From Neiella litorisoli (GTDB taxonomy: Bacteria; Pseudomonadota; Gammaproteobacteria; Enterobacterales; Neiellaceae): a stretch of 64,000 bases of DNA. The stretch covers positions 124,001-188,000 of the forward strand of contig NZ_JACXAF010000007.1 in the NCBI RefSeq assembly GCF_014773395.1, in the 5' to 3' direction. A model generated the notes under the pieces. The model made no database searches. It saw only the letters and a list, made by a program, of their open reading frames with translations, and was not told where the DNA came from. The translations under genes were made by a program, and so were the position numbers. This document shows, one piece after another, positions 1 through 64,000 of the stretch. Within the stretch, counting starts at the first letter, position 1. Each line of letters opens with the position of its first letter.

Positions 1-78
1 TATTTCTACCGGGTCACTGCGTTTAATGAATCGGGTCAGTCTGAACCATCCAACGTGGAGGCTTATCAACAACCTTAG
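1..78 (+). CDS. C-terminal tail of a GH5-like mannanase (partial)
   Basis: The first 25 codons are open and end in TAG at 76-78. The encoded tail matches the last 25 residues of the GH5 protein at 20273-21766 at 21 positions, including the shared stretch RVTAFNESGQS, which looks like the end of a fibronectin type III-like domain. This is therefore the 3' end of a paralogous secreted glycanase whose body lies to the left of the window. The catalytic domain cannot be seen, so the function is inferred only from the paralogue. A strong terminator follows at 164-188. Confidence 0.75.
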   Translation, partial: YFYRVTAFNESGQSEPSNVEAYQQP

Positions 79-163
79 CGTTGCTCGTTGAAGTGTGTTT
101 GGTGCGCCAGTTTGCGCACTACATTGGTGTGAACCGATACCCCCTCTCAGACCTCTTCGTCTA

Positions 164-188
164 GCCCGCTTCGTGCGGGCATTTTTTT
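164..188 (+). terminator. Rho-independent terminator after the partial GH5-like gene
   Basis: A 6-bp GC stem (GCCCGC at 164-169, GCGGGC at 175-180) with a TTCGT loop is followed by a run of seven T. It closes the transcript of the partial gene at 1-78. Confidence 0.9.
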
Positions 189-708
189 GGCAAATCCTGT
201 CATTCGCTACCGAATTGTTTCATTTCTATCCTGTTTTGAAAGTTGAAACAAAATAGCGCCAAAAAGAAAACGGTTACAGTTTGTTGGACGTGTCTTTTGC
301 GTTGTTATCGGCTTCCTATAAAGCGCTAATGCTTGACTCAATACCTCATCATGACGTCATCCACAAAACAAGATCGCGAGTTGTCAGCTAGAGGTTTGTA
401 TTAAAAAACTAATCACATGCGATAATTTGGAATTTAATTCAATAAAAACAATTTGTTGATTGTTTTTATTGCGATTTTTATGCGCTTCTTGTGATCATTG
501 CTATTGAGTCAGAGTGGCAATGATTTTTATGACTAGTTCAGTCTGTCAGATCGATTTTTCGTGACTCACTTCAAGAAGTCAGGCAACCAAATGATTGCTT
601 AATTGCAACATTGAAACAGTTTGTTTACCTTCACCGTGTTACTACAAAAATCGAAACCGGTTACGCCCAGTTGTTTGAGGTGTTTCCGGTTTTTTAAGGG
701 AAACAAGG
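189..708. other. Long AT-rich non-coding leader upstream of the GH26 gene
   Basis: About 520 bp without a credible gene. It contains an AACGGTTACA half-site at about 269-278 (AGAAAACGGTTACA at 265-278 matches 12 of 14 positions of the second operator type), an AACCGGTT core at 655-662, and the perfect operator at 709-720. The 390-520 part is very AT-rich. No promoter hexamer pair could be chosen with confidence. Confidence 0.5.
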
Positions 709-720
709 TGAACCGGTTCA
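709..720. promoter_or_regulatory. LacI-family operator (type 1, TGAACCGGTTCA)
   Basis: A perfect 12-bp palindrome TGAACCGGTTCA with the central CG typical of LacI-family operators. It lies about 50 bp before the chosen GH26 start. The same 12-mer occurs at 9681-9692 next to the LacI gene at 8595-9593, which suggests that this regulator controls the GH26 and TonB receptor genes. A degenerate copy is at 653-665. Confidence 0.8.
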
Positions 721-772
721 TTTCTTTTGTTTGACTCGGGGGTCAGCAAAAGAAACAACCATGAGGTGGAAA

Positions 773-3700
773 ATGAAATTTAATATGAGTGGCAAATCGT
801 CAATTTCGCTGTTATCAGCAGCGTTATTGATGGGGGGCGTCACCGGTTGTGTCGATGGCGGAAGTGCGAATAACAAGGACTTCGAGTACACACCAGAGCA
901 ACGTCCTTTAGGCGTATTAGCAGGCGATGATGCTGAGTACGCACCCGGCACAGATATTACCGTGAGCGGTCGTTTGACCGGCACTGTAACAAATGAAACA
1001 TTACTTTGGACTCAAACGGCAGGTGAACCGCTAGATGGCATTGATTGGACTTCGCCAGAGTTTACTTTTGTTGTTGAATCCGTTGACGGCATCGAAAGCT
1101 ACGAATTCGAACTGGTCGCGCTCGATGGTGCTGGTGAAGTGGTGACTGACGACGACGGTAACCCATTGATGGATGACATCAAAATTACCGTGTTTGATCC
1201 TGATGCAGTAATCACCCTTGAGGCCGAAGAGGCTCGTTTCAGCGCCGAATTAGAAGTGGCGACTCAGGGGCATGAAATGTATGTGCCAGGCGCAAGTGGT
1301 GATGCGCACTTATCGGACATGCTGCCAGGTACCGAGGTGGCATTCGATGTCGAGATGGATGCCGAAAAAGCTGGCCTTTATTCGCTGTACTTAAACTACA
1401 CCATTGGCTCTGGTTACGGTGGCAAGCAAGGCACCTTGAGCGTGAATGGCGTTGAGTACACTTTAGATCTACAAGAAACTGGCACGTGGGAAGAGTTGCG
1501 CGTCGGCACCGTCAACTTTGAACAAGGTACCACCGAAGTGATTGTCTGTTGCGGTTGGAACTATTACCGTGTTGACGCCATCAAGCTGGTTCCATCCTCT
1601 GGTGAAGCTCCTTTGCTGCCAGTGCCAACCACCTTAGTCAACGACAATGCAACTGATGAAGCCGTTGCATTGATGGAATTCATCGTCGGTAACTATGGTA
1701 CTAACACCATCACCGGCCAGACCGAATATTCTGATTACGCCAGTGGTAACTCTGGCTTGCGCGATTACCAGCTGGTCGCTGATGCCACCGGCGGAGAAGC
1801 GCCTGCAATCGTAGCCTTTGATTACATGGATTACTCCAAGTCGCGTGATGATCATGCTGACAAAGACAAAGGCACTCTGACCGAAGATATGATTGCTGCG
1901 CAAGCGGACAAGAATGTGGTGTTGTCTGCTTTGTGGCATTGGGGCGCGCCATCTGGCCAGCCTGACGGTGCTGTGGGCCAGTTCTACGCCCAAAGTAGCA
2001 ACCATCCGGATGGCACCACCTTTGACTTGGCGGCAACCTTAGCTGACACCTCAAGTGATGACTATGCCGCTCTGATCGCCGACATGGATATCATTGCTGC
2101 AGAGTTGAAGAAGCTGCAGGATGCCGGTATTGCCGTGATCTGGCGTCCAATCCACGAAGCTGAAGGCGGCTGGTTCTGGTGGGGCGCGGCGGGCGCAGAT
2201 GCATACAAAGAATTGTGGGCGCTGATGTTTGATCGCTTCACAACTCACCATGGCTTGAATAACCTGATCTGGACTTACACCTTCACCGACGGCTTGAGCA
2301 TGGATTGGTACCCAGGTGATGAGTATGTCGATATCGTCGGTTTCGACGGCTATGACTTCCCAGATCATGATCCAAACGTACCATTCGTGGGCCAGTTCAA
2401 CACTCTGAAACAACACTTCAATGGTAAGAAGCTCATTGCTCTGACTGAAACCGGCGCGGTGCCTAATGTCGAAGTGATGCATGACAACGGCGCTATGTGG
2501 TCGTTCTACATTACTTGGAACAGCGATTCTGACTGGAACAACCCTGCGACTATTGGTCCTGCGGCGATGGACCCAGCGGTTATTGCAGAAAATTACAGCT
2601 ACAGCGCGCTGGTCAACAATGACGACCTACCGGGCGGTATTGAAAAAGCAGGCGCTGGTATGCTCGCAGACTTTGACCACGCTGATGGTTTTGAAGCGCA
2701 GGTGAACTGGGGCCCAACCACAGGTTTGGCATACAGCTCTGCTTGGTCGCGCTTTGGCGATAAGTCGATGGGCGTGAGCAAAGACCTCAGCGCGATTGCT
2801 GATTTGGGCAACGTGGTATTGCAAACTTACCCAGCTATTGCGACCGAGAGCCCAAGCACTTTGTCATTGACAGCCTATGCCATGAATGCGGGTGCTGACG
2901 TCAATGTTCACATGTTTGTCAAAGGCCTTGATGCTGATGGCAACCCTGTTGAGCAATGGCCAGAAGCAACCACCATCAATGGCGAAGCCGTTGAATTGAG
3001 CTTGGATATCACTGGCTACACCGAAGTTACCGGTTACGGTGTGCGTTTCCAAAACATGGATGCAACGCAAACTGACGCTAGCTTCTTCATCGATTCAGTG
3101 ATGCTGGATGGCGAGCTGATTGCTGACTTCGAATCAGTTGAAGGTTATGAAGGTCAAATCAACTGGGGCGGTGCTCCGGGTCTTGCGACCTCAAAAGCAT
3201 GGTCGAGTTCTGGTGAGCAAGCCATTGCCTTCTTCCGTGATTTGACCGAAGTCGATGGTGCTACCGACGTCATTATTCAAACCTACCCAGAGGGCGGTAT
3301 TGACGTCAGCATGTATGACTCAATCACAGTTGATGCCACCGCAATGAATGCTGCTGGTGCGCAAGTGATGCTATTCGTCAAAGACCAAGATGATGCTTGG
3401 ACTGATAGCGGTGCAGTCGATGCGGACAACGCTGAGTTGACCATTGATCTGACCGAAATCGACCACCTGAATGGCTTTGGTATTCGCTTCATTAACTTCG
3501 ATGCGGCCTCAACGGATGCCAAGTTCTTTGCTGACTACGTGCGCTTCAGTCACGCCGATGGAGACACCACTTACGATGACTTTGAACAGCTCAATGGCTG
3601 GGAAGGTCAAGTCAACTGGGCACCAACTGCAGGTTTGACTCCTTCAGAAGACTGGGGTGTGGATGGCACCAACTCGATGAGCTTAGTGAAAGATCTCAGT

Positions 3701-4036
3701 GCTGAGACTGATCCGGGCAACGTCGTGTTGCAAACCTATCCAGGACTGATTCTGGAAGACGGCCTGACGGCAATCAAACTAACCGCTTATGCCGAAGGTG
3801 CCGGTGCTGATGTCAATGTTCACATGTTTGTTAAAGGCATTGATGCCGATGGCAACCCTGCCGAGCAATGGCCAGCCGCAGTGAATGTTGACGGTGCGCC
3901 AGTGGAGTTGATGCTCGATATCACCGGCTACCAAGAGATCTCTGGTTACGGCGTTCGCTTCCAAAGTTTGGATGCAACCGCCACTGAAGCCAAGTTCTAT
4001 GTCGACAGCGTGATGCTTGAAGCATCTGCCGAGTAA
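773..4036 (+). CDS. Multidomain GH26 beta-mannanase lipoprotein with CBM35-like module and three C-terminal repeats
   Basis: Likely an outer-membrane or surface lipoprotein that cuts beta-1,4-mannan. The start at 773 follows a GAGGT ribosome site with a 5-nt gap; upstream in-frame starts at 731 (TTG) and 761 are less likely. The N-terminus is a lipoprotein signal ending in VTGC. Residues about 145-272 resemble CBM35 (ITLEAEEARF, then WNYYRVDAIKL). Residues about 283-600 are GH26: acid/base Glu about 462 in HEAEGGWFWWG and nucleophile Glu about 559 in TETG. Three tandem repeats of about 151 residues follow (DNA 2669, 3125 and 3578 onward), each starting DF and carrying a VNWG-like motif; they are probably carbohydrate-binding beta-sandwiches, family not assigned. 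The gene is followed by the TonB receptor and preceded by a type 1 operator. Confidence 0.9.
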   Translation: MKFNMSGKSSISLLSAALLMGGVTGCVDGGSANNKDFEYTPEQRPLGVLAGDDAEYAPGTDITVSGRLTGTVTNETLLWTQTAGEPLDGIDWTSPEFTFVVESVDGIESYEFELVALDGAGEVVTDDDGNPLMDDIKITVFDPDAVITLEAEEARFSAELEVATQGHEMYVPGASGDAHLSDMLPGTEVAFDVEMDAEKAGLYSLYLNYTIGSGYGGKQGTLSVNGVEYTLDLQETGTWEELRVGTVNFEQGTTEVIVCCGWNYYRVDAIKLVPSSGEAPLLPVPTTLVNDNATDEAVALMEFIVGNYGTNTITGQTEYSDYASGNSGLRDYQLVADATGGEAPAIVAFDYMDYSKSRDDHADKDKGTLTEDMIAAQADKNVVLSALWHWGAPSGQPDGAVGQFYAQSSNHPDGTTFDLAATLADTSSDDYAALIADMDIIAAELKKLQDAGIAVIWRPIHEAEGGWFWWGAAGADAYKELWALMFDRFTTHHGLNNLIWTYTFTDGLSMDWYPGDEYVDIVGFDGYDFPDHDPNVPFVGQFNTLKQHFNGKKLIALTETGAVPNVEVMHDNGAMWSFYITWNSDSDWNNPATIGPAAMDPAVIAENYSYSALVNNDDLPGGIEKAGAGMLADFDHADGFEAQVNWGPTTGLAYSSAWSRFGDKSMGVSKDLSAIADLGNVVLQTYPAIATESPSTLSLTAYAMNAGADVNVHMFVKGLDADGNPVEQWPEATTINGEAVELSLDITGYTEVTGYGVRFQNMDATQTDASFFIDSVMLDGELIADFESVEGYEGQINWGGAPGLATSKAWSSSGEQAIAFFRDLTEVDGATDVIIQTYPEGGIDVSMYDSITVDATAMNAAGAQVMLFVKDQDDAWTDSGAVDADNAELTIDLTEIDHLNGFGIRFINFDAASTDAKFFADYVRFSHADGDTTYDDFEQLNGWEGQVNWAPTAGLTPSEDWGVDGTNSMSLVKDLSAETDPGNVVLQTYPGLILEDGLTAIKLTAYAEGAGADVNVHMFVKGIDADGNPAEQWPAAVNVDGAPVELMLDITGYQEISGYGVRFQSLDATATEAKFYVDSVMLEASAE
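2669..4033 (+). repeat. Three tandem ~151-codon repeats inside the GH26 gene
   Basis: Units start at 2669, 3125 and 3578 and are 152, 151 and 152 codons long. Units 1 and 3 are the most alike: long stretches near 2892-2960 and 3802-3870 differ by only a few bases and encode the same VNVHMFVKG motif. Unit 2 is more diverged. The pattern fits an initial duplication followed by a more recent copy or gene conversion between units 1 and 3. Confidence 0.85.
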
Positions 4037-4160
4037 CAGCAACCAGCAACTAGGAAATTATTCTGTCGGGGGGATGCCATTTGTCCCCTCCTTAATCCCA
4101 GGGGAAAGGGCGAGGAAAGCGGACAAGTCCCTCGGCAGAACATCAATGAGGCTTATTAAG

Positions 4161-7100
4161 ATGGCTCAATTAGAGAATAAATTTAAAGTTAGTCTGCTGG
4201 CAGCAAGTGTTGTCGCAGTACTATCCATGGCGCCAACCGCATCGGTGGCGGCAGACGTCGCCGCTGACGAAGAAGCGGAAGTGATTCAGGTCCGCGGTAT
4301 TCGTGGCTCTATGACCAAATCGGTGATGGACAAACGTGCTGCTGACCAAGTTATTGACACTATTACCGCAACCGATATCGGCAAATTGCCTGATACCACC
4401 ATCGCTGATTCGTTGCAGCGTATTACGGGTGTTTCGATTAACCGCTCCGGTGGTGAAGGCTCGTCGATTAGTGTTCGTGGTACACCTCAGGTGATGACCA
4501 CATTGAACGGCGAGCAAATGCTTTCGGCCGGTTCAATTACCACCATTCAGCCGAACTTCGATGACATTCCATCAACCATGGTGAATGGTTTGGACGTTAT
4601 CAAGTCGATGCAAGCGAAGACCATGCACGGCGGCATGTCGGGTGTGGTTAACCTGAAAACGGTTCGCCCTATTGATATGGACGAAGGCCTAACCTTCTTA
4701 GCTAAAGCAGCGGTTGCAGACGGCTCGATGGGCGACGACACTGACACCAAATTAGCATTATTCACGTCTTATAACTGGAATAGTGATGTTGCCGCTTACA
4801 TCAATGTGTCTCGCGACGAGACGCATCTGGCAGATTACACCGTTGGCTCCACCGGCGAAGATTGGGGCTTTAACGCCAGCGAAGCGACCGGCTTTGTGGT
4901 TGATGAAGTTGACGCCAATGGCAACGGCACCACCGACGATATTTACTACGCCTTCCAAGGGCACGCCGCTAGCAACAAGTTCATCGAGCGTGAGCGGAAC
5001 GGGATTAACGGCTCGATTCAGTGGAATGTCACTGACAATCTGCAGCTGACCGGTGATGTGTTCTACACCGACATGGAAGAGTACGAGTACATTGCGGCGT
5101 TTAACGCGTCACAAGACTGGTCGGGCGTAACCGGATGGTTCACTCCAGATGCAGACGGCTACACCGCACACGATAACATCGTGCTGAACTCTGAGACTGG
5201 CGAGTATGAAACGCTCGACGGTGCGTACAACTCGTTCCATGCTGGCACCATTCAAGCGCGCCGGACCATGTCTCACTCCGAGACCCATTACACCGAGAAA
5301 GAAGCGGTTAACACCAACCTGCAGCTTGACTACGATGACGGCGATAAACTCAAAGCTTCGATTCGTTGGGTTCATGGTGAAGCCCGCGAAGATCAGTCTC
5401 AAAGTGTGGTCGACTCCTACTTTAACTCGGGTGAGCAGGGCGATCGTTATTACCTCGGTGAAGGTGGTGTGCCGATCAGCCCATCGAACCCATGGGGTTA
5501 TCAGGGCCAATGGGCGCAGCTACCAGATGGTACGCCGGTTGAAGACTCCCACTATATGATCCCAATTCATGTCCGTTATGGCAGCAAGGTGCATTACACC
5601 ATGCCAATCATGACGGTGACTGAAGCCGATGGTTCGGTCACCGAGGAGGTGCTGGGTAGCAATGTTGACCGCTACAGCCTGACCTCAACCAACTTACAGG
5701 GCTACTACTCGGATGCAGATCTGGATGCCTATCGCTTCGATGTGTCCTATGCCTTTGATTGGGATCACTTGGTATCGGTTGATTTCGGTGCTCGCTACGC
5801 TGAACGCGACGTCAAAACCGAAGGTTGGTATGGCGTGATGCCAGCGACCAATGCCTATGGCGACCCATTCTTAGCGCGCTGGAAAGATTCAGAGATTGGT
5901 GCGCCGTTCACTGGTGAATCATACATTGCGCCGATTTCATTCAACGATGAAGTGCTGGCTGGCAAAATCAAAGCGATCAATGACTTTGAGGGCACCACTG
6001 GCATCGGTTCTTTGTACTTTGTTAATCCGAAGGCAATGAACAACCCAACCAAGTTCCATGAAGAAGTCTATGGTGTGCCGAACTATGAAATGCTCACCAA
6101 CGCCAATACCTATGACTTAACCGAAGAAACCACCAACTATTACCTGCAAGGTAACTTGGATGGCGAAGTCTTTGATTTGGCTTACACCGGTAACTTTGGT
6201 TTCCGCTACGTAAAGACTGAATTCGATATCAACCAATACGAAAGCACGTCTGAAACCACTTATGAGATTGATGGCCAGACATACATTGTGGGTGGCGGTC
6301 CGGGGTCACCAAACCCAATCGGTCCTGTGGTGAACACCAAACGTGACTATGACGATTGGCTGCCATCGCTCAACTTGTCACTGGAAATTACCGATGACAT
6401 GAAGTTACGTGGCGCCTTCACTAAAACTGTGACTACTCACGATGCCTTGAACTTGGCGGGTGGTGTCACCATCAACCGTGACAAGAGCTGTAACGTGACG
6501 GCCGCGAATGGCGACACCGTATTCTGTGCCACCGGTGCGAGCCAAACGGGTAACCCATACTTGGATCCATGGCGCTCGAAGAACTATGACATTTCTTGGG
6601 AATGGTACTTCGATGATTCTGGCATCTTCAGTGTTGGCGCCTTCTACATGGACATCGAATCGTTCATTAGCCAAGAAACGGTCTACCTGCCACAGCCCGA
6701 TAGTGATGGCGTAGTGCGTGGTTACGACGTTAACACGGGTGAATTTACCGGCGTCACGCCTACCACCACTAAGTCAAATGGTGACGGCGGTACCATTAAA
6801 GGTCTGGAAGTTGGCTATCAGCAGGCCTTTGATTTCTTGCCTGGTATCTGGAGCGGTTTTGGTGTGACAGCGAACTACACCTACTCGCCAAGTGACAGTG
6901 ACTCGCGAGATTACGATGGCGACGAAATGCCAATCGCGGATAATTCAGAGCACACGTCTAACTTGGCAATCTGGTATGAGAAAGATGGTTTGCAAGCGCG
7001 GATCGCGCACAACTATCGCTCTAAGCAGTTCAAGTGGATCGTCAACAAAGCACCGTACTCATTTGCTCGTTGGCAAGACTCGACTCACTATGTTGATGCA

Positions 7101-7259
7101 TCAGTCAGCTATGACTTCAATGAGATCGTCACAGTGATGTTGCAAGGCACTAACTTGTTCGAAGAAGAACAAGAGCAATACCTGCAGTGGAAAGACTTGG
7201 TTGATAAGCGTTTCATCAACGAACGTAAGATCCAGTTGGGTGTTCAAGTGCGCCTCTAA
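4161..7259 (+). CDS. TonB-dependent receptor for manno-oligosaccharides
   Basis: Outer-membrane active transporter, about 1032 residues. The start at 4161 follows GAGG with a 9-nt gap and begins a normal signal peptide (MAQLENKFKV, cleaved after about SVAA); an ATG at 4146 is the alternative. The mature N-terminus has a TonB-box-like EVIQVRG, then a plug domain at about residues 35-170 with DIGKLPD, ADSLQRITGVSI and ISVRG. The rest is a 22-strand-type barrel ending in QLGVQVRL; a terminal Phe, usual in the family, is replaced by Leu. It matches the proteobacterial (Xanthomonas/Caulobacter/Alteromonas) carbohydrate receptor class. It lies directly after the GH26 gene and is likely co-transcribed. 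Substrate is inferred from context. Confidence 0.9.
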   Translation: MAQLENKFKVSLLAASVVAVLSMAPTASVAADVAADEEAEVIQVRGIRGSMTKSVMDKRAADQVIDTITATDIGKLPDTTIADSLQRITGVSINRSGGEGSSISVRGTPQVMTTLNGEQMLSAGSITTIQPNFDDIPSTMVNGLDVIKSMQAKTMHGGMSGVVNLKTVRPIDMDEGLTFLAKAAVADGSMGDDTDTKLALFTSYNWNSDVAAYINVSRDETHLADYTVGSTGEDWGFNASEATGFVVDEVDANGNGTTDDIYYAFQGHAASNKFIERERNGINGSIQWNVTDNLQLTGDVFYTDMEEYEYIAAFNASQDWSGVTGWFTPDADGYTAHDNIVLNSETGEYETLDGAYNSFHAGTIQARRTMSHSETHYTEKEAVNTNLQLDYDDGDKLKASIRWVHGEAREDQSQSVVDSYFNSGEQGDRYYLGEGGVPISPSNPWGYQGQWAQLPDGTPVEDSHYMIPIHVRYGSKVHYTMPIMTVTEADGSVTEEVLGSNVDRYSLTSTNLQGYYSDADLDAYRFDVSYAFDWDHLVSVDFGARYAERDVKTEGWYGVMPATNAYGDPFLARWKDSEIGAPFTGESYIAPISFNDEVLAGKIKAINDFEGTTGIGSLYFVNPKAMNNPTKFHEEVYGVPNYEMLTNANTYDLTEETTNYYLQGNLDGEVFDLAYTGNFGFRYVKTEFDINQYESTSETTYEIDGQTYIVGGGPGSPNPIGPVVNTKRDYDDWLPSLNLSLEITDDMKLRGAFTKTVTTHDALNLAGGVTINRDKSCNVTAANGDTVFCATGASQTGNPYLDPWRSKNYDISWEWYFDDSGIFSVGAFYMDIESFISQETVYLPQPDSDGVVRGYDVNTGEFTGVTPTTTKSNGDGGTIKGLEVGYQQAFDFLPGIWSGFGVTANYTYSPSDSDSRDYDGDEMPIADNSEHTSNLAIWYEKDGLQARIAHNYRSKQFKWIVNKAPYSFARWQDSTHYVDASVSYDFNEIVTVMLQGTNLFEEEQEQYLQWKDLVDKRFINERKIQLGVQVRL

Positions 7260-7289
7260 GGGCAAGGACGAACAACTCACTTAACCGTT

Positions 7290-7313
7290 AAGGCCCCGTT
7301 TGGGGCCTTTTTT
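7290..7313 (+). terminator. Rho-independent terminator after the TonB receptor gene
   Basis: Stem AAGGCCCC (7290-7297) and GGGGCCTT (7302-7309), loop GTTT, followed by a T run. It ends only 21 bp before the start of the next GH26 gene. Confidence 0.92.
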
Positions 7314-7334
7314 GTCGCTTGTTAGGAGTAAAGG

Positions 7335-8537
7335 TTGAAAAAGCACGTTTTTATGAGCTCTATCTGGGCGGTTTTCGCTGCACTAACTTTCCTTGGCTGC
7401 AGTCCGCATTCATCGCTTAATGCTGCTCCACACTCGCTTATTGATCGTCAGGCTACGCCTCAGACGATCGCTTTGTTTGAGCACATGAGTCAGCTTGCCG
7501 AGCAACAGATCATGTTTGGTCACCAAGATGATTTAGCTTATGGCCTGCATTGGTGGAATGAACCAAATCGATCAGATGTTAAAGATGTAGTAGGCGATTA
7601 TCCGGCTGTTACCGGCTGGGAAATTGGCGGTTTAGAGCTCGGCCACCAAGTCAACATCGACGGTGTCAACTTTGCCAATATGCAAGCTTGGATCAAGCAG
7701 GTTTTTCTGCGCGGCGGTATCAATACCATTAGCTGGCATATCCATGATCCTGTGTCAGGCGCAAGTTCGTGGAGTAATCAGTCGCCAGTCGAACAGTTAC
7801 TACCGGGCGCTAGCCATCATCATCAATTACTCGCTTACCTCGATAGTTTTGTCGCCTTTAACCAGCAATTATTTGTGGTCAATGAGTTTGGTCAGCAAGT
7901 CCATATTCCTATTATTTTCCGCCCTTGGCATGAGCATAGTGGAGATTGGTTTTGGTGGGGCAAAGGCAATACCGCGGAGCAGGACTATATCGCGCTGTGG
8001 CGCTTTACCGTCCATTATCTGCGCGATGTGAAGCAACAACATAATTTGATCTATGCATACTCGCCGGATCGCAGCCGCCTGCGCGATAGCCATTTTACTG
8101 AAGATTATCTGTGGGGCTATCCTGGTGACGACTACGTCGACATTATGGGCATAGACAACTATTGGGATATGCGTGGTGAGATGGACCAACAGTTGGCACA
8201 GCAAAAGCTAGCCAGTTTTGTTTTTAGCACCGAGCAGCTGTCGAAGCTCGCGCATCAGCATGGCAAATTGGCGGCGCTAACCGAAGCGGGCTCTGGTCGA
8301 CTAGAGTATCCGCCGATGTGGACTGAGATATTGCTGACAGGCTTGCAAGCGAATACATGGACCAAACGAATGGCTTATGTGTTGGTGTGGCGTAATAGCA
8401 ATCTTGATAAGGAACAGCGAGAGCAATTCTTTACCCCGCCACCAGAACATCCATCGGCACCTTATTTTAAGCGCTTCTATCAAGATCCGATGACGCTGTT
8501 TAATGCTGATTTACCGCCAATGTACAGGGCTCCTTAG
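7335..8537 (+). CDS. GH26 mannanase or mannobiohydrolase lipoprotein
   Basis: A single-domain GH26 enzyme of 400 residues that cuts beta-mannan or manno-oligosaccharides, probably anchored in an envelope membrane. The TTG start at 7335 has AGGAG at 7324-7328 with a 6-nt gap; an internal ATG at 7353 is possible. The signal peptide ends in FLGC, a lipobox. Catalytic motifs are intact: acid/base Glu about 200 in WHEHSGDWFWWG and nucleophile Glu about 317 in LTEAGSG; YPGDDYVDIMGID is also typical of the family. It lacks the accessory modules of the first GH26 protein, which suggests a different role, such as release of mannobiose in the periplasm. It lies 21 bp after a strong terminator, so its own promoter is not obvious. 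Confidence 0.9.
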   Translation: MKKHVFMSSIWAVFAALTFLGCSPHSSLNAAPHSLIDRQATPQTIALFEHMSQLAEQQIMFGHQDDLAYGLHWWNEPNRSDVKDVVGDYPAVTGWEIGGLELGHQVNIDGVNFANMQAWIKQVFLRGGINTISWHIHDPVSGASSWSNQSPVEQLLPGASHHHQLLAYLDSFVAFNQQLFVVNEFGQQVHIPIIFRPWHEHSGDWFWWGKGNTAEQDYIALWRFTVHYLRDVKQQHNLIYAYSPDRSRLRDSHFTEDYLWGYPGDDYVDIMGIDNYWDMRGEMDQQLAQQKLASFVFSTEQLSKLAHQHGKLAALTEAGSGRLEYPPMWTEILLTGLQANTWTKRMAYVLVWRNSNLDKEQREQFFTPPPEHPSAPYFKRFYQDPMTLFNADLPPMYRAP

Positions 8538-8555
8538 AGCACATTGAGCAGTTGC

Positions 8556-8587
8556 TGACAATCCATGCACGCCTGCATGGATTGTCA
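8556..8587. terminator. Long perfect hairpin between convergent genes
   Basis: A 14-bp perfect stem (TGACAATCCATGCA at 8556-8569 and its complement at 8574-8587) with a CGCC loop. It lies between the convergent GH26 (+) and LacI (-) genes. There is no T run on either side, so it may stabilise or process the 3' ends rather than act as a classic terminator. Confidence 0.6.
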
Positions 8588-8594
8588 ATTGCGG

Positions 8595-9593
8595 TTACTG
8601 GCGCACCGCTGCGGTACTGCCGCGGACAATAAAGTCGTGGGCTAGAACATATTCAGTTTGCTGTGGCGTTTTGCCTGCAATCAGCTCTAGCAACAGCTCA
8701 GCAGACTGTTCGCCGATTTGTTCTGCTGGCTGGGCAATGGTCGTGAGTGTCGGACGGCAATAACTGGAAACATCCATGTCGTCAAAACCCGCTACGGAGA
8801 TGTCTTCAGGTACTCGTAACCCAGCATCGACAAAGCCTTTGATTGCTGAGATGGCCATTTCGTCGTTCATGCAGAAGACCGCCGTGGGGCGCTCCTTCAT
8901 CTGAATAAATTGTCTGACGGCATTGAGGCCAGAGGCAAAATTAAAGTCACCTTCGACGACCAGTGATGGATCGAAAGTAATTCCTGCTGCCGCTATCGCG
9001 CGCTGGTAGCCGGCTATTCGATCTTGGGTGTGGGGGTTATCATTCAAACCACTAATCACACCAATTCGGCGATGTCCAAGGCTGAGCAAGTACTCGATAA
9101 CTTGCGCGGTAGCGCCTGCGTTATCGATCCGAACCGACGGATATGGGGTGTTCTCACTGCCGGTGGCACTGACTGCGGTGATATCTTGCTGCGGAAGCTG
9201 GGAGTCGCTGGTGTAGGGGCGCAAATTGATAATGCCATCGGCGAGGCGTGTTTCGACCATCTTGATGAATTCAGCTTCACGCACGGGTGAGTCTTTGGTA
9301 TCGCCAAGTAGTACACTGTAGCCGGCATTCTGAGCGACCGCTTCAATGCCGCTGATCACTTTGGCAAAAAACACGTTTGCGATGTCGGGGACGAGCACCA
9401 CGATGGTATTGGATTGCTTACTACGAAATTTTTGCGACAACATATTGGGCTTGTAGTTAAGCTTTTTAATTGCCGCTTCTACTTTGGCAAGGTTCTTCGG
9501 CGAAACTCGTTCAGGGTTGCTTAGTGCTTTGGAAATCGTCCCTGTACTTAACCCGGCTTCTTTTGCAACGTCTCTGATGGTTGCCACTGACAC
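8595..9593 (-). CDS. LacI-family transcriptional regulator 1
   Basis: A 332-residue LacI/GalR regulator. The N-terminal helix-turn-helix (TIRDVAKEAGLSTGTISKALSNP, about residues 5-27, in two overlapping helices) and hinge (LNYKPNMLSQKFR) are intact. The periplasmic-binding-like effector domain follows, with the typical SLGHRRIGVISG and DISVAGFDDMD motifs. The recognition helix reads STGTISK, unlike SIATVSR in regulator 2, so different operators are expected. A perfect GTGAACCGGTTCAC palindrome lies upstream at 9680-9693, and the same core is in front of the GH26/TonB genes at 709-720. It probably represses these genes until a manno-oligosaccharide binds, and controls itself. The effector is inferred. 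Confidence 0.92.
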   Translation of the reverse strand: MSVATIRDVAKEAGLSTGTISKALSNPERVSPKNLAKVEAAIKKLNYKPNMLSQKFRSKQSNTIVVLVPDIANVFFAKVISGIEAVAQNAGYSVLLGDTKDSPVREAEFIKMVETRLADGIINLRPYTSDSQLPQQDITAVSATGSENTPYPSVRIDNAGATAQVIEYLLSLGHRRIGVISGLNDNPHTQDRIAGYQRAIAAAGITFDPSLVVEGDFNFASGLNAVRQFIQMKERPTAVFCMNDEMAISAIKGFVDAGLRVPEDISVAGFDDMDVSSYCRPTLTTIAQPAEQIGEQSAELLLELIAGKTPQQTEYVLAHDFIVRGSTAAVRQ

Positions 9594-9679
9594 TTATCCT
9601 AAATCAACTGCTAACTCGCTATTTCAAACAGAGTAACACTGTCCTGTAACAACTGAAACAGGTGCTTGAATGATAGATT

Positions 9680-9693
9680 GTGAACCGGTTCAC
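9680..9693. promoter_or_regulatory. LacI-family operator (type 1) upstream of regulator 1
   Basis: A perfect 14-bp palindrome GTGAACCGGTTCAC. It lies 87 bp upstream of the LacI regulator 1 start and 25 bp past the end of the Nudix gene. It shares a 12-bp core with the site at 709-720 and probably mediates autoregulation. Confidence 0.8.
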
Positions 9694-9717
9694 TTGGTTG
9701 CTAATTACTAGCAGAAA

Positions 9718-10230
9718 TCACTCTTGTAAGTAAGCTTGAACCAGCCGTTGTAGCGAGGCGAAAGCTAATTCGTTGGGATCAAAGTGACTCTTATCAGCCC
9801 ACACAGTTTCAATAATTTCACTCGTCTGAAGAGTGAGTTGGGGCTGGTCGTTTAATTTGGCGACAAATAGCGAGTTGAGGGTGTTGTAGCGGACATTCTT
9901 ATACACGTACTGATTAGCGCCTGATGCGACGTAGCGCCAGTCGTTGATATGGATGCCAAGCTCCTCGAAGATCTCTCGGCTCAGCCCTTGCTCAAGAGAC
10001 TCTGCTGGGTCGATAAAACCGCCCGGCAAATCAAGTCGACCGGCGAAGGGCTCTTTCGCTCGGCGGGTAAGTAGGATCTTTCCCTGCCATTCAATCAAAC
10101 CAGCAACGGCAGCAGCCGTGTTGTGGTAGTACTCAAACTGGCAACTTTGACACACATAGCAAGTGCCATGCTTGCGAGCAAATGTTGCCTTGCCGCATTG
10201 TGGGCAGTAGGTGGGGCTGAAATCGGTCAT
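9718..10230 (-). CDS. Nudix hydrolase with N-terminal zinc ribbon
   Basis: A 170-residue protein with a zinc ribbon (CPQCGK and CQSCQF, residues about 9-31) and a Nudix domain. The Nudix box is complete: GGFIDPAESLEQ, then REIFEELGI. Such proteins hydrolyse nucleoside diphosphate derivatives; the zinc ribbon arrangement recalls NADH pyrophosphatase-type proteins, but this one is shorter. The substrate is unknown. It lies 63 bp after the sulfatase gene on the same strand. A 10-bp hairpin in the gap (10248-10278) leaves open whether it belongs to the mannan operon. It may be a housekeeping gene in a locus of other function. Confidence 0.85.
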   Translation of the reverse strand: MTDFSPTYCPQCGKATFARKHGTCYVCQSCQFEYYHNTAAAVAGLIEWQGKILLTRRAKEPFAGRLDLPGGFIDPAESLEQGLSREIFEELGIHINDWRYVASGANQYVYKNVRYNTLNSLFVAKLNDQPQLTLQTSEIIETVWADKSHFDPNELAFASLQRLVQAYLQE

Positions 10231-10247
10231 AACAGGGATTCTTGAGT

Positions 10248-10278
10248 GGCGCTACAGAACTGTCTCGACTGTAGCGCC
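10248..10278 (-). other. Hairpin between sulfatase and Nudix genes
   Basis: A 10-bp perfect stem (GGCGCTACAG at 10248-10257, CTGTAGCGCC at 10269-10278) with an 11-nt loop and no T run. It could weaken read-through from the sulfatase operon into the Nudix gene or protect the 3' end of the sulfatase mRNA. Confidence 0.5.
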
Positions 10279-10293
10279 TGTCAACCAAGTTTA

Positions 10294-12162
10294 CTAGTTT
10301 GGCAGCGGCAGATCGCTGGGTTGTGCTTGACTGTCTACTTTGACGAAGAAAAAGCGCCGTAAGCCATCGACTGACGCCCAATGCTTCATACTTTGGTTGC
10401 CAGTCACTTCAAAGCTAAATTGCTGTATGCCAGTGGTCAGTTCAAGCTCGCCAAGTAACTGCAACTCGGTTTCATCAAGTTGCTTATCGAGCCGTTGTGA
10501 ATCGAGCTTTAACTTCACTTGGATACCGGCGCTGGCAATGGCTTGGCGTTGCTTGAGGTAGATTCTGTAGCGACCTGCCTGATGCACTTCAATATCGTAC
10601 AAGGCACCATCGCCAGCATGTTGCAGCTGACTGAGGGTATGGGCTTTGCTGCGCGTATTGCCCCACGTCGCCGATGGTCCAAAAGCATTGACCACAGAAA
10701 CTTCCGCTTGTTCTAGGGCAATTTGGTAAACCGGTGGTTTATAGCTTTCGGGGCTGTCGATTATGGCTTGGTAGCCGGCCAGCAGATCCGCAGTTAGGCG
10801 CTTGGCAAGCTCCGGTTGTTGCAAGTAGATATTGGTTCGCTCTTTTGGGTCGGCTTTCATATCGACCAACACGTAGCCATTGTGTGGGCGAGGGTAACCT
10901 GCACGGTCCATCGGTGGGAATTGATGCAACTTGTATTGTTCGGTGCGCCATGCCACCCATTGCTCGCTTGGTTTAATTGCCCGCTTGGCAACGTCATCTA
11001 CCGGCGTCCATTGGTTAAACAATGACTTTTGGCAAATGACATCATGACTTGCAACCATCACTGGCGTTGGTCGCTCAATGGCTCTGGCCTGTTTTGGTTG
11101 TTGTAATGATGCAGCGAAACTGCCGCCATCGAGTGGCAGATTGGCCACTTGCCGTTCAGTACCCGTCAGTTCTAACAGGGTCGGCACGACATCCATGACG
11201 CTCGTTAAGTGATGAACCTTGCCCGCCGGAAATTGCCCTTTCCAGCGCACGAACAACGGTGACTTGATACCGTTTTGCCAAGCTTGGCCTTTGTTACCGT
11301 TGAGCTGACTCGGATTTCGTTGTTGCCATTCTTGTTGCGTCATGGCGCCCAAGTTACTCGAATCAAACCAAGGGCCATTATCTGATAAGAACAGCACAAT
11401 GGTGTTGTCTGCCAAGCCGGCTTCATCGAGGTGATGCATCAGGCGACCAATATGGTGGTCCATTTCGCTGATCATGCCATACAGTTGCGCAACCGGTTCG
11501 CGCAGGCCTTTTTGGCGGTACGGCTCGACAAACTCATCGGGAGCCAACCACGGTTCGTGCGGCGCAAGAAAACTCAAATAGGCAAAAAACGGCTGCTCTT
11601 TATGGTCGTCGATAAAGTCGATGGCGTATTGGGTGATCACGTCGGACACCCAAGCGTCATGCTTTACTGCTTTGCCATTGAGTAACCCCGAACTGTTTTG
11701 GTGGACATATAGCTCGGCGTAATAGCCTTGGTCAAAGCCGCGATCCCAAGGGAAGTAGCCCGCCGTTTTGCCAACGTGCCACTTACCCCAAGTGCCAGTG
11801 GCGTAGCCATTGTCTTTGAGTAGCTGTGAAATCAGTACTTCATCGAGCTTCATAAAATCACGACCACCGTGAACGCCGGACACGCCAGTTTTGTAATGAT
11901 GACGACCCGTCAATAGCGCAGCGCGAGTGGTGGAGCAGACCGGTGTTACCTGAAAGTCGGAAAACTGAACGGACTGGGTGGCCAGCTGATCGAGGTGTGG
12001 CGTGGTGATCACCGGATTGCCATGTATGGCAAGGTCATCAAACCCCATGTCGTCAGCGGTGATTAAAATAATATTAGGTTGTTTCGCAGCCTGAGTAGGC
12101 GAAACAGCCGCCACAAAGGCGGCTGCGAATACCCAGGTAAATGTCACGAGAAACTTCATCAT
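10294..12162 (-). CDS. Secreted sulfatase (family S1-like), possibly acting on sulfated mannan
   Basis: A 622-residue secreted sulfatase. The signal peptide ends near SPTQAA. The alkaline-phosphatase-like fold starts with NIILITADDMGFDD, which gives the metal-binding Asp pair. The formylglycine site is VCSTTRAALLTG with Cys at about residue 76: Thr replaces the Pro or Ala usual at the third position of CxPxR. Other S1 landmarks are GKWHVG, FLAPHEPW and FLSDNGPW. Residues about 480-622 form an extra beta-rich domain. A start at the second Met (12159) gives a better gap to GGAG. It is 19 bp after the GH5 gene in the same operon, which suggests removal of sulfate from a mannan. The enzyme needs a formylglycine-generating enzyme, not seen in this window. 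Confidence 0.88.
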   Translation of the reverse strand: MMKFLVTFTWVFAAAFVAAVSPTQAAKQPNIILITADDMGFDDLAIHGNPVITTPHLDQLATQSVQFSDFQVTPVCSTTRAALLTGRHHYKTGVSGVHGGRDFMKLDEVLISQLLKDNGYATGTWGKWHVGKTAGYFPWDRGFDQGYYAELYVHQNSSGLLNGKAVKHDAWVSDVITQYAIDFIDDHKEQPFFAYLSFLAPHEPWLAPDEFVEPYRQKGLREPVAQLYGMISEMDHHIGRLMHHLDEAGLADNTIVLFLSDNGPWFDSSNLGAMTQQEWQQRNPSQLNGNKGQAWQNGIKSPLFVRWKGQFPAGKVHHLTSVMDVVPTLLELTGTERQVANLPLDGGSFAASLQQPKQARAIERPTPVMVASHDVICQKSLFNQWTPVDDVAKRAIKPSEQWVAWRTEQYKLHQFPPMDRAGYPRPHNGYVLVDMKADPKERTNIYLQQPELAKRLTADLLAGYQAIIDSPESYKPPVYQIALEQAEVSVVNAFGPSATWGNTRSKAHTLSQLQHAGDGALYDIEVHQAGRYRIYLKQRQAIASAGIQVKLKLDSQRLDKQLDETELQLLGELELTTGIQQFSFEVTGNQSMKHWASVDGLRRFFFVKVDSQAQPSDLPLPN

Positions 12163-12181
12163 TTACTCCGGTGCTGCAAGG

Positions 12182-13504
12182 TTAACGCTGTTGCATGTCA
12201 TCATTAAATTGTTTGATGAGCGCTAAGGTACTGGTATCGGTTGAGAACACTGAGTTCAGCCCTTGAGGCTCTTGCGGTGGATCGCCAGAGAAGTCATCGC
12301 CTGCTTGCCATTTGCCTGTGGTCATATCTTTGGCTGGTTTGGCTTCACCACCAAACCCCCAGATGTTGACCCCAGCAAAGGTGCGATCGTCGGTGGCGAG
12401 CAGTTCGCCAAACACGCCTTTGAAGAATATATTGCGATAGGTGACGTCAGCATCGCGTTCGAGCTTTTCTTGATTGCGTGGGAAGCCAAACTCAGACAGA
12501 ACAACCGGCCGTTGTTGTTGCTTCGCGACCGCTAAGTGGCGGGCGATATAATCTTTGGCATTGTCAATGGCGATTTGCGTCGACGCTTGTTCGTTGTTGG
12601 GATCGTACCAAGACCAGTTTTTCGGCCACACATGGATAGTCAGATAATCGATATCGGGATTGGCGTGAACCTTTTTCCATTGTTCAATGTCGCGGTAAGT
12701 GCCCGCTTCGCCTTCGGCACCGGTCGAAATCAGCTGATTAGGGGCTAAATCATTAATCTGGCTGACAGTACGATTAAGCCAAGCAATGAATGCTGGCGCA
12801 TGTTCGGCATTGCGAACCCGAGGCTCATTGGCAACTTGCCACGACATAATGGTTGGATCGTCGGTGTATTTGACGCCAGTCACACTGTTGGTGCGGCCAA
12901 TAATGAAATCAACGTGGTTAGCAAATGCATCCATGCATGGCTCGCAGGAATGGAACTGCATGGTGTAATCCTGAAACTTGTCCCAGTCATAGGGGGGTAA
13001 GAACGGGCTAGGAATGTCGCCATAACCATTCCATTCCAAATACTGAGCGAAACCACCGGACCAAATCCAATTGTTGGTTAGATACAGCACCGCGACCATA
13101 TCGCGCTTGGCCATTTCTGCCAGCAGGAAATCCAACCCTTCAAGTAATGCTTGATCATATTTTCCCTGTTCATATTGCAAGGCTGGATTGACCATGGAAT
13201 CGGTTTTTCCGCCATCACCGCCGGCGAGAATGCGCAAGTTGGTGATGCCATATTGCTGCATCAAATCGAGTTCGCGGATCATCCGCGCTTTGCCTTCCTC
13301 ACTGGTACCAAGCAGCGGACCGTACCAGTAGTTAAAGCCAACAAATTGGTAGGGCTTGCCATTGCGAACGAACTCGCCTTGGGCAACGCTGACAAAGGAA
13401 TCATTGGTCGCCGCGCTTGCGGTGTCTGGCGTGGTCAGTTGGCTTTGGCAGCCTAACTGCGACAAAAGCGCCGCCGTAGCGACAAATTTCAACAGGTGTT
13501 TCAT
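12182..13504 (-). CDS. GH5 (subfamily 7-like) beta-mannanase lipoprotein
   Basis: A 440-residue endo-beta-1,4-mannanase of the GH5 family. The signal peptide ends in SQLGC, a lipobox, so it is membrane-anchored. The acid/base Glu is in SWQVANEPR (about residue 228) and the nucleophile Glu in VLSEFGFP (about 337); FVGFNYWYGPLLG and TNLRILAGGDGG near the N-terminus fit GH5_7 mannanases. The start at 13504 is preceded by AGGA with an 8-nt gap. It lies 10 bp after the mannose isomerase gene and 19 bp before the sulfatase, so these are one operon under the tandem operators at 14766-14799. Confidence 0.9.
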   Translation of the reverse strand: MKHLLKFVATAALLSQLGCQSQLTTPDTASAATNDSFVSVAQGEFVRNGKPYQFVGFNYWYGPLLGTSEEGKARMIRELDLMQQYGITNLRILAGGDGGKTDSMVNPALQYEQGKYDQALLEGLDFLLAEMAKRDMVAVLYLTNNWIWSGGFAQYLEWNGYGDIPSPFLPPYDWDKFQDYTMQFHSCEPCMDAFANHVDFIIGRTNSVTGVKYTDDPTIMSWQVANEPRVRNAEHAPAFIAWLNRTVSQINDLAPNQLISTGAEGEAGTYRDIEQWKKVHANPDIDYLTIHVWPKNWSWYDPNNEQASTQIAIDNAKDYIARHLAVAKQQQRPVVLSEFGFPRNQEKLERDADVTYRNIFFKGVFGELLATDDRTFAGVNIWGFGGEAKPAKDMTTGKWQAGDDFSGDPPQEPQGLNSVFSTDTSTLALIKQFNDDMQQR

Positions 13505-13514
13505 CCCAAAATCC

Positions 13515-14693
13515 TTAATTCGGTGAGGACTGACGGAGACCGGAGCGGTCGAGATAGCGCACTGATTTGGCGAGGGCGACTATCAGGTGATACAGGGTGC
13601 TAGCGGGTGCCACATCTGAGCAGATCGCGTTGTTGCCATCGAGCTGATCGACATACGCACCGCGAGTGGCAGGCTCGATGTAATATTGGAACAGCAGTTC
13701 GATGGCATCGGCGGCCTTTTGTTCGTAGATGTCCGGCTGCCACTTTGCCAATACCAGGCTGGCTTTGATCAGCTCTGTCATTGGCCAACTGCGTTTGGTG
13801 GCGTGGATAATTTCACCTTGTGGGGTGGTGGCGTCATAGATTAAGCCACTGCTCGATTCCTTGCCGATCAACAAGCCATTTTGATAGAGCCGTTGGCAGA
13901 AATGTTGCACCTTGACGCCGGTCAGGCTGCTGTACCAGTCCAGTAACCAAACCCATTCGAACATATGGCCGGGTTCAATCACGGTTTGGCCATCGACTAA
14001 AGCTGGCTGCCAGTTGTGGTCAAAGAATTCCAATAAAACACCGTCTTTATGATCAAAGAACACCTTGCGGAACAAGGTAAAAATCTCGCCAGCTTTGGCT
14101 AGCCAACGGCCATCGCCGCTCGCTTCGTAGAGTGTCATAAAGGCTTCAAACAAATGCATGTGAGGGTTTTGTCGGCGCACCGGCGCGTCATAATCGCCCT
14201 CATGCCAGCCGCCGTTATCGGCGGCAAAGTGCTCATCGATGTGGGCCAGCAGGCGCTCGGCGTGGCGGATGTCGATGGTCTGCCGGTAGAGCCGATAGCG
14301 GGCACCTGCGGCGAGCAAGTGAAACGCGATATCGTACAAATCTTGTTTGCTATCCGCGGTCTGATTGCTGGCATCGACTAAATGCGCGTAACTGTGTTGA
14401 TGCTCAGGATGGTGGCCATGAAGCCGAGTAAAGCGCCAGATGTCGCTGACCAAACGGCGATTGCTGCCGGTCCAGCCAAATTCTTCGGCAATACAGAAGC
14501 TGAACATTTGCCGAGCCTGAACTCGGATTCGTTTGGCAACCGCTTTGTCTGGCTCTCCGCTAAAGGTCAGGCGTTCGTAGACCGCATTAGTATTGGGTTC
14601 GATTGCGGTAGAGGTCCAAAGTGGCAAGGCTTGATCCACCATCCAATGCTGGAATCGATCCACCTGTTGCGCAAGCGTGGCTATTTGCTGCAT
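13515..14693 (-). CDS. AGE-family sugar isomerase, likely D-mannose isomerase
   Basis: A 392-residue alpha/alpha-barrel protein of the N-acylglucosamine 2-epimerase superfamily, cytoplasmic with no signal peptide. Motifs RQNPHMHLFEAFMTLYEA, EPGHMFEWVWLLDW and RSWPMTELIKA fit the mannose isomerase / YihS side of the family rather than the cellobiose 2-epimerase side. It would convert mannose to fructose. It is the first gene of the minus-strand operon with the GH5 mannanase and sulfatase. The second AGE protein at 18998-20254 is of a different subtype. An epimerase role on an oligosaccharide cannot be excluded. Confidence 0.8.
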   Translation of the reverse strand: MQQIATLAQQVDRFQHWMVDQALPLWTSTAIEPNTNAVYERLTFSGEPDKAVAKRIRVQARQMFSFCIAEEFGWTGSNRRLVSDIWRFTRLHGHHPEHQHSYAHLVDASNQTADSKQDLYDIAFHLLAAGARYRLYRQTIDIRHAERLLAHIDEHFAADNGGWHEGDYDAPVRRQNPHMHLFEAFMTLYEASGDGRWLAKAGEIFTLFRKVFFDHKDGVLLEFFDHNWQPALVDGQTVIEPGHMFEWVWLLDWYSSLTGVKVQHFCQRLYQNGLLIGKESSSGLIYDATTPQGEIIHATKRSWPMTELIKASLVLAKWQPDIYEQKAADAIELLFQYYIEPATRGAYVDQLDGNNAICSDVAPASTLYHLIVALAKSVRYLDRSGLRQSSPN

Positions 14694-14765
14694 GTCATCT
14701 TCTCTTCAAAAACACTCATTGTCATCGGCCGGTTGGGCTTAATTGGGGCGTAACAATGATAAAAA

Positions 14766-14799
14766 TGTAACCGTTTACGAAATATTGTAAACGGTTACA
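14766..14799. promoter_or_regulatory. Tandem LacI-type operators (type 2) before the isomerase-GH5-sulfatase operon
   Basis: Two 14-bp sites, TGTAACCGTTTACG at 14766-14779 and TGTAAACGGTTACA at 14786-14799. Their centres are 20 bp apart, close to two helical turns, so two dimers could bind the same DNA face. They lie 73-106 bp upstream of the isomerase start on the minus strand. The regulator 2 gene ends just beyond them at 14905. Confidence 0.82.
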
Positions 14800-14904
14800 G
14801 TTTCGTTTCAAGATCATTTTCAGATCGACGTGTCAGAGATCACAGGTGTCTCGTGTCTGAGAGGTAGGTAGGGCTCTACTTTATTTCAGTATCTTAGGGT
14901 GATG

Positions 14905-15906
14905 TTAGCCAGTAAAGGGCACTGAGCTTGAACGAACAACAAACTCATACGGCAAGATATAGTCTGATTGGCGTAGCTCTTTGCCTTCGATGAGGCGTAA
15001 AAGCATATTCGCTGCTGCTTTGCCGATTTCTTCAGCGGGCTGGGCGATGGTCGTCAGGGCTGGCTCGGCATAGCGCGATACTTCAATGTCATCGAAGCCG
15101 ATAATCGACATGTCCTCCGGTACTTTAATACCGGCTGCGCGGAAGCCTTTAATGGCACCAATGGCCATTTCATCGTTCATTGACAGAATGGCGGTAGGTC
15201 GTTCTTCTGGCGCCAGTCGAATAAAGTGCTGAGCTGCGTTGAGCCCGGACCACATGGTAAATTCGCCTTCGGCAACCCATTCGTCGCAGCACTCGATGCC
15301 AGCGTCAGTAAGGGATTGGCGGTAGCCTTTAAGGCGGTCAATGGTGTGGGGGTTTTCAGATAAACCAGTGATCACGCCAATTCGTTTATGACCCAGTGAC
15401 AGCAGGTAATCGGTTGCTGTTTTTGCCGCGCCAGCATTGTCAATGCGAACGCAAGGGTAAGGAGTGTCTTCACAGCCGGCGGCATTGACCGCAATGATGT
15501 CGTCTTTTGGCAGTATTGAATCGCCCTCCCAATAAGGGCGCAATTGAATCACGCCGTCGGCCTGGCGGGTTTCAACCAGTTTCAGGTATTCTTCTTCGCG
15601 CTTGCGCTGATCGCGTGTATCACCAAGTAGCACGCCAAACCCGTGCTGCTGCATGACATCCTCAATGCCGCGCACGACAGTGGCAAAGAAGGTGTTGGCC
15701 ATATTCGGCACCAGCACGACAATAGTAAAAGCGCGGTGACGGCGAAAATTTCGAGCCAGCATATTGGGTTTGTATTGCACTTGCTCGATGGCATCGTGCA
15801 CTTTTTTTAAGCTTTTCTTTGAAACCGTTTCCGGAGCACTAAGAGCTCTCGACACAGTTGCAATAGAAACGCCTGCAACCTTTGCTACATCACGAATGTT
15901 CGACAT
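14905..15906 (-). CDS. LacI-family transcriptional regulator 2
   Basis: A 333-residue LacI/GalR regulator, paralogous to the one at 8595-9593 across its whole length. The helix-turn-helix reads NIRDVAKVAGVSIATVSRAL (residues 3-22), followed by the hinge VQYKPNMLARNFRR. The effector domain has SLGHKRIGVITG and DMSIIGFDDIEVS. It is flanked by type 2 operators: tandem sites at 14766-14799 beyond its 3' end and sites at 15965-15980 and 16032-16045 upstream. It probably controls the isomerase operon, the symporter, the phosphorylase operon, the binding protein and phosphomannomutase, and itself. The effector is likely a manno-oligosaccharide, by inference. Confidence 0.92.
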   Translation of the reverse strand: MSNIRDVAKVAGVSIATVSRALSAPETVSKKSLKKVHDAIEQVQYKPNMLARNFRRHRAFTIVVLVPNMANTFFATVVRGIEDVMQQHGFGVLLGDTRDQRKREEEYLKLVETRQADGVIQLRPYWEGDSILPKDDIIAVNAAGCEDTPYPCVRIDNAGAAKTATDYLLSLGHKRIGVITGLSENPHTIDRLKGYRQSLTDAGIECCDEWVAEGEFTMWSGLNAAQHFIRLAPEERPTAILSMNDEMAIGAIKGFRAAGIKVPEDMSIIGFDDIEVSRYAEPALTTIAQPAEEIGKAAANMLLRLIEGKELRQSDYILPYEFVVRSSSVPFTG

Positions 15907-15964
15907 CTTTTAGCCACCCCTGAGAATACTTTGCTTAGCTCAATTCTGCTCTGTCACTAGCAGA

Positions 15965-15980
15965 ATGTAACATATTACAT
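15965..15980. promoter_or_regulatory. Possible type 2 operator variant upstream of regulator 2
   Basis: ATGTAACATATTACAT at 15965-15980 keeps both outer half-sites (ATGTAA and TTACAT) but has CATA in place of the CCGG or ACGG centre. It lies about 60 bp upstream of the regulator 2 start. Confidence 0.45.
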
Positions 15981-16031
15981 CGATCTCACAAATTTCAGTT
16001 TTGCACTACGGAAAATAGTGGAAATGAAAAA

Positions 16032-16045
16032 TGTAACCGGTTAAG
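16032..16045. promoter_or_regulatory. LacI-type operator (type 2) in the regulator 2 / symporter intergenic region
   Basis: TGTAACCGGTTAAG, with the perfect inner palindrome TAACCGGTTA at 16034-16043. It lies between the divergent regulator 2 gene and the symporter gene, about 257 bp from the symporter start. The rest of this 395-bp gap is AT-rich and shows no credible gene. Confidence 0.7.
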
Positions 16046-16301
16046 GTTGACGTATTGATTTTGCGAAAGATGCGATAAATATTCATTAAGCTACTGAAAA
16101 TAATTAATTTAATTTTGTTTTTGTGGATGTTTGATGGATTAGGGTTGAGCGCTGAATTTTGATTTTTGGCCGATCGCTGTTTCATTTTGTTGTGATCGTC
16201 TTCACAAAAATAGAGGCAGCCATTCAACCTAGTCGTTGTCGGTCGAGTCGCAGTAGCGCTCGGTTTTTATTTGTTCCGTTTGCCTGGCAGTAGATAGTGA
16301 T

Positions 16302-17705
16302 ATGACTTCAGCAGAAAACCAGTTAAGAGTGAAAGAAAAAATAGGTTATGGCTTTGGTGACTTTGCCTCATCAATGTTCTGGAAGATGTTTTCGGTCTAT
16401 CTACTGATCTTCTACACCGATGTGTTTGGCATCTCGGCGGCGGCGGTGGGCACCATGTTCCTGCTGACCAGAATTTGGGACACCGCTAATGACCCCGTGA
16501 TGGGGGTGATTGCCGACCGAACCAATACCCGTTGGGGCAAGTTTCGGCCTTTCCTGCTGTGGGGCGCAATACCGTTTGCGGTAATTGGGGTGCTGACTTT
16601 TACTACTCCTGATTGGTCGCCAACGGCGAAGTTAGCTTATGCCTATGTCACCTATACCCTAATGATGATGGCGTACACGGCGGTTAACGTACCTTACGCC
16701 TCTTTACTTGGGGTGATGTCATCGAGCAGTTCAGATCGCACCTCGTTAGCATCATTCCGCATGGTGTTTGCCTTTGCCGGCAGTATCTTTGCGTTTGTCT
16801 TGGTCGATCCGTTAACCAACTTTTTCACCAATATGTCAGCCACGCCAGATCCACAGCTGGGTTGGATGATGACCATGATGGTCTATGGCTGTATCGCGGC
16901 GTTCTTGTTCTACATGACGTTCTCTTGGACGCGTGAGCGCATAGCACCGCCGGTTGCACAAAAGAGCAACTTGAAAGAGGACTTGAAAAACCTCGCCACC
17001 AATAAGCCATGGTTTATTTTGCTCGGCGCCGCTTTATCGACGCTGATCTTCAACAGCATGCGCGATGGCGCGGCCGTGTTCTATTTTAAGTATTTTGTCC
17101 AAGCTGATGATCTTGCCATCATGGGCATGACTTTCGGTATGACCACTGCCTATCTGGTACTGGGTCAGGCCGCCAACATTATTGGTGTGGTGCTAGCGCA
17201 ACCAATTTCCAAGCTCATTGGCAAGCGCAATACCTTTATGGTGGCAATGTTCCTGGCGGCTGGATTAAGCGTGTTTTTCTTCTTTTTAAGCCAAGACCAA
17301 ATCATGTTGATGTTGGTGTTGCAAGTGCTGATCAGTGCCTGTGCCGGTATCGTTTTCCCATTGCTGTGGTCGATGTATGCCGATATTGCCGATTATTCTG
17401 AGTATGAAACGGGCCGCCGCTCGACTGGCCTGATCTTCTCGTCATCGTCTTTCTCGCAAAAAATGGGATGGACCTTGGGCGGCGCGCTAACAGGCTGGAC
17501 ATTGGCGTTCTTCGGTTATGAAGCCAATGCGGAACAAACTGAATTCGCCAAAGAAGGGCTGCGCTATATGGTGAGCTTTTTGCCTGCCATCGGTGCGGCG
17601 TTGTCAGGTTTGTTTATGATCTTCTACAAACTCACCGACCATTACATGTTGAAAGTCAGCGAAGAGCTCGATGCTCGCCGCGTCAGTGAGCAATCACCAA
17701 ACTAA
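16302..17705 (+). CDS. GPH-family (MelB-like) sugar:cation symporter, probably for mannobiose or mannosides
   Basis: A 467-residue inner-membrane transporter with about 12 hydrophobic segments, of the glycoside-pentoside-hexuronide:cation family. Family landmarks are KIGYGFGDFASSMFW at the N-terminus, the early FYTDVFGI, NDPVMGVIADRT (the cation-binding region) and RWGKFRPFLLWGAIPF. It lies 108 bp before the GH130 gene on the same strand; an operator lies in that gap. The likely cargo is a short manno-oligosaccharide, from context. Ribosome site is weak. Confidence 0.88.
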   Translation: MTSAENQLRVKEKIGYGFGDFASSMFWKMFSVYLLIFYTDVFGISAAAVGTMFLLTRIWDTANDPVMGVIADRTNTRWGKFRPFLLWGAIPFAVIGVLTFTTPDWSPTAKLAYAYVTYTLMMMAYTAVNVPYASLLGVMSSSSSDRTSLASFRMVFAFAGSIFAFVLVDPLTNFFTNMSATPDPQLGWMMTMMVYGCIAAFLFYMTFSWTRERIAPPVAQKSNLKEDLKNLATNKPWFILLGAALSTLIFNSMRDGAAVFYFKYFVQADDLAIMGMTFGMTTAYLVLGQAANIIGVVLAQPISKLIGKRNTFMVAMFLAAGLSVFFFFLSQDQIMLMLVLQVLISACAGIVFPLLWSMYADIADYSEYETGRRSTGLIFSSSSFSQKMGWTLGGALTGWTLAFFGYEANAEQTEFAKEGLRYMVSFLPAIGAALSGLFMIFYKLTDHYMLKVSEELDARRVSEQSPN

Positions 17706-17718
17706 TTGTTGAGTATGT

Positions 17719-17736
17719 GCGCTGGCTCGCCAGCGC
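17719..17736. other. Hairpin after the symporter gene
   Basis: Seven-base-pair stem GCGCTGG / CCAGCGC with loop CTCG. There is no T run directly downstream on the plus strand. It may mark the symporter mRNA 3' end or act as a processing barrier. Confidence 0.5.
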
Positions 17737-17756
17737 GTAAAAAATTTAGATTAAAA

Positions 17757-17791
17757 TGTAAACGGTTACGATTTGGTTGTAACCAATAGCA
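17757..17791. promoter_or_regulatory. LacI-type operator(s) (type 2) before the GH130 operon
   Basis: TGTAAACGGTTACG at 17757-17770 matches 13 of 14 positions of the best type 2 site. A second half-site TGTAACC begins at 17778, 21 bp downstream, echoing the tandem layout at 14766-14799. The pair lies 23-57 bp before the GH130 start. Confidence 0.8.
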
Positions 17792-17813
17792 AAGACAAGT
17801 TGAGATACAGAAA

Positions 17814-18995
17814 ATGAGTGATTACAAAGCGTTAGTGAACGAACTGTTTGCCCAGCAAGAAGAGTTGCTGAGCCGAGCCAATGCGCCGCAGGCAAAAAAC
17901 AATGGCATTTACCAGCGTTGGCAAAATCCGATTGTGACCCGCGCCCATGTGCCAGTGACTTGGCGTTACGACTTAAACCCTGAAACCAATCCATTTTTAA
18001 TGGAGCGTCAGGGAATTAACGCCACTTTAAATGCTGGAGCCATTTACAAAGACGGCAAATACCTATTGGTGGTTCGGGTCGAAGGGAATGACCGCAAGTC
18101 GTTCTTCGCCGTAGCTGAAAGCCCGAACGGCGTGGATAACTTTAAGTTCTGGTCGCATCCAGTGACCATGCCAGAAACCGATCGCCCCGACACTAACGTG
18201 TACGACATGCGCTTAACCGCTCATGAAGACGGTTACATTTACGGCTTGTTCTGTACCGAACGCAAAGATGAAACTCAACCCCATGACTTGTCTGCTGCAG
18301 AGGCTCAGTGCGGTATCGCGCGTACGAAAGACCTAGTGACTTGGGAGCGCTTGCCTGATCTGATTACTTACTCAGGTCAGCAGCGCAACGTGGTGTTGCA
18401 TCCTGAATTTGTAGATGGCAAGTACGCACTGTATACCCGCCCGCAAGACGGCTTTATTTCGGTTGGCAGTGGCGGCGGTATTGGCTGGGGCCTAGCTGAC
18501 AGCATGGAACATGCTGAAATCAAAGAAGAGTTGATTGTCGATGGCAAGGTCTACCACACCATCAAAGAAATCAAAAACGGCCAAGGGCCAGCGCCAATCA
18601 AAACCAGTGAGGGCTGGTTGCACTTAGCTCATGGAGTGCGTAACACCGCCGCTGGTTTGCGCTATGTGCTGTATATGTTCATGACCGATTTAGATCAGCC
18701 TTGGAAAGTAACGCACATGCCTGCCGGTCATTTCATCGCTCCAGAAGGTGCGGAACGGGTTGGCGACGTGTCGAACGTGACCTTTGCCAATGGTTGGGTC
18801 GTTAACGAAAACAATGAAGTGTTTATCTACTACGCATCATCAGACACTCGGATGCATGTTGCGACTTCAACCGTTGATCAGTTGATCGACTATTGCAAAA
18901 ACACGCCGGAAGATGGGCTTCGTTCAGCTACGTCGGTGATTGAGCGCAATAAGCTGATCGATGCCAACTTGGCATTTCTGAAAAGCGGAGCCTGA
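17814..18995 (+). CDS. GH130 phosphorylase, likely 4-O-beta-D-mannosyl-D-glucose phosphorylase
   Basis: A 393-residue cytoplasmic enzyme. Over its length it resembles GH130 subfamily 1: [18 protein letters not shown] near residues 30-47, then DTNVYDMRL, the catalytic-region Asp in this stretch, [12 protein letters not shown] and [19 protein letters not shown]. Such enzymes split mannosyl-glucose with phosphate into mannose-1-phosphate and glucose. The next gene, a mannobiose/cellobiose 2-epimerase, starts 2 bp after its stop, and a phosphomannomutase lies at 22946-24328, which supports the subfamily 1 role. A mannobiose phosphorylase (subfamily 2) is the alternative but fits the epimerase partner less well. 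Confidence 0.9.
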
Positions 18996-18997
18996 TC

Positions 18998-20254
18998 ATG
19001 AGCGAGGTTCTAGCGCCGCAGCTGATCGACTGGCAACAAGCCGCTCGCCGAGAAGCGGAAAGTATTGCCGATTGGTGGGCGACCTACACAGTTGATGAGC
19101 ACCATGGTGGCTTTTATGGCGAAGTTGGCCGGAATAATACGCCGGTCATTGAGTCGGAAAAAAGCATCATTCAGAACACCCGCATTCTTTGGTTTTTCTC
19201 TGAGTATGCACATTTCTTGAAAACGAAGAGCTTGAAAGGGAGAGGCAGCAAATCAGAGCGCTACGAGGCGCTAGCAACCCGCGCTTTTGACTATCTGCTG
19301 CGCTACTTTGATGACAAAGAACAGGGCGGCGTGGTGTGGCAGCTCGACCACCAAGGCCAGGTGACCGATGGCAAAAAGCAAACCTATGCCATTAGTTTTG
19401 CCATTTATGGACTGTCGGCTTACTACAAGTTGACCAACAACCCGCAAGCTTTAGCCAAAGCGCAAGAATACTTTGGCTTGCTGGAAAAGCATGCGCGCGA
19501 CCATGAGCGCAATGGTTATGTCGAAGCGCTGAGCCAAGACTGGCAGGCGCTGGCCGATGTTCGTCTGAGTGATAAAGACGACAACTTGCCGAAGACCATG
19601 AACACCCATTTGCATGTGCTTGAGGCTTACACCAGTTTGCATTTGGTGGCACCGACGGCGCAAACCGCCGAAGCGTTAGCAAACCTAATCGATCTGTTTA
19701 ATGACCGCATCATTGACCATGACAGCGGCCACTTACGGCTGTTTATGGAAATGGATTGGCAAGATAAGTCGACCTTGTGGTCCTACGGCCATGATATTGA
19801 ATGCAGTTGGTTGTTGTTTGAAGCTTTGGAAGCCTTGGGTGACGAAGAGCGGTTACAGCGATTAACGCCAGTGGTGTTGAAGTTAGCGGATACCACATTG
19901 GCCGAAGGTATTGGCGAGCGTGGTCAGGTGCTAGACCAGTTTGATTGCATCAAGCGCACTAACCATCCTGAGAGCCATTGGTGGGTGCAGGCTGAAGCAT
20001 TGGTTGGTTTCCTTAATGCTTATTACCTCAATGGTAACGAAGAGTTGCTCCCTCTGTACGAGAGCATTTGGCAGTTTATCTGTGACTTCCACAAGGATGT
20101 GGAGTTCGGCGAATGGCATTGGTTGGCAACAATCGATCAAGCCAATCATCCGGAAGTCTACAAAGCAGGAGGCTGGAAAGCGCCGTACCACAATGGTCGG
20201 GCGATGATGGAGATCTGCAAGTTAGTTGATCGCATCCAACACAAAAACAACTAA
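18998..20254 (+). CDS. AGE-family mannobiose (cellobiose) 2-epimerase
   Basis: A 418-residue cytoplasmic alpha/alpha-barrel epimerase. Motifs typical of cellobiose 2-epimerases are present: HHGGFYGEV, QNTRILWFFSEYA, KTMNTHLHVLEAYTSL, SYGHDIECSWLLFEA and ESHWWVQAEALVGF. It would turn mannobiose into mannosyl-glucose, the substrate of the GH130 protein. The start lies 2 bp after the GH130 stop, with GGAG at about 18987-18990, so the two genes are tightly coupled. The GH5 gene follows after 18 bp. The catalytic His residues in the HLH and WW regions appear intact. Confidence 0.9.
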   Translation: MSEVLAPQLIDWQQAARREAESIADWWATYTVDEHHGGFYGEVGRNNTPVIESEKSIIQNTRILWFFSEYAHFLKTKSLKGRGSKSERYEALATRAFDYLLRYFDDKEQGGVVWQLDHQGQVTDGKKQTYAISFAIYGLSAYYKLTNNPQALAKAQEYFGLLEKHARDHERNGYVEALSQDWQALADVRLSDKDDNLPKTMNTHLHVLEAYTSLHLVAPTAQTAEALANLIDLFNDRIIDHDSGHLRLFMEMDWQDKSTLWSYGHDIECSWLLFEALEALGDEERLQRLTPVVLKLADTTLAEGIGERGQVLDQFDCIKRTNHPESHWWVQAEALVGFLNAYYLNGNEELLPLYESIWQFICDFHKDVEFGEWHWLATIDQANHPEVYKAGGWKAPYHNGRAMMEICKLVDRIQHKNN

Positions 20255-20272
20255 ACAACGACAGGTAGAAGT

Positions 20273-21766
20273 ATGAAAAAATTGACCCTTGGCCGTGTTC
20301 GTAAAAAAGTCTTGGTTGCGGCATTGGCTGCGTCATTCGCTGCGCCAACCCTTGCTTTTGACCACTTTATTACCCGAGATGGTCATCAATTAAAAGATGG
20401 TGACCAAGTATTTCGATTTGCTGGGATCCATGCACCGGAACTGCACCGTATCGAAAATGATGCGCGTGGCGTGTGTCAAGCCGATCCGCGCGGTTGGGGC
20501 CAATATTTTCAATGGCCAACGGCTGATGAACAAGACAATTGGATTCAGTCGTTGGTATTAACGGGTCATAAGGCAATGCGGGTATACGTATTGTCAGTGG
20601 CTACACCATATGATGAAGCCTGTGAGCGCGAAACCCATATTTTACCGCCGACTAGCAAAGACGGTATGCCGCGCCTGAACGAAGTGGCCATGGTTCATTA
20701 CGACCGCATGATTGCGTTGTCAGACAAGCACGGCCTGCGGTTGATCTTGCCATTCATCGACCACTGGAAATGGTGGGGCGGACGCGAACAATTAGCGGCG
20801 TTTTATGGTGAAAGTGAAGACGACTTTTACGACACCAATAGTAAAACCTACGCAGCCTATAAGCACATCATCAGTCAAGTAATTAACCGCACCAACACCA
20901 TTACCGGTCGCAAGTACAATCAAGAAAAAGCCATCATGGCGTGGGAAACCGGTAATGAATTAAAGGGTTCCACGGAAGCTTTTGTTCGACAAACCGCAGC
21001 CCACATTAAACAGCTGGCACCGAATCAATTGGTGATGGATGGCACTTACCTGAAAATTAACGAATTTTCGAAAACCGATCCGAACGTTGACATCATTTCT
21101 AACCATTTCTACACGGTTAATAAGAACAATAACCCTGATGAAGTACGCAAGAATTTACGCGCCATTGATGGCAAAAAAGTGTACTTCGTCGGCGAGTTTG
21201 GTTTGGAATCAGCTGACTTCCTCAACTCGGTGATGCAAGCGGCAGTGCATGAAGAATACAAAGGCGCGAAAGCGGCCGGTGCTTTTATCTGGGGTTTCCG
21301 CGGGCGTCGTCATGACGGCGGGTTTTATTGGCATCGCGAATACACCGGTCACTATAGCTATCATTTACCAGGCTTCCCAGAAGGCTTCCGCAATGAAGAG
21401 CAAGCGGTTGTTGATGTAGTTCGCACCGCCATTGCACAGATGAACGGTGAAGATACAGTGAAGCCATTACCTGCTCCGCAAGCGCCGACGTTACGAGCAA
21501 TTGACACGCCGGATAACCTGAAATGGCTGGGGGCGCCAGTTGGCCGCTGGTATCGCTTTGAGCGTGCGACTAGTCAATCGGGCCCGTGGCAGGTAATTGG
21601 TGATGGTATCTCAGATGGCCGCAACGGCTTTGATCCTGCCAGCCATGTGTTGTTCGCCGATCCCATGCCGCGTGCCGCTGGTGAAACCTACTATTACCGA
21701 GTGACAGCCTTTAATGAATCGGGTCAATCGGTACCATCGAATGTGCAGTCGTACCAACAACCCTAG
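20273..21766 (+). CDS. Secreted GH5-family mannanase with C-terminal FnIII-like domain
   Basis: A 497-residue exported protein. The signal peptide (KKVLVAALAASFAAPTLAF) lacks a lipobox. The acid/base Glu is in AWETGNELKG (about residue 229) and the nucleophile Glu in FVGEFGLES (about 308). FRFAGIHAPEL and HKAMRVYVLSVA fit a GH5 mannanase fold; the GNE motif in place of NEP differs from the GH5 protein at 12182-13504, so the subfamily is probably different. Residues about 400-497 look like a fibronectin type III domain. Its C-terminus is nearly the same as the truncated gene at 1-78. It is the last gene of the GH130-epimerase operon and ends at a strong terminator. Confidence 0.85.
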   Translation: MKKLTLGRVRKKVLVAALAASFAAPTLAFDHFITRDGHQLKDGDQVFRFAGIHAPELHRIENDARGVCQADPRGWGQYFQWPTADEQDNWIQSLVLTGHKAMRVYVLSVATPYDEACERETHILPPTSKDGMPRLNEVAMVHYDRMIALSDKHGLRLILPFIDHWKWWGGREQLAAFYGESEDDFYDTNSKTYAAYKHIISQVINRTNTITGRKYNQEKAIMAWETGNELKGSTEAFVRQTAAHIKQLAPNQLVMDGTYLKINEFSKTDPNVDIISNHFYTVNKNNNPDEVRKNLRAIDGKKVYFVGEFGLESADFLNSVMQAAVHEEYKGAKAAGAFIWGFRGRRHDGGFYWHREYTGHYSYHLPGFPEGFRNEEQAVVDVVRTAIAQMNGEDTVKPLPAPQAPTLRAIDTPDNLKWLGAPVGRWYRFERATSQSGPWQVIGDGISDGRNGFDPASHVLFADPMPRAAGETYYYRVTAFNESGQSVPSNVQSYQQP

Positions 21767-21807
21767 CGAGCAAATTACTGCTTCCCCCCTTGGACTTTGA
21801 ATGTCGC

Positions 21808-21833
21808 CCCCGCCATCGAGCGGGGATTTTTTT
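21808..21833 (+). terminator. Rho-independent terminator after the GH5 gene
   Basis: Stem CCCCGC (21808-21813) / GCGGGG (21820-21825), six-base loop, then seven T. It closes the plus-strand GH130-epimerase-GH5 operon. Confidence 0.9.
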
Positions 21834-21835
21834 GC

Positions 21836-21867
21836 CATAAAAAAGCCCCTGCTGGAGAGACAGGGGC
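21836..21867 (-). terminator. Rho-independent terminator for the minus-strand binding-protein gene
   Basis: Stem GCCCCTG (21845-21851) / CAGGGGC (21861-21867) with a nine-base loop. The A run at 21839-21844 gives a U run in the minus-strand transcript. It lies back to back with the plus-strand terminator at 21808-21833. Confidence 0.88.
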
Positions 21868-21900
21868 AAATGGGGTTGAGCAAGAGCTCGTGGGGTTGGA

Positions 21901-22752
21901 TTACATCACTTTGGCTAGGTCGAGCCAGAGTTCTTTACGATCCAGCGGTGTTGCTGGCGATAAATTGGGGTTGTTGATTTCAATGACGCGGCGATTGGCC
22001 AACTGTGCTTGCTGCAATGCCGACTTGATATGTGGCGCTTGATAAAACACCTGATCAAAGCTGCCGTCGGCGATGGCTAAATTCAGACCTTGTTCAATGG
22101 CTTGGGCTAATTCTTCGTTGTCTCGACTAACAAAGAAATACATCGGCATGGGATAGATCAGCAGTAACTCTTTATCAACGCTCAACTCTAAATCTGGACG
22201 TGCGCGGATTTCGTCCCAAGGTTCATGAACGGCCAGTGGAAAATAATCAAAACGGCCTCCATCAACCATGTAAAACAAGCTTTCTTTCTTCACTGCGGTT
22301 ACTACGTTTAAACCGGCGTCGCGCAAAATCTGGGTATCACCCCACGATCGGCCTTGTCCGGCATTTAACGTCTTTAAGTCAGCAAGAGAATGAATTCGAT
22401 GGAAATTTGCTTGGTTGTGTTTGTTGATAATAAATAATCGATGACCCTGAAGGCCTTTTAACAACGGCACTCGAATGGGCCGTAAATTTTGTTCGTAGGT
22501 TGGTTGCGTCCCCGCCCACAGGATTGACACACTGCCAAACTTTATCCCTTCAACTAGTTGATCTTGATTGAGTGTTTCGCTGGTTTGCTGCAGCTCAAAG
22601 GACTTGGTTTTACCAACTTTGCTTAGTGCCAGTTCAATCAACTCGATGAAATACTGGTCTTTACTGTTCTGTAGTTTGTTGTGTACCAATGGTGTGGCGT
22701 GAGCTGAAAGGGTGGTCAACGCGGTCAGCAGTATTAAGGTCAATAACTTCAT
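21901..22752 (-). CDS. Orphan periplasmic substrate-binding protein (type 2 fold) in the mannan regulon
   Basis: A 283-residue exported protein: signal peptide LTLILLTALTTLSAHA, then a transporter substrate-binding domain with LVEGIKFGSVSILWAGTQP, SLADLKTLNAGQGRSWGDT and YPMPMYFFVS. Such domains bind small ligands in the periplasm, often polar amino acids or opines. No permease or ATPase gene is near, so it may serve a sensor or a distant transporter. A perfect type 2 operator lies 10 bp upstream of its start, between promoter and ribosome site (AGGA), so it belongs to the mannan regulon. The ligand is not known; the gene may also be a poorly characterised accessory protein. Confidence 0.75.
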   Translation of the reverse strand: MKLLTLILLTALTTLSAHATPLVHNKLQNSKDQYFIELIELALSKVGKTKSFELQQTSETLNQDQLVEGIKFGSVSILWAGTQPTYEQNLRPIRVPLLKGLQGHRLFIINKHNQANFHRIHSLADLKTLNAGQGRSWGDTQILRDAGLNVVTAVKKESLFYMVDGGRFDYFPLAVHEPWDEIRARPDLELSVDKELLLIYPMPMYFFVSRDNEELAQAIEQGLNLAIADGSFDQVFYQAPHIKSALQQAQLANRRVIEINNPNLSPATPLDRKELWLDLAKVM

Positions 22753-22761
22753 GATTAATCC

Positions 22762-22775
22762 TGTAAACGGTTACA
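22762..22775. promoter_or_regulatory. LacI-type operator (type 2) at the binding-protein start
   Basis: A perfect TGTAAACGGTTACA, as at 14786-14799. It ends 10 bp from the start codon of the minus-strand binding-protein gene, a position where a repressor would block transcript elongation. Confidence 0.82.
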
Positions 22776-22828
22776 TCTTTGTGCTACAAATAATGCCATT
22801 GAACTTTTAATAATCAAGCGGTTTAATT

Positions 22829-22842
22829 TGTAAACGGTTCCA
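22829..22842. promoter_or_regulatory. LacI-type operator (type 2) before the phosphomannomutase gene
   Basis: TGTAAACGGTTCCA, one mismatch from the perfect type 2 site. It is 67 bp from the site at 22762-22775 and about 104 bp upstream of the phosphomannomutase start, in the divergent promoter region. Confidence 0.75.
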
Positions 22843-22945
22843 AACTGAGAGGTTGGTTACATTGTTTTTACAAACTGAATTAGCTTGTATGTCGAACAAA
22901 ATAAATGCGATTTGAACCGCTTTAGCCAATGGAGTAACACTGACT

Positions 22946-24328
22946 ATGACCGAGCTAACTTGCTTTAAGGCCTACGATATTCGTGGCCAGTTAGGCGCTG
23001 AACTGAATCAACACATTGCCTACGATATCGGCCGTGCTTATGGTGAGGTATTGCAACCCAAGCAGGTCGTTGTGGGGGGCGATGCCCGCGCAACGAGTGA
23101 ATCGTTAAAGCTCGCTTTGGCGCAAGGTCTAAGAGATGCCGGTACTGCTGTGATTGACTTGGGGTTAACCGGTACTGAAGAAATTTATTTTGCCACCTTT
23201 CATCTTGGGGTTGATGGCGGCGTAGAAGTCACCGCTAGCCATAACCCAATCGATTACAACGGTATGAAGCTGGTCTGCAAGGGCAGTCGACCAATCGGCA
23301 ATGACAATGGTTTGCTTGAGATTAAGGCATTGGCAGAGCAGGCGCCATGGCGCCAAACAACCACTGAATCAGCAAGCCAAAGTGTCGGCGGCTATCAACA
23401 GCAGAGCTTGCTCAAGGATTACGTCAATCACTTGCTCGGCTACATCGACCCGTCTTTAATGAAGCCACTCAAGCTAGTGGTGAATGCAGGCAATGGTGCT
23501 GCTGGCCACGTTGTTGATGCGTTGGAGCAAGCCTTTGCGGAACTCAACATCCCTGTGTCGCTAATCAAGATTCATAATGAGCCTGATAGCACATTCCCCA
23601 ATGGTATTCCTAATCCGCTACTACCAGAGAATCGGCCTGCAACGGCAAATGCCGTAAAAGCGCATGGCGCTGACATGGGGATTGCTTGGGATGGCGACTT
23701 TGACCGCTGTTTTTTGTTTGATGAAAACGGTGAATTTATTGAAGGCTACTACATTGTCGGATTACTTGCCGAAGCCTTTTTACAACGCCAGCCCGGCGCC
23801 AAAATTATCCATGACCCGCGCTTAACCTGGAATACCATTGATGTGGTGAAACATGCTGGCGGTCAACCGATTTTAAGTAAAACTGGCCATGCATTTATTA
23901 AACAGATCATGCGTGAACAAGATGCCGTGTATGGCGGCGAAATGAGTGCTCATCATTACTTCCGCGATTTTGCCTATTGCGACAGTGGCATGATCCCGTG
24001 GCTTCTTGTTGCCCAATTGCTGAGCGTCAAAAACATGCCGTTGTCGGCGTTGGTGAAAGAGCGAATTGCTGCCTACCCATCTTCGGGAGAAATTAACCAA
24101 CAGCTAAGCAATCCGCAGGCCGCTATAGCCAATGTGCTAGACAAGCTAAAGGGGGAAGCGCTTAGTATTGATCATACCGATGGAATTAGCGTCGAATTTA
24201 GCAACTGGCGCTTTAACTTGCGCCAGTCTAATACGGAGCCAGTTGTGCGGTTGAATGTTGAAAGTCGTGGCGATGTGCAACTCATGAAGCAAAAAACACA
24301 GCTCGTGCTGGCGCTACTCATGAGTTAG
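22946..24328 (+). CDS. manB: Phosphomannomutase / phosphoglucomutase
   Basis: A 460-residue alpha-D-phosphohexomutase that interconverts mannose-1-phosphate and mannose-6-phosphate. It has the four expected landmarks: [11 protein letters not shown] near the start, the phosphoserine loop VTASHNP (Ser about 98), the metal-binding DGDFDRC and the C-terminal phosphate-binding [19 protein letters not shown] site lies 11 nt before the start. Two type 2 operators lie upstream in the divergent region with the binding-protein gene. Its place here fits a catabolic role for mannose-1-phosphate from the GH130 enzyme; the same protein could also serve GDP-mannose synthesis. Confidence 0.9.
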
Positions 24329-24331
24329 GTC

Positions 24332-24976
24332 TTACCCCAACAAGTTCCGTCGCAAGCTTTGAGCAAACTCACTGACTCGTTCTTTGATGGTTTTCTTAAG
24401 CTTAATGTCCAAGCCACTGAACAGGGCAATACCCTCAATGTAAATGACCGGCGCTTCACCGATGCTATTCGGTGAGGCCTTGTTGGTAATGGCGCCGAAG
24501 ACACAAAACACTTTGGAGATGACACGAACATTTTCAGGCACATAAATGGTTGGGCCAGAAAATAAGCTGAACATCTTGATGGTGAGGCTGGGTTGCCGGA
24601 AGCAGGCGTCTGTTAAATCAATGGTGGAGCCGGAAAATACTTCGATGGACTTTATTTCTTTGGGCAGATCACCGAAGTAACTGCTGTCGCTGCCACTAAA
24701 AATATTGACCATGTGCTCCGACTCTTTGGCTTCGCCGGGCTTGTAGTTGCAGCCCATCATGTGCTGCTTTTGTTCGGCGTAGTCGTTATCAACCTGTAAC
24801 TCTAAATCTTCAGTTAATGCCGTTAACTGATGATGACTGGTTGCGGCAGCTGCTTGGTCCAAGCGACGTTCAAAAGCGTCAATGGAGATTTCACCATGGC
24901 CGTAATTCATGATCAGCTGATCAATCGTTTCTTGTCTTAGCTTTTCAATCGGTTTGTCTTCGGGTTTTACAGGCAT
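24332..24976 (-). CDS. DUF1707-type / LiaF-like cytoplasmic protein
   Basis: A protein of about 214 residues. The start at 24976 (MPVKPEDKP) has AGGA upstream and is preferred over the longer frame from 25030. Residues about 13-55 match a DUF1707 or SHOCT-like helix pair (TIDQLIMNYGHGEISIDAFERRL), which can be read as one 23-residue element. The C-terminal half has repeated FSGS and FSGP beta turns like the LiaF/VraT cell-wall-response domain (beta-helix repeats HMVNIFSGS, IEVFSGSTIDL, FSLFSGPTIYV, IALFSGLDIKL). There is no membrane segment. The function is unknown. It is convergent with the phosphomannomutase gene, with 3 bp between the stops. Confidence 0.75.
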   Translation of the reverse strand: MPVKPEDKPIEKLRQETIDQLIMNYGHGEISIDAFERRLDQAAAATSHHQLTALTEDLELQVDNDYAEQKQHMMGCNYKPGEAKESEHMVNIFSGSDSSYFGDLPKEIKSIEVFSGSTIDLTDACFRQPSLTIKMFSLFSGPTIYVPENVRVISKVFCVFGAITNKASPNSIGEAPVIYIEGIALFSGLDIKLKKTIKERVSEFAQSLRRNLLG

Positions 24977-25297
24977 GGCGGTTTCCTTTTGCACATCATT
25001 TTGATCAGGTAGTTTAATTACAAATCTCAAGATGTCGATTAAGCAGGTTTTGTTCCAATATTTAACTAGCTGAATTTCATGTAATTTAAATATGCGAAGG
25101 TTAAGGTTATTGTGAATTTCACTGAAAACTAGTGATTCTTACCAACAGCAAATGTTGGCAATAATGGACATGGCGAAGCAGATCAAGGAAAGGGCAGTTA
25201 TTTGTGCAGTATGAGGCATGATTTGCTAAAGCTAACAGATGGAATCTAATTTCGAATACCGTTCCTCGACGGCGAGCACAAGAAGGGCAAGATAATT
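24977..25297. other. Intergenic region with no gene seen
   Basis: About 320 bp between the divergent DUF1707-type gene and the HD-GYP gene. It is AT-rich. No operator, hairpin or open frame worth reporting was found; it must hold promoters for both genes. Confidence 0.5.
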
Positions 25298-27040
25298 GTG
25301 ACTGGCAGACACTGCATTCAATACGGGTTCTTGTTGTTGCTAGCTATGCTGCTCAGCATGCCCTCGTCGGCCGATGATGAAGCCTTTCATATTCTAGTGC
25401 TGCATTCCTATTCAACCGATTTTCAGTGGACCAACGAAATCCACCAAGGCATCACTGAGACGATTACCACGCAGTCGCCACAAAGCCGTATTCGGGTTGA
25501 GTTTATGGATACTAAAAATATCTTTCATCCCGACTATTTAGCGCACCTTGCCGAGCTTTACACCTACAAATATGCCGATCACAAACCCGATGCCATCATC
25601 CTATCGGATAACAATGCCATGGCGTTTTATAACCGCTATGGTGCAACCCTGTTTCCACAGGCCAAAGTGGTTGCGGGTGGCATTAATGGCGCCTTACCAC
25701 CGCCTTTGCAATCACCGGTTCACAGTGTCATTGCTGAGTTAGTCGATCACAAACAGACACTTAGTTTTGCCTTGCAGCTGCGGCCCCAAGCGCAGCGAAT
25801 TTATGTGATTGCCGACAGCTCGACCACGGGGATCGCCATACGGCAAGAAGTAGAACAAATCGCTGAGCAGTTTGATGATTCGGTTGAGTTTGTTTACCTC
25901 AACGGCCTCACGCTGGCGCAGCTCCGAGCCGAGACCAGCAGATTTTCCCGTCACGATATTGTTTATCTGCTGCCTTATTTTCGCGCTGCTGATGGCTCCT
26001 CCTATCATCAAAACGAGGTTGGGATGGCCATTGCTGAGTCGTCAAAGACGCCGGTGTTTGTCTCTTGGGCGTTCCAAATGGCGCCGGGGGTGGTTGGTGG
26101 ACGGGTGATGTCGGCACAGAACATCGGCCATCAAGCGGCCACGAGCGTGTTGCGGTTGTTGCGTGCTGAGTTTGTGGAGAGCTTTCAGACCAACCTAGCT
26201 CTCGATGAGAGCTTGTTCGATTATCAAGCCCTGCGCCGCCATCACATTCCGTTTAGTGATTTGCCGAGTGGAGCGCGAATTGTTAACCGACCTCAGAATT
26301 TCTGGGATGAGCACAAGAAAGTGATGATCCCTGGGCTGTTGGTGATTGCCGTTTTGCTATTGATTTTGGTGTTGTTATTGCTCAATTTGAAAAAACAACG
26401 AGCCCTCAACACCAATAACCGACAGCTAATGGAGCTGGATCGCGAGGTGATTGATACGCAGCGCGAACTACTGACGATTCTTGGCGAAGTGATTGAGGTT
26501 CGCTCCCATGAGACCCGCAATCATGTGACGCGGGTTGCCAAGGTGTCTTATTTTCTTGGCACCAAACTGGGACTGTCAGAAGAGACTCTTAAAATGCTTG
26601 AAGCGGCCTCGCCGATGCACGACGTGGGTAAGATTGGTATCCCGGAAAACATTCTCAACAAGCCCGGCCAGCTGACCGATGATGAGTATCAGATTATGCG
26701 AACCCATGCCCAAATCGGTCACAACATCTTGCATAACTCCGATCGTGAATTGCTGCAAATGGCCTGTGTTATCGCCCATCAACACCACGAATACTGGGAT
26801 GGCTCAGGTTATCCGCAAGGCTTGAAAGGGGAACAGATCCACCTGTTTGCGCGAATCACCACACTTGCCGATATCTACGATGCCATTTCTTCGGACCGCT
26901 GCTACAAAGACGCATGGCCCGAGGAGGATGTGCTTCATTACATTCTTGAGCAGCGCGGCAAGATTTTTGATCCCAAACTGGTCGATATTTTCATGGCCAA
27001 TATCGACGACATTCGCTCCTTGCGTAACCAGTACGTTTAA
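25298..27040 (+). CDS. HD-GYP cyclic-di-GMP phosphodiesterase with periplasmic binding-protein sensor
   Basis: A 580-residue inner-membrane signalling protein with a GTG start preceded by AAGGG. After a signal segment, residues about 28-330 form a periplasmic ABC_sub_bind-like domain ([19 protein letters not shown] near its start). One membrane span ([20 protein letters not shown]) follows at about 345-368, then a short coil and an HD-GYP domain. The metal motif HDVGKIGIP (His 441, Asp 442) and [11 protein letters not shown] (His 496-497, GYP about 504-506) are intact, so it should be active. The ligand of the sensor is unknown. Its stop overlaps the mutS stop on the other strand. Confidence 0.9.
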
Positions 27041-29610
27041 CGGTTTTCTTGCTGCCAACGATAGAGTAAAGCCAGCGCTTGTCGCGGAGTCAGTTCATCT
27101 AATTGCAATTGTTTGAGCTCATCAAGGATTGGCGACGCTTCGGGCAGAATGGAAAGCTGTTGCCCCACTTCTTTGGCAGTGCTTTCCGCTGGCGCAAGCT
27201 GCTCTAGTTCATGCAACTTCTGCTTTGCTCGTCGCAGCACAGGTTGGGGCACGCCTGCTAATTGGGCCACTTGAATGCCATAACTCTTACTCGCAGGCCC
27301 TTGCTGCACCGCATGCATAAAGACAATTCCGTCGTCATGCTCTACCGCATCTAAATGAACATTGCTAATGCCATTGTAAAGCTCAGGGAGTTGAGTTAAT
27401 TCAAAGTAGTGGGTGGCAAACAGTGTCATCGCTTTGATTTGTTGAGCCAGTTGTTCGGCACAGGCCCACGCCAGCGATAAACCATCGTAGGTGCTGGTTC
27501 CTCGGCCTATTTCATCCATCAATACCAAGCTATTGGCCGTTGCATGATTCAAAATAGTGGCGGTTTCGGTCATCTCGACCATGAAGGTTGAGCGGCCACT
27601 GGCCAAATCATCAGACGCGCCGATGCGGGTAAAAATGCGATCTACCGGACCTATGGTGGCGGCTTCGGCGGGCACGTAGCTACCGATATGGGCTAGCAGC
27701 ACAATCAACGCGATCTGCCGCATGTAAGTGGATTTACCGCCCATGTTAGGGCCGGTGACAATCAACATGCGCTGCGATTGGGTGATCATTAATGGGTTGG
27801 CAATAAAGGGCTCGTCGCTGAGTGCTTCCACTACTGGGTGACGTCCACCTTCAATGTGAATGCCCGGCTCTGCTGATAGTTGTGGACAACAGTAATTGAG
27901 GCTTTGAGCGCGCTCGGCAAAACACTGCAATACATCCAGTTCAGCGATTGATGCCGCCAGCGTTTGCAGTGTTTCGATCGTCGGCAAGATCAGATCGAAC
28001 AATTCATCATACAGCCGCTTTTCCAATGCCAGTGCGCGACTCTGGCTAGTCAGCACTTCGTCTTCATAAGCCTTTAACTCAGGCAGAATAAAGCGCTCAT
28101 TATTCTTTAGGGTTTGCCGGCGAACGTAATCGCTCGGCACTAAATCGGCGTAGCTTCGGCTTACCTCAATAAAGTAACCGTGTACTTTGTTGTAGCCGAC
28201 TTTGAGAGTCGGAATGCCGGTGCGCTCTTTCTCGCGTTCTTCGAGCTCAACCAAATAATTTGTCGCGTTTTGGCTCAATGCCCGCAGCTTATCGAGCTCA
28301 TCGTTATACCCCTCGGCTAACACCCCGCCATCGCGAATCACCACTGGAGGATTTTCAATAATGGCTCGCTCTAGTAGTTGTTGTAGCTCGGGTTGAATTG
28401 GGCAGCGTTGCGCTAGCGCTTGTAATTTGACGCTATTGGCTTGGCTCAGAATTAACTGCAGCTCTGGCAATTGCTGCAATGCCAGTCGCAAACGGGCGAA
28501 ATCTCGCGGCCGTGCTGAGCGCAAAGCAACGCGCGCCAGAATACGTTCGACATCGCCGACATTACGTAACACCGGCGCCAGTTGCTCGGGCAGGGCATAG
28601 TCAATTAATTCGGCAACGGTTTGTTGACGCTGCTGCAAGCGAGCATGATCGGCAAGTGGATCGTGTAACCAGCGTTTGAGTAAACGGCTGCCCATTGCTG
28701 TTGCCGTTTTATCAATAACTGCCGCAAGGCAACTTTGCTGATCGCCGGACAAACTCTGGGTCAGCTCTAGATTGCGCCGAGTTGCCGCATCGAGTTGCAC
28801 CGAGTCGGCAATATGATGCGGGTGGATGCTGCGAATGTGCGGCAATGCGGTGCGCTGGGTGTCTTTGATGTATTGCAGCACACAACCGGCTGCGGCCAGT
28901 CCGAGTGGCATGGCGTCGACTTCAAATGCATCAAGGCTACTGGTTTTGAACTGTCGGCAGAGCTGTTCACGAGCCGTGTCGAGTTCAAATTCCCATACCG
29001 GACGACGGCGCAAACCAGCGTATTGCTGCAGCAATGCGGTGTAGGGGAAATCTTCTGGGTAAAGCAATTCGGCAGGGTTTGCCCGTTGCAGTTGCGACGA
29101 TAACTCATCAGCTGACCCAGCTTCCATAACGTGAAAGCGGCCGCTGCTGATGTCGAGGGTCGATACTCCAAAACGGCCGCTCTGGAAATAAACGGCTGCC
29201 AACAGGTTATCGCTGCGCTCTTGCAGCAATGCTTCGTCGCTGACGGTGCCGGGGGTGATGATGCGAGTGACTTTTCGTTCGACTGGCCCTTTGCTCGTTG
29301 CCGGATCGCCAACTTGCTCGCAGATCGCAACGGACTCGCCAAGCTGCACTAAGCGCGCCAAATAGCCTTCGACCGCATGAAATGGCACACCGGCCATGGG
29401 AATCGCATTACCGCCTGACTTGCCTCGTTTTGTCAGCGAGATATCCAGTAACTCAGAGGCTTTGGCGGCATCGTCGTAGAACAGTTCGTAGAAATCGCCC
29501 ATCCGGTAAAACAGCAAGATACTGGGATGCTCAGCTTTGAGCCGTAAATACTGTTGCATCATCGGTGTATGGGAGGTCAGCTCAAGGGCTGATTCAGAAT
29601 TGCTGCTCAC
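27037..29610 (-). CDS. mutS: DNA mismatch repair protein MutS
   Basis: An 857-residue MutS, close to the 853 residues of the E. coli protein. The GTG start at 29610 is preceded by AGAGG with a 5-nt gap; the longer frame from 29712 is unlikely. The mismatch-recognition motif [11 protein letters not shown] is near residue 40, with the Phe-x-Glu wedge (FYELF). The ATPase has Walker [15 protein letters not shown] and Walker [23 protein letters not shown]. The protein binds mispaired DNA and starts repair with MutL. It ends at 27037, where its stop overlaps the HD-GYP stop. Confidence 0.96.
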
Positions 29611-29786
29611 ACAAGCCTCTGGGAGTGATTGTTGGAATTCGAATATCGGACGCAGATGGTAACAACTCGATAAAACCACCATCAAGTGATTCATTGCCGG
29701 AAAAGTCTGCAAATCCGAATGATGAGGAAAATAAACAAGTTAGGGCGCTGAAATGGCAACAACAGGAAAAATTATTTATACAGGGG

Positions 29787-29814
29787 TTGATACTGTATGA
29801 ATGACCAGTATACT
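29787..29814 (+). promoter_or_regulatory. recA promoter with LexA (SOS) box
   Basis: The -35 TTGATA (29787-29792) and -10 TATACT (29809-29814) are 16 bp apart. Between and across them lies TACTGTATGAATGACCAGTA at 29791-29810. Its core is CTGT-N8-CCAG, one base from the LexA consensus CTGT-N8-ACAG. The layout matches that of E. coli recA. The start lies 72 bp beyond the -10. Confidence 0.93.
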
Positions 29815-29885
29815 GAGCTTCAACAAAATCAATTTATTTGCCCTCAAGCAAAATATGGTTAGCACAACAGGGTTGGAGAACACTA

Positions 29886-30920
29886 ATGGATAGCAATAAG
29901 AAAAAGGCGTTAGACGCCGCGTTAGGCCAGATTGAGCGCCAGTTTGGTAAAGGCTCCATCATGCGCTTGGGTGATAGCAATGTACTTGATATCGACAGTG
30001 TTCCAACAGGATCTTTGACGCTAGATATTGCCCTCGGCATTGGCGGTTTGCCCTATGGCCGTGTCGTTGAAATCTACGGCCCAGAGTCTAGTGGTAAAAC
30101 AACCTTGACCTTGCAGGTCGTTGCCGAAGCCCAACGCCAAGGCAAAACCTGTGCCTTCGTTGATGCCGAACATGCTTTGGATCCAGTCTATGCCGCCAAA
30201 TTAGGCGTTAATGTCGATGAGTTGTTGGTCTCTCAGCCGGACACTGGTGAACAAGCCCTCGAAATTTGTGACATGTTGGTTCGCTCAAATGCCGTTGAGG
30301 TGATTATTGTCGACTCGGTTGCAGCACTGACGCCAAAAGCAGAAATCGAAGGTGATATGGGCGACTCCCACGTTGGTTTGCAGGCTCGCTTGATGTCACA
30401 GGCGCTACGTAAGCTGACTGCCAACATCAAGAAAACAAACTGTATGGTGGTCTTCATTAACCAAATTCGAATGAAGATCGGGGTCATGTTTGGTAACCCT
30501 GAAACCACCACGGGTGGTAACGCACTGAAGTTCTATTCATCGGTACGACTCGACATCCGCCGTACGGGCGCGGTCAAGGTCGGTGATGAAGTGGTTGGTA
30601 ACGAAACCCGAGTCAAAGTCGTTAAGAACAAGGTGGCGCCGCCATTTAAACAAGCGGAATTCCAAATCTTATACGGTCAGGGCATTAGCAAACATGCTGA
30701 GCTGATTGATTTGGGCGTGCAGGAAAAATTGGTTGAGAAAGCCGGTGCTTGGTATAGCTACAAGGGTGATCGAATTGGCCAGGGTAAAGCCAATAGTGTC
30801 AACTTCCTGAAAGAAAACCCAGAAATTGCCAACGAGATCGAAGCCCAAATTCGCTCTCGTTTACTGGTGACAGCGACGCCTGAAGATGAAAGCGAAACTG
30901 AACAAGAACCAGCTTTGTAA
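29886..30920 (+). CDS. recA: Recombinase A
   Basis: A 344-residue RecA. The start at 29886 ([21 protein letters not shown]) has GGAG upstream; an upstream in-frame ATG at 29838 is unlikely. Walker A is [10 protein letters not shown], and Walker B is in [10 protein letters not shown]. The loop [20 protein letters not shown] fits the DNA-binding loop 2 region. The C-terminal tail is acidic ([11 protein letters not shown]), as usual. The protein does strand exchange and stimulates LexA self-cleavage. It is controlled by the LexA box at 29791-29810, and recX overlaps its 3' end. Confidence 0.98.
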
Positions 30921-31359
30921 TTCCTTGCCAGTGGCAGTGCAAGCTGCCACCGCTATCCTTTCGCGGCGCGATCATTGCCGCAAAGAACTTTTCCAAAAAC
31001 TGCAATTGCGCGGTTTTGACACTGACATTATTGCCCAGACCATACAATACTGTGTCGAGCAAAATTGGCTGAATGAAGCCGAGTATGCTCGCATCTATAC
31101 CCGTCTGCGTGCCGAGCGTGGTTACGGCGCCAATCGTATCCGTCAGGAATTACAGCAAAAAGGTCTCGATTCTGGGCTAATTCAACAAGCTTTAATGGCA
31201 TTTGAAGGCGATTGGTTTGAATTAGCCTTGTTACAGCGTCAAAAACGCTTTGGTGAATTTTGGCCTACTGAATTTAAGCTGCAGCAAAAGCAGCAACGCC
31301 ACCTATTCCAGCGCGGATTTAGCCAAGAACAAATTCACTACGCCTGCCAGCACCAATAA
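30886..31359 (+). CDS. recX: RecX, regulator of RecA
   Basis: A 157-residue alpha-helical protein of the RecX family, with three-helix repeats: [43 protein letters not shown], and a C-terminal unit ending at [12 protein letters not shown]. It inhibits RecA filament extension. The ATG at 30886 lies inside recA in another frame, a 35-bp overlap that suggests translational coupling. A start at TTG 30924 would remove the overlap; ribosome sites do not settle it. The frame continues in RecX-like sequence from [10 protein letters not shown] onward. Confidence 0.9.
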
Positions 31360-31408
31360 AAATTTTTTTCCAGCCCCAAGGCGGTGGAAAAAGCCTCAAT
31401 GCACTGCG

Positions 31409-31492
31409 TATAATAGCCAGTCTTTTTGTCTGTCAGTTCAGATCCTGAGTGTGGTTGCTGTTATCAGCGGCGACGCAAGAGACAGGGATCTG
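31409..31492 (+). promoter_or_regulatory. alaS promoter (-10) and leader inverted repeat
   Basis: A consensus -10 TATAAT lies at 31409-31414; no good -35 is seen at the right distance. The leader contains CAGATCC at 31439-31445 and GGATCTG at 31486-31492, which could pair around a 40-nt loop. The role of this structure is not known. Confidence 0.55.
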
Positions 31493-31519
31493 GCATTTCA
31501 ATTGTATCGGGAACGACGC

Positions 31520-34147
31520 ATGTACATGACCACCGCAGAGCTTCGGGAAGCTTTTTTGTCCTTTTTTAAGCAACAGCAACATCAGATTGTTGCCTCCAGT
31601 TCACTGGTGCCGCACGACGATCCGACCCTGTTGTTTACCAATGCCGGGATGAACCAATTTAAAGATTGCTTCTTGGGCACCGAAAAACGCAGTTATACCC
31701 GAGCGGTGTCGTCACAGCGTTGTGTCCGTGCTGGTGGTAAGCACAATGACTTGGAAAATGTTGGTTACACGGCGCGTCACCACACCTTCTTTGAAATGCT
31801 CGGCAACTTCAGCTTTGGCGATTACTTTAAACATGACGCTATTCGTTATGCTTGGCAGTTTCTTACCGAAGTGGTGAAACTTCCAAAAGAGCGGTTGCTG
31901 GTCACCGTTTATGAAAGCGATGATGAAGCGTTTGATATCTGGGCCAAAGAAATAGGCGTGCCAGTCGATCGTATTATCCGCATAGGCGACAAGTCTGCGG
32001 ACAAGCCTTATGAGTCAGATAACTTCTGGCAAATGGGCGATACTGGCCCTTGCGGCCCGTGTACTGAAATTTTCTATGACCATGGCGAACACATTTGGGG
32101 CGGACCGCCAGGTTCTCCAGAAGAAGATGGCGACCGTTTCATTGAAATTTGGAACTTGGTCTTCATGCAGTTCAACCGCCAGTCAGACGGCACCATGGAG
32201 CCGCTGCCAAAGCCTTCGGTCGATACCGGTATGGGGCTGGAGCGTATTGCCGCGATTTTGCAAGGCGTTCACAGCAACTACGAAATCGATATTTTCCAAT
32301 TTCTTATCAAAGCCACGGCAACGATTCTTAATGTTTCTGATTTGAGCGATAAATCACTGCGAGTGATTGCCGACCATATTCGTTCCTGCTCGTTCCTGAT
32401 TGCCGATGGCGTGATGCCTTCTAACGAAGGGCGCGGCTATGTGTTGCGTCGGATCATTCGTCGCGCGGTGCGCCATGGTAATAAACTGGGGGCAGAGAAG
32501 CCGTTCTTCCATTTGCTGGCGAAAGGTTTGGTGACCGAGATGGGTGCCGCCTACCCCGAACTTGGCCAACAATTACCTGTGATTGAAAAAGTGTTGCTGG
32601 TTGAAGAGGAGCAGTTCCTGCGTACCTTGGACCGCGGTTTGGCGCTACTCGATGAAGCGTTACGTGGCTTGGACGGCGACACTGTGCCGGGCGAAACGGT
32701 ATTTAAACTGTACGACACCTATGGTTTCCCCGCTGACTTAACAGCAGATATCGCCCGTGAACGCGAGTTGAATATCGATCAAGATGGCTTTGATAAGGCC
32801 ATGGAGCAACAGCGTCAGCGTGCTAAGCAAGCTAATCAGTTTGGCGTCGATTACAACCAGAACATCACCATTGACGGCAAGTCAGAATTCAAAGGCTACG
32901 ATGCCACCGAATACCCTGCCACCGTGGTGGCGGTGTTCACCAAAGACGGTGAGTCAGTCAATAGCCTAGAAAGTGGCGATGATGGTCAAGTCGTGCTTGA
33001 TCACACGCCATTCTATGCTGAAAGCGGCGGCCAGTGTGGGGACATGGGCGAGTTGTTGATGGAAGACGGCTCCTTTGTTGTCACTGACACGCAGAAGTCC
33101 GGAGATGCCATCGTCCACATTGGTTACGTGTCGCAAGGCGAAATTCACGTCGGCGAAGCGCTTAGCGCTAAAGTGGATGAAGTGCGTCGTAACTCAATTC
33201 GACTCAACCACTCCGCAACTCACTTGATGCATGCTGCCTTGCGCAAAGTGTTGGGCGAGCATGTCCAGCAAAAAGGTTCACAGGTGGCCCCTGAGCGTTT
33301 ACGTTTCGATTTCAGCCACTTCGAGAGTATTTCTGGTAATTCGATTCGCACTATTGAGCAGCTGGTTAACGAGCAAATCCGCGCCAACTACTCGGTGCAA
33401 ACCAAATTGATGGATCTGGATGAGGCTAAAGCCTCAGGGGCAATGGCTCTGTTTGGTGAGAAGTACGACGAGAAAGTCCGAGTCGTTGGCATGGGCGATT
33501 TCTCGACTGAATTATGTGGCGGTACCCACGTTGAGCGTACCGGTGATATTGGCTTGTTCCGCATCATGTCCGAAGGCGGTATTGCCTCTGGTGTACGCCG
33601 CATTGAAGCGGTCACCGGTCGCTATGCGCTCGATTCGTTATACAACCTAGCTGATCAGCTCAATGAAGTGTCTGGCTTGGTGAAAGGCGACATGAGCAGT
33701 GCTCGTGAAAAAGTACAGCAAGTGGTTGAGCGATCGAAATGGCTGGAAAAAGAAGTTGAGCGGCTGAATGCCAAATTGACCGCGCTGGCCGGTAGCTCAC
33801 TTGCTGAGCAGGCCGTTGACGTCAATGGCGTGAAGGTGTTGGTAAGCCAGTTGGAAGGCACTAGCCCGAAAGCGCTGCGCAGCACAGTTGATGACCTCAA
33901 GAGCAAGCTCGGCACCTGTGTGGTGGTATTAGCAACCGTCAGCGATGGCAAAATTGGTATCGCTGTTGGCGTAAGTAAAGATGCAACCAGCAAAGTGAAA
34001 GCTGGTGAGTTGGTGAATGTAGTAGCCCAACAAGTTGGTGGTAAAGGTGGCGGTCGCCCTGATTTTGCTCAGGCCGGCGGTACCGATGAAGCAGCGCTTC
34101 CTGCTGCGCTTGAGTCGGTCACCCCTTGGTTGCAAGAGCGACTGTAA
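31520..34147 (+). CDS. alaS: Alanyl-tRNA synthetase
   Basis: An 875-residue AlaRS, the usual length. The start at 31520 ([16 protein letters not shown]) follows GGGA with a 7-nt gap; the ATG at 31526 is also possible. Class II landmarks: [21 protein letters not shown] and the GMGLERI motif 3. The editing domain has the [16 protein letters not shown] zinc motif and [15 protein letters not shown]. The C-terminal oligomerisation domain ends with [17 protein letters not shown]. It charges tRNA-Ala. The gene order recA-recX-alaS is as in many gammaproteobacteria. Confidence 0.97.
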
Positions 34148-34184
34148 GATCACCAACAAGGTTTAGGGATAAAGGAGTATAGGC

Positions 34185-35408
34185 ATGGCATTGTATGTGC
34201 TGAAGTTTGGTGGAACGTCTGTTGGCACAGTAGAGCGAATTCAAGCTGTTGCACAACGAGTGAAGCGTTATCGCGACCAAGGGCATCAGGTGGCGGTAGT
34301 CGTGTCGGCAATGAGCGGTGAGACCAATCGCTTAATCGCGCTGGCTAAAGAGATCAATGAACAACCGATGACGCGTGAGTTGGACGTGTTGGTATCAACC
34401 GGAGAGCAGGTCACTATCGCTCTGTTGTCGATGGCATTACTGACCATTGGCGTGCCGGCCACGTCAATGACCGGTGACCAAATTCGGATGACCACCGACA
34501 GCACTCACAGTAAAGCTCGGATCATGGACATTGACGAGAAAGCGGTCATGTCAGTGCTTGAAGAAGGCAAAGTGGCGGTGATTGCAGGCTTCCAAGGCCG
34601 CGATCAGTTGGGCAACATCACGACCTTAGGTCGCGGTGGCTCAGATACTTCTGCTGTTGCTGTTGCGGCTGCCTTGAAAGCAGATGAATGTCGCATTTAC
34701 ACCGATGTTGATGGCGTCTACACCACCGATCCTCGTGTCGAGCCAAATGCTCGCAAAATGGATACTGTGACATTCGAAGAAATGCTTGAGCTGGCAAGTT
34801 TAGGCGCCAAAGTATTGCAGATTCGCTCGGTTGAGTTTGCAGGCAAGTACAATGTACCGCTTCGCGTATTGTCATCATTTGAGGATGAAGGCGAAGGGAC
34901 TCTGATTACGTTTGAGGAACAAGATATGGAAGCACCACTGGTTTCGGGTATTGCATTTAACCGCGATGAAGCGCGTTTATCGATTCTTGGCGTGCCGGAT
35001 CAACCAAACATCGCTGCGGCGGTGTTGGCTCCGATCGGTAAAGCCGATATCGAAGTGGACATGATCATCCAAAACTCCGTAGGTGATAATACTGCCGATT
35101 TCACGTTTACCGTGCATCGTAATGACTTTGCCAAAGCAACTCAGGTGTTAGAGCAGGTTGCTGCGGAAGTTGGTGCTCGGGAAGTACGTGGCAATGACAA
35201 GATCGCCAAGATCTCTGTTGTTGGTGTTGGCATGAAGAGTCACGCCGGTGTGGCCTCGACTATGTTTGAATCTCTGGGTAATGAAGGCATCAACATTCAG
35301 CTGATCTCAACCTCGGAAATTAAAATTTCTGTGGTCGTTGAGGAGAAATATTTAGAATTAGCTGTCAGAACCTTACATAGTGCGTTTAAATTGGAAGAAA
35401 CTGCGTAA
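34185..35408 (+). CDS. lysC: Aspartokinase (feedback-regulated)
   Basis: A 407-residue monofunctional aspartate kinase, the first step of lysine, threonine and methionine synthesis. The kinase domain opens with VLKFGGTSVGTVERI and has STGEQVTIALLSMAL and TLGRGGSDTSAVAVAAAL. Two ACT domains follow from about residue 265, including ISVVGVGMKSHAGVASTMF and INIQLISTSEIKISVVV, where effector lysine or threonine binds in this family. It starts 37 bp after alaS, too close for a lysine riboswitch. Lying between alaS and csrA is a known arrangement in Shewanella and pseudomonads. Confidence 0.95.
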   Translation: MALYVLKFGGTSVGTVERIQAVAQRVKRYRDQGHQVAVVVSAMSGETNRLIALAKEINEQPMTRELDVLVSTGEQVTIALLSMALLTIGVPATSMTGDQIRMTTDSTHSKARIMDIDEKAVMSVLEEGKVAVIAGFQGRDQLGNITTLGRGGSDTSAVAVAAALKADECRIYTDVDGVYTTDPRVEPNARKMDTVTFEEMLELASLGAKVLQIRSVEFAGKYNVPLRVLSSFEDEGEGTLITFEEQDMEAPLVSGIAFNRDEARLSILGVPDQPNIAAAVLAPIGKADIEVDMIIQNSVGDNTADFTFTVHRNDFAKATQVLEQVAAEVGAREVRGNDKIAKISVVGVGMKSHAGVASTMFESLGNEGINIQLISTSEIKISVVVEEKYLELAVRTLHSAFKLEETA

Positions 35409-35468
35409 TAAATTAGTAAATTGCTAATAATCGCAAATTTTTCTGAGCGTTAGACAGCGAGGCTGTAC

Positions 35469-35527
35469 TATAATTGCTGCAAATTGAGTATTAGTTGCAG
35501 TGGAAAGAGCTAAAAAGGAGCTAGGTA
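35469..35527 (+). promoter_or_regulatory. csrA promoter -10 and leader with GGA sites
   Basis: A consensus -10 TATAAT is at 35469-35474. The leader has GGA at 35502-35504 and again within the AAGGAG ribosome site at about 35515-35520. CsrA binds GGA sites near ribosome sites, so self-repression is plausible. Confidence 0.65.
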
Positions 35528-35716
35528 ATGCTGATTTTAACTCGTCGAGTCGGCGAAACCCTTATGATTGGTGACGATGTCACTGTGACTGTTTTGGGTG
35601 TTAAAGGTAATCAGGTTCGTATTGGTGTTAATGCACCGAAGGAAGTGTCTGTTCACCGTGAAGAAATCTATCGCCGTATCCAGGCAGAGAAGGGTCCAGA
35701 GGATCACGATTATTAA
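35528..35716 (+). CDS. csrA: Carbon storage regulator CsrA
   Basis: A 62-residue CsrA. It starts with [20 protein letters not shown], including Arg 6 region, and has [11 protein letters not shown] at about residues 41-51, with Arg 44 in the conserved RNA-binding position. It binds GGA motifs in mRNA leaders as a dimer and acts post-transcriptionally on carbon metabolism, motility and biofilm. AAGGAG lies 7 nt before the start. It sits before tRNA-Ser and tRNA-Arg genes, as in E. coli and Shewanella. Confidence 0.97.
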
Positions 35717-35741
35717 TCGTCCGTGAACCGCTCGATAACAA

Positions 35742-35771
35742 AAAGCCGACCTTGTGTCGGCTTTGTTTTTT
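35742..35771 (+). terminator. Rho-independent terminator after csrA
   Basis: Stem AAAGCCGAC (35742-35750) / GTCGGCTTT (35756-35764), loop CTTGT, then a T-rich tail. Confidence 0.92.
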
Positions 35772-35875
35772 GTGCTTTTTGAGCACTTTGAATAAATCCT
35801 AAGCAAGCAGTAGGAAAAGCGACAAAAATCGTTTGACTTATCGAATGGCTCTAGTATCATGCGCCTCCGAAATGC

Positions 35876-35966
35876 GGTGAGGTGGCCGAGTGGCTGAAGG
35901 CGCTCCCCTGCTAAGGGAGTATACCCTAATCCGGTATCGAGGGTTCGAATCCCTCCCTCACCGCCA
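35876..35966 (+). tRNA. serV: tRNA-Ser (GCU)
   Basis: A 91-nt class II tRNA. The acceptor stem GGTGAGG pairs with CCTCACC, and a discriminator G and CCA at 35964-35966 are encoded. The anticodon stem CTCCC/GGGAG holds loop CTGCTAA, giving GCU. The long variable arm TATACCCTAATCCGGTATC follows, and the T arm has GTTCGAATC. Confidence 0.96.
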
Positions 35967-35980
35967 TTTTCGATTTTTGC

Positions 35981-36057
35981 GGACGCGTAGCTCAGCTGGA
36001 TAGAGTACCTGGCTACGAACCAGGCGGTCGGAGGTTCGAATCCTCCCGCGTCCGCCA
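35981..36057 (+). tRNA. argV: tRNA-Arg (ACG), copy 1
   Basis: A 77-nt tRNA. Acceptor GGACGCG pairs with CGCGTCC, followed by G and CCA. The anticodon loop is CTACGAA, giving ACG, which is normally edited to ICG by TadA. The T arm has GTTCGAATC. The CCA end pairs with downstream bases in a CCACTT / AAGTGG hairpin (36055-36070). Confidence 0.96.
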
Positions 36058-36129
36058 CTTCTTCAAGTGGATAAGCTATCCTTGGATAGCGTTACAATCG
36101 GAATACCCTAGATAATCATCTAGACATGC

Positions 36130-36206
36130 GGACGCGTAGCTCAGCTGGATAGAGTACCTGGCTACGAACCAGGCGGTCGGAGGTTCGAATCCTCCCGCGT
36201 CCGCCA
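36130..36206 (+). tRNA. argY: tRNA-Arg (ACG), copy 2
   Basis: Identical in sequence to copy 1 over 77 nt. The 3' trailer forms a GCCACTTT / AAAGTGGC hairpin at 36203-36221 that includes the CCA end. Confidence 0.96.
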
Positions 36207-36271
36207 CTTTCCCAAAGTGGCCCATTCCTTTGTGTAACGTTCGAGTCAAATCGAACAAGCTTTTTATATGC

Positions 36272-36348
36272 GGACGCGTAGCTCAGCTGGATAGAGTACC
36301 TGGCTACGAACCAGGCGGTCGGAGGTTCGAATCCTCCCGCGTCCGCCA
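36272..36348 (+). tRNA. argZ: tRNA-Arg (ACG), copy 3
   Basis: Identical in sequence to copies 1 and 2. The trailer forms a GCCACTTT / AAAGTGGC hairpin at 36345-36363. Spacers between the three copies are 72 and 65 bp and are not alike outside the hairpin. Confidence 0.96.
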
Positions 36349-36717
36349 CTTTCTTAAAGTGGCCTTCCTAGCACAATTTTTCGCTTTTTTGATTCTCGTA
36401 GAAAATCTCAAATCTAGTCTTCTTGACAAGTGCCAAAATATCCTCGAATTTGATCTGCCTCATGACGCATATTTAGCATACTATGCATAACTGGTTGCCT
36501 ACATGCGGCTTCCACTTGATTGTCTTCGCGGGTCTTTCTCACCGCTGAGGTGCAGCTGCTGCTTAATTTTTGAAAGTTAACTACTCAAGCGAAACAAGGT
36601 AGTTCGAGAGTTGTTCAGGGTTAATGCGACTTTTAAGCGCAAAATCCTATTCACAGGAAGCCCTTATCTGCATTATTATGTAGAAAAATTACATAAATAT
36701 CTTAAATCGGGGGGAAC
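36349..36717. other. Intergenic region between tRNA-Arg and oadG
   Basis: About 370 bp with no credible protein gene. A consensus -35 TTGACA is at 36423-36428, with only a weak -10 (GAATTT at 36446-36451). It could be a promoter for oad or for a small RNA; this is not supported further. The GGGGGG run at about 36709-36714 is the oadG ribosome site. Confidence 0.4.
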
Positions 36718-36969
36718 ATGGCCGACCTGACCCATCTCTTAGCGGAAGCTGGCAACATCATGGCAATTGGCATGATTATCGTCTTCAGCTTTTTAAGCTT
36801 CTTGATCTTGTGCGTAAACAGTATGTCCAAGATCATCAATCAATACTTTCCTGATGCACCAGCACCAGCGAAGAGTAAACCAGCACCACCGAGTGCGGCG
36901 ACCTCTCCAGCTGTCTTGGCTGCTGTTGCTGCGGCGGTGCAGAAGCATCGCAACAACAAACAAGCATAA
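36718..36969 (+). CDS. oadG: Oxaloacetate decarboxylase sodium pump, gamma subunit
   Basis: An 83-residue membrane protein. One transmembrane segment at about residues 13-34 ([20 protein letters not shown]) is followed by an Ala/Pro-rich linker and a short basic tail (KHRNNKQA). The gamma subunit holds the alpha and beta subunits together. It is the first gene of oadGAB, with 29 bp to oadA. The ribosome site is GGGGGGAAC before the ATG. Confidence 0.92.
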
Positions 36970-36998
36970 ATTCGATTACAACAAAACGAGAACCAACT

Positions 36999-38786
36999 AT
37001 GAGCAAGCCATTAGCGATTACTGACGTGGTGCTGCGTGACGCCCATCAATCCCTGTTCGCAACCCGTATGCGTGTCGATGACATGCTGCCAATTGCCGAG
37101 AAGCTAGACAAAGTAGGATATTGGTCTGTTGAATCTTGGGGCGGGGCAACATTTGATTCATGCATCCGCTTCTTGGGCGAAGACCCTTGGGAGCGTCTGC
37201 GTCTGTTAAAAGAGGCGATGCCAAATACCAAGCACCAAATGCTGCTGCGTGGTCAGAACCTGTTGGGCTACCGCCACTACGCCGATGATGTGGTTGAGAA
37301 GTTTGTCGAGCGTGCTCACGCCAACGGTATGGATGTGTTCCGTATCTTTGATGCGATGAATGACCCGCGTAACTTCCAAACGGCGGTGAAAGCAGCCGTT
37401 CAAGTTGGCGCTCATGCTCAAGGTACCCTGTCTTACACCACTTCCGAATTTCATACCGAAGAAACATGGGTCAATCTGGCTCGTGAATTGGAAGACATGG
37501 GATGTCACTCGCTGTGTATCAAGGACATGGCGGGTCTGTTACGCCCATACGAAGCAGAGAGCTTAATTAAGGCGCTGAAAGCCGCTGTAGACGTGCCCAT
37601 TGCCTTGCACTGCCACGCCACTACAGGCTTGAGCTTGATGACCCATCAGAAAGCAATTGATGCGGGTGTTGATATGATCGACTCGGCGATCTCGTCAATG
37701 AGTATGACTTACGGCCACTCGCCAACAGAAACACTGGTTGCGGCCTTACAAGGCCAAGAGCGCGATACCGGTTTGGATCTGACTGCGCTACAGGAAATTG
37801 CCGCTTACTTCCGTGAAGTACGGAAGAAATATGCCAAATGGGAAGGTGCGCTCAAAGGCGTTGACTCGCGCATTCTGTTGGCTCAAGTCCCTGGCGGTAT
37901 GCTGACTAACATGGAAAGCCAGCTCAAAGATCAAAATGCTGGCGACCGGATTGACGAAGTGCTGGAAGAAATTCCCCGCGTTCGTAAAGACTTGGGTTAC
38001 ATCCCTCTGGTGACTCCAACCTCGCAAATCGTTGGTACGCAAGCTGTCATCAACGTGTTGATGGGCGAGCGCTACAAAAACATCACCAAAGAAGCCGCAG
38101 GCGTATTGAAAGGTGAGTATGGTAAAGCACCTGCTCCGGTTAATGCAGAGCTACAAGCTCGCGTACTTGACGGTGGAGAAGCAATTACTTGTCGTCCGGC
38201 TGACTTGATTGAAGACGAACTAGATTCGCTAGTCACCGAGCTGAAGGAAAAAGCGGCGGCAGAGAGCATTGAGCTGGCCAAAGATGAAATCGACGATGTG
38301 CTGACATACGCGTTGTTCCCACAAGTTGGTTTGAAATTCCTCAAAAACCGCAACAACCCAGATGCCTTTGAACCTGCGCCAGGTACTGAGCCTGAACCAG
38401 CGCCGGCTGCTGCCCCTGCGCCAGCCGCCGCAGGCACTGGTCCAAGCGTTTATTCGGTGAAAGTGCAAGGTCAGCAATTTGTTGTTGAAGTCGCTGAAGG
38501 CGGCGATATCAGCAGTATTGCCCCGGCAGCAGCTAGCGATGCCGCTCCTGCAGCTGCTGCGCCGACAGGAGCTGGTGAAGCCGTTGCCGCTCCTCTGGCT
38601 GGTAACATCTTCAAAGTAAATGTTGCACCAGGTGATGCAGTGAAGTCTGGTGATGTTATCTTAGTGCTCGAAGCGATGAAGATGGAAACCGAAGTTCGCG
38701 CGCCGCGCGATGGTCAAGTTGTCAGCGTTGATATCAAAGAAGGCGATTCAGTTGCTGTTGGCGACGCCTTGATATCGCTGGCATAA
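36999..38786 (+). CDS. oadA: Oxaloacetate decarboxylase, alpha subunit (biotin-carrying)
   Basis: A 595-residue carboxyltransferase that moves the carboxyl group from oxaloacetate to biotin. The N-terminal TIM barrel starts with [19 protein letters not shown] and has FDAMNDPRN and [10 protein letters not shown], with the metal-binding His pair in HCH. A long Pro/Ala linker at about residues 460-520 leads to the biotinyl domain, where the biotin Lys is in [11 protein letters not shown] about 35 residues from the end. It works with OadB and OadG to export sodium from the cytoplasm. Confidence 0.96.
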
Positions 38787-38798
38787 CAGGAGCAATTA

Positions 38799-39929
38799 AT
38801 GGAAGCGTTGCATACACTTTGGCTCGATACTGGTATTGCCAACTTTACTGGCGGCCAGTTGGTGATGATAGCCGTTGGCCTGTTGTTGTTGTATCTGGCC
38901 ATCTCGAAAAACTTCGAGCCGCTGTTGTTACTGCCTATCGGCTTTGGTGCCATTCTAGCGAATACCCCGGTTGCTGGTTTTACCGAACCTGGCGGTATTC
39001 TCTATTACATCTTTGAAATCGGGGTTAAGACCGGTGTGTTCCCACTGTTCATTTTTATGGGCGTGGGCGCAATGACCGACTTTGGTGCCTTAATTGCGAA
39101 TCCGAAAACGCTGTTGCTTGGTGCAGCCGCTCAGTTTGGTATTTTTGCCACCCTGTTTGGCGCTATTGCATTGAATGTCATCCCAGGCTTTGAGTTCAGT
39201 CTGCAAGATGCGGCGGCAATTTCGATTATTGGTGGTGCCGACGGGCCCACGGCGATTTTCGTCGCATCCCGTTTATCGCCTGATTTGCTTGGCGCCATCG
39301 CCGTGGCAGCTTACTCATATATGGCACTGGTACCGATTATCCAGCCGCCAATCATGAAGGCGTTAACCTCAGAAAAAGAACGTCAGATCCCAATGGGTCA
39401 ATTACGTGCCGTATCGAAGAAAGAGAAGATCGTCTTCCCACTGGCAGTTTTGGCGCTGGCGATTTTGTTCTTGCCTGCATCGGCGCCACTGGTTGGTATG
39501 TTCTGCTTGGGCAACTTGATGAAAGAGTCTGGCGTGGTCGATCGATTATCGAAGGCTGCTCAGAATGAAATCATCAACATTGTCACCATCATGCTTGGTT
39601 TGGCTGTTGGCTCTAAGCTCTCGGCTGAATCTTTCCTGAGTGTTGAAACTTTGGGGATTCTGGCATTGGGCGCAGTGGCATTCTCAATTGGTACGGCTTC
39701 CGGTGTGATCATGGCTAAGATCATGAGCCGTATGACTGGCGGTAAGATCAACCCATTGATCGGTGCGGCAGGTGTTTCTGCGGTACCAATGGCTGCGCGA
39801 GTGGTGAACAAAGTTGGTTTAGAAGCCAATCCTCACAACTTCTTGCTAATGCATGCCATGGGCCCAAACGTTGCTGGCGTACTGGGCTCCGCGGTGGCGG
39901 CTGGTGTGCTGCTGGCGTTGGTTGGCTAG
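38799..39929 (+). CDS. oadB: Oxaloacetate decarboxylase sodium pump, beta subunit
   Basis: A 376-residue integral membrane protein that decarboxylates biotin-bound CO2 and moves sodium ions out. Landmarks are [14 protein letters not shown], the conserved [15 protein letters not shown] with the sodium-linked Asp, and [10 protein letters not shown] with [19 protein letters not shown] near the end. It begins 12 bp after oadA with AGGAG upstream, and ends at a strong terminator. The whole operon is intact. Confidence 0.96.
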
Positions 39930-39948
39930 ATACTTAGGTTCAATGACA

Positions 39949-39973
39949 AAAGGCTGCTTCGGCAGCCTTTTTT
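39949..39973 (+). terminator. Rho-independent terminator after oadB
   Basis: Stem AAAGGCTGC (39949-39957) / GCAGCCTTT (39962-39970), loop TTCG, then TTT. Confidence 0.92.
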
Positions 39974-39993
39974 AATGCCAGCACGGGCCGGTA

Positions 39994-40161
39994 TTACTGC
40001 ATAAACCACATGATGAAGGTTAAGACCAAGCCGAAGGTGCCGCAAAAGGCAAAAATCATATAGAAGCCTTTAGCACCTTGTTTGACCGTCAGACCGTGGT
40101 AGTTAAGAAACAACCACCACAACGCCGATAACACCAGTGGGACTAGAAAAAGTCGAGTCAT
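39994..40161 (-). CDS. Small membrane protein of 55 residues
   Basis: A short open frame not long enough for most gene callers. It begins MTRLFLVPLVLSALWWLFLN and ends IMWFMQ. AGAGGA lies 4 nt before the ATG. Two hydrophobic segments (residues about 4-19 and 32-54) flank a short polar loop with HGLTVKQGAKG, so both ends are likely on the same side of the inner membrane. It lies 12 bp downstream of the symporter gene on the same strand, so co-transcription is likely. No function is assigned; a role linked to the symporter is only a guess. Confidence 0.7.
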   Translation of the reverse strand: MTRLFLVPLVLSALWWLFLNYHGLTVKQGAKGFYMIFAFCGTFGLVLTFIMWFMQ

Positions 40162-40173
40162 AACATCCTCTTA

Positions 40174-41418
40174 TTATGATGCCTGAGCAGTCACTTGCTC
40201 AGGAGCGTCTTGTGCCATTAAGCCTTCTTGACGGCCGATTGCCAGCGCCACTACGGCATCACCTGTGACATTGGTAGTGGTACGCATCATATCGATAATC
40301 CGATCGATGGCGGCAATAAAGGCGATGCCTTCTAGCGGTAAACCGACTGCATTCAATGTGACCGTCAGCATCACCATGGCAGAGCCGGGAACGCCAGCGG
40401 TTCCGACCGATGCCAGTACCGCTGTGGCCATAATCAATGCGTATTCGCCCGCGCCCAGTGGAATACCATAGAGCTGAGCAATAAATACCGCCGAAATTGC
40501 CGGATATATACCACCACAGCCGTCCATATTAATGGTAGCTCCTAATGGCAATACGAAGCTGGCATATTGCTTTGAAACGCCAAGATTTTCTGTCACGCAC
40601 TGAGTGGTAACGGGCAAGGTGCCGTAACTGCTGGATGACGAGTAGGCAACGAGCTGGGCGGGGAAAATACCGCGGAAAAACCGCACCGGCGACATTCGCC
40701 CCAGCCACTTCACAATGCTGCCATAAACCAACAGCATGTGAATCAAGCACGCTGCATAAATCGCGCCGACAAACTTCAGTAGTGGCACAACCGCCTCAAA
40801 GCCAAAACTACCAAACATCCAAGCAATCAAGCCGAAAACACCAAATGGGGTTAGCTCCATGACATAGCGGGTGATCTGGAACATGACCTCGGCGCCACTG
40901 GTTATAGTGGCTTTGAGTGCTTGTGCTTTGTCGCCCACGGTATTGATGGCAATACCGACCAAGATGGCGAAGAACAAGACTTGCAGAATATTGCCTTCGG
41001 CCATGGCGGCAATCGGATTGCGGGGAATGATATCAATCAGCACTTGAGCGGCAGTGGGGATATTACGCTCTTTGACGGTATCGGCGGCAATCAACTGTAG
41101 GCCGCTGCCTAAATCAAAACTTAGCGCAATAGTCAGTCCCAATGCCGAAGCAATGAAGGCGGTGGTGAGGAATAATCCGACTGTTTTGACGCCTATTCGG
41201 CCTAAGTTCTTACCTGTGTATGAGGTTAGCGCGACCACCAAGGTGCAGAACACCAGCGGGACAATCAACATGCGAATGGCGTTGATAAATAGGTCGCCGA
41301 GCGGTTTGACGATGACCGCTTGCTCTTGAAGCAATAAACCCGTTGCGGCGCCGAGGACAAAACCGGCAAGCACTCGTTGCCAGAATGGGATGGCGAACCA
41401 AATTGCAAAAATCTTCAT
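40174..41418 (-). CDS. Dicarboxylate/amino acid:cation symporter (DAACS family)
   Basis: A 414-residue inner-membrane transporter. The family hallmarks are the serine-rich SSSSYGTLPVTTQCV, the GATINMDGCGG motif of the NMDG type, and RTTTNVTGDAVVALAIG, where transport substrate is bound in GltP/DctA. MLIVPLVFCTLV near residue 50 also fits. It takes up glutamate, aspartate or C4-dicarboxylates with sodium or protons; which one cannot be told from sequence reading. The 55-residue membrane protein follows on the same strand. Confidence 0.92.
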   Translation of the reverse strand: MKIFAIWFAIPFWQRVLAGFVLGAATGLLLQEQAVIVKPLGDLFINAIRMLIVPLVFCTLVVALTSYTGKNLGRIGVKTVGLFLTTAFIASALGLTIALSFDLGSGLQLIAADTVKERNIPTAAQVLIDIIPRNPIAAMAEGNILQVLFFAILVGIAINTVGDKAQALKATITSGAEVMFQITRYVMELTPFGVFGLIAWMFGSFGFEAVVPLLKFVGAIYAACLIHMLLVYGSIVKWLGRMSPVRFFRGIFPAQLVAYSSSSSYGTLPVTTQCVTENLGVSKQYASFVLPLGATINMDGCGGIYPAISAVFIAQLYGIPLGAGEYALIMATAVLASVGTAGVPGSAMVMLTVTLNAVGLPLEGIAFIAAIDRIIDMMRTTTNVTGDAVVALAIGRQEGLMAQDAPEQVTAQAS

Positions 41419-41496
41419 GAATATCAGTTTATCTTATTGTTCAGCCGAGTATCCTATCGATTATCGCGCGTTCGTCCCAACAAGGTAAACCTGAGG

Positions 41497-42456
41497 ATGC
41501 TAAATTATTGCCGGATCGATTTGACCCACTTTGGTGGCGTCGACGGCCTCAAGCTGACCCACCAGCCAAAACCAGCACTGTCTACCGGACAAGTCTTACT
41601 TAATATTCACTATTCAGGGTTAAACCCGATCGATGCTAAAACCCGCGCAGGTTTGGGCTGGGCTGCTCAGCAAAATGCCGACAAGCTGCCATGGGTTCCT
41701 GGCTATGATGCGGCAGGCCAAATTACCGCGGTTGCTGAAGGGGTTGATGAAGCGTGGTTGGGCAAACCGGTGTGCGGCATGCTTGGATTTCCGTTGCAAG
41801 GTGGCTGCTATAGCTCGATGCGGGCGACTGATCTTAATGAATTACTCGAAGTACCCAAAGGGGTTCACCTAGCGCAAGCTGCCGCCTTGCCGTTGGCTGG
41901 TTTAACTGCTCATCAGGCGTTGTTTGAGCACGGCAAAGCGAAATCTGGTGAGCGAGTTGTGATCTTGGGGGCGTCAGGTGGCGTTGGTCATATTGCTTTG
42001 CAACTAGCTGTTGCTGCCGGGTGTGAGGTTATTGCAGTGGCATCTGCTGAGCGCAAAGCGCTGCTTGAGCGACTCGGTGCCGCTCAGATCTGCGACTACA
42101 ATAGCGATTGGTTAGCTGCAACGGCGGGTTGTGCCGATCTGCTTTTAGACTTTGCAGGCGGAGATGCCGGAATTGCCGCGTTGTCGACGGTTCGCGCTAA
42201 TGGCCGGGTGGTGACCTTGCCAACTGTGACTGCCGAGGCTGTCATACAAACGGCGCAAGCCGCAGGTCTGCAGGCGACTGGCATGCTGATCCATCAAGAC
42301 ACCGAAGCATTACAACACTTGTTACAACTTGTTGCTGCTCAAAAACTTACCATTGAAGTCGAGTCTTGCTACCCTGCGGGATCTGTTGCCGATGCTCACC
42401 AACACCTTGAACAAGGACATGTTTGCGGCAAGTTGCTACTTAATTGGTGTCAGTAA
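41497..42456 (+). CDS. Zinc-independent MDR-family quinone oxidoreductase
   Basis: A protein of about 319 residues, of the medium-chain dehydrogenase/reductase family. The start at 41497 (MLNYCRIDLTHFGGVDGL) is chosen over a longer frame from 41377, which overlaps the divergent symporter gene. Landmarks are SGLNPIDAKTRAG, PWVPGYDAAGQI, and the dinucleotide-binding GASGGVGHIALQLA, which fits NADPH. Zinc ligands are absent, as in quinone oxidoreductases. The substrate is unknown. Confidence 0.88.
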   Translation: MLNYCRIDLTHFGGVDGLKLTHQPKPALSTGQVLLNIHYSGLNPIDAKTRAGLGWAAQQNADKLPWVPGYDAAGQITAVAEGVDEAWLGKPVCGMLGFPLQGGCYSSMRATDLNELLEVPKGVHLAQAAALPLAGLTAHQALFEHGKAKSGERVVILGASGGVGHIALQLAVAAGCEVIAVASAERKALLERLGAAQICDYNSDWLAATAGCADLLLDFAGGDAGIAALSTVRANGRVVTLPTVTAEAVIQTAQAAGLQATGMLIHQDTEALQHLLQLVAAQKLTIEVESCYPAGSVADAHQHLEQGHVCGKLLLNWCQ

Positions 42457-42522
42457 CACGCTCTGGTAAAGGCCCTCGCGGTGTCGCTAATCAAAGGTGC
42501 CACCGCAACATAAGGATATTCG

Positions 42523-45366
42523 ATGATTAGAAAACTGATAATTGCTTTGTCACTGATCACTTTAGTGAGTTGCTCAGTGGCTGAACGTGCGCCCTCCGCG
42601 CCTGCAGGTGTCAACTGGGTAGAAAGTCACGCCCCAGCGCAGGGTGAATTAGGTATTAGTTACGACAAGTTTACCTTGGACAATGGCCTGACGGTGATCC
42701 TGCATGAGGACGATTCTGATCCGTTAGTCCATGTCAATGTCACTTATCATGTCGGCTCTGCCCGTGAAGAGCCGGGCATGTCCGGTTTCGCGCACTTTTT
42801 TGAGCACATGATGTTCCAAGGCTCAGTTCATGCGCCAAATGATCTCCACACGAAATTGGTCGATGCCATGGGCGGTGAGCTCAATGGCGGTACCAATAGT
42901 GACACCACTAAGTACTACAACACCGTACCGGCCAACGAGTTAGAAAAGATTTTGTGGCTGGAAGCCGATCGGATGGCATTTGTCTTACCCGCCGTCACTC
43001 AAGAAAAATTTGAGGTACAGCGCGCCACGGTCAAAAACGAGCGAGCCCAGCGCTACGATAACGCGCCGTATGGCTTGGTTTGGGAAACCACTGGGCGGGC
43101 ATTGTACAACCCAGAACATCCTTACTCTTGGCCGACAATCGGTTATGTCGATGATCTCAATCGAGTCACCCTGAACGATCTCAAAGCCTTCTTCCTGCGT
43201 TGGTATGGCCCCAATAATGCGACGTTGGTGATTGCCGGCGATTTTGATAAGCAGCAGACTCTCGCTTGGGTCAAAAAGTATTTTGGTGATATTCCGGCTG
43301 GGCCGGCGGTCGAGAAAGATGACAAACAAGTGGTTAGCCTCGATGCCGACCGCTATGTCACTTTGCCCGACAACATCCACTTGCCATTGTTGCAGCTGAC
43401 ATTCCCTACGGTTTACGTTCAGCATCCTGACGAAGCGCCACTGGATTTTCTGTCGCAAATCATTGGCGATGGCAAAACCAGCTTGCTCTACGAGACACTC
43501 GTAAAAAGTGGTATTGCCGTACAGGTTGGCGCATCCCACCCGTGTCAGGAGCTAGCGTGTACCTTTAGTATTTACGCAGTGGTCAATCCGGCATCGGGCC
43601 GAACCTTGGCTGATGTCGAAGCCATTATTCGCGATACCTTAGCACAATGGCAGCAGCAGCCTGTCGATGCTGCAACCCTAGAAAAATTCCAACGCATGTT
43701 CAAAGCCGGCACTATTTTTGGTCTTGAGCGTGTTGCCGGTAAAGCGAGTCAACTGGCTTCGGGGGAAACCTTCTTCGGTCGCCCTGATAATATCGCCTAT
43801 GACTTAGCTCGCTATGGTGCGGTCACCGAAGCGGATATTAAGCGCGTCTATCAGCAGTACATTGCCAGCCAACATGCGGTGGTGCTGAGTGTGGTCCCCC
43901 ATGGCGCCGAGGCCTTGGCAGCTAAACCGGCCAATTACCCATTGCCTGAACCGCAAGGGCCGCAACCCGAGCAACTGGTGACAACCGATGTGGTTGCGCC
44001 TGAGGTGAACAGCGCTTTCGATCGCTTTGTTGAACCATCCACTGGCGCGCCGATTAGTATCGATATGCCGCAATCGTGGCAGTTTGAGCTGAGCAACGGT
44101 ATCGAAGTTAAAGGCATTTCGACCAATGAGATCCCAACGGTATCGATTTTACTCAATATTGAAGGTGGTCCGTTGCTTGACCCAGCAGGTAAAGAAGGGC
44201 TGGCAGCACTCACTGCGGCGATGATGAATGAATCGACGCAACAACGAAGCACCGAGCAGCTAGCCGATGCCATTGAAAGCTTGGGCAGCCGGATCTCGTT
44301 CAGCTCTGGTGGTCGTTCGACCCAGGTTTCAGTTTCTAGCTTGATTGAGTTCTTGCCTGAAACGCTTGCTTTGGTTGAAGAAATGCTGACCCAGCCGGGT
44401 TTCAAACAAGCTGATTTTCATCGCTTAAAACAGCAGACCATGCAGTTTTTGCAACACGCCAGCAAAGATCCTAAATCGATAGCGGCTAATACCAAGCGGC
44501 AGCTCCTGTGGGGCAAAGACACGCGCTTGGGTGTCGCCGACGGCGGTACGCTGGCGTCAGTTGAGGGTATTACCCTCGACGATGTTAAAGCCTTCTATCA
44601 AGCCAACTATTCAAGCGCGATGGCTCAAGCCGTGGTTGTTGGCAATGTCAGTCAAGCCGATGCCAAGCAGTCACTGCAGTGGTTGCAATCTTGGTCGGGC
44701 GACCCCATAACGCTTCCAGCAGCAACTGAAGGAGTGACTCAGCATCAAGGCCAGATCATTCTGGTCGATCATCCTGAAGCGGCTCAGGCGGTGATGATTG
44801 TTGGCCGTGCGGCACCGCCGTTTGATGCCACTGGTACTCAGTTCAAGCTGGGGTTGGTGAATTATCCGTTGGGAGCCAGCTTTACTAGCCGTGCGAATCA
44901 GTTGCTGCGAGAGCAAAAAGGCTACACTTACGGCGCTTTTTCACGGTTTGCTGGTGGCAAGCAACAAGGCAATTTCAGCTTGTCAGCCGATTTGCTGCAA
45001 CAAGCCACCGGCCAAGCGGTCGTTGATACTATCGAACTATTAACGGCTTATTCCGAGCAGGGGCCAACGGTGCAAGAGGTTGCCACCATGCGCAGTGCGG
45101 TGACCCAAGGCGAAGCTTTGGTTTATGAGTCTGCTGGGCAAAAAGCATCATTGCTCCGACGGATCCAACAGTTCAATTTGGCTGATGATTTTCCGGCGCA
45201 GCAACAGCAAATTATTGCTTCTATCGAGCAGCAAGAGCTGCAACAGTTAGCGAAGCAATGGTTAGATCCAATGACCATGTGGGTACTGATTGTTGCCAAT
45301 GCCGATAGCGTTAAGGCTGATTTAGAAGCCATCGAGGGGTGGACGGTAACCACCTGGGCGCCATAA
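42523..45366 (+). CDS. M16-family zinc metalloprotease lipoprotein
   Basis: A 947-residue periplasmic or membrane-anchored peptidase. The signal ends in LVSCS, a lipobox. The inverted zinc motif HFFEHMMFQG (HxxEH, about residues 91-95) is in the N-terminal half and a downstream Glu near residue 170 completes the site. The C-terminal half (from about 505) is a second M16 module without an HxxEH motif, ending in a module with the usual RxxxY-type region (REQKGYTYGAFSRF). It degrades peptides. The stop is 62 bp before gshA. Confidence 0.92.
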   Translation: MIRKLIIALSLITLVSCSVAERAPSAPAGVNWVESHAPAQGELGISYDKFTLDNGLTVILHEDDSDPLVHVNVTYHVGSAREEPGMSGFAHFFEHMMFQGSVHAPNDLHTKLVDAMGGELNGGTNSDTTKYYNTVPANELEKILWLEADRMAFVLPAVTQEKFEVQRATVKNERAQRYDNAPYGLVWETTGRALYNPEHPYSWPTIGYVDDLNRVTLNDLKAFFLRWYGPNNATLVIAGDFDKQQTLAWVKKYFGDIPAGPAVEKDDKQVVSLDADRYVTLPDNIHLPLLQLTFPTVYVQHPDEAPLDFLSQIIGDGKTSLLYETLVKSGIAVQVGASHPCQELACTFSIYAVVNPASGRTLADVEAIIRDTLAQWQQQPVDAATLEKFQRMFKAGTIFGLERVAGKASQLASGETFFGRPDNIAYDLARYGAVTEADIKRVYQQYIASQHAVVLSVVPHGAEALAAKPANYPLPEPQGPQPEQLVTTDVVAPEVNSAFDRFVEPSTGAPISIDMPQSWQFELSNGIEVKGISTNEIPTVSILLNIEGGPLLDPAGKEGLAALTAAMMNESTQQRSTEQLADAIESLGSRISFSSGGRSTQVSVSSLIEFLPETLALVEEMLTQPGFKQADFHRLKQQTMQFLQHASKDPKSIAANTKRQLLWGKDTRLGVADGGTLASVEGITLDDVKAFYQANYSSAMAQAVVVGNVSQADAKQSLQWLQSWSGDPITLPAATEGVTQHQGQIILVDHPEAAQAVMIVGRAAPPFDATGTQFKLGLVNYPLGASFTSRANQLLREQKGYTYGAFSRFAGGKQQGNFSLSADLLQQATGQAVVDTIELLTAYSEQGPTVQEVATMRSAVTQGEALVYESAGQKASLLRRIQQFNLADDFPAQQQQIIASIEQQELQQLAKQWLDPMTMWVLIVANADSVKADLEAIEGWTVTTWAP

Positions 45367-45428
45367 CAACAACTGATAAAGGCCACCGACCATCAGGTTT
45401 GTGGCCATCACTTAATTAGGAAAAAAAG

Positions 45429-47027
45429 TTGAGCGATATTCTCTCCCAGCGATTAGAGCAACTGGCCCAAAGTGACGTCACTCAAACCTTGCAGGCGATT
45501 CGCCGAGGGATTGAAAAAGAAAGTCTACGGATTGACCAAGAGGGCCGGTTATCGCAACAGTCGCACCCGAAGGGGCTTGGCTCTGCGCTGACTCACCCTG
45601 CCATTACGACCGATTATTCCGAAGCGCTGATCGAGTTTATCACTCCGGTTAGTGACAGTATTGACGCCAGTTTGGCATCGTTGGCGGATGCCCATAAGTT
45701 TGCCTTTGGGCAAATGAATGGCGAGCAGTTCTGGCCTATGAGCATGCCTTGTTATGTTGAGGATGAAGGGCAGATTCCTATCGCTCAATACGGCTCGTCA
45801 AACATTGCTCAGATGAAAACCATTTATCGCAAAGGTCTTCATTCGCGCTATGGCAGCATGATGCAGGTGATTGCCGGGGTCCATTACAACTTTTCGATGC
45901 CCGATGCATTCTGGCCGGTGTGGCAGGATATTCTCGGTCAGCAGCAGATGGATGCCGCTGAATTCCGCTCAGAGCATTACATGGGGTTGTTGCGTAACTA
46001 TTATCGATACGCTTGGGTGATCCCGTTCTTGTTTGGCGCATCACCAGCTCTGTGTGGTTCGTTCTTGCAAGGTCGTGAGCATAACCTGCCATTTGAAAAG
46101 CTGGGTAAGGGCACTTTGTATTTGCCTTATGCCACCAGTTTGCGAATGAGTGACTTGGGCTACACCAACAGCTCGCAGTCACAGCTCTATGTGTGTCATA
46201 ACACATTGACGGATTACGTCAGTTGTTTGCAGAGCGCCATTTCAACGCCGTCAGATGATTTTGCCAAGCTCGGTATTAAAGATGCAGATGGTCAATATCG
46301 GCAACTCAATGCCAACGTCTTGCAGATTGAAAACGAGCTCTATTCACCGATTCGGCCCAAGCGCGTCGCCCAATCGGGTGAAACACCAACCCAAGCGCTG
46401 CGTCGCGCCGGGGTGGAATACGTTGAGGTGCGCTCGCTTGATGTCAATCCATTCTCGCCGGTTGGCGTGGATAAGCTGACGGTAGCCTTTATCGATTTGC
46501 TGCTCTGCTTGTGTTTGCTAGAAGAGAGTGGCCCTCGCGATCCAGACGATCAGCAGCGCGCCCGAGAGAACATGATTAAGGTGGTGTTGGAAGGACGTAA
46601 ACCGGGCCTGATGCTGGAACGTCGCAATGGGCCGGTGAGCTTGCGCCAGTGGGGGGAAGACATTGTTGAGCAGTTGCGGCCAATTGCTAAGCTGCTCGAT
46701 CAGGGCCAACGCCACAATACCTATCAGCAAGCCCTAGCTGCGCAGTTGCGCCGCTTCCAACAACCTGAGCTCACCACTTCTGGACGACTGATTGAGCAGT
46801 TGATTAAGTCGAACATGGATAATGGTCAGTTCGGTTTGCATTTGGCATCGCAATACAAGAAGTTATTGACCAGCGTGCCGTATCAGCAAAGTGATGATGG
46901 CTATTGGCAAAACTTGGCTGCTCAATCGTTGCAGCAGCAGCGTGAGATGGAGCAGCAAGTGCAGCCAAGTTTGGATGACTTTTTAGCAGATTACTTTGCC
47001 AGAAACGGCCAGCCATTTTCTCTGTAA
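45429..47027 (+). CDS. gshA: Glutamate-cysteine ligase
   Basis: A 532-residue enzyme that joins glutamate and cysteine, the first step of glutathione synthesis. The TTG start at 45429 has AGGA at 45418-45421 with a 7-nt gap. Landmarks are RRGIEKESLRI near residue 24, TDYSEALIEFITP, YGSMMQVIAGVHYNFS and GVEYVEVRSLDVNPFSPVG. The length fits the proteobacterial type (about 518 residues in E. coli). Confidence 0.96.
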   Translation: MSDILSQRLEQLAQSDVTQTLQAIRRGIEKESLRIDQEGRLSQQSHPKGLGSALTHPAITTDYSEALIEFITPVSDSIDASLASLADAHKFAFGQMNGEQFWPMSMPCYVEDEGQIPIAQYGSSNIAQMKTIYRKGLHSRYGSMMQVIAGVHYNFSMPDAFWPVWQDILGQQQMDAAEFRSEHYMGLLRNYYRYAWVIPFLFGASPALCGSFLQGREHNLPFEKLGKGTLYLPYATSLRMSDLGYTNSSQSQLYVCHNTLTDYVSCLQSAISTPSDDFAKLGIKDADGQYRQLNANVLQIENELYSPIRPKRVAQSGETPTQALRRAGVEYVEVRSLDVNPFSPVGVDKLTVAFIDLLLCLCLLEESGPRDPDDQQRARENMIKVVLEGRKPGLMLERRNGPVSLRQWGEDIVEQLRPIAKLLDQGQRHNTYQQALAAQLRRFQQPELTTSGRLIEQLIKSNMDNGQFGLHLASQYKKLLTSVPYQQSDDGYWQNLAAQSLQQQREMEQQVQPSLDDFLADYFARNGQPFSL

Positions 47028-47051
47028 GCGGTTATTGGACGAATTTTAGAT

Positions 47052-47081
47052 AAAAAAAAGAGTCGCTGTTGTCAGCGACTC
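47052..47081 (-). terminator. Rho-independent terminator oriented on the minus strand
   Basis: Stem GAGTCGCTG (47060-47068) / CAGCGACTC (47073-47081), loop TTGT. The A run at 47052-47059 lies on the left, so the U run is in the minus-strand transcript. It may also serve the gshA transcript as a simple hairpin. The next 140 bp up to the lipoprotein gene hold nothing notable. Confidence 0.65.
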
Positions 47082-47222
47082 CCACATACCCAGGGGAAAA
47101 TGAAAGGGATATAAAGATGAACAATGCGATAAATTCCGTTCACTAAGTCAGACCGGCGGTGTCGCTAAAAGTTCAGCTATTTTTGATTTTTTTTCCAAAT
47201 TTTTTCGGAGTGCGCTGAGAGA

Positions 47223-47843
47223 ATGAAAAAAAGCAAGTTAAAACAAGTTGTTGTGACAGTTTGTTTGTTGTCGATGACAGCCTGTTCGACCACGCCTCCG
47301 GCTAATCCAGACAACCTATGCGACATCTTTCGAGAAAAGGATGATTGGTACGACGATGCGGTCTCGATGAATGAAAAGTGGGGCGTCCCCATTCAAATTC
47401 CGATGGCCATGATGTATCAAGAATCGAGCTTCCGTCATGATGCACTGCCACCGCGCGATTATGTCTTCTTTGGTTTAATTCCTTGGGGCCGAGTCAGCAG
47501 CGCCTATGGTTACTCGCAGGCTAAGACCATGACTTGGCAGGATTATATCCGCGAAACAGGCAACTCTGGCGCAGACCGCGATGATTTCGGCGACGCCATT
47601 GATTTTATGGGCTGGTTTATTACCAAAACCCATAAAATTAATGGTGTATCTCGGTGGGATGCCTACGGCCAGTACCTTAATTATCATGAAGGCTGGGGTG
47701 GCTATCGACGCAAGACTTACAATGGCAAACCTTGGTTAAAGAAGGTCGCCAAGAAGGTCGAGCAGCGCGCCAGTCAATACGGAACCCAGTACCGTAAATG
47801 TAAAGACGAGTTGGAAGGTGGCTTTTTCGACTGGTTGTTCTGA
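47223..47843 (+). CDS. SLT-like lytic transglycosylase lipoprotein
   Basis: A 206-residue lipoprotein. The signal ends in SMTACS, a lipobox. The main domain has MAMMYQESSFRHDALPP, where Glu is at the place of the catalytic Glu in SLT transglycosylases, and SSAYGYSQAKTMTW and YLNYHEGWGGYRRKTY, which fit SLT motifs. It probably cuts peptidoglycan glycan strands, though this is a distant SLT relative and activity is not certain. It is convergent with corB. Confidence 0.82.
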   Translation: MKKSKLKQVVVTVCLLSMTACSTTPPANPDNLCDIFREKDDWYDDAVSMNEKWGVPIQIPMAMMYQESSFRHDALPPRDYVFFGLIPWGRVSSAYGYSQAKTMTWQDYIRETGNSGADRDDFGDAIDFMGWFITKTHKINGVSRWDAYGQYLNYHEGWGGYRRKTYNGKPWLKKVAKKVEQRASQYGTQYRKCKDELEGGFFDWLF

Positions 47844-47880
47844 GTTGACCCAGCCACTTAGCTGGGTCATTAAGTGCGCG

Positions 47881-49158
47881 TTAAAGTAAGCGTTTTTTAC
47901 TCGGCCGAGTCAGCATTCTTACTTGCTTCACCATGTTGTCGGCAACTTCCAGAATTTCAATGGTGTAATCGCCAATTCGCAAACTAATATGGGAATCTGG
48001 AATGTCTTCTAAATATTCCAAAATGAGGCCGTTGAGAGTTTTCGGCCCGTCGGTAGGCAGACTCCAGTTGAGCTCTTTGTTGAGATCGCGAATGTTGGCC
48101 GTGGCGTCCACCAGATAACTTCCATCATCCTGCAGTTCAATTTCTTCACTCGGCGCCATGCTGACGGTGGTAGTGAAATCGCCAACAATTTCTTCAAGAA
48201 TGTCTTCTAAAGTGACTAAACCCTGAATATCGCCGTATTCATCAACGACCAAGCCAATCCGCTCTTTGTTGCGCTGGAACTTGAGCAACTGAACATTAAG
48301 CGGCGTGCCCTCTGGGATGTAATACAAGGGTCTGACGGCGCGCAGCATCGATTCTTTTTCAAACTCGCCCTTGGCCAGCAAGCGCAGGGCGTCGCGGCTG
48401 TGGACAAAGCCAACCGCGTCATCGACGGTATCTCGATACAGCAGTACTTTGGTGTGCGAGGTAGAGATCAGTTGTCGCGACAGCACTTTCCATTCTTCAT
48501 TGACATCAAAGCCGATAATCTCACTGCGCGGCACCATAATGTCTTCGACGGTGACTTTCTCTAAATCGAGAATCGATAGCAGCATATCTTGGTGGCGTCG
48601 CGGGATCATTTTGCCTGCATCGTGCACCACTGAACGCAACTCTTCCGAGCTTAAATGTTCGTCATTGTCATCACTGTTTTTAATGCCGAATAGACGTAGC
48701 AAGCCATTGGAAAGAAAGTTGACCAGCCACACCGCCGGATAGAACACCACCATTAACGGCTTGAGTAGCACTGACATTGGAAACGCGACTCGCTCAGGAT
48801 AGAGCGCGGCAAATGTTTTTGGGGTGACCTCAGCAAAAATGAGCAGGAAGAAAGTCAGGCCAAAGGTCGCAACAGCAATGCCGTAATCACCAAACACCCG
48901 CAAACTTAGAACGGTGGCGATGGATGATGCCATGATATTGACTAGATTGTTGCCGATTAGGATCAGACCGAGTAATCGATCTGGGCGTTCGAGCATACTT
49001 AATACCCGACGGGCGCCTTTGTGTTTTTGCTTGGCTTGGTGCCTTAACCGATAGCGGTTAATGGACATCATCCCTGTTTCCGAGCTGGAAAACATTGCAG
49101 AAATGATGATCAATCCAAAAAGAGCCCAGAGTAGGGCGCCGTTTGATATGTCGTTCAA
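47881..49158 (-). CDS. corB: CorB/CNNM-type membrane protein with CBS domains
   Basis: A 425-residue inner-membrane protein of the CNNM/CorC (UPF0053) family, linked to magnesium or cobalt efflux. The N-terminal half has about four membrane segments, with SSSETGMMSINRYRL and the conserved VTPKTFAALYPERVA. Two CBS domains follow (EDIMVPRSEIIGFD and LVTLEDILEEIVGDF) and a C-terminal CorC/HlyC domain. It is near the ypjD-like gene and ffh, the order seen in E. coli (yfjD, ypjD, ffh). Confidence 0.9.
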   Translation of the reverse strand: MNDISNGALLWALFGLIIISAMFSSSETGMMSINRYRLRHQAKQKHKGARRVLSMLERPDRLLGLILIGNNLVNIMASSIATVLSLRVFGDYGIAVATFGLTFFLLIFAEVTPKTFAALYPERVAFPMSVLLKPLMVVFYPAVWLVNFLSNGLLRLFGIKNSDDNDEHLSSEELRSVVHDAGKMIPRRHQDMLLSILDLEKVTVEDIMVPRSEIIGFDVNEEWKVLSRQLISTSHTKVLLYRDTVDDAVGFVHSRDALRLLAKGEFEKESMLRAVRPLYYIPEGTPLNVQLLKFQRNKERIGLVVDEYGDIQGLVTLEDILEEIVGDFTTTVSMAPSEEIELQDDGSYLVDATANIRDLNKELNWSLPTDGPKTLNGLILEYLEDIPDSHISLRIGDYTIEILEVADNMVKQVRMLTRPSKKRLL

Positions 49159-49225
49159 GAACGAAAATCCTTTATGGCAGTTGAAGTGGCATTGGGCCGT
49201 ATTCAGGGGCCCAATGTCAAGCCCA

Positions 49226-50020
49226 CTAACTCGACAGTAACACTTCTTTAATAAAGCGGCTGCCGAAATAGGCCAGTGTCAGCACCGATGCGGACACGAT
49301 ACTAAATATAGCCATACGTTTGGCCGACATGCCAATGCGCCAGTCGACCCACAGCACATAAGCGTAAATGAGCCACGCGGCAACTGTCAGAATGGCTTTA
49401 TGACCCTGGCCGTGACCAAAGAAACCTTCAAGAAAATGCCAGCCAATTACAATGCTGGCGGTCAGCAAGAAAAAGCCAATGCGAAGCAGCAAGCTGAGTT
49501 GGCGGTTGACCACCATTAACGGCGGTAAACCCGCCAGCGGGCCATGATGCTTCAAGCGGTAATCAATCAGCCAGACTTGCACCGCCATTAGTGCGGCGAT
49601 AAACATGCAGCAATACGACAGCACGGCCAGCGAGACATGAACGGCCAGCCCGGTCATACCAACAAAGTTGGTGAAATAGTGATTAGATTCAGTCATGGCA
49701 GGCGTAATGACCATGGCGCAGAGCAGATAAACCGGCGGTAACAGCAGCAGAGATTTGAGGCTTTGATGGCCAAGAGTAAGTACCGCAGCGACTAGCAACA
49801 GTACGAGTGAAGCCACATTCGGCAGGCTGAAATCGAGCACACCACCAACCGCAAAGACCTGCCAGCCAATCAGCACTGCGTGCAGTACCAGTGCTGGAGT
49901 CGCCAATAATATCGGAGACAGCGCTTTTGGGCTGGGTCGTATCCATTGTTGCCAAAGCACCGCCGCAATGGCGAGGTACAACAAGATCACGATAAGTGCC
50001 AATTGAGACATTTGCATCAT
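49226..50020 (-). CDS. ypjD: YpjD/CcsA-like inner-membrane protein
   Basis: A 264-residue protein with about eight hydrophobic segments. The cytochrome c assembly-type core has the region LAVLSYCCMFIAALMAVQVWL and GFFGHGQGHKAILTVAAWLIYAYVLW, a heme-handling region in CcsA relatives. The function of YpjD is not known; it is usually found next to ffh and corB. It starts 4 bp after the permease stop on the same strand. The ATG at 50020 is 12 nt from GGAG; no nearer one is good. Confidence 0.85.
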   Translation of the reverse strand: MMQMSQLALIVILLYLAIAAVLWQQWIRPSPKALSPILLATPALVLHAVLIGWQVFAVGGVLDFSLPNVASLVLLLVAAVLTLGHQSLKSLLLLPPVYLLCAMVITPAMTESNHYFTNFVGMTGLAVHVSLAVLSYCCMFIAALMAVQVWLIDYRLKHHGPLAGLPPLMVVNRQLSLLLRIGFFLLTASIVIGWHFLEGFFGHGQGHKAILTVAAWLIYAYVLWVDWRIGMSAKRMAIFSIVSASVLTLAYFGSRFIKEVLLSS

Positions 50021-50023
50021 GCG

Positions 50024-51160
50024 TTAGTGAGCTCCTGATGGGCTGTTGAGCAAATCAAAGGCCCAGTCTCGAATAGGTTTAAAGGCCGCGGCGATTAAAA
50101 TAATAAGGGACGATACGCTAAGCCACAGTGGCATCCAGTCAGAGTGTTGATGACCATTGGCAATCTCAATGTGGTGCTGGTCAATCAGCAAATCTAAAGC
50201 GACGCCGCTCAACAATGCCATAGCCATCACTGAAACGATATATTTGATCATGATGTTTTGGCCTAACTCATTACGCAGCACAGCAATGGTTGACATATTG
50301 GTTGCCGGGCCTGCCAGCAGAAATACCAGCACAGTGCCAGGCGATACGCCCGCCAGCATCAAACCTGCGGCAATGGGGGTCGAGGCGCTGGCACAAATGT
50401 ACATCGGAATGCCGATCACTAGCATGATAAATTTGGCGATCCAGCCACTGCCCCACGATGCCAACCATTCGGTCGGGACAAATGTCTGTACGGCGGCAGC
50501 AATGACAAGGCCGGCCAACAACCACCAAGCGATGTCTTGATAGAGCTTGCCAAAAGCAAACTGAATGCCGGTGATAACCGAGGATTCTTTCGCTGCTTTA
50601 TCGTTGGACTTGGAGTCACAGCATGAGCTGGTTGTTGTCGCCGCTGGCTGTTTCGAGCTGCAACAGGAGCTGGTTGCTGGCTTTGCTGGCGCAGATTTGC
50701 TGCAACAGCTGGTGGTGACCTCATCGATGCTGGCAGCTGCAGGTTTTTGCTGGCTGTTCTCTGAATCTGACGCATTGACCCACAAGCCAGCTGTTAACGC
50801 TGTTGCAATCGCGGCTACCGGTCTGACTATGGCCATAAAAGGCCCCATCATGGCATAAGTTAGGGAAATTGAATCGACACCGGTTTCTGGAGTCGAGACT
50901 AAAAAGGATACCGTGGAGCCTTTACTGGCCCCACTGCGGCGGATGCCCAGCGCCACTGGAATGACGCTGCATGAACACAATGGCATCGGCGCGCCGAGCA
51001 GGGCGGCTTTGACAATGGGTTTACTGCCTGAGCCGCTGAGCTGTCGCTTAACCCAAGATTCCGGTAGCCAGGCTTTTATCAGGCCCGCGATGATAAGACC
51101 GAATAGTAGATACGGCGCGGCTTCTAGGCTTAGGTCGATTAAGTGGTTGAAAAACGTCAT
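50024..51160 (-). CDS. SO_0444-family metal permease with Cys-rich linker
   Basis: A 378-residue inner-membrane permease (PF03773-like, DUF318). Two bundles of membrane segments hold the motifs LGAPMPLCSCSVIPVALGIRR and GIPMYICASASTPIAAGLMLAG. Between them, residues about 139-195, lies a linker with three CC pairs (TSCCSKS, SSCCSSK, SSCCDSK) in Ser/Lys/Ala-rich sequence, which could bind copper or zinc. The related SO_0444 protein of Shewanella is named a Cu/Zn efflux transporter. It is close to ypjD on the same strand and divergent from ffh. Confidence 0.82.
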   Translation of the reverse strand: MTFFNHLIDLSLEAAPYLLFGLIIAGLIKAWLPESWVKRQLSGSGSKPIVKAALLGAPMPLCSCSVIPVALGIRRSGASKGSTVSFLVSTPETGVDSISLTYAMMGPFMAIVRPVAAIATALTAGLWVNASDSENSQQKPAAASIDEVTTSCCSKSAPAKPATSSCCSSKQPAATTTSSCCDSKSNDKAAKESSVITGIQFAFGKLYQDIAWWLLAGLVIAAAVQTFVPTEWLASWGSGWIAKFIMLVIGIPMYICASASTPIAAGLMLAGVSPGTVLVFLLAGPATNMSTIAVLRNELGQNIMIKYIVSVMAMALLSGVALDLLIDQHHIEIANGHQHSDWMPLWLSVSSLIILIAAAFKPIRDWAFDLLNSPSGAH

Positions 51161-51263
51161 TGTTAACCCCGCATGCAGAGCTGAGATTATAACCCCATGT
51201 GCGGTTGAAATTAACCCGCAGCTTGATCCGGATAATGATCATCCCAATCTTGTTGAAATCGCG

Positions 51264-51269
51264 TATAAT
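51264..51269 (+). promoter_or_regulatory. ffh -10 element
   Basis: A consensus TATAAT lies 36 bp before the ffh start. A good -35 is not seen at 16-18 bp. Confidence 0.55.
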
Positions 51270-51305
51270 CGCCACCTTCGTATTACCCCAGATCTGGTAC
51301 TCAAT

Positions 51306-52703
51306 ATGTTTGATAACCTGACCGAGCGTTTATCGCAGACGCTCAAAAACGTAACAGGCCGTGGCCGCCTGACGGAAGACAACATCAAGCAGACGCTGCG
51401 TGAAGTGCGCATGGCGTTGCTCGAAGCCGATGTGGCTTTGCCGGTGGTAAAAGACTTCGTCAATCGGGTGAAAGAGCGCGCCGTTGGTCAGGAAGTATCG
51501 AAAAACCTGAACCCTGGCCAAGCCTTTATTAAGATCGTTCGTGACGAGCTCGAAGCCACTATGGGTGAGCAGAACGAAGATCTTAATCTTCGTGCCCAGC
51601 CGCCAGCGATCATCTTAATGGCGGGTTTGCAAGGTGCCGGTAAAACCACCAGTGTTGGTAAATTGGGCCGATTCTTAAAAGAGCGCCAGAAAAAATCAGT
51701 GCTGGTGGTCTCTGCTGACGTTTATCGCCCTGCGGCGATTAAACAGTTGGAAACAGTGGCTGGTGAAGTAGGCGTAGAATTCTTTCCGTCATCGACCGAC
51801 CAAAAGCCCGTCGATATTGCCAACGCCGCGATTGAGCACGCACGTAAGCAATTTATTGATGTAGTGCTGGTGGATACCGCAGGTCGCTTGCATGTCGATG
51901 AAGACATGATGGGCGAAATCAAAGATCTGCATGCCACCATTCAGCCTGTCGAGACCCTGTTTGTGGTCGATGCGATGACAGGTCAGGACGCCGCCAATAC
52001 TGCCAAGGCGTTTAACGACGCCTTGCCACTGACCGGTGTGATCCTGACCAAAACTGATGGTGATGCCCGCGGTGGTGCAGCGCTATCGGTGCGCCACATT
52101 ACCGGCAAGCCAATCAAATTCCTCGGCGTAGGCGAAAAGCTCGACGCCTTAGAGCCGTTCTACCCTGACCGTGTGGCATCACGGATTTTGGGTATGGGGG
52201 ATGTGCTGTCACTGATCGAAGAAATTGATCAGAAGGTCGACAAAGACAAAGCGGCCAAAATGGCGGCCAAGCTACAAAAAGGTAAAGGCTTTGATTTAGA
52301 AGACTTCCGCGACCAGTTAGCGCAAATGCGTAACATGGGCGGGATGATGGGCTTGATGGACAAAATGCCTGGCATGGGCGGTATGTCTGAGCAAATCAAA
52401 GACAAAATGAATGACAAGATGACGGTGCACATGGAAGCCATCATTAACTCCATGACACCGGCAGAGCGCCAGCGCCCAGATATTATCAAGGGCTCGCGCA
52501 AGCGTCGCATTGCTGCCGGCTGCGGGCTTCAGATCCAAGACGTCAACAAGCTACTGAAGCAATTCAACCAGATGCAAAAAATGATGAAGAAAATGTCAGG
52601 CAAAGGCGGCATGAAGAAAATGATGCGCGGTATGCAGGGTATGCTACCACCCGGCATGGGCGGTGGAATGGGTGGCGGCCCTGGCGGCTTTCCTCCACGT
52701 TAA
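51306..52703 (+). CDS. ffh: Signal recognition particle protein Ffh
   Basis: A 465-residue GTPase that binds signal sequences and 4.5S RNA. The start at 51306 (MFDNLTERLSQTL) is chosen over a long upstream extension in the divergent gene. The NG domain has GLQGAGKTTSVGKL (G1), DTAGRLHVDE (G3) and TKTDGDARGG (G4). The M domain from about 320 is Met-rich (MRNMGGMMGLMDKMPGM and others), and IIKGSRKRRIAAGCG binds SRP RNA. The C-terminus is Gly/Pro-rich. Confidence 0.97.
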   Translation: MFDNLTERLSQTLKNVTGRGRLTEDNIKQTLREVRMALLEADVALPVVKDFVNRVKERAVGQEVSKNLNPGQAFIKIVRDELEATMGEQNEDLNLRAQPPAIILMAGLQGAGKTTSVGKLGRFLKERQKKSVLVVSADVYRPAAIKQLETVAGEVGVEFFPSSTDQKPVDIANAAIEHARKQFIDVVLVDTAGRLHVDEDMMGEIKDLHATIQPVETLFVVDAMTGQDAANTAKAFNDALPLTGVILTKTDGDARGGAALSVRHITGKPIKFLGVGEKLDALEPFYPDRVASRILGMGDVLSLIEEIDQKVDKDKAAKMAAKLQKGKGFDLEDFRDQLAQMRNMGGMMGLMDKMPGMGGMSEQIKDKMNDKMTVHMEAIINSMTPAERQRPDIIKGSRKRRIAAGCGLQIQDVNKLLKQFNQMQKMMKKMSGKGGMKKMMRGMQGMLPPGMGGGMGGGPGGFPPR

Positions 52704-52724
52704 AGCGAGTCGAATTATCGGTAG

Positions 52725-52751
52725 AAAGGAGCTGTTATTAGCTCCTTTTTT
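52725..52751 (+). terminator. Rho-independent terminator after ffh
   Basis: Stem AAAGGAGCT (52725-52733) / AGCTCCTTT (52740-52748), loop GTTATT, ending in a T run. Confidence 0.9.
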
Positions 52752-52865
52752 GTGTCGGCTATGACTTGCCGCTGCGCATAGACCTTGGCGTGCGCAACCT
52801 GCCCAGAAAGTTTGGACTTCTGCTAAACTGCATTCACGCGTTTGTAGGGCTTCAGAGGTTTACCC

Positions 52866-54785
52866 ATGCTAAAACCAGTAGGAATTATTTTAAGTTGTTG
52901 TTGCTTAGTATCGTGTGGCGGTAGTAGCAGTAACAGTGGCGATAATCCAACCACTTCTCTTTTTTCTCTCGCTATATCCGATGCACCAGTTGATGACGCC
53001 AACAAAGTGGTGATTACCATTGATCGCGTCACCTTGCGCAACCCCAGTGGCGATGATGTGGTGTTTGATACTTTTAATAACAGTGAAGAAGGTATTGTTG
53101 ATGCCGACACTGTGCAAATCGATTTGCTTGAGTACGCCGGCAGTAAGCAATTTCAAATCCTTGAGGATGAGCGAATCCTCGCCGGAGATTACAGCGATAT
53201 GCTGCTGGAAATTCTCGATGAGGATGAAACGCTTTCTTATGTTGAAGAAACCGATGGTTCAATTAAGCCAATAAAAGTGCCGAGCGATGAATTGAAGCTG
53301 GGTTCATTTACTATTGTTGAGGCTGATCAAACACAAGCTTTCACGGTTGAATTTAATCTCCGTAAGTCAATGACGTACAAGCCAGGGCCGGACGAGTACA
53401 ACCTCAAACCTCGTGGTGTGACGCTCGTCGAGACATCACAATCGGGCACCATTGGCGGTAATGTTGATTGGAATGCCATGCTGGCTGAACCAAGTTGTGC
53501 CAGCAGTGGTCATTTGGTCTATTTGTATTCCGGTGTTGGTGTTTCGCAAGCAAATATGAGCGATGAATTTGACTCTGAAGATAGCAATAATGGCGCCCCT
53601 TCAGGGGCTATTGCTCCGTTTGCCAGTACTGCCGTTGCCATGGATGAAGAGACCGGCTTGTATTCCTACGAGTTTGGTTTTGTTCCTGTAGGTGATTATA
53701 CCCTCGCATATGCTTGCGACTTGGGCGAAGGGGGAGATGATCCGGATATCTACGATGGTATCGACATTCCAAATCCACTCTCGTCAGTGGCTGAAGTCAC
53801 CTTAACCGCTGGCGGTTCTGCCCGCGTTGACTTTCCTGATGCAAGCTCAGCTCCAGAAGCGTTGACCCTCGGCATTTCTGATGCGCCAGTTGATGATGTC
53901 GATGAAGTAGTGGTGACTGTCGATGTGGTGACGTTCAAGCAGTCAGGAACGGACGACCAGATATTCGACTGTTTCTTAGTTGATGCAGAAGAAGGTGATG
54001 TTGATGACGAGAGTTGTCCGACGAGTGACACCGAAGGGAAAGTGTATGCAGATTTAGTGTCAGTCAATTTGCTCGACTACACCGGCGGCAAGCAATTTAT
54101 TCTGCTCGATGGTGTTGAGATAGCTGCAGGTGACTATCAGGATGTTTGGCTCGATGTGTTTGATGAAGACACAGAATACGCTTACGTCAATGAACAACTT
54201 CCTGAAGAGGGACAGCCCCAAGAAGAAGCGTTCATCAAGGAGTTGAAGGTTCCTTCAGGTACTCTCAAACTTGGCGGTTTCAGCTACGATGAGCAAGGCA
54301 CTCAACTGACGATTGATTTCAACTTAAGAAAATCAATGACCTACAATCCAGGGCCAGATCGTTACATCCTTAAGCCCAGAGGCGTCAGCCTAATCAACAA
54401 TGCAGGGACCGGCAATATCACCGGCAACCTCGGTGAAGCGTTATCAGCGAGCGATGCGTGTAGCGCTGAAGGAGCGTGGCAAATCGTTTATTTGTATGCT
54501 GGCTCTCCAACCGAAACGCTCGGCGATGAATACGACCCTGAAAGCAATGCTGGAGTTACTGCTGTTGAGCCTTTCATGAGTGTTGCGGCGAATGATGACG
54601 GCTCGTTTGGTTTCGGTTTTGTGCCAGCAGGGACTCATACGCTGGCTGTCTATTGTGGTTTGGAAGAAGATGATCCGGAGGACTTTGATGGATTAACGAT
54701 TCCTACGCCAACCGATAGTCGTGTTGATGTCACCGTCACTGAAGGGTTAACCACAACGTGTGACCTGTCAGTCGGTGGTTGCTGA
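52866..54785 (+). CDS. Lipoprotein with two DUF4382-like units
   Basis: A 639-residue exported protein. The signal ends in LVSCGGSS, a lipobox followed by a Ser-rich stretch. Two homologous units of about 300 residues follow. Unit 1 begins LAISDAPVDDANKVVITID and unit 2 LGISDAPVDDVDEVVVTVD; both have NLRKSMTY, PGPD and LKPRGV later. Each unit combines a DUF4382 domain with a second beta-rich part (LVYLYSG and IVYLYAG). The protein is very acidic. The function is unknown; related lipoproteins are common in marine bacteria. A hairpin follows its stop. Confidence 0.8.
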   Translation: MLKPVGIILSCCCLVSCGGSSSNSGDNPTTSLFSLAISDAPVDDANKVVITIDRVTLRNPSGDDVVFDTFNNSEEGIVDADTVQIDLLEYAGSKQFQILEDERILAGDYSDMLLEILDEDETLSYVEETDGSIKPIKVPSDELKLGSFTIVEADQTQAFTVEFNLRKSMTYKPGPDEYNLKPRGVTLVETSQSGTIGGNVDWNAMLAEPSCASSGHLVYLYSGVGVSQANMSDEFDSEDSNNGAPSGAIAPFASTAVAMDEETGLYSYEFGFVPVGDYTLAYACDLGEGGDDPDIYDGIDIPNPLSSVAEVTLTAGGSARVDFPDASSAPEALTLGISDAPVDDVDEVVVTVDVVTFKQSGTDDQIFDCFLVDAEEGDVDDESCPTSDTEGKVYADLVSVNLLDYTGGKQFILLDGVEIAAGDYQDVWLDVFDEDTEYAYVNEQLPEEGQPQEEAFIKELKVPSGTLKLGGFSYDEQGTQLTIDFNLRKSMTYNPGPDRYILKPRGVSLINNAGTGNITGNLGEALSASDACSAEGAWQIVYLYAGSPTETLGDEYDPESNAGVTAVEPFMSVAANDDGSFGFGFVPAGTHTLAVYCGLEEDDPEDFDGLTIPTPTDSRVDVTVTEGLTTTCDLSVGGC

Positions 54786-54807
54786 GCCGGTGAAGTAAAA
54801 CGAACAA

Positions 54808-54835
54808 CCCAAAGAGCTAGTAATAGCTCTTTGGG
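54808..54835 (+). terminator. Hairpin after the DUF4382 gene
   Basis: A 12-bp stem CCCAAAGAGCTA / TAGCTCTTTGGG with a GTAA loop, without a T run. It lies 23 bp after the stop and probably marks the transcript end. Confidence 0.6.
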
Positions 54836-54978
54836 GACGTTATCGACACCAATTGTCCTCTTATTTGCCTCTTAATATCGTTGTTTGAACTAACCTTAGT
54901 TGTCGCTGGTTATCTGGCGGCACGTCGGTATTAATGCACGATAAAATCGCAAGTTAGTTGAAGAGAAGGAAATTCGTT

Positions 54979-56499
54979 ATGGCCAATTCGGCTCAGTGGA
55001 TCGGTAGAGGTATATTCGCACTTGTATTTTCTACCATTACTTTAACTTGGGCTGCTGAACAGGACTTCAGCTCAATGCAAATGAAAGGTGTCGAGCAAAT
55101 CGAGGTTGAAGTCGATTTAAATGGCGCTGCTCAACGTTTATCCAAAGCAGTCACATTTGCAACGATTTCAAACCAAGACCGTGATGATTTCGATGAGGAC
55201 GCGTTTAATGGTTATCACGATTTTATTCAGCAGTCTTATCCTCTGGTACACAAACACCTAAAACGTGAGCTTGTCGGTGACCCAAGGCCATTCAGTTTAA
55301 TCTACACATGGCAGGGCAAACAGCCATCGCTTCCTCCTGCTATTTTCATGGCCCATCAAGATGTAGTGCCAATTGCAGAGGAGTCTCGTGATCAGTGGCA
55401 TCAGGAGCCGTTTTCCGGAGCCATCAAAGATGGTTACATTTGGGGACGTGGTGTGCTGGATGATAAAAACCAAATTCATGCGATTCTAGAGGCCGCAGAA
55501 ATGAAGTTGGCTCAGGGGTTTCAACCTGATCGTACTTTGATTTTTGTGTTTGGTCACGATGAAGAAGTCGGAGGCCCAGAAGGGGCTAGATACGCGGCCG
55601 ATCTAATTGAAAAACGCTATGACAAAATCGCTTTTGTTATCGATGAGTCTGCTCCGTTGGTGCCAGATATTTTTCCTGGGATCCGCGGCAATACTGCGTT
55701 AATTGGCATTGCCCAAAAAGGTTACGTCAGTCTAGAGGTCGCGATAAACGGTATTGGCGGACATTCCTCACAACCCCCAAAAGAGTCCAATATTGTCGCA
55801 CTTGCTAAAGCGGTACAAAAAATCGAAGCGGCTCAGTTCCCATACAAAATACATGATGCAGTGCGCTATCAGTACCGTTTTATGGGGCCAGAACTTCCTG
55901 CCGAGCAGCAGCCCATGTATAAAGCCGTTGCCTATGGCAACAACGATTCAATTAGTGAATTGGAGCAGAAGTTTCTGGCGGTCATGGAGCAAAACCAAGT
56001 CACTCGGGCAATGCTCCACACCACAACTGCGGTGACCATGTTTAATGCTGGCATTAAAGATAATGTATTGCCGCCAGCGGCTACTGCAGTGGTGAACTTC
56101 AGACCAATGCCGGGAGATACACCGGAAGTCATCATTGAACATGTTAAAAAAGCTGTAGATGATGAGCGCATTACGGTGCGGGATATTTCAGCTTCGACGC
56201 CGGCAACTAAAGTGGCAGATCCTCATGGCAAAGGTTATCAGGTGCTGGAGAAAACGCTGCGCCAAATCTGGGGCAATGATTTAGTGGTATCGCCGTTTTT
56301 CGTCATTGGCGGATCCGATTCGAAACACTTTCAAGCTCGCGAATTTGCGCCGGATGTATACACCATCACTGCGATTCAGCTTGAAAACACCACTGAGTTC
56401 GAGGGCTTTCATGGAGTGAATGAACGCATACTGATTGACGAGTATGGCCGTTCCATTGGCTTTTTCTATACCTTGATGGAAAACCTACAGCAGCTTTAA
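54979..56499 (+). CDS. Secreted M20-family metallopeptidase
   Basis: A 506-residue exported enzyme. The start at 54979 follows AAGGA with an 8-nt gap; the TTG start at 54958 is less likely. The signal peptide ends near TWAAEQ. The dinuclear zinc site is intact: AHQDVVP, GRGVLDDKNQ and FGHDEEVGGPEG, with a later IGGSDSKHFQ. The dimerisation domain starts at about residue 265 (IAQKGYVSLEVAINGIGGHSSQPP, in two parts). It resembles Gly-X/CPS1 carboxypeptidases. The substrate is unknown. Confidence 0.9.
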   Translation: MANSAQWIGRGIFALVFSTITLTWAAEQDFSSMQMKGVEQIEVEVDLNGAAQRLSKAVTFATISNQDRDDFDEDAFNGYHDFIQQSYPLVHKHLKRELVGDPRPFSLIYTWQGKQPSLPPAIFMAHQDVVPIAEESRDQWHQEPFSGAIKDGYIWGRGVLDDKNQIHAILEAAEMKLAQGFQPDRTLIFVFGHDEEVGGPEGARYAADLIEKRYDKIAFVIDESAPLVPDIFPGIRGNTALIGIAQKGYVSLEVAINGIGGHSSQPPKESNIVALAKAVQKIEAAQFPYKIHDAVRYQYRFMGPELPAEQQPMYKAVAYGNNDSISELEQKFLAVMEQNQVTRAMLHTTTAVTMFNAGIKDNVLPPAATAVVNFRPMPGDTPEVIIEHVKKAVDDERITVRDISASTPATKVADPHGKGYQVLEKTLRQIWGNDLVVSPFFVIGGSDSKHFQAREFAPDVYTITAIQLENTTEFEGFHGVNERILIDEYGRSIGFFYTLMENLQQL

Positions 56500-56500
56500 T

Positions 56501-56971
56501 TTACAGCAGCAATCCACCATCAATGGCAATAAACTGACTGGCCGCTCGTTTGAGCGAGTCGGCGGTCAGCTGCTCGACGCCGTACACCATCACTTGTTTG
56601 CCTTTATTTTTGAGATGCTCGACCAGTAACGCAAAATCACCATCGCCGGATACCAGAACCACTTGGCCTGCCTGCTCTGAATATTCCATTGCATCAATGG
56701 TAATGCCGACATCCCAATCACCTTTGGCCGAGCCGTCTGATCGTTGGATAAAGGGCTTGAGCTTGACCTCAAAACCAATGGCTCGAAGAATGTTTTGAAA
56801 CTCACGCTGTTTTTGGTCGCCACGGTCAATGGCATAAGCAAATGCTTTGGTTAAGGTTTTATCTGACGTTGCCAGTGCCCAAAATTGGTTGTAATCAAAA
56901 TTGCGGCCAAAGGCTTGGCGCGTGGTGTAATAGACATTCTGGACGTCGACTAAGATAAGCGTGGATTTCAT
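56501..56971 (-). CDS. NYN-domain (LabA/DUF88-like) protein
   Basis: A 156-residue PIN-like protein of the NYN family. Acidic metal-binding residues are present in LILVDVQNVYY near the start, GDWDVGITIDAM, and LVSGDGDFALLVEHL. Such proteins may cut RNA, but the role of this one is not known. It is convergent with the M20 gene, with 1 bp between the stops, and divergent from the 79-residue gene at 57062. Confidence 0.88.
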   Translation of the reverse strand: MKSTLILVDVQNVYYTTRQAFGRNFDYNQFWALATSDKTLTKAFAYAIDRGDQKQREFQNILRAIGFEVKLKPFIQRSDGSAKGDWDVGITIDAMEYSEQAGQVVLVSGDGDFALLVEHLKNKGKQVMVYGVEQLTADSLKRAASQFIAIDGGLLL

Positions 56972-56996
56972 GACTGGGTTCCGCTGTGCTGTTGCC

Positions 56997-57024
56997 TTGC
57001 ATTCTAACGGGTTTCCAGTAAGGT
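56997..57024 (+). promoter_or_regulatory. Promoter of the 79-residue gene, copy of the rpsP promoter
   Basis: The -35 TTGCAT (56997-57002), a 16-bp spacer and -10 TAAGGT (57019-57024). The whole element is nearly the same as the promoter at 57338-57365, 341 bp downstream. Confidence 0.72.
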
Positions 57025-57061
57025 TCGAGCGATTAAATAAAACTCCCGTTAAGGTCTACCG

Positions 57062-57301
57062 ATGGCGAAACGAATTCACTACACCTTTAAAGGCCAGAAT
57101 AAAACCATTGCCTTTGCTCAGGATCGCTTCAACAATTTGTTTGAAGCCATTGCCGCTGAAGAGGGCATTGATTTGACTGCTTATTTGAAAATGGAGCAGC
57201 AAGTTGAAATGGTATCGAAAAACAACAAAGCGGTGCGTGACTTCAGAGACAAAGAATTCGCCCGTATGGGCTTTAGCCAAATTCGCTTTGTTAAAGAGTA
57301 A
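57062..57301 (+). CDS. Small cytoplasmic protein of 79 residues, function unknown
   Basis: A real-looking gene: AAGG lies 7 nt before the ATG, a promoter lies upstream at 56997-57024, and the frame reads as a compact alpha-helical protein. It starts MAKRIHYTFKGQNKTIAFAQ and ends GFSQIRFVKE, with mixed charge and no membrane segment. No known domain is recognised. It lies 148 bp before rpsP, with a second promoter in between, so it is not strictly part of the rpsP operon. Confidence 0.72.
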   Translation: MAKRIHYTFKGQNKTIAFAQDRFNNLFEAIAAEEGIDLTAYLKMEQQVEMVSKNNKAVRDFRDKEFARMGFSQIRFVKE

Positions 57302-57337
57302 CCCCGTCTGTCAAGCCGGTCTTTTTCAGGCTTTTGC

Positions 57338-57365
57338 TTGCATTCTAACCAGTTTCTAGTAAGAT
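57338..57365 (+). promoter_or_regulatory. rpsP operon promoter
   Basis: The -35 TTGCAT (57338-57343), a 16-bp spacer and -10 TAAGAT (57360-57365), about 85 bp before rpsP. A short GC-rich stretch (CCCGCAGGGGGCG) follows in the leader. Confidence 0.75.
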
Positions 57366-57449
57366 CCGTCCGCTTTCCCGCAGGGGGCGCAAGTTTCTTG
57401 TGGGGAACACTGGAACCGCAAACCCCTATTTATAGAGATAGAGGACGGT

Positions 57450-57701
57450 ATGGTAACCATTCGTTTACAACGTGGCGGAGCTAAAAAAACTCCGTTTTAT
57501 CAAATCGTAGTTGCAGACTCTCGTCGTGCGCGCGATGGTCGTTTCATTGAGAAATTGGGTTTCTTCAACCCTGTTGCTCGTGGTAACGCTGAGCGCTTGC
57601 GTCTGGATCTGGACCGCGTAGCTCACTGGGTAGGTCAAGGTGCACAAACTTCTGACCGTGTTGCTCAGTTGGTTAAAGAGCTGAAAAAAGCTCAAGCATA
57701 A
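57450..57701 (+). CDS. rpsP: Ribosomal protein S16
   Basis: An 83-residue S16, the usual length. It starts [20 protein letters not shown], followed by [20 protein letters not shown], the family signature. It binds 16S rRNA during 30S assembly. It is the first gene of rpsP-rimM-trmD-rplS, the standard order. A strong ribosome site AGAGGA precedes the start. Confidence 0.98.
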
Positions 57702-57716
57702 GGTTCTGGAGTGGGA

Positions 57717-58238
57717 ATGTCCGCTGAAAAGATTGTTGTAGGGAAAATTGGTACGCCCTACGGCATCAAGGGTTGGGTTAAAGTCCACTCTGCCACCGAT
57801 GCGACTGAAGGCATTTTCGATTACGCCCCTTGGTATGTCCAAAAGGGTAGTAACTGGCAGGAAATGACCATTGAAGCTTGGCGCTGGCACAATAAAGGGC
57901 TAGTGGCGAAATTCGATGGCATTGACGACCGAACACAAGCAGAGCGCCTGACGAACGCTACCATCGCGGTAGATGAGTCTGCTTTGCCTGAACTCGAAGA
58001 CGAGTTCTACTGGCGTGACCTAATCGGTTGCGAAGTAGTGACGGACAAAGGTTACAACCTGGGTAAAGTCGAAGGATTGTTGGAAACCGGCTCAGCTGAT
58101 GTGCTGCGAGTGAAGGCAAATCCAAATGATGGCTTTGGTCAAACAGAACGATTAATCCCGTATATCGACGGTCAGTTCGTTCTCGACATTAATATTGCCG
58201 AGAAAAAGATCACCGTGGATTGGGATCCTGGCTTTTAG
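57717..58238 (+). CDS. rimM: Ribosome maturation factor RimM
   Basis: A 173-residue RimM that helps 30S maturation and binds S19. The start at 57717 ([12 protein letters not shown]) with GGAG upstream is preferred over the GTG at 57711. Landmarks are [13 protein letters not shown] in the N-terminal beta barrel and [14 protein letters not shown] with [14 protein letters not shown] in the PRC-barrel. It starts 16 bp after rpsP. trmD starts 14 bp after its stop. Confidence 0.96.
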
Positions 58239-58252
58239 TCAGGCAAGCGAAC

Positions 58253-58990
58253 ATGTGGTTTGGTGTTGTTAGTTTGTTTCCGGAAATGTTCCGGAGCATT
58301 ACTGAATATGGCGTGACTGGCCGAGCAGTCCGCAATGGCCTCATTGAGTTTCATTGCTGGAATCCTCGCGATTTCACTCACGACAAACATCAAACAGTGG
58401 ATGACAGGCCTTACGGCGGTGGTCCTGGCATGTTGATGATGGTGCAACCTCTTCGTGATGCCATTCATGCTGCGAAAGCAGCGGCAGGCGAAGGAGCCAA
58501 GGTGGTCTATTTGTCACCGCAAGGGCGTAAGTTGGATCAGCAAGGCGTTTCTGAGCTTGCTCAAAACGACAAACTGATTCTGGTTGCTGGTCGCTATGAA
58601 GGCATTGATGAACGCGTCATTGAGGCGGAAGTCGATGAAGAATGGTCGATTGGTGATTACGTGTTAAGTGGTGGTGAACTGCCAGCCATGACCCTGATTG
58701 ATTCAGTCGCTCGGTTTGTTCCGGGTGTGTTGGGTAAACAGGCGTCAGCTGAGCAGGATTCATTTACCGAAGGCTTATTGGATTGTCCCCATTATACGCG
58801 GCCTGAAGTATTAGACGGGAAAACCGTGCCCTCAGTGTTACTGAGTGGCAATCATGAACATATTCGTCGGTGGCGGCTTCAGCAGTCCTTAATTCGGACT
58901 TACGAAAGGCGGCCCGACTTAATTGAAGGTCTAGCTCTGACTGACGAGCAAGCTAAGTTGCTTGCGGCTTATCTCGACGAGAAAGCTTAG
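58253..58990 (+). CDS. trmD: tRNA (guanine-37-N1)-methyltransferase
   Basis: A 245-residue enzyme that methylates G37 in tRNAs with G36G37. The start at 58253 ([13 protein letters not shown]) is chosen; the longer frame from 58220 overlaps rimM. The SAM-binding trefoil knot has [21 protein letters not shown] and [27 protein letters not shown] near residue 50 also fits. The C-terminal helix bundle has [12 protein letters not shown]. Confidence 0.97.
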
Positions 58991-59016
58991 TTTCAGTTAC
59001 CTAGGGTGGAAATATT

Positions 59017-59364
59017 ATGAGCAATATCATCAAGCAGCTCGAAGAAGAGCAAATGAAAACTGATGTGCCTGCATTTGGTCCAGGTGACACAGTTGTTGTA
59101 CAAGTTAAAGTAATTGAAGGTGACCGCGAACGTCTGCAGGCGTTCGAAGGTGTGGTTATCTCTAAGCGTAACCGTGGTCTTCACTCTGCCTTTATCGTTC
59201 GCAAGATCTCTAATGGCGAAGGTGTTGAGCGTACTTTCCAGACTCACAGCCCACTGATTGACAGCATCGAAGTGAAACGTCGCGGTGCAGTTCGTCGTGC
59301 GAAGCTGTACTACCTGCGTGAGCGTTCAGGTAAGTCTGCACGTATTAAAGAAAAGCTTAACTAA
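59017..59364 (+). CDS. rplS: Ribosomal protein L19
   Basis: A 115-residue L19, the usual length. It starts [20 protein letters not shown] and ends [11 protein letters not shown], with [20 protein letters not shown] in the middle. It lies at the interface of the two ribosomal subunits. It is the last gene of the operon, 26 bp after trmD, and is followed by a strong terminator. Confidence 0.98.
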
Positions 59365-59404
59365 ACCCATTTTTAATTCGGTTTCCGGTTCCAGTACCAA
59401 GCAT

Positions 59405-59432
59405 AAAAAAGCCCGCAATAGCGGGCTTTTTT
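59405..59432. terminator. Bidirectional rho-independent terminator after rplS
   Basis: A 12-bp stem with AAAAAAGCCCGC (59405-59416) and GCGGGCTTTTTT (59421-59432), loop AATA. The flanking A and T runs make it work in both directions, for rplS (+) and the EAL gene (-). Confidence 0.94.
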
Positions 59433-59485
59433 ATTGCCAAAATTCGACCAGGGAAGTGCTATGCCTTTTCGCCAAGGCAGTTACG

Positions 59486-61474
59486 CTATTGGTATATGTG
59501 GGGTTTCTGGTTTAGCAATAAACTGTGCAGATCGCCGCTGCCCATGGGTTTGCCCATCAGGTACCCTTGAGCGAGGTGGCAACCATTTTCGCTTAACCAT
59601 TGCGCTTGTTGCTCTAACTCAACCCCTTCGGCGATCACCTGCAGATCGAGTTGCCGACCTAACTCAATAATGATCCGAGCGATGACCTGATCCATGTCTG
59701 ATTCATGGACATCGCAAATAAAGCTGCGATCAATTTTCAATTTGTCGATCGGAAAACGGTGCAAATAGCTGAGCGATGAATAGCCCTTACCAAAGTCATC
59801 AATGGCTAAACTAACGCCAATGCGTTTGAGCTCATGGAGTGCCGTCAGGCAACCCTGCGCATCCTTCATTAACACCCCTTCGGTGATTTCCAACTCAATA
59901 AAGCTGGCTGGTAATTCCGCTTCTTTCAGCAACTGCTCTAGCTCGCTGATAAAGTCAGGATGCTCAAACTGGCGCGGTGAAATGTTAATGGCGATTTGAG
60001 TGGGAAAACCATGGTGATACCAAAATGCTGCTTGATGAACCGCAGTGCGCAGCACCCAACGACCAACATCGATAATCAATCCGCTTTGCTCGGCAATGGG
60101 AATAAACTCAGCCGGTGAGACCTGACCAATATCCGGATGGTGCCATCGCAGCAAAGCCTCAGCGCCAACCATTTTGCCGCTGTGCAATTCAAACTGCGGT
60201 TGGTAATGGACCGATAACTGGTTATCTCGAATTGCTTGGCCAAGGGCTTGCTGTATGGCCCAACGACGCTTGCGTTTATCGCGTAGCTCGTTGGAAAAAA
60301 ACTGTAGTGAGTCCTGACCTTTGTAGCCCGCTTCTGCCAGTGCTGAGTACAATTGATCTAATGCCTGCTCTGGCGGCGTCGTTGGGCTGACCATGGTGGC
60401 GCCACGATTCCAACGCGGATGATATTCGCCAATAGTGGTGTGAATGGGCTGATGTAGCGCCTCTCTGATACGCTTTATCTGAGCGTCCACTTCTGCCTTA
60501 TTTTCGACTGGTCCAGACAGTAAATAGATGCCTTTGCCACTTCGATACACTTTGATGAAGTTGAGGTTTAATTCATCAAGAATGTTCAGCAGGTGGTGGG
60601 AAAATGCACGGTGGATCTGTTCAATAATATCGTAGCCCTGACCGGCCACGTAGATCTCTAGGTTGTTCAATTCTAATGCCACCAGAATGGTGTTCTGACG
60701 TCGCTTCTGATGCAAGTCGAGCAGCATTTTAGATTGGTTGGGTAAGCCTGTAACTCGATCATGAAAGGCTTTGTGACGATAGTAATTACTTGCTTTTAGG
60801 TAGCGATAAAGTAAAGCAAACGCCAGCAGTAGCAACACCAGCATGGCGCTGTCGAGTATTAATGAACGCGATTTGGCACCCTGTAAAAGTGCCAGCGTTT
60901 GTTGTTCCTGCGCCTCAACCGCTTTAATGACTTTGGCTTGCTCGGTGGCAGTAATGTTGTGCAGTTGGCCAACTAGAAATGAGATTTTCTGCAGCTTAAA
61001 GGTTGCTTGTTGCTCACTGACTTGTTGATCAGTTAATTGAGTTTCAGCCTGCAGCTGATATTCCAGGGTTAACGTTTGCTGCCACAGCTGTGTCAGCTCT
61101 TGCTCATTGATTTGTTCAAATAAGGTGTTTGCCGTATTGCGGGCATGTTCAAGTCGCTTCTGGTTATTGATTGAGGCATTGGAGAACCAAGTTTGCAGCA
61201 TCAGCTGGTAGCGAGTTAAGGCCGCTTTAGTGTCATTGAAACGCTCAATCGCGGGCAGCCGCTCCTGCAGCATTTGATCGGAGGTAATGGCAAGCTCGCG
61301 CTGTAATCGATAGCCATCGTAAACCAGCAACACCATCGGTGTGCACAGCAGCATCGCAAACAGCCAACCGTACCGTTTAGGGTTTTCAGTAAAACTGACA
61401 AAAGCTCGGTAAGCCCGTGCTTTAAGGGTAATTTTCAGTCGTCGAATTCGCGCCATCGAGGCAAGTTTTAGCAT
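59486..61474 (-). CDS. EAL-domain phosphodiesterase with degenerate GGDEF
   Basis: A 662-residue inner-membrane protein. Membrane segments at about residues 37-53 and 207-226 flank a helical periplasmic sensor region. A GGDEF-like domain follows (FHDRVTGLPNQSKML), but the signature is replaced by RSGKGIYLL, so it should not make cyclic-di-GMP. The EAL domain from about 405 is complete: GAEALLRWHHP, INISPRQF, ELEITEGVLM, IDDFGKGYSSLSYL, KIDRSFI and VIAEGVE. It should break down cyclic-di-GMP. The ATG at 61474 or a Met six codons later may be the start. Confidence 0.92.
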   Translation of the reverse strand: MLKLASMARIRRLKITLKARAYRAFVSFTENPKRYGWLFAMLLCTPMVLLVYDGYRLQRELAITSDQMLQERLPAIERFNDTKAALTRYQLMLQTWFSNASINNQKRLEHARNTANTLFEQINEQELTQLWQQTLTLEYQLQAETQLTDQQVSEQQATFKLQKISFLVGQLHNITATEQAKVIKAVEAQEQQTLALLQGAKSRSLILDSAMLVLLLLAFALLYRYLKASNYYRHKAFHDRVTGLPNQSKMLLDLHQKRRQNTILVALELNNLEIYVAGQGYDIIEQIHRAFSHHLLNILDELNLNFIKVYRSGKGIYLLSGPVENKAEVDAQIKRIREALHQPIHTTIGEYHPRWNRGATMVSPTTPPEQALDQLYSALAEAGYKGQDSLQFFSNELRDKRKRRWAIQQALGQAIRDNQLSVHYQPQFELHSGKMVGAEALLRWHHPDIGQVSPAEFIPIAEQSGLIIDVGRWVLRTAVHQAAFWYHHGFPTQIAINISPRQFEHPDFISELEQLLKEAELPASFIELEITEGVLMKDAQGCLTALHELKRIGVSLAIDDFGKGYSSLSYLHRFPIDKLKIDRSFICDVHESDMDQVIARIIIELGRQLDLQVIAEGVELEQQAQWLSENGCHLAQGYLMGKPMGSGDLHSLLLNQKPHIYQ

Positions 61475-61494
61475 ACTACTGCATTCATTTTATG

Positions 61495-61532
61495 TGTAAT
61501 TAAAGGTTTACACGTGTATTTTTTAATGTACA
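61495..61532 (+). promoter_or_regulatory. TyrR-like boxes before aroF
   Basis: TGTAAT-N6-TTTACA at 61495-61512 differs at one base from the TyrR consensus TGTAAA-N6-TTTACA. A weaker box TGTATT-N6-TGTACA lies 20 bp downstream at 61515-61532, with the same G-to-C spacing. A candidate promoter follows: TTGATT at 61535-61540 and TAGACT at 61557-61562, 16 bp apart. Confidence 0.7.
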
Positions 61533-61623
61533 TCTTGATTTTTTTGCAATCTAGAATAGACTTGCAACCCAATGTTTTTGGCTATATTGGCAAAATATTC
61601 GGTTTGCCAGCAAGGTGTAAATT

Positions 61624-62697
61624 TTGAAGGACACAATCAACGATATCCATATTCAGTCTGAACACGTGATGATCACGCCAAGTCAGCTGAAGGCCCAGTA
61701 CCCTGTATCAGAAACGGTTTTGGACGCGGTTAAAGCGTCGCGTGCAACCATCGCTGATATTATCCACCATCGCGATCCTCGCCTATTAGTCATTTGCGGA
61801 CCATGTTCCATTCATGACGAGACCGCCGCTTTGGAATATGCAAAGCGTCTACGTGACTTACAGGTAGCATATCAAGACTCGCTATACATAGTGATGCGTG
61901 TTTACTTTGAGAAGCCTCGCACAACAGTGGGTTGGAAAGGTTATATCAACGACCCTCATATGGATGGCTCATTTGATGTAGAGCTTGGTTTAAAACGAGC
62001 GCGCAAATTGTTGATTCAAATTGCTGAGCTTGGCCTGCCGATGGCAACCGAAGCGCTAGATCCAATTAGCCCACAGTATTTGTCAGAGTTGTTTGCTTGG
62101 TCGGCCATCGGAGCCCGTACCACCGAATCGCAAACTCACCGCGAAATGGCCAGTGGTTTGTCGATGCCAGTTGGTTTCAAAAATGGTACTGATGGTAGCT
62201 TAACCACAGCGATCAACGCGCTGCAGTCTGCCTCTAGCGGTCACAGCTTCTTGGGTATTAACACCATGGGTCAAGTGGCGGTAATTAACACTGAAGGCAA
62301 CCCAGACGGCCACGTCATTTTGCGTGGTGGCTCGCAAGGACCAAACTACGATGCCGAAGCGGTTGCGGAGTGTGAAGCTGCATTGGAAAAAGTCGGATTG
62401 ACGCCGAGCTTGATGATTGACTGCAGCCACGGTAACTCAAACAAAGATTACTCACGCCAGCCGTTGGTCTCAGATGATGTGTTCCAGCAAATTACTGCCG
62501 GTAATCGTTCCATCATTGGTATTATGCTTGAAAGCCACATTAATGAAGGCAACCAATCGAGCGAGCAACCACTTGCCGATATGGCATATGGCGTTTCGAT
62601 TACCGATGCTTGCATTAACTGGAAAACAACCGCTAGTGTGCTCGAAAAAGCCAATCAGGTGATGGCTGCCGCGATACCTGGCCGGCAACTTGCCTAG
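61624..62697 (+). CDS. aroF: 3-deoxy-7-phosphoheptulonate synthase (AroF type)
   Basis: A 357-residue type I DAHP synthase, the first step of aromatic amino acid synthesis. The TTG start at 61624 has AAGG with an 8-nt gap. Landmarks are LVICGPCSIHD, MRVYFEKPRTTVGWKGYIND, GARTTESQTHREMASGLSMP and IDCSHGNSNKDY with the metal-binding His. It sits before tyrA, the classic aroF-tyrA pair, so the tyrosine-inhibited form is likely. TyrR-like boxes lie upstream. Confidence 0.95.
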   Translation: MKDTINDIHIQSEHVMITPSQLKAQYPVSETVLDAVKASRATIADIIHHRDPRLLVICGPCSIHDETAALEYAKRLRDLQVAYQDSLYIVMRVYFEKPRTTVGWKGYINDPHMDGSFDVELGLKRARKLLIQIAELGLPMATEALDPISPQYLSELFAWSAIGARTTESQTHREMASGLSMPVGFKNGTDGSLTTAINALQSASSGHSFLGINTMGQVAVINTEGNPDGHVILRGGSQGPNYDAEAVAECEAALEKVGLTPSLMIDCSHGNSNKDYSRQPLVSDDVFQQITAGNRSIIGIMLESHINEGNQSSEQPLADMAYGVSITDACINWKTTASVLEKANQVMAAAIPGRQLA

Positions 62698-62724
62698 TAC
62701 AGCCCGAAGACAAGGATAGGTGGA

Positions 62725-63861
62725 ATGAACATATCATCGGCTAACCTCGATGAACTCAGAGACCAAATCGATGCAACAGACCAAGCGTTGTTGTCACTAC
62801 TTAAACAACGCTTAGCGCTTGTTCATGCCGTTGGCGAATATAAGAGTCAGCATGGTTTGCCGGTTTATGTTCCGGAACGTGAAGCGGCAATGCTGGCTAA
62901 ACGGCGAGCAGAAGCTGAAAACCTCGGCGTTCCACCAGATCTGATTGAAGATGTCTTACGCCGAGCGATGCGTGAATCCTACTCGTCTGAAAATGATGCG
63001 GGCTTCAAACAGGTCAATCCGCAAGCTGGCGACATTGTGGTGGTCGGTGGTAACGGTAAGTTGGGCCGACTGTTTGTCAATATGTTCCGCCTGTCGGGCT
63101 ACTCGGTGAAAGTACTTGGCCGCCAAGACTGGGACCAAGCTGAGCAGATCGTTGCCAATGCATCTTTGGTTGTGGTGTCGGTGCCAATTGACTCAACCGA
63201 ACAAACCATCGCTCGCTTACCGAAGTTGCCCGCTGACTGCATTTTGACTGACCTCACCTCGGTGAAACAAGCGCCGATGAAAGCCATGCTAGCGGCCCAT
63301 GACGGCCCTGTGGTTGGCTTGCACCCGATGTTTGGCCCAGACATCAAAAGCTTTGCTAAGCAAGTGATTATCTATTGTGATGGTCGCGGCGCAGAGCAAT
63401 ATCAGTGGTTACTGCAGCAAATGCAGCTGTGGGGGCCTCGCCTTCATGAGTCAACGGGCAAGGAGCATGATGAGACCATGTCCATGGTCCAAGCATTGCG
63501 CCATTTCACCAGTTTTGCCTATGGCATGCATTTGCAAAATGAAGATGCCGATTTAGGCCGTTTGCTGGCGTTTAGCTCGCCAATTTATCGGCTTGAGTTA
63601 GCAATGGTCGGGCGTTTATTTGCCCAAGATGGCGAACTATACGCCTCAATCATTACTGCGGCTCCTGAGAACATCAAAATGTTCAAACGCTATTTGCGGA
63701 ATTTCTCTGCCGCGCTGACTTTACTGGAGCAGGGCGAGCGTGAAGCATTTGTAGAGAAGTTCAATGAAGTTGCTCAGTGGTTTGGTGACTTTGCCACTCA
63801 GTTCCAGCGAGAAAGCCGAGATCTGTTATTGGCCGCACATGATCGCGTAACCCATGAGTAA
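62725..63861 (+). CDS. tyrA: Chorismate mutase / prephenate dehydrogenase (T-protein)
   Basis: A 378-residue bifunctional enzyme of tyrosine synthesis. The N-terminal chorismate mutase (residues about 1-90) has LRDQIDATDQALLSLLKQRL and VPEREAAMLAKRRAEAE. The dehydrogenase starts at about 105 with IVVVGGNGKLGRLFVNMF for NAD and has HPMFGPDIKSF and QALRHFTSFAYG. It begins 28 bp after aroF, with AGGTGGA upstream. Its stop overlaps the next gene by 8 bp. Confidence 0.96.
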   Translation: MNISSANLDELRDQIDATDQALLSLLKQRLALVHAVGEYKSQHGLPVYVPEREAAMLAKRRAEAENLGVPPDLIEDVLRRAMRESYSSENDAGFKQVNPQAGDIVVVGGNGKLGRLFVNMFRLSGYSVKVLGRQDWDQAEQIVANASLVVVSVPIDSTEQTIARLPKLPADCILTDLTSVKQAPMKAMLAAHDGPVVGLHPMFGPDIKSFAKQVIIYCDGRGAEQYQWLLQQMQLWGPRLHESTGKEHDETMSMVQALRHFTSFAYGMHLQNEDADLGRLLAFSSPIYRLELAMVGRLFAQDGELYASIITAAPENIKMFKRYLRNFSAALTLLEQGEREAFVEKFNEVAQWFGDFATQFQRESRDLLLAAHDRVTHE

Positions 63862-64000
63862 TACAGCTTCCATTCATGACGAGCAGCAGTGGCGAGTGAA
63901 AATTCGCTACTGCACTAAGTGCCGCTGGATGATGCGAGCAGGCTGGATGGCGCAGGAGTTGCTCACAACCTTTGAATCGGAGTTGGAGGAAGTCGCGTTA
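63854..64000 (+). CDS. SelT/SelW/SelH-family protein (partial)
   Basis: The first 49 codons of a gene that runs off the right end. It starts MSNTASIHDEQQWRVKIRY and has YCTKCRW, a CxxC motif of the Rdx (SelW-like) thioredoxin fold, here with two Cys and no selenocysteine. RAGWMAQELLTTF follows, as in bacterial family members. It overlaps the tyrA stop by 8 bp, so it is probably translated with tyrA. The role is unknown; a redox role is inferred. Confidence 0.85.
   Translation, partial: MSNTASIHDEQQWRVKIRYCTKCRWMMRAGWMAQELLTTFESELEEVAL

Follow-up and report, generated by a model that had tools for sequence, protein, structure and literature searches.

The lone binding protein (SBP) of the mannan locus of Neiella litorisoli is probably a detector, not part of a transporter, and its partner elsewhere in the genome is most likely a single chemoreceptor (MCP). 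We propose, with a probability of roughly 0.7, that this SBP serves chemotaxis as an inducible co-receptor independent of any transporter, signalling mannan products by docking on a hub MCP, the chemotaxis part of the reading being likelier than the exact ligand. An initial annotation of the window (the whole stretch of DNA analysed here, 64,000 nucleotides) had singled out the gene as an orphan; the more important result is that it belongs to a set of 12 close paralogues, most of which lie in sugar loci.

The genes and sites of the mannan locus are collected in Table 1. The genome that contains the window (G000) measures 4.32 Mb in 46 contigs, and it was compared throughout with those of N. 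holothuriorum (G001), N. marina (G002) and a sister genus (G004). At the SBP gene the plus-strand frame is crowded with stops and the coding strand is the minus one. The gene had been placed at 21901-22775; it is real, with its strand now set to minus and its ORF spanning 21901-22752, and the remainder of that span takes in an operator. The GPH symporter is the likely uptake route for the sugar of the locus. A GH26 gene with a CBM35 domain, a TonB-dependent receptor gene and a second GH26 gene, all on the plus strand, show that the mannan region stretches well upstream of the locus first described. Two further plus-strand genes are listed, one encoding a 639-aa protein that carries DUF4382 and the other an HD-domain protein whose sequence suggests a sensor in the periplasm or membrane with HD-GYP output.

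Table 1. Features of the mannan region in the window, with strand and basis of assignment.
Feature	Position	Strand	Basis or location
Operator-like site, 2 mismatches	265-278	.	Near GH26/TonB region
GH26 (with CBM35), TonB-dependent receptor and second GH26 genes	731..8537	+	Pfam
Sulfatase, GH5 (Cellulase family) and GlcNAc_2-epim genes	10294..14693	-	Pfam
Two operators, 1 mismatch (14766) and exact (14786-14799)	14766..14799	.	Upstream of epimerase/GH5/sulfatase genes
LacI-family regulator	14905..15906	-	Pfam LacI and Peripla_BP_3
GPH sugar:cation symporter	16302..17705	+	Pfam MFS_2, TIGR00792
Operator, 1 mismatch	17757..17770	.	Upstream of GH130
GH130 (mannoside phosphorylase family)	17814..18995	+	Pfam
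Epimerase, GlcNAc 2-epimerase fold	18998..20254	+	Resembles cellobiose 2-epimerase EpiA closely; score under the EpiA cut-off
Putative secreted hydrolase (possibly a mannanase)	20273..21766	+	No Pfam family at 1e-3; weak Glyco_hydro_42, E 0.0075
Orphan type II binding protein (SBP), 283 aa, P0001	21901..22752	-	ORF call; AlphaFold and PDB fold comparison; family search
Probable Sec signal peptide of the SBP, residues 1-19, AHA end	22696..22752	-	Translation by eye; N-terminal helix in AlphaFold model
LacI-type operator TGTAAACGGTTACA	22762..22775	.	14-mer upstream of SBP ATG
Second operator, 1 mismatch	22829..22842	.	Gap between SBP and phosphomannomutase genes
Phosphomannomutase, divergent from SBP gene	22946..24328	+	Pfam, NCBIfam
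HD-domain protein	25346..27040	+	HD_5 at residues 381-545; first ~330 residues match no Pfam family
DUF4382 protein	52866..54785	+	DUF4382

The operator lies 9 nt from the ATG of the SBP gene and is identical to the exact site upstream of the epimerase/GH5/sulfatase genes, which agrees with the earlier placing of the SBP gene within the mannan regulon, the operator being common to it and to the mannan genes. It had been described as a perfect operator 10 bp from the start, which is true of it as a copy of the site at 14786-14799; as an inverted repeat it contains one mismatched pair, and the spacing is the 9 nt given above. Matches with up to three mismatches number 21 in the window, several sites being counted on both strands, against a mean of 4.4 in shuffled sequences, none of the 100 shuffles reaching 21. 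Both operators on the SBP side are kept in the N. marina orthologue (one exact, one with 1 mismatch) and, each with 1 mismatch, in that of the sister genus; just upstream of the Catenovulum mannan SBP genes, a search allowing 2 mismatches found no operator. The local LacI-family protein is likely to be the owner of these operators. The idea that each SBP paralogue has a palindromic operator in common with its own locus found no support in a simple search of ten SBP genes, which gave one at the mannan locus alone; a shared operator was not found at the nine other own-genome SBP genes tested, and the palindrome upstream of one of them (L015) recurs within its own upstream gap only.

The structure prediction called for by the initial annotation gave an AlphaFold model with a pLDDT of 95.5 and a type II binding-protein fold, and comparison with PDB structures returned type II SBPs, the nearest of them amino-acid binders; the fold proposed at the outset is thereby borne out. 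Against amino-acid SBPs such as 6mkx and 4zv1 the model scored VIA Z 16.8 with an rmsd of 3.8 over 212 aligned residues and a Foldseek E of 1.3e-11. The type II fold is thus what the protein has in common with LAO (6mkx) and AncQR (4zv1); it differs from them in that identity is 14-15% and that ABC genes were not seen around it. Searches of Pfam and NCBIfam at 1e-3 gave no family match, the sole trace of kinship being an SBP_bac_3 score of 12.9 bits, under the Pfam gathering cut-off of 26.4, and PDB sequence searches gave weak matches only (best E 0.63 with the single sequence, 0.0055 with a profile). A Pfam scan of nine neighbouring genes found neither an ABC permease or ATPase, in agreement with what had first been noted for this gene, nor TRAP or TTT membrane subunits. 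The EAA permease motif, searched with a regular expression, was absent from the ORFs called in the ten own-genome loci where the 12 close paralogues lie; an unlinked partner encoded at a distance may exist.

Nineteen members of the SBP family are encoded in G000. The SBP tree holds 127 of 133 distinct members, those omitted (scores below 115) being the distant own-genome paralogues L019-L024, and in it the 12 close paralogues and the 40 MCP-adjacent rows, without exception, fall to the same side of a branch whose support is 100. The close paralogues lie mostly in separate sugar loci. Their neighbours are xylA, xylB, XylR and a LacI-type regulator (L010); LacY, a GH43-type protein, lacZ and gal genes (L011); an SSF symporter, GntR and SDR genes (L012); PTS genes (L013); GH16, a GPH symporter and a LacI-type regulator, next to two tandem SBP copies (L014); an alginate lyase, a heparinase-like lyase, SSF and UxaC (L015); and GH28, a UxaC-family protein, GH43 and TonB receptors (L016). 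The gene names xylA, xylB, gal, lacZ, kdgA, kdgK and PTS are presumptive, some having been taken from the first residues of seed proteins. Three close copies, L009 and the tandem pair L017, are without an evident sugar locus. The associations recur in N. marina (mannan with phosphomannomutase, galactose, xylose, PTS, GH16) and in the sister genus (mannan, galactose, xylose-regulator, alginate). Tandem SBP pairs beside GH16/GPH/LacI-type genes occur in three Neiella genomes (L014 8748-10798, L084 8538-10667, L089 8581-10619) and, from their arrangement, may be two co-receptors for one glycan locus. Lone SBP copies adjoin three unrelated transporter classes, MFS-type (GPH, LacY), SSF and PTS, which argues that the SBPs are not subunits of one transporter type and fits a sensor rather than a part of a transporter.

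The mannan SBPs form a clade of six sequences with a support of 98, comprising those of the window, N. marina, the sister genus and three Catenovulum. A phosphomannomutase gene adjoins the SBP gene in all six genomes, and GH5, GH26 or GH130 genes lie inside the fetched locus in five of them; in N. marina the GH130 gene is on a different contig from the mannan SBP. The Catenovulum loci contain GH5 with CBM10 (L093, L095), GH26 (L094) and GH27 (L095), and there the SBP gene comes after the phosphomannomutase gene on the same strand. Conservation of the SBP near mannan genes in other genomes had been set as a check, with the lack of any conserved mannan link as the outcome that would tell against the first interpretation; given the two counts above, a conserved link is what was found. 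It supports in outline the early suggestion that the protein senses a mannan product or works with a partner elsewhere.

Additional information comes from N. holothuriorum, which keeps the symporter, GH130 (92% identical), epimerase and hydrolase genes, the mannan SBP being reduced to a 50-residue C-terminal remnant with 76% identity (L206 7665-7874); no phosphomannomutase gene was found in the 19 kb fetched around this locus. The retention of uptake and catabolic genes next to a remnant of the SBP gene suggests that the SBP is accessory and not part of uptake. A role as an ABC or TRAP subunit was rejected on three grounds, namely the lack of a partner among the scanned neighbours, the unrelated transporter classes beside the paralogues, and this loss of the SBP with the uptake genes kept. 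It is also very improbable that the SBP is a transport helper which captures the sugar and passes it to a secondary transporter. TRAP, TTT and a TAXI-GltS system reportedly show that SBPs can serve secondary transporters, and the mannan locus has its GPH symporter; against this, lone copies stand beside GPH, LacY, SSF and PTS genes alike, N. holothuriorum retains the symporter and catabolic genes with only a remnant of the SBP, and a transport function leaves unexplained the pairing with MCPs.

This pairing is seen in 39 of the 80 named SBP loci, where an MCP is the next downstream gene on the same strand. An SBP ORF was called in 79 of these loci, 38 of which are paired, with a gap of -4 to +62 nt; the 80th, L109 from Paludibacterium, is also MCP-paired. 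Pfam analysis of ten downstream proteins, selected from 43 candidates, found HAMP and MCPsignal domains in nine, the tenth (L102) being an FAD oxidoreductase. The paired MCPs are about 495 aa long and possess a PAS-like periplasmic domain. A sensor model, with a pLDDT of 92, consists of a long helix, a short helix, four strands and a helix, which is a PAS-like fold as modelled. Among solved single domains it best matches the periplasmic domain of a LapD orthologue (4u64, E 1.7e-4), WalK sensors following closely. The highest-ranking structural match of all is an integrative WalK-YycH model (E 3.2e-6). The periplasmic domain of LapD binds a protein partner, as the MCP sensor would; the two differ in that LapD is not an MCP and its partner is a protease. 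It is scarcely probable that the SBP is a co-induced protein with another periplasmic role, such as an enzyme, a chaperone or an oligosaccharide sink; biochemical data for the family were not found, which leaves room for such a role, and both the fold and the MCP pairing point instead to ligand sensing.

A profile of the MCP sensor, built from an alignment of the part between TM1 and TM2, was then compared with the SBP family across 295 genomes of the order, G000 included. The sensor is present in 31 of them (E<=1e-15), and the SBP family in at least 108 (E<=1e-30). All 31 sensor-containing genomes are also SBP-positive (Fisher p 1.3e-15, shared ancestry being ignored). At least 30 of the 35 sensor matches lie directly beside an SBP match, with 8-38 nt between the profile matches, and the other five, among the matches listed, are in G000, G001, G002, G004 and G445. 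SBP matches above 320 bits, a cut chosen after viewing the list, occur in 21 genomes among the matches listed, 20 of which have the MCP; the exception, G020, has a copy (L054) that belongs to a side clade and is itself part of the profile. A class-wide sample of 274 genomes, with the SBP in at least 4 and the MCP sensor in 1, is too sparse for use; one genome in it, G248, has an SBP of 318.6 bits and no MCP match at 1e-15.

Conversely, a strong MCP sensor is absent from 77 of the 108 SBP-positive genomes of the order sample (SBP counts being lower bounds), so the wider SBP family must do something else there. A sister group of the family, the side clade of 18 rows (L018, L054-L058, L060-L071), has no MCP neighbours; in it, L056 and L057 adjoin a gene reading like an aldose 1-epimerase. 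The side clade raises the question of whether the mannan-locus SBP might signal to another membrane receptor, a histidine kinase or a cyclic-di-GMP enzyme, instead of an MCP. SBP-driven kinases and cyclases are known (PMC9602780), and the HD-domain protein is encoded nearby. We give this explanation little credence, as MCPs accompany the close clade in many genera, and every genome of the order sample that has the sensor also has the SBP family. In addition, in the orthologous loci L073 and L092 none of the flanking genes, five to each side of the SBP, matches in length the 564 aa of the HD protein (in L073, proteins of 289 and 187 aa follow the phosphomannomutase).

Returning to an MCP as the partner, G000 encodes 24 MCPs, only one of which has a strong sensor match, the minus-strand frame C7:133-1608 (117.5 bits), the next scoring 23.4 bits. 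The latter is a weak match in a 223-aa frame (G000:C9:57797-58231), and similar weak frames occur in N. holothuriorum and N. marina. If lone SBPs work with one hub MCP, the genomes that carry them should possess such a receptor elsewhere. Twelve named genomes were chosen from the 80 named loci, nine in which the fetched SBP is unpaired (five Catenovulum, Gayadomonas, Teredinibacter, Cellvibrio and Planctobacterium) and three in which it is paired (Psychromonas, Agarivorans and Marinomonas). Exactly one strong sensor match was obtained in 12 of 12, at 108-199 bits, the next best being 39. SBPs at E<=1e-30, counts that may include side-clade members, number 19, 31, 10, 21, 23, 3, 15, 23 and 16 in the nine unpaired genomes in the order given, and 4, 3 and 1 in the three paired ones; at 300 bits or more the unpaired genomes have 2-9. 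The hub MCP has no SBP in its fetched flanks in eight of the nine unpaired genomes, and in Planctobacterium an SBP lies ~450 nt upstream.

The phylogeny of the receptors was compared with that of the binding proteins. In the SBP tree the sister of the mannan clade (support 95) consists of galactose/agar SBPs from the gal loci of Neiella and the sister genus and from Agarivorans and Vibrio loci. In the latter two the SBP and MCP genes are adjacent, and the Agarivorans locus has a LamB porin and agarase-type proteins; MCP-adjacent and lone copies are intermixed within this clade. The MCP tree has 60 rows, L203 being labelled as a hub despite an SBP match ~450 nt upstream, and its starred branches require no fewer than four switches between the hub and the paired state, which implies that the SBP-MCP pair was broken up repeatedly. 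The hub MCPs of Neiella have as their sister group (99) the paired ones from Agarivorans and the agar-locus Vibrio, in agreement with the position of the galactose/agar SBPs next to the mannan SBPs. The Catenovulum hub MCPs fall in the other main branch, though their mannan SBPs are sister to those of Neiella, so the two trees are not fully congruent.

We thus propose the following scheme. A mannan product would relieve the LacI-type repressor, and the SBP would be made and exported. In the periplasm it would close on a mannan breakdown product, which may be mannose, mannobiose or a short manno-oligosaccharide, and, once loaded, the protein would dock on the PAS-like periplasmic domain, about residues 30-132, of the one MCP encoded at G000:C7:133-1608. 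The docked MCP would signal to CheA, biasing swimming towards the source, with uptake proceeding separately from the SBP through the GPH symporter. The same MCP would be fed by about a dozen close paralogues, mostly from other sugar loci, in a hub-and-spoke arrangement in which a sugar regulon carries a plug-in sensor.

The ligand deserves separate consideration. It had been noted at the outset that such domains normally bind amino acids, and the fold comparison agrees with this; the genomic company of the family, however, consists of sugar genes. The SBP could be a co-receptor of the hub MCP for something other than a mannan product, either one ligand common to all copies or small non-sugars such as amino acids, the regulons setting only the timing. 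We regard this as unlikely, while recognizing that the nearest folds are amino-acid binders, that the loop motifs GQGxxWxDT and RFDYFP are common to SBPs of loci for different sugars, and that the three close copies L009 and L017 lack an evident sugar locus. On the other hand, 26 positions are fixed within and differ between nine SBP locus groups (of 2-4 members each), and 17 of them are in loops at strand ends (24-35, 78-86, 97-98, 138, 150, 179, 202), where they may line the ligand pocket; moreover, if a dozen copies all bound one ligand, their number would call for some other explanation. These patterns, which are indirect evidence, would fit a pocket that is half common and half specific.

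Regarding known systems, the SBPs of E. coli chemotaxis also serve ABC importers, and Tar-type receptors have a four-helix-bundle sensor. The SBPs described here are without a visible ABC partner, are of type II, lie in sugar regulons and reach 31 members per genome, and their MCP has a PAS-like sensor. What the two would have in common is that a ligand-loaded periplasmic protein stimulates an MCP and that one MCP can serve several SBPs, as among MBP-Tar, RBP/GBP-Trg and LsrB-Tsr; SBP-driven chemoreceptors as such are established (PMC9602780). Co-receptor chemotaxis as such is already known from MBP-Tar, and it is the transporter-free, many-to-one, regulon-embedded form that looks new.

A regulon-borne case is mcpNag of Shewanella, an MCP inside the GlcNAc/chitin (NagR) regulon. 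In the open-licence PMC literature it appears in two papers only: the Shewanella sugar encyclopedia of 2010, which includes mcpNag, sensing and chemotaxis components being typically omitted (PMC2996990), and the 2011 regulon paper, in which NagR binds upstream of mcpNag, SO3510 (PMC3223726). The excerpted text of neither names a binding protein (PMC2996990, PMC3223726). Our loci L163-L170 hold an SBP-MCP pair in an apparent mcpNag-type locus (L163 with GH20, a BadF-type kinase and an SIS protein), and SO3510 may be the MCP of such a pair. SPH1118 of Sphingomonas sp. A1 resembles the SBP in being, as reported, a binding protein for a polysaccharide, pectin, and differs from a merely catabolic one in being needed for chemotaxis and differs from the SBP in being also needed for assimilation (PMC7055323, PMC9314435). 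A 2026 paper describes the chemotaxis transducer of a Vibrio alginate locus as having no apparent connection with the use of alginate (PMC13390454). Across the open-licence PMC literature, subscription papers lying outside it, we recognized no description of this SBP family or of one MCP with many dispersed SBPs.

Taken together, our results suggest an arrangement that goes beyond the mannan locus. From the comparison of genomes there is a somewhat better than even chance that, in motile polysaccharide-degrading gammaproteobacteria, one MCP with a PAS-like protein-docking domain serves many transporter-free SBPs, a sugar regulon carrying its own inducible SBP, so that the catabolic operons switched on at a given time would set the range of attractants, and the gain of an SBP gene by itself, through duplication or acquisition, could widen this range. 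If true, this would provide a function for a large family without a Pfam model, with up to 31 members per genome at E<=1e-30, and would account for the ability that polysaccharide degraders could have to follow many glycans by means of a single receptor. The system would also be a plug-in biosensor provided by nature, whose docking surface can be tested. Chemotaxis would be coupled to catabolic induction, mannan being smelled when the cell is equipped to eat it.
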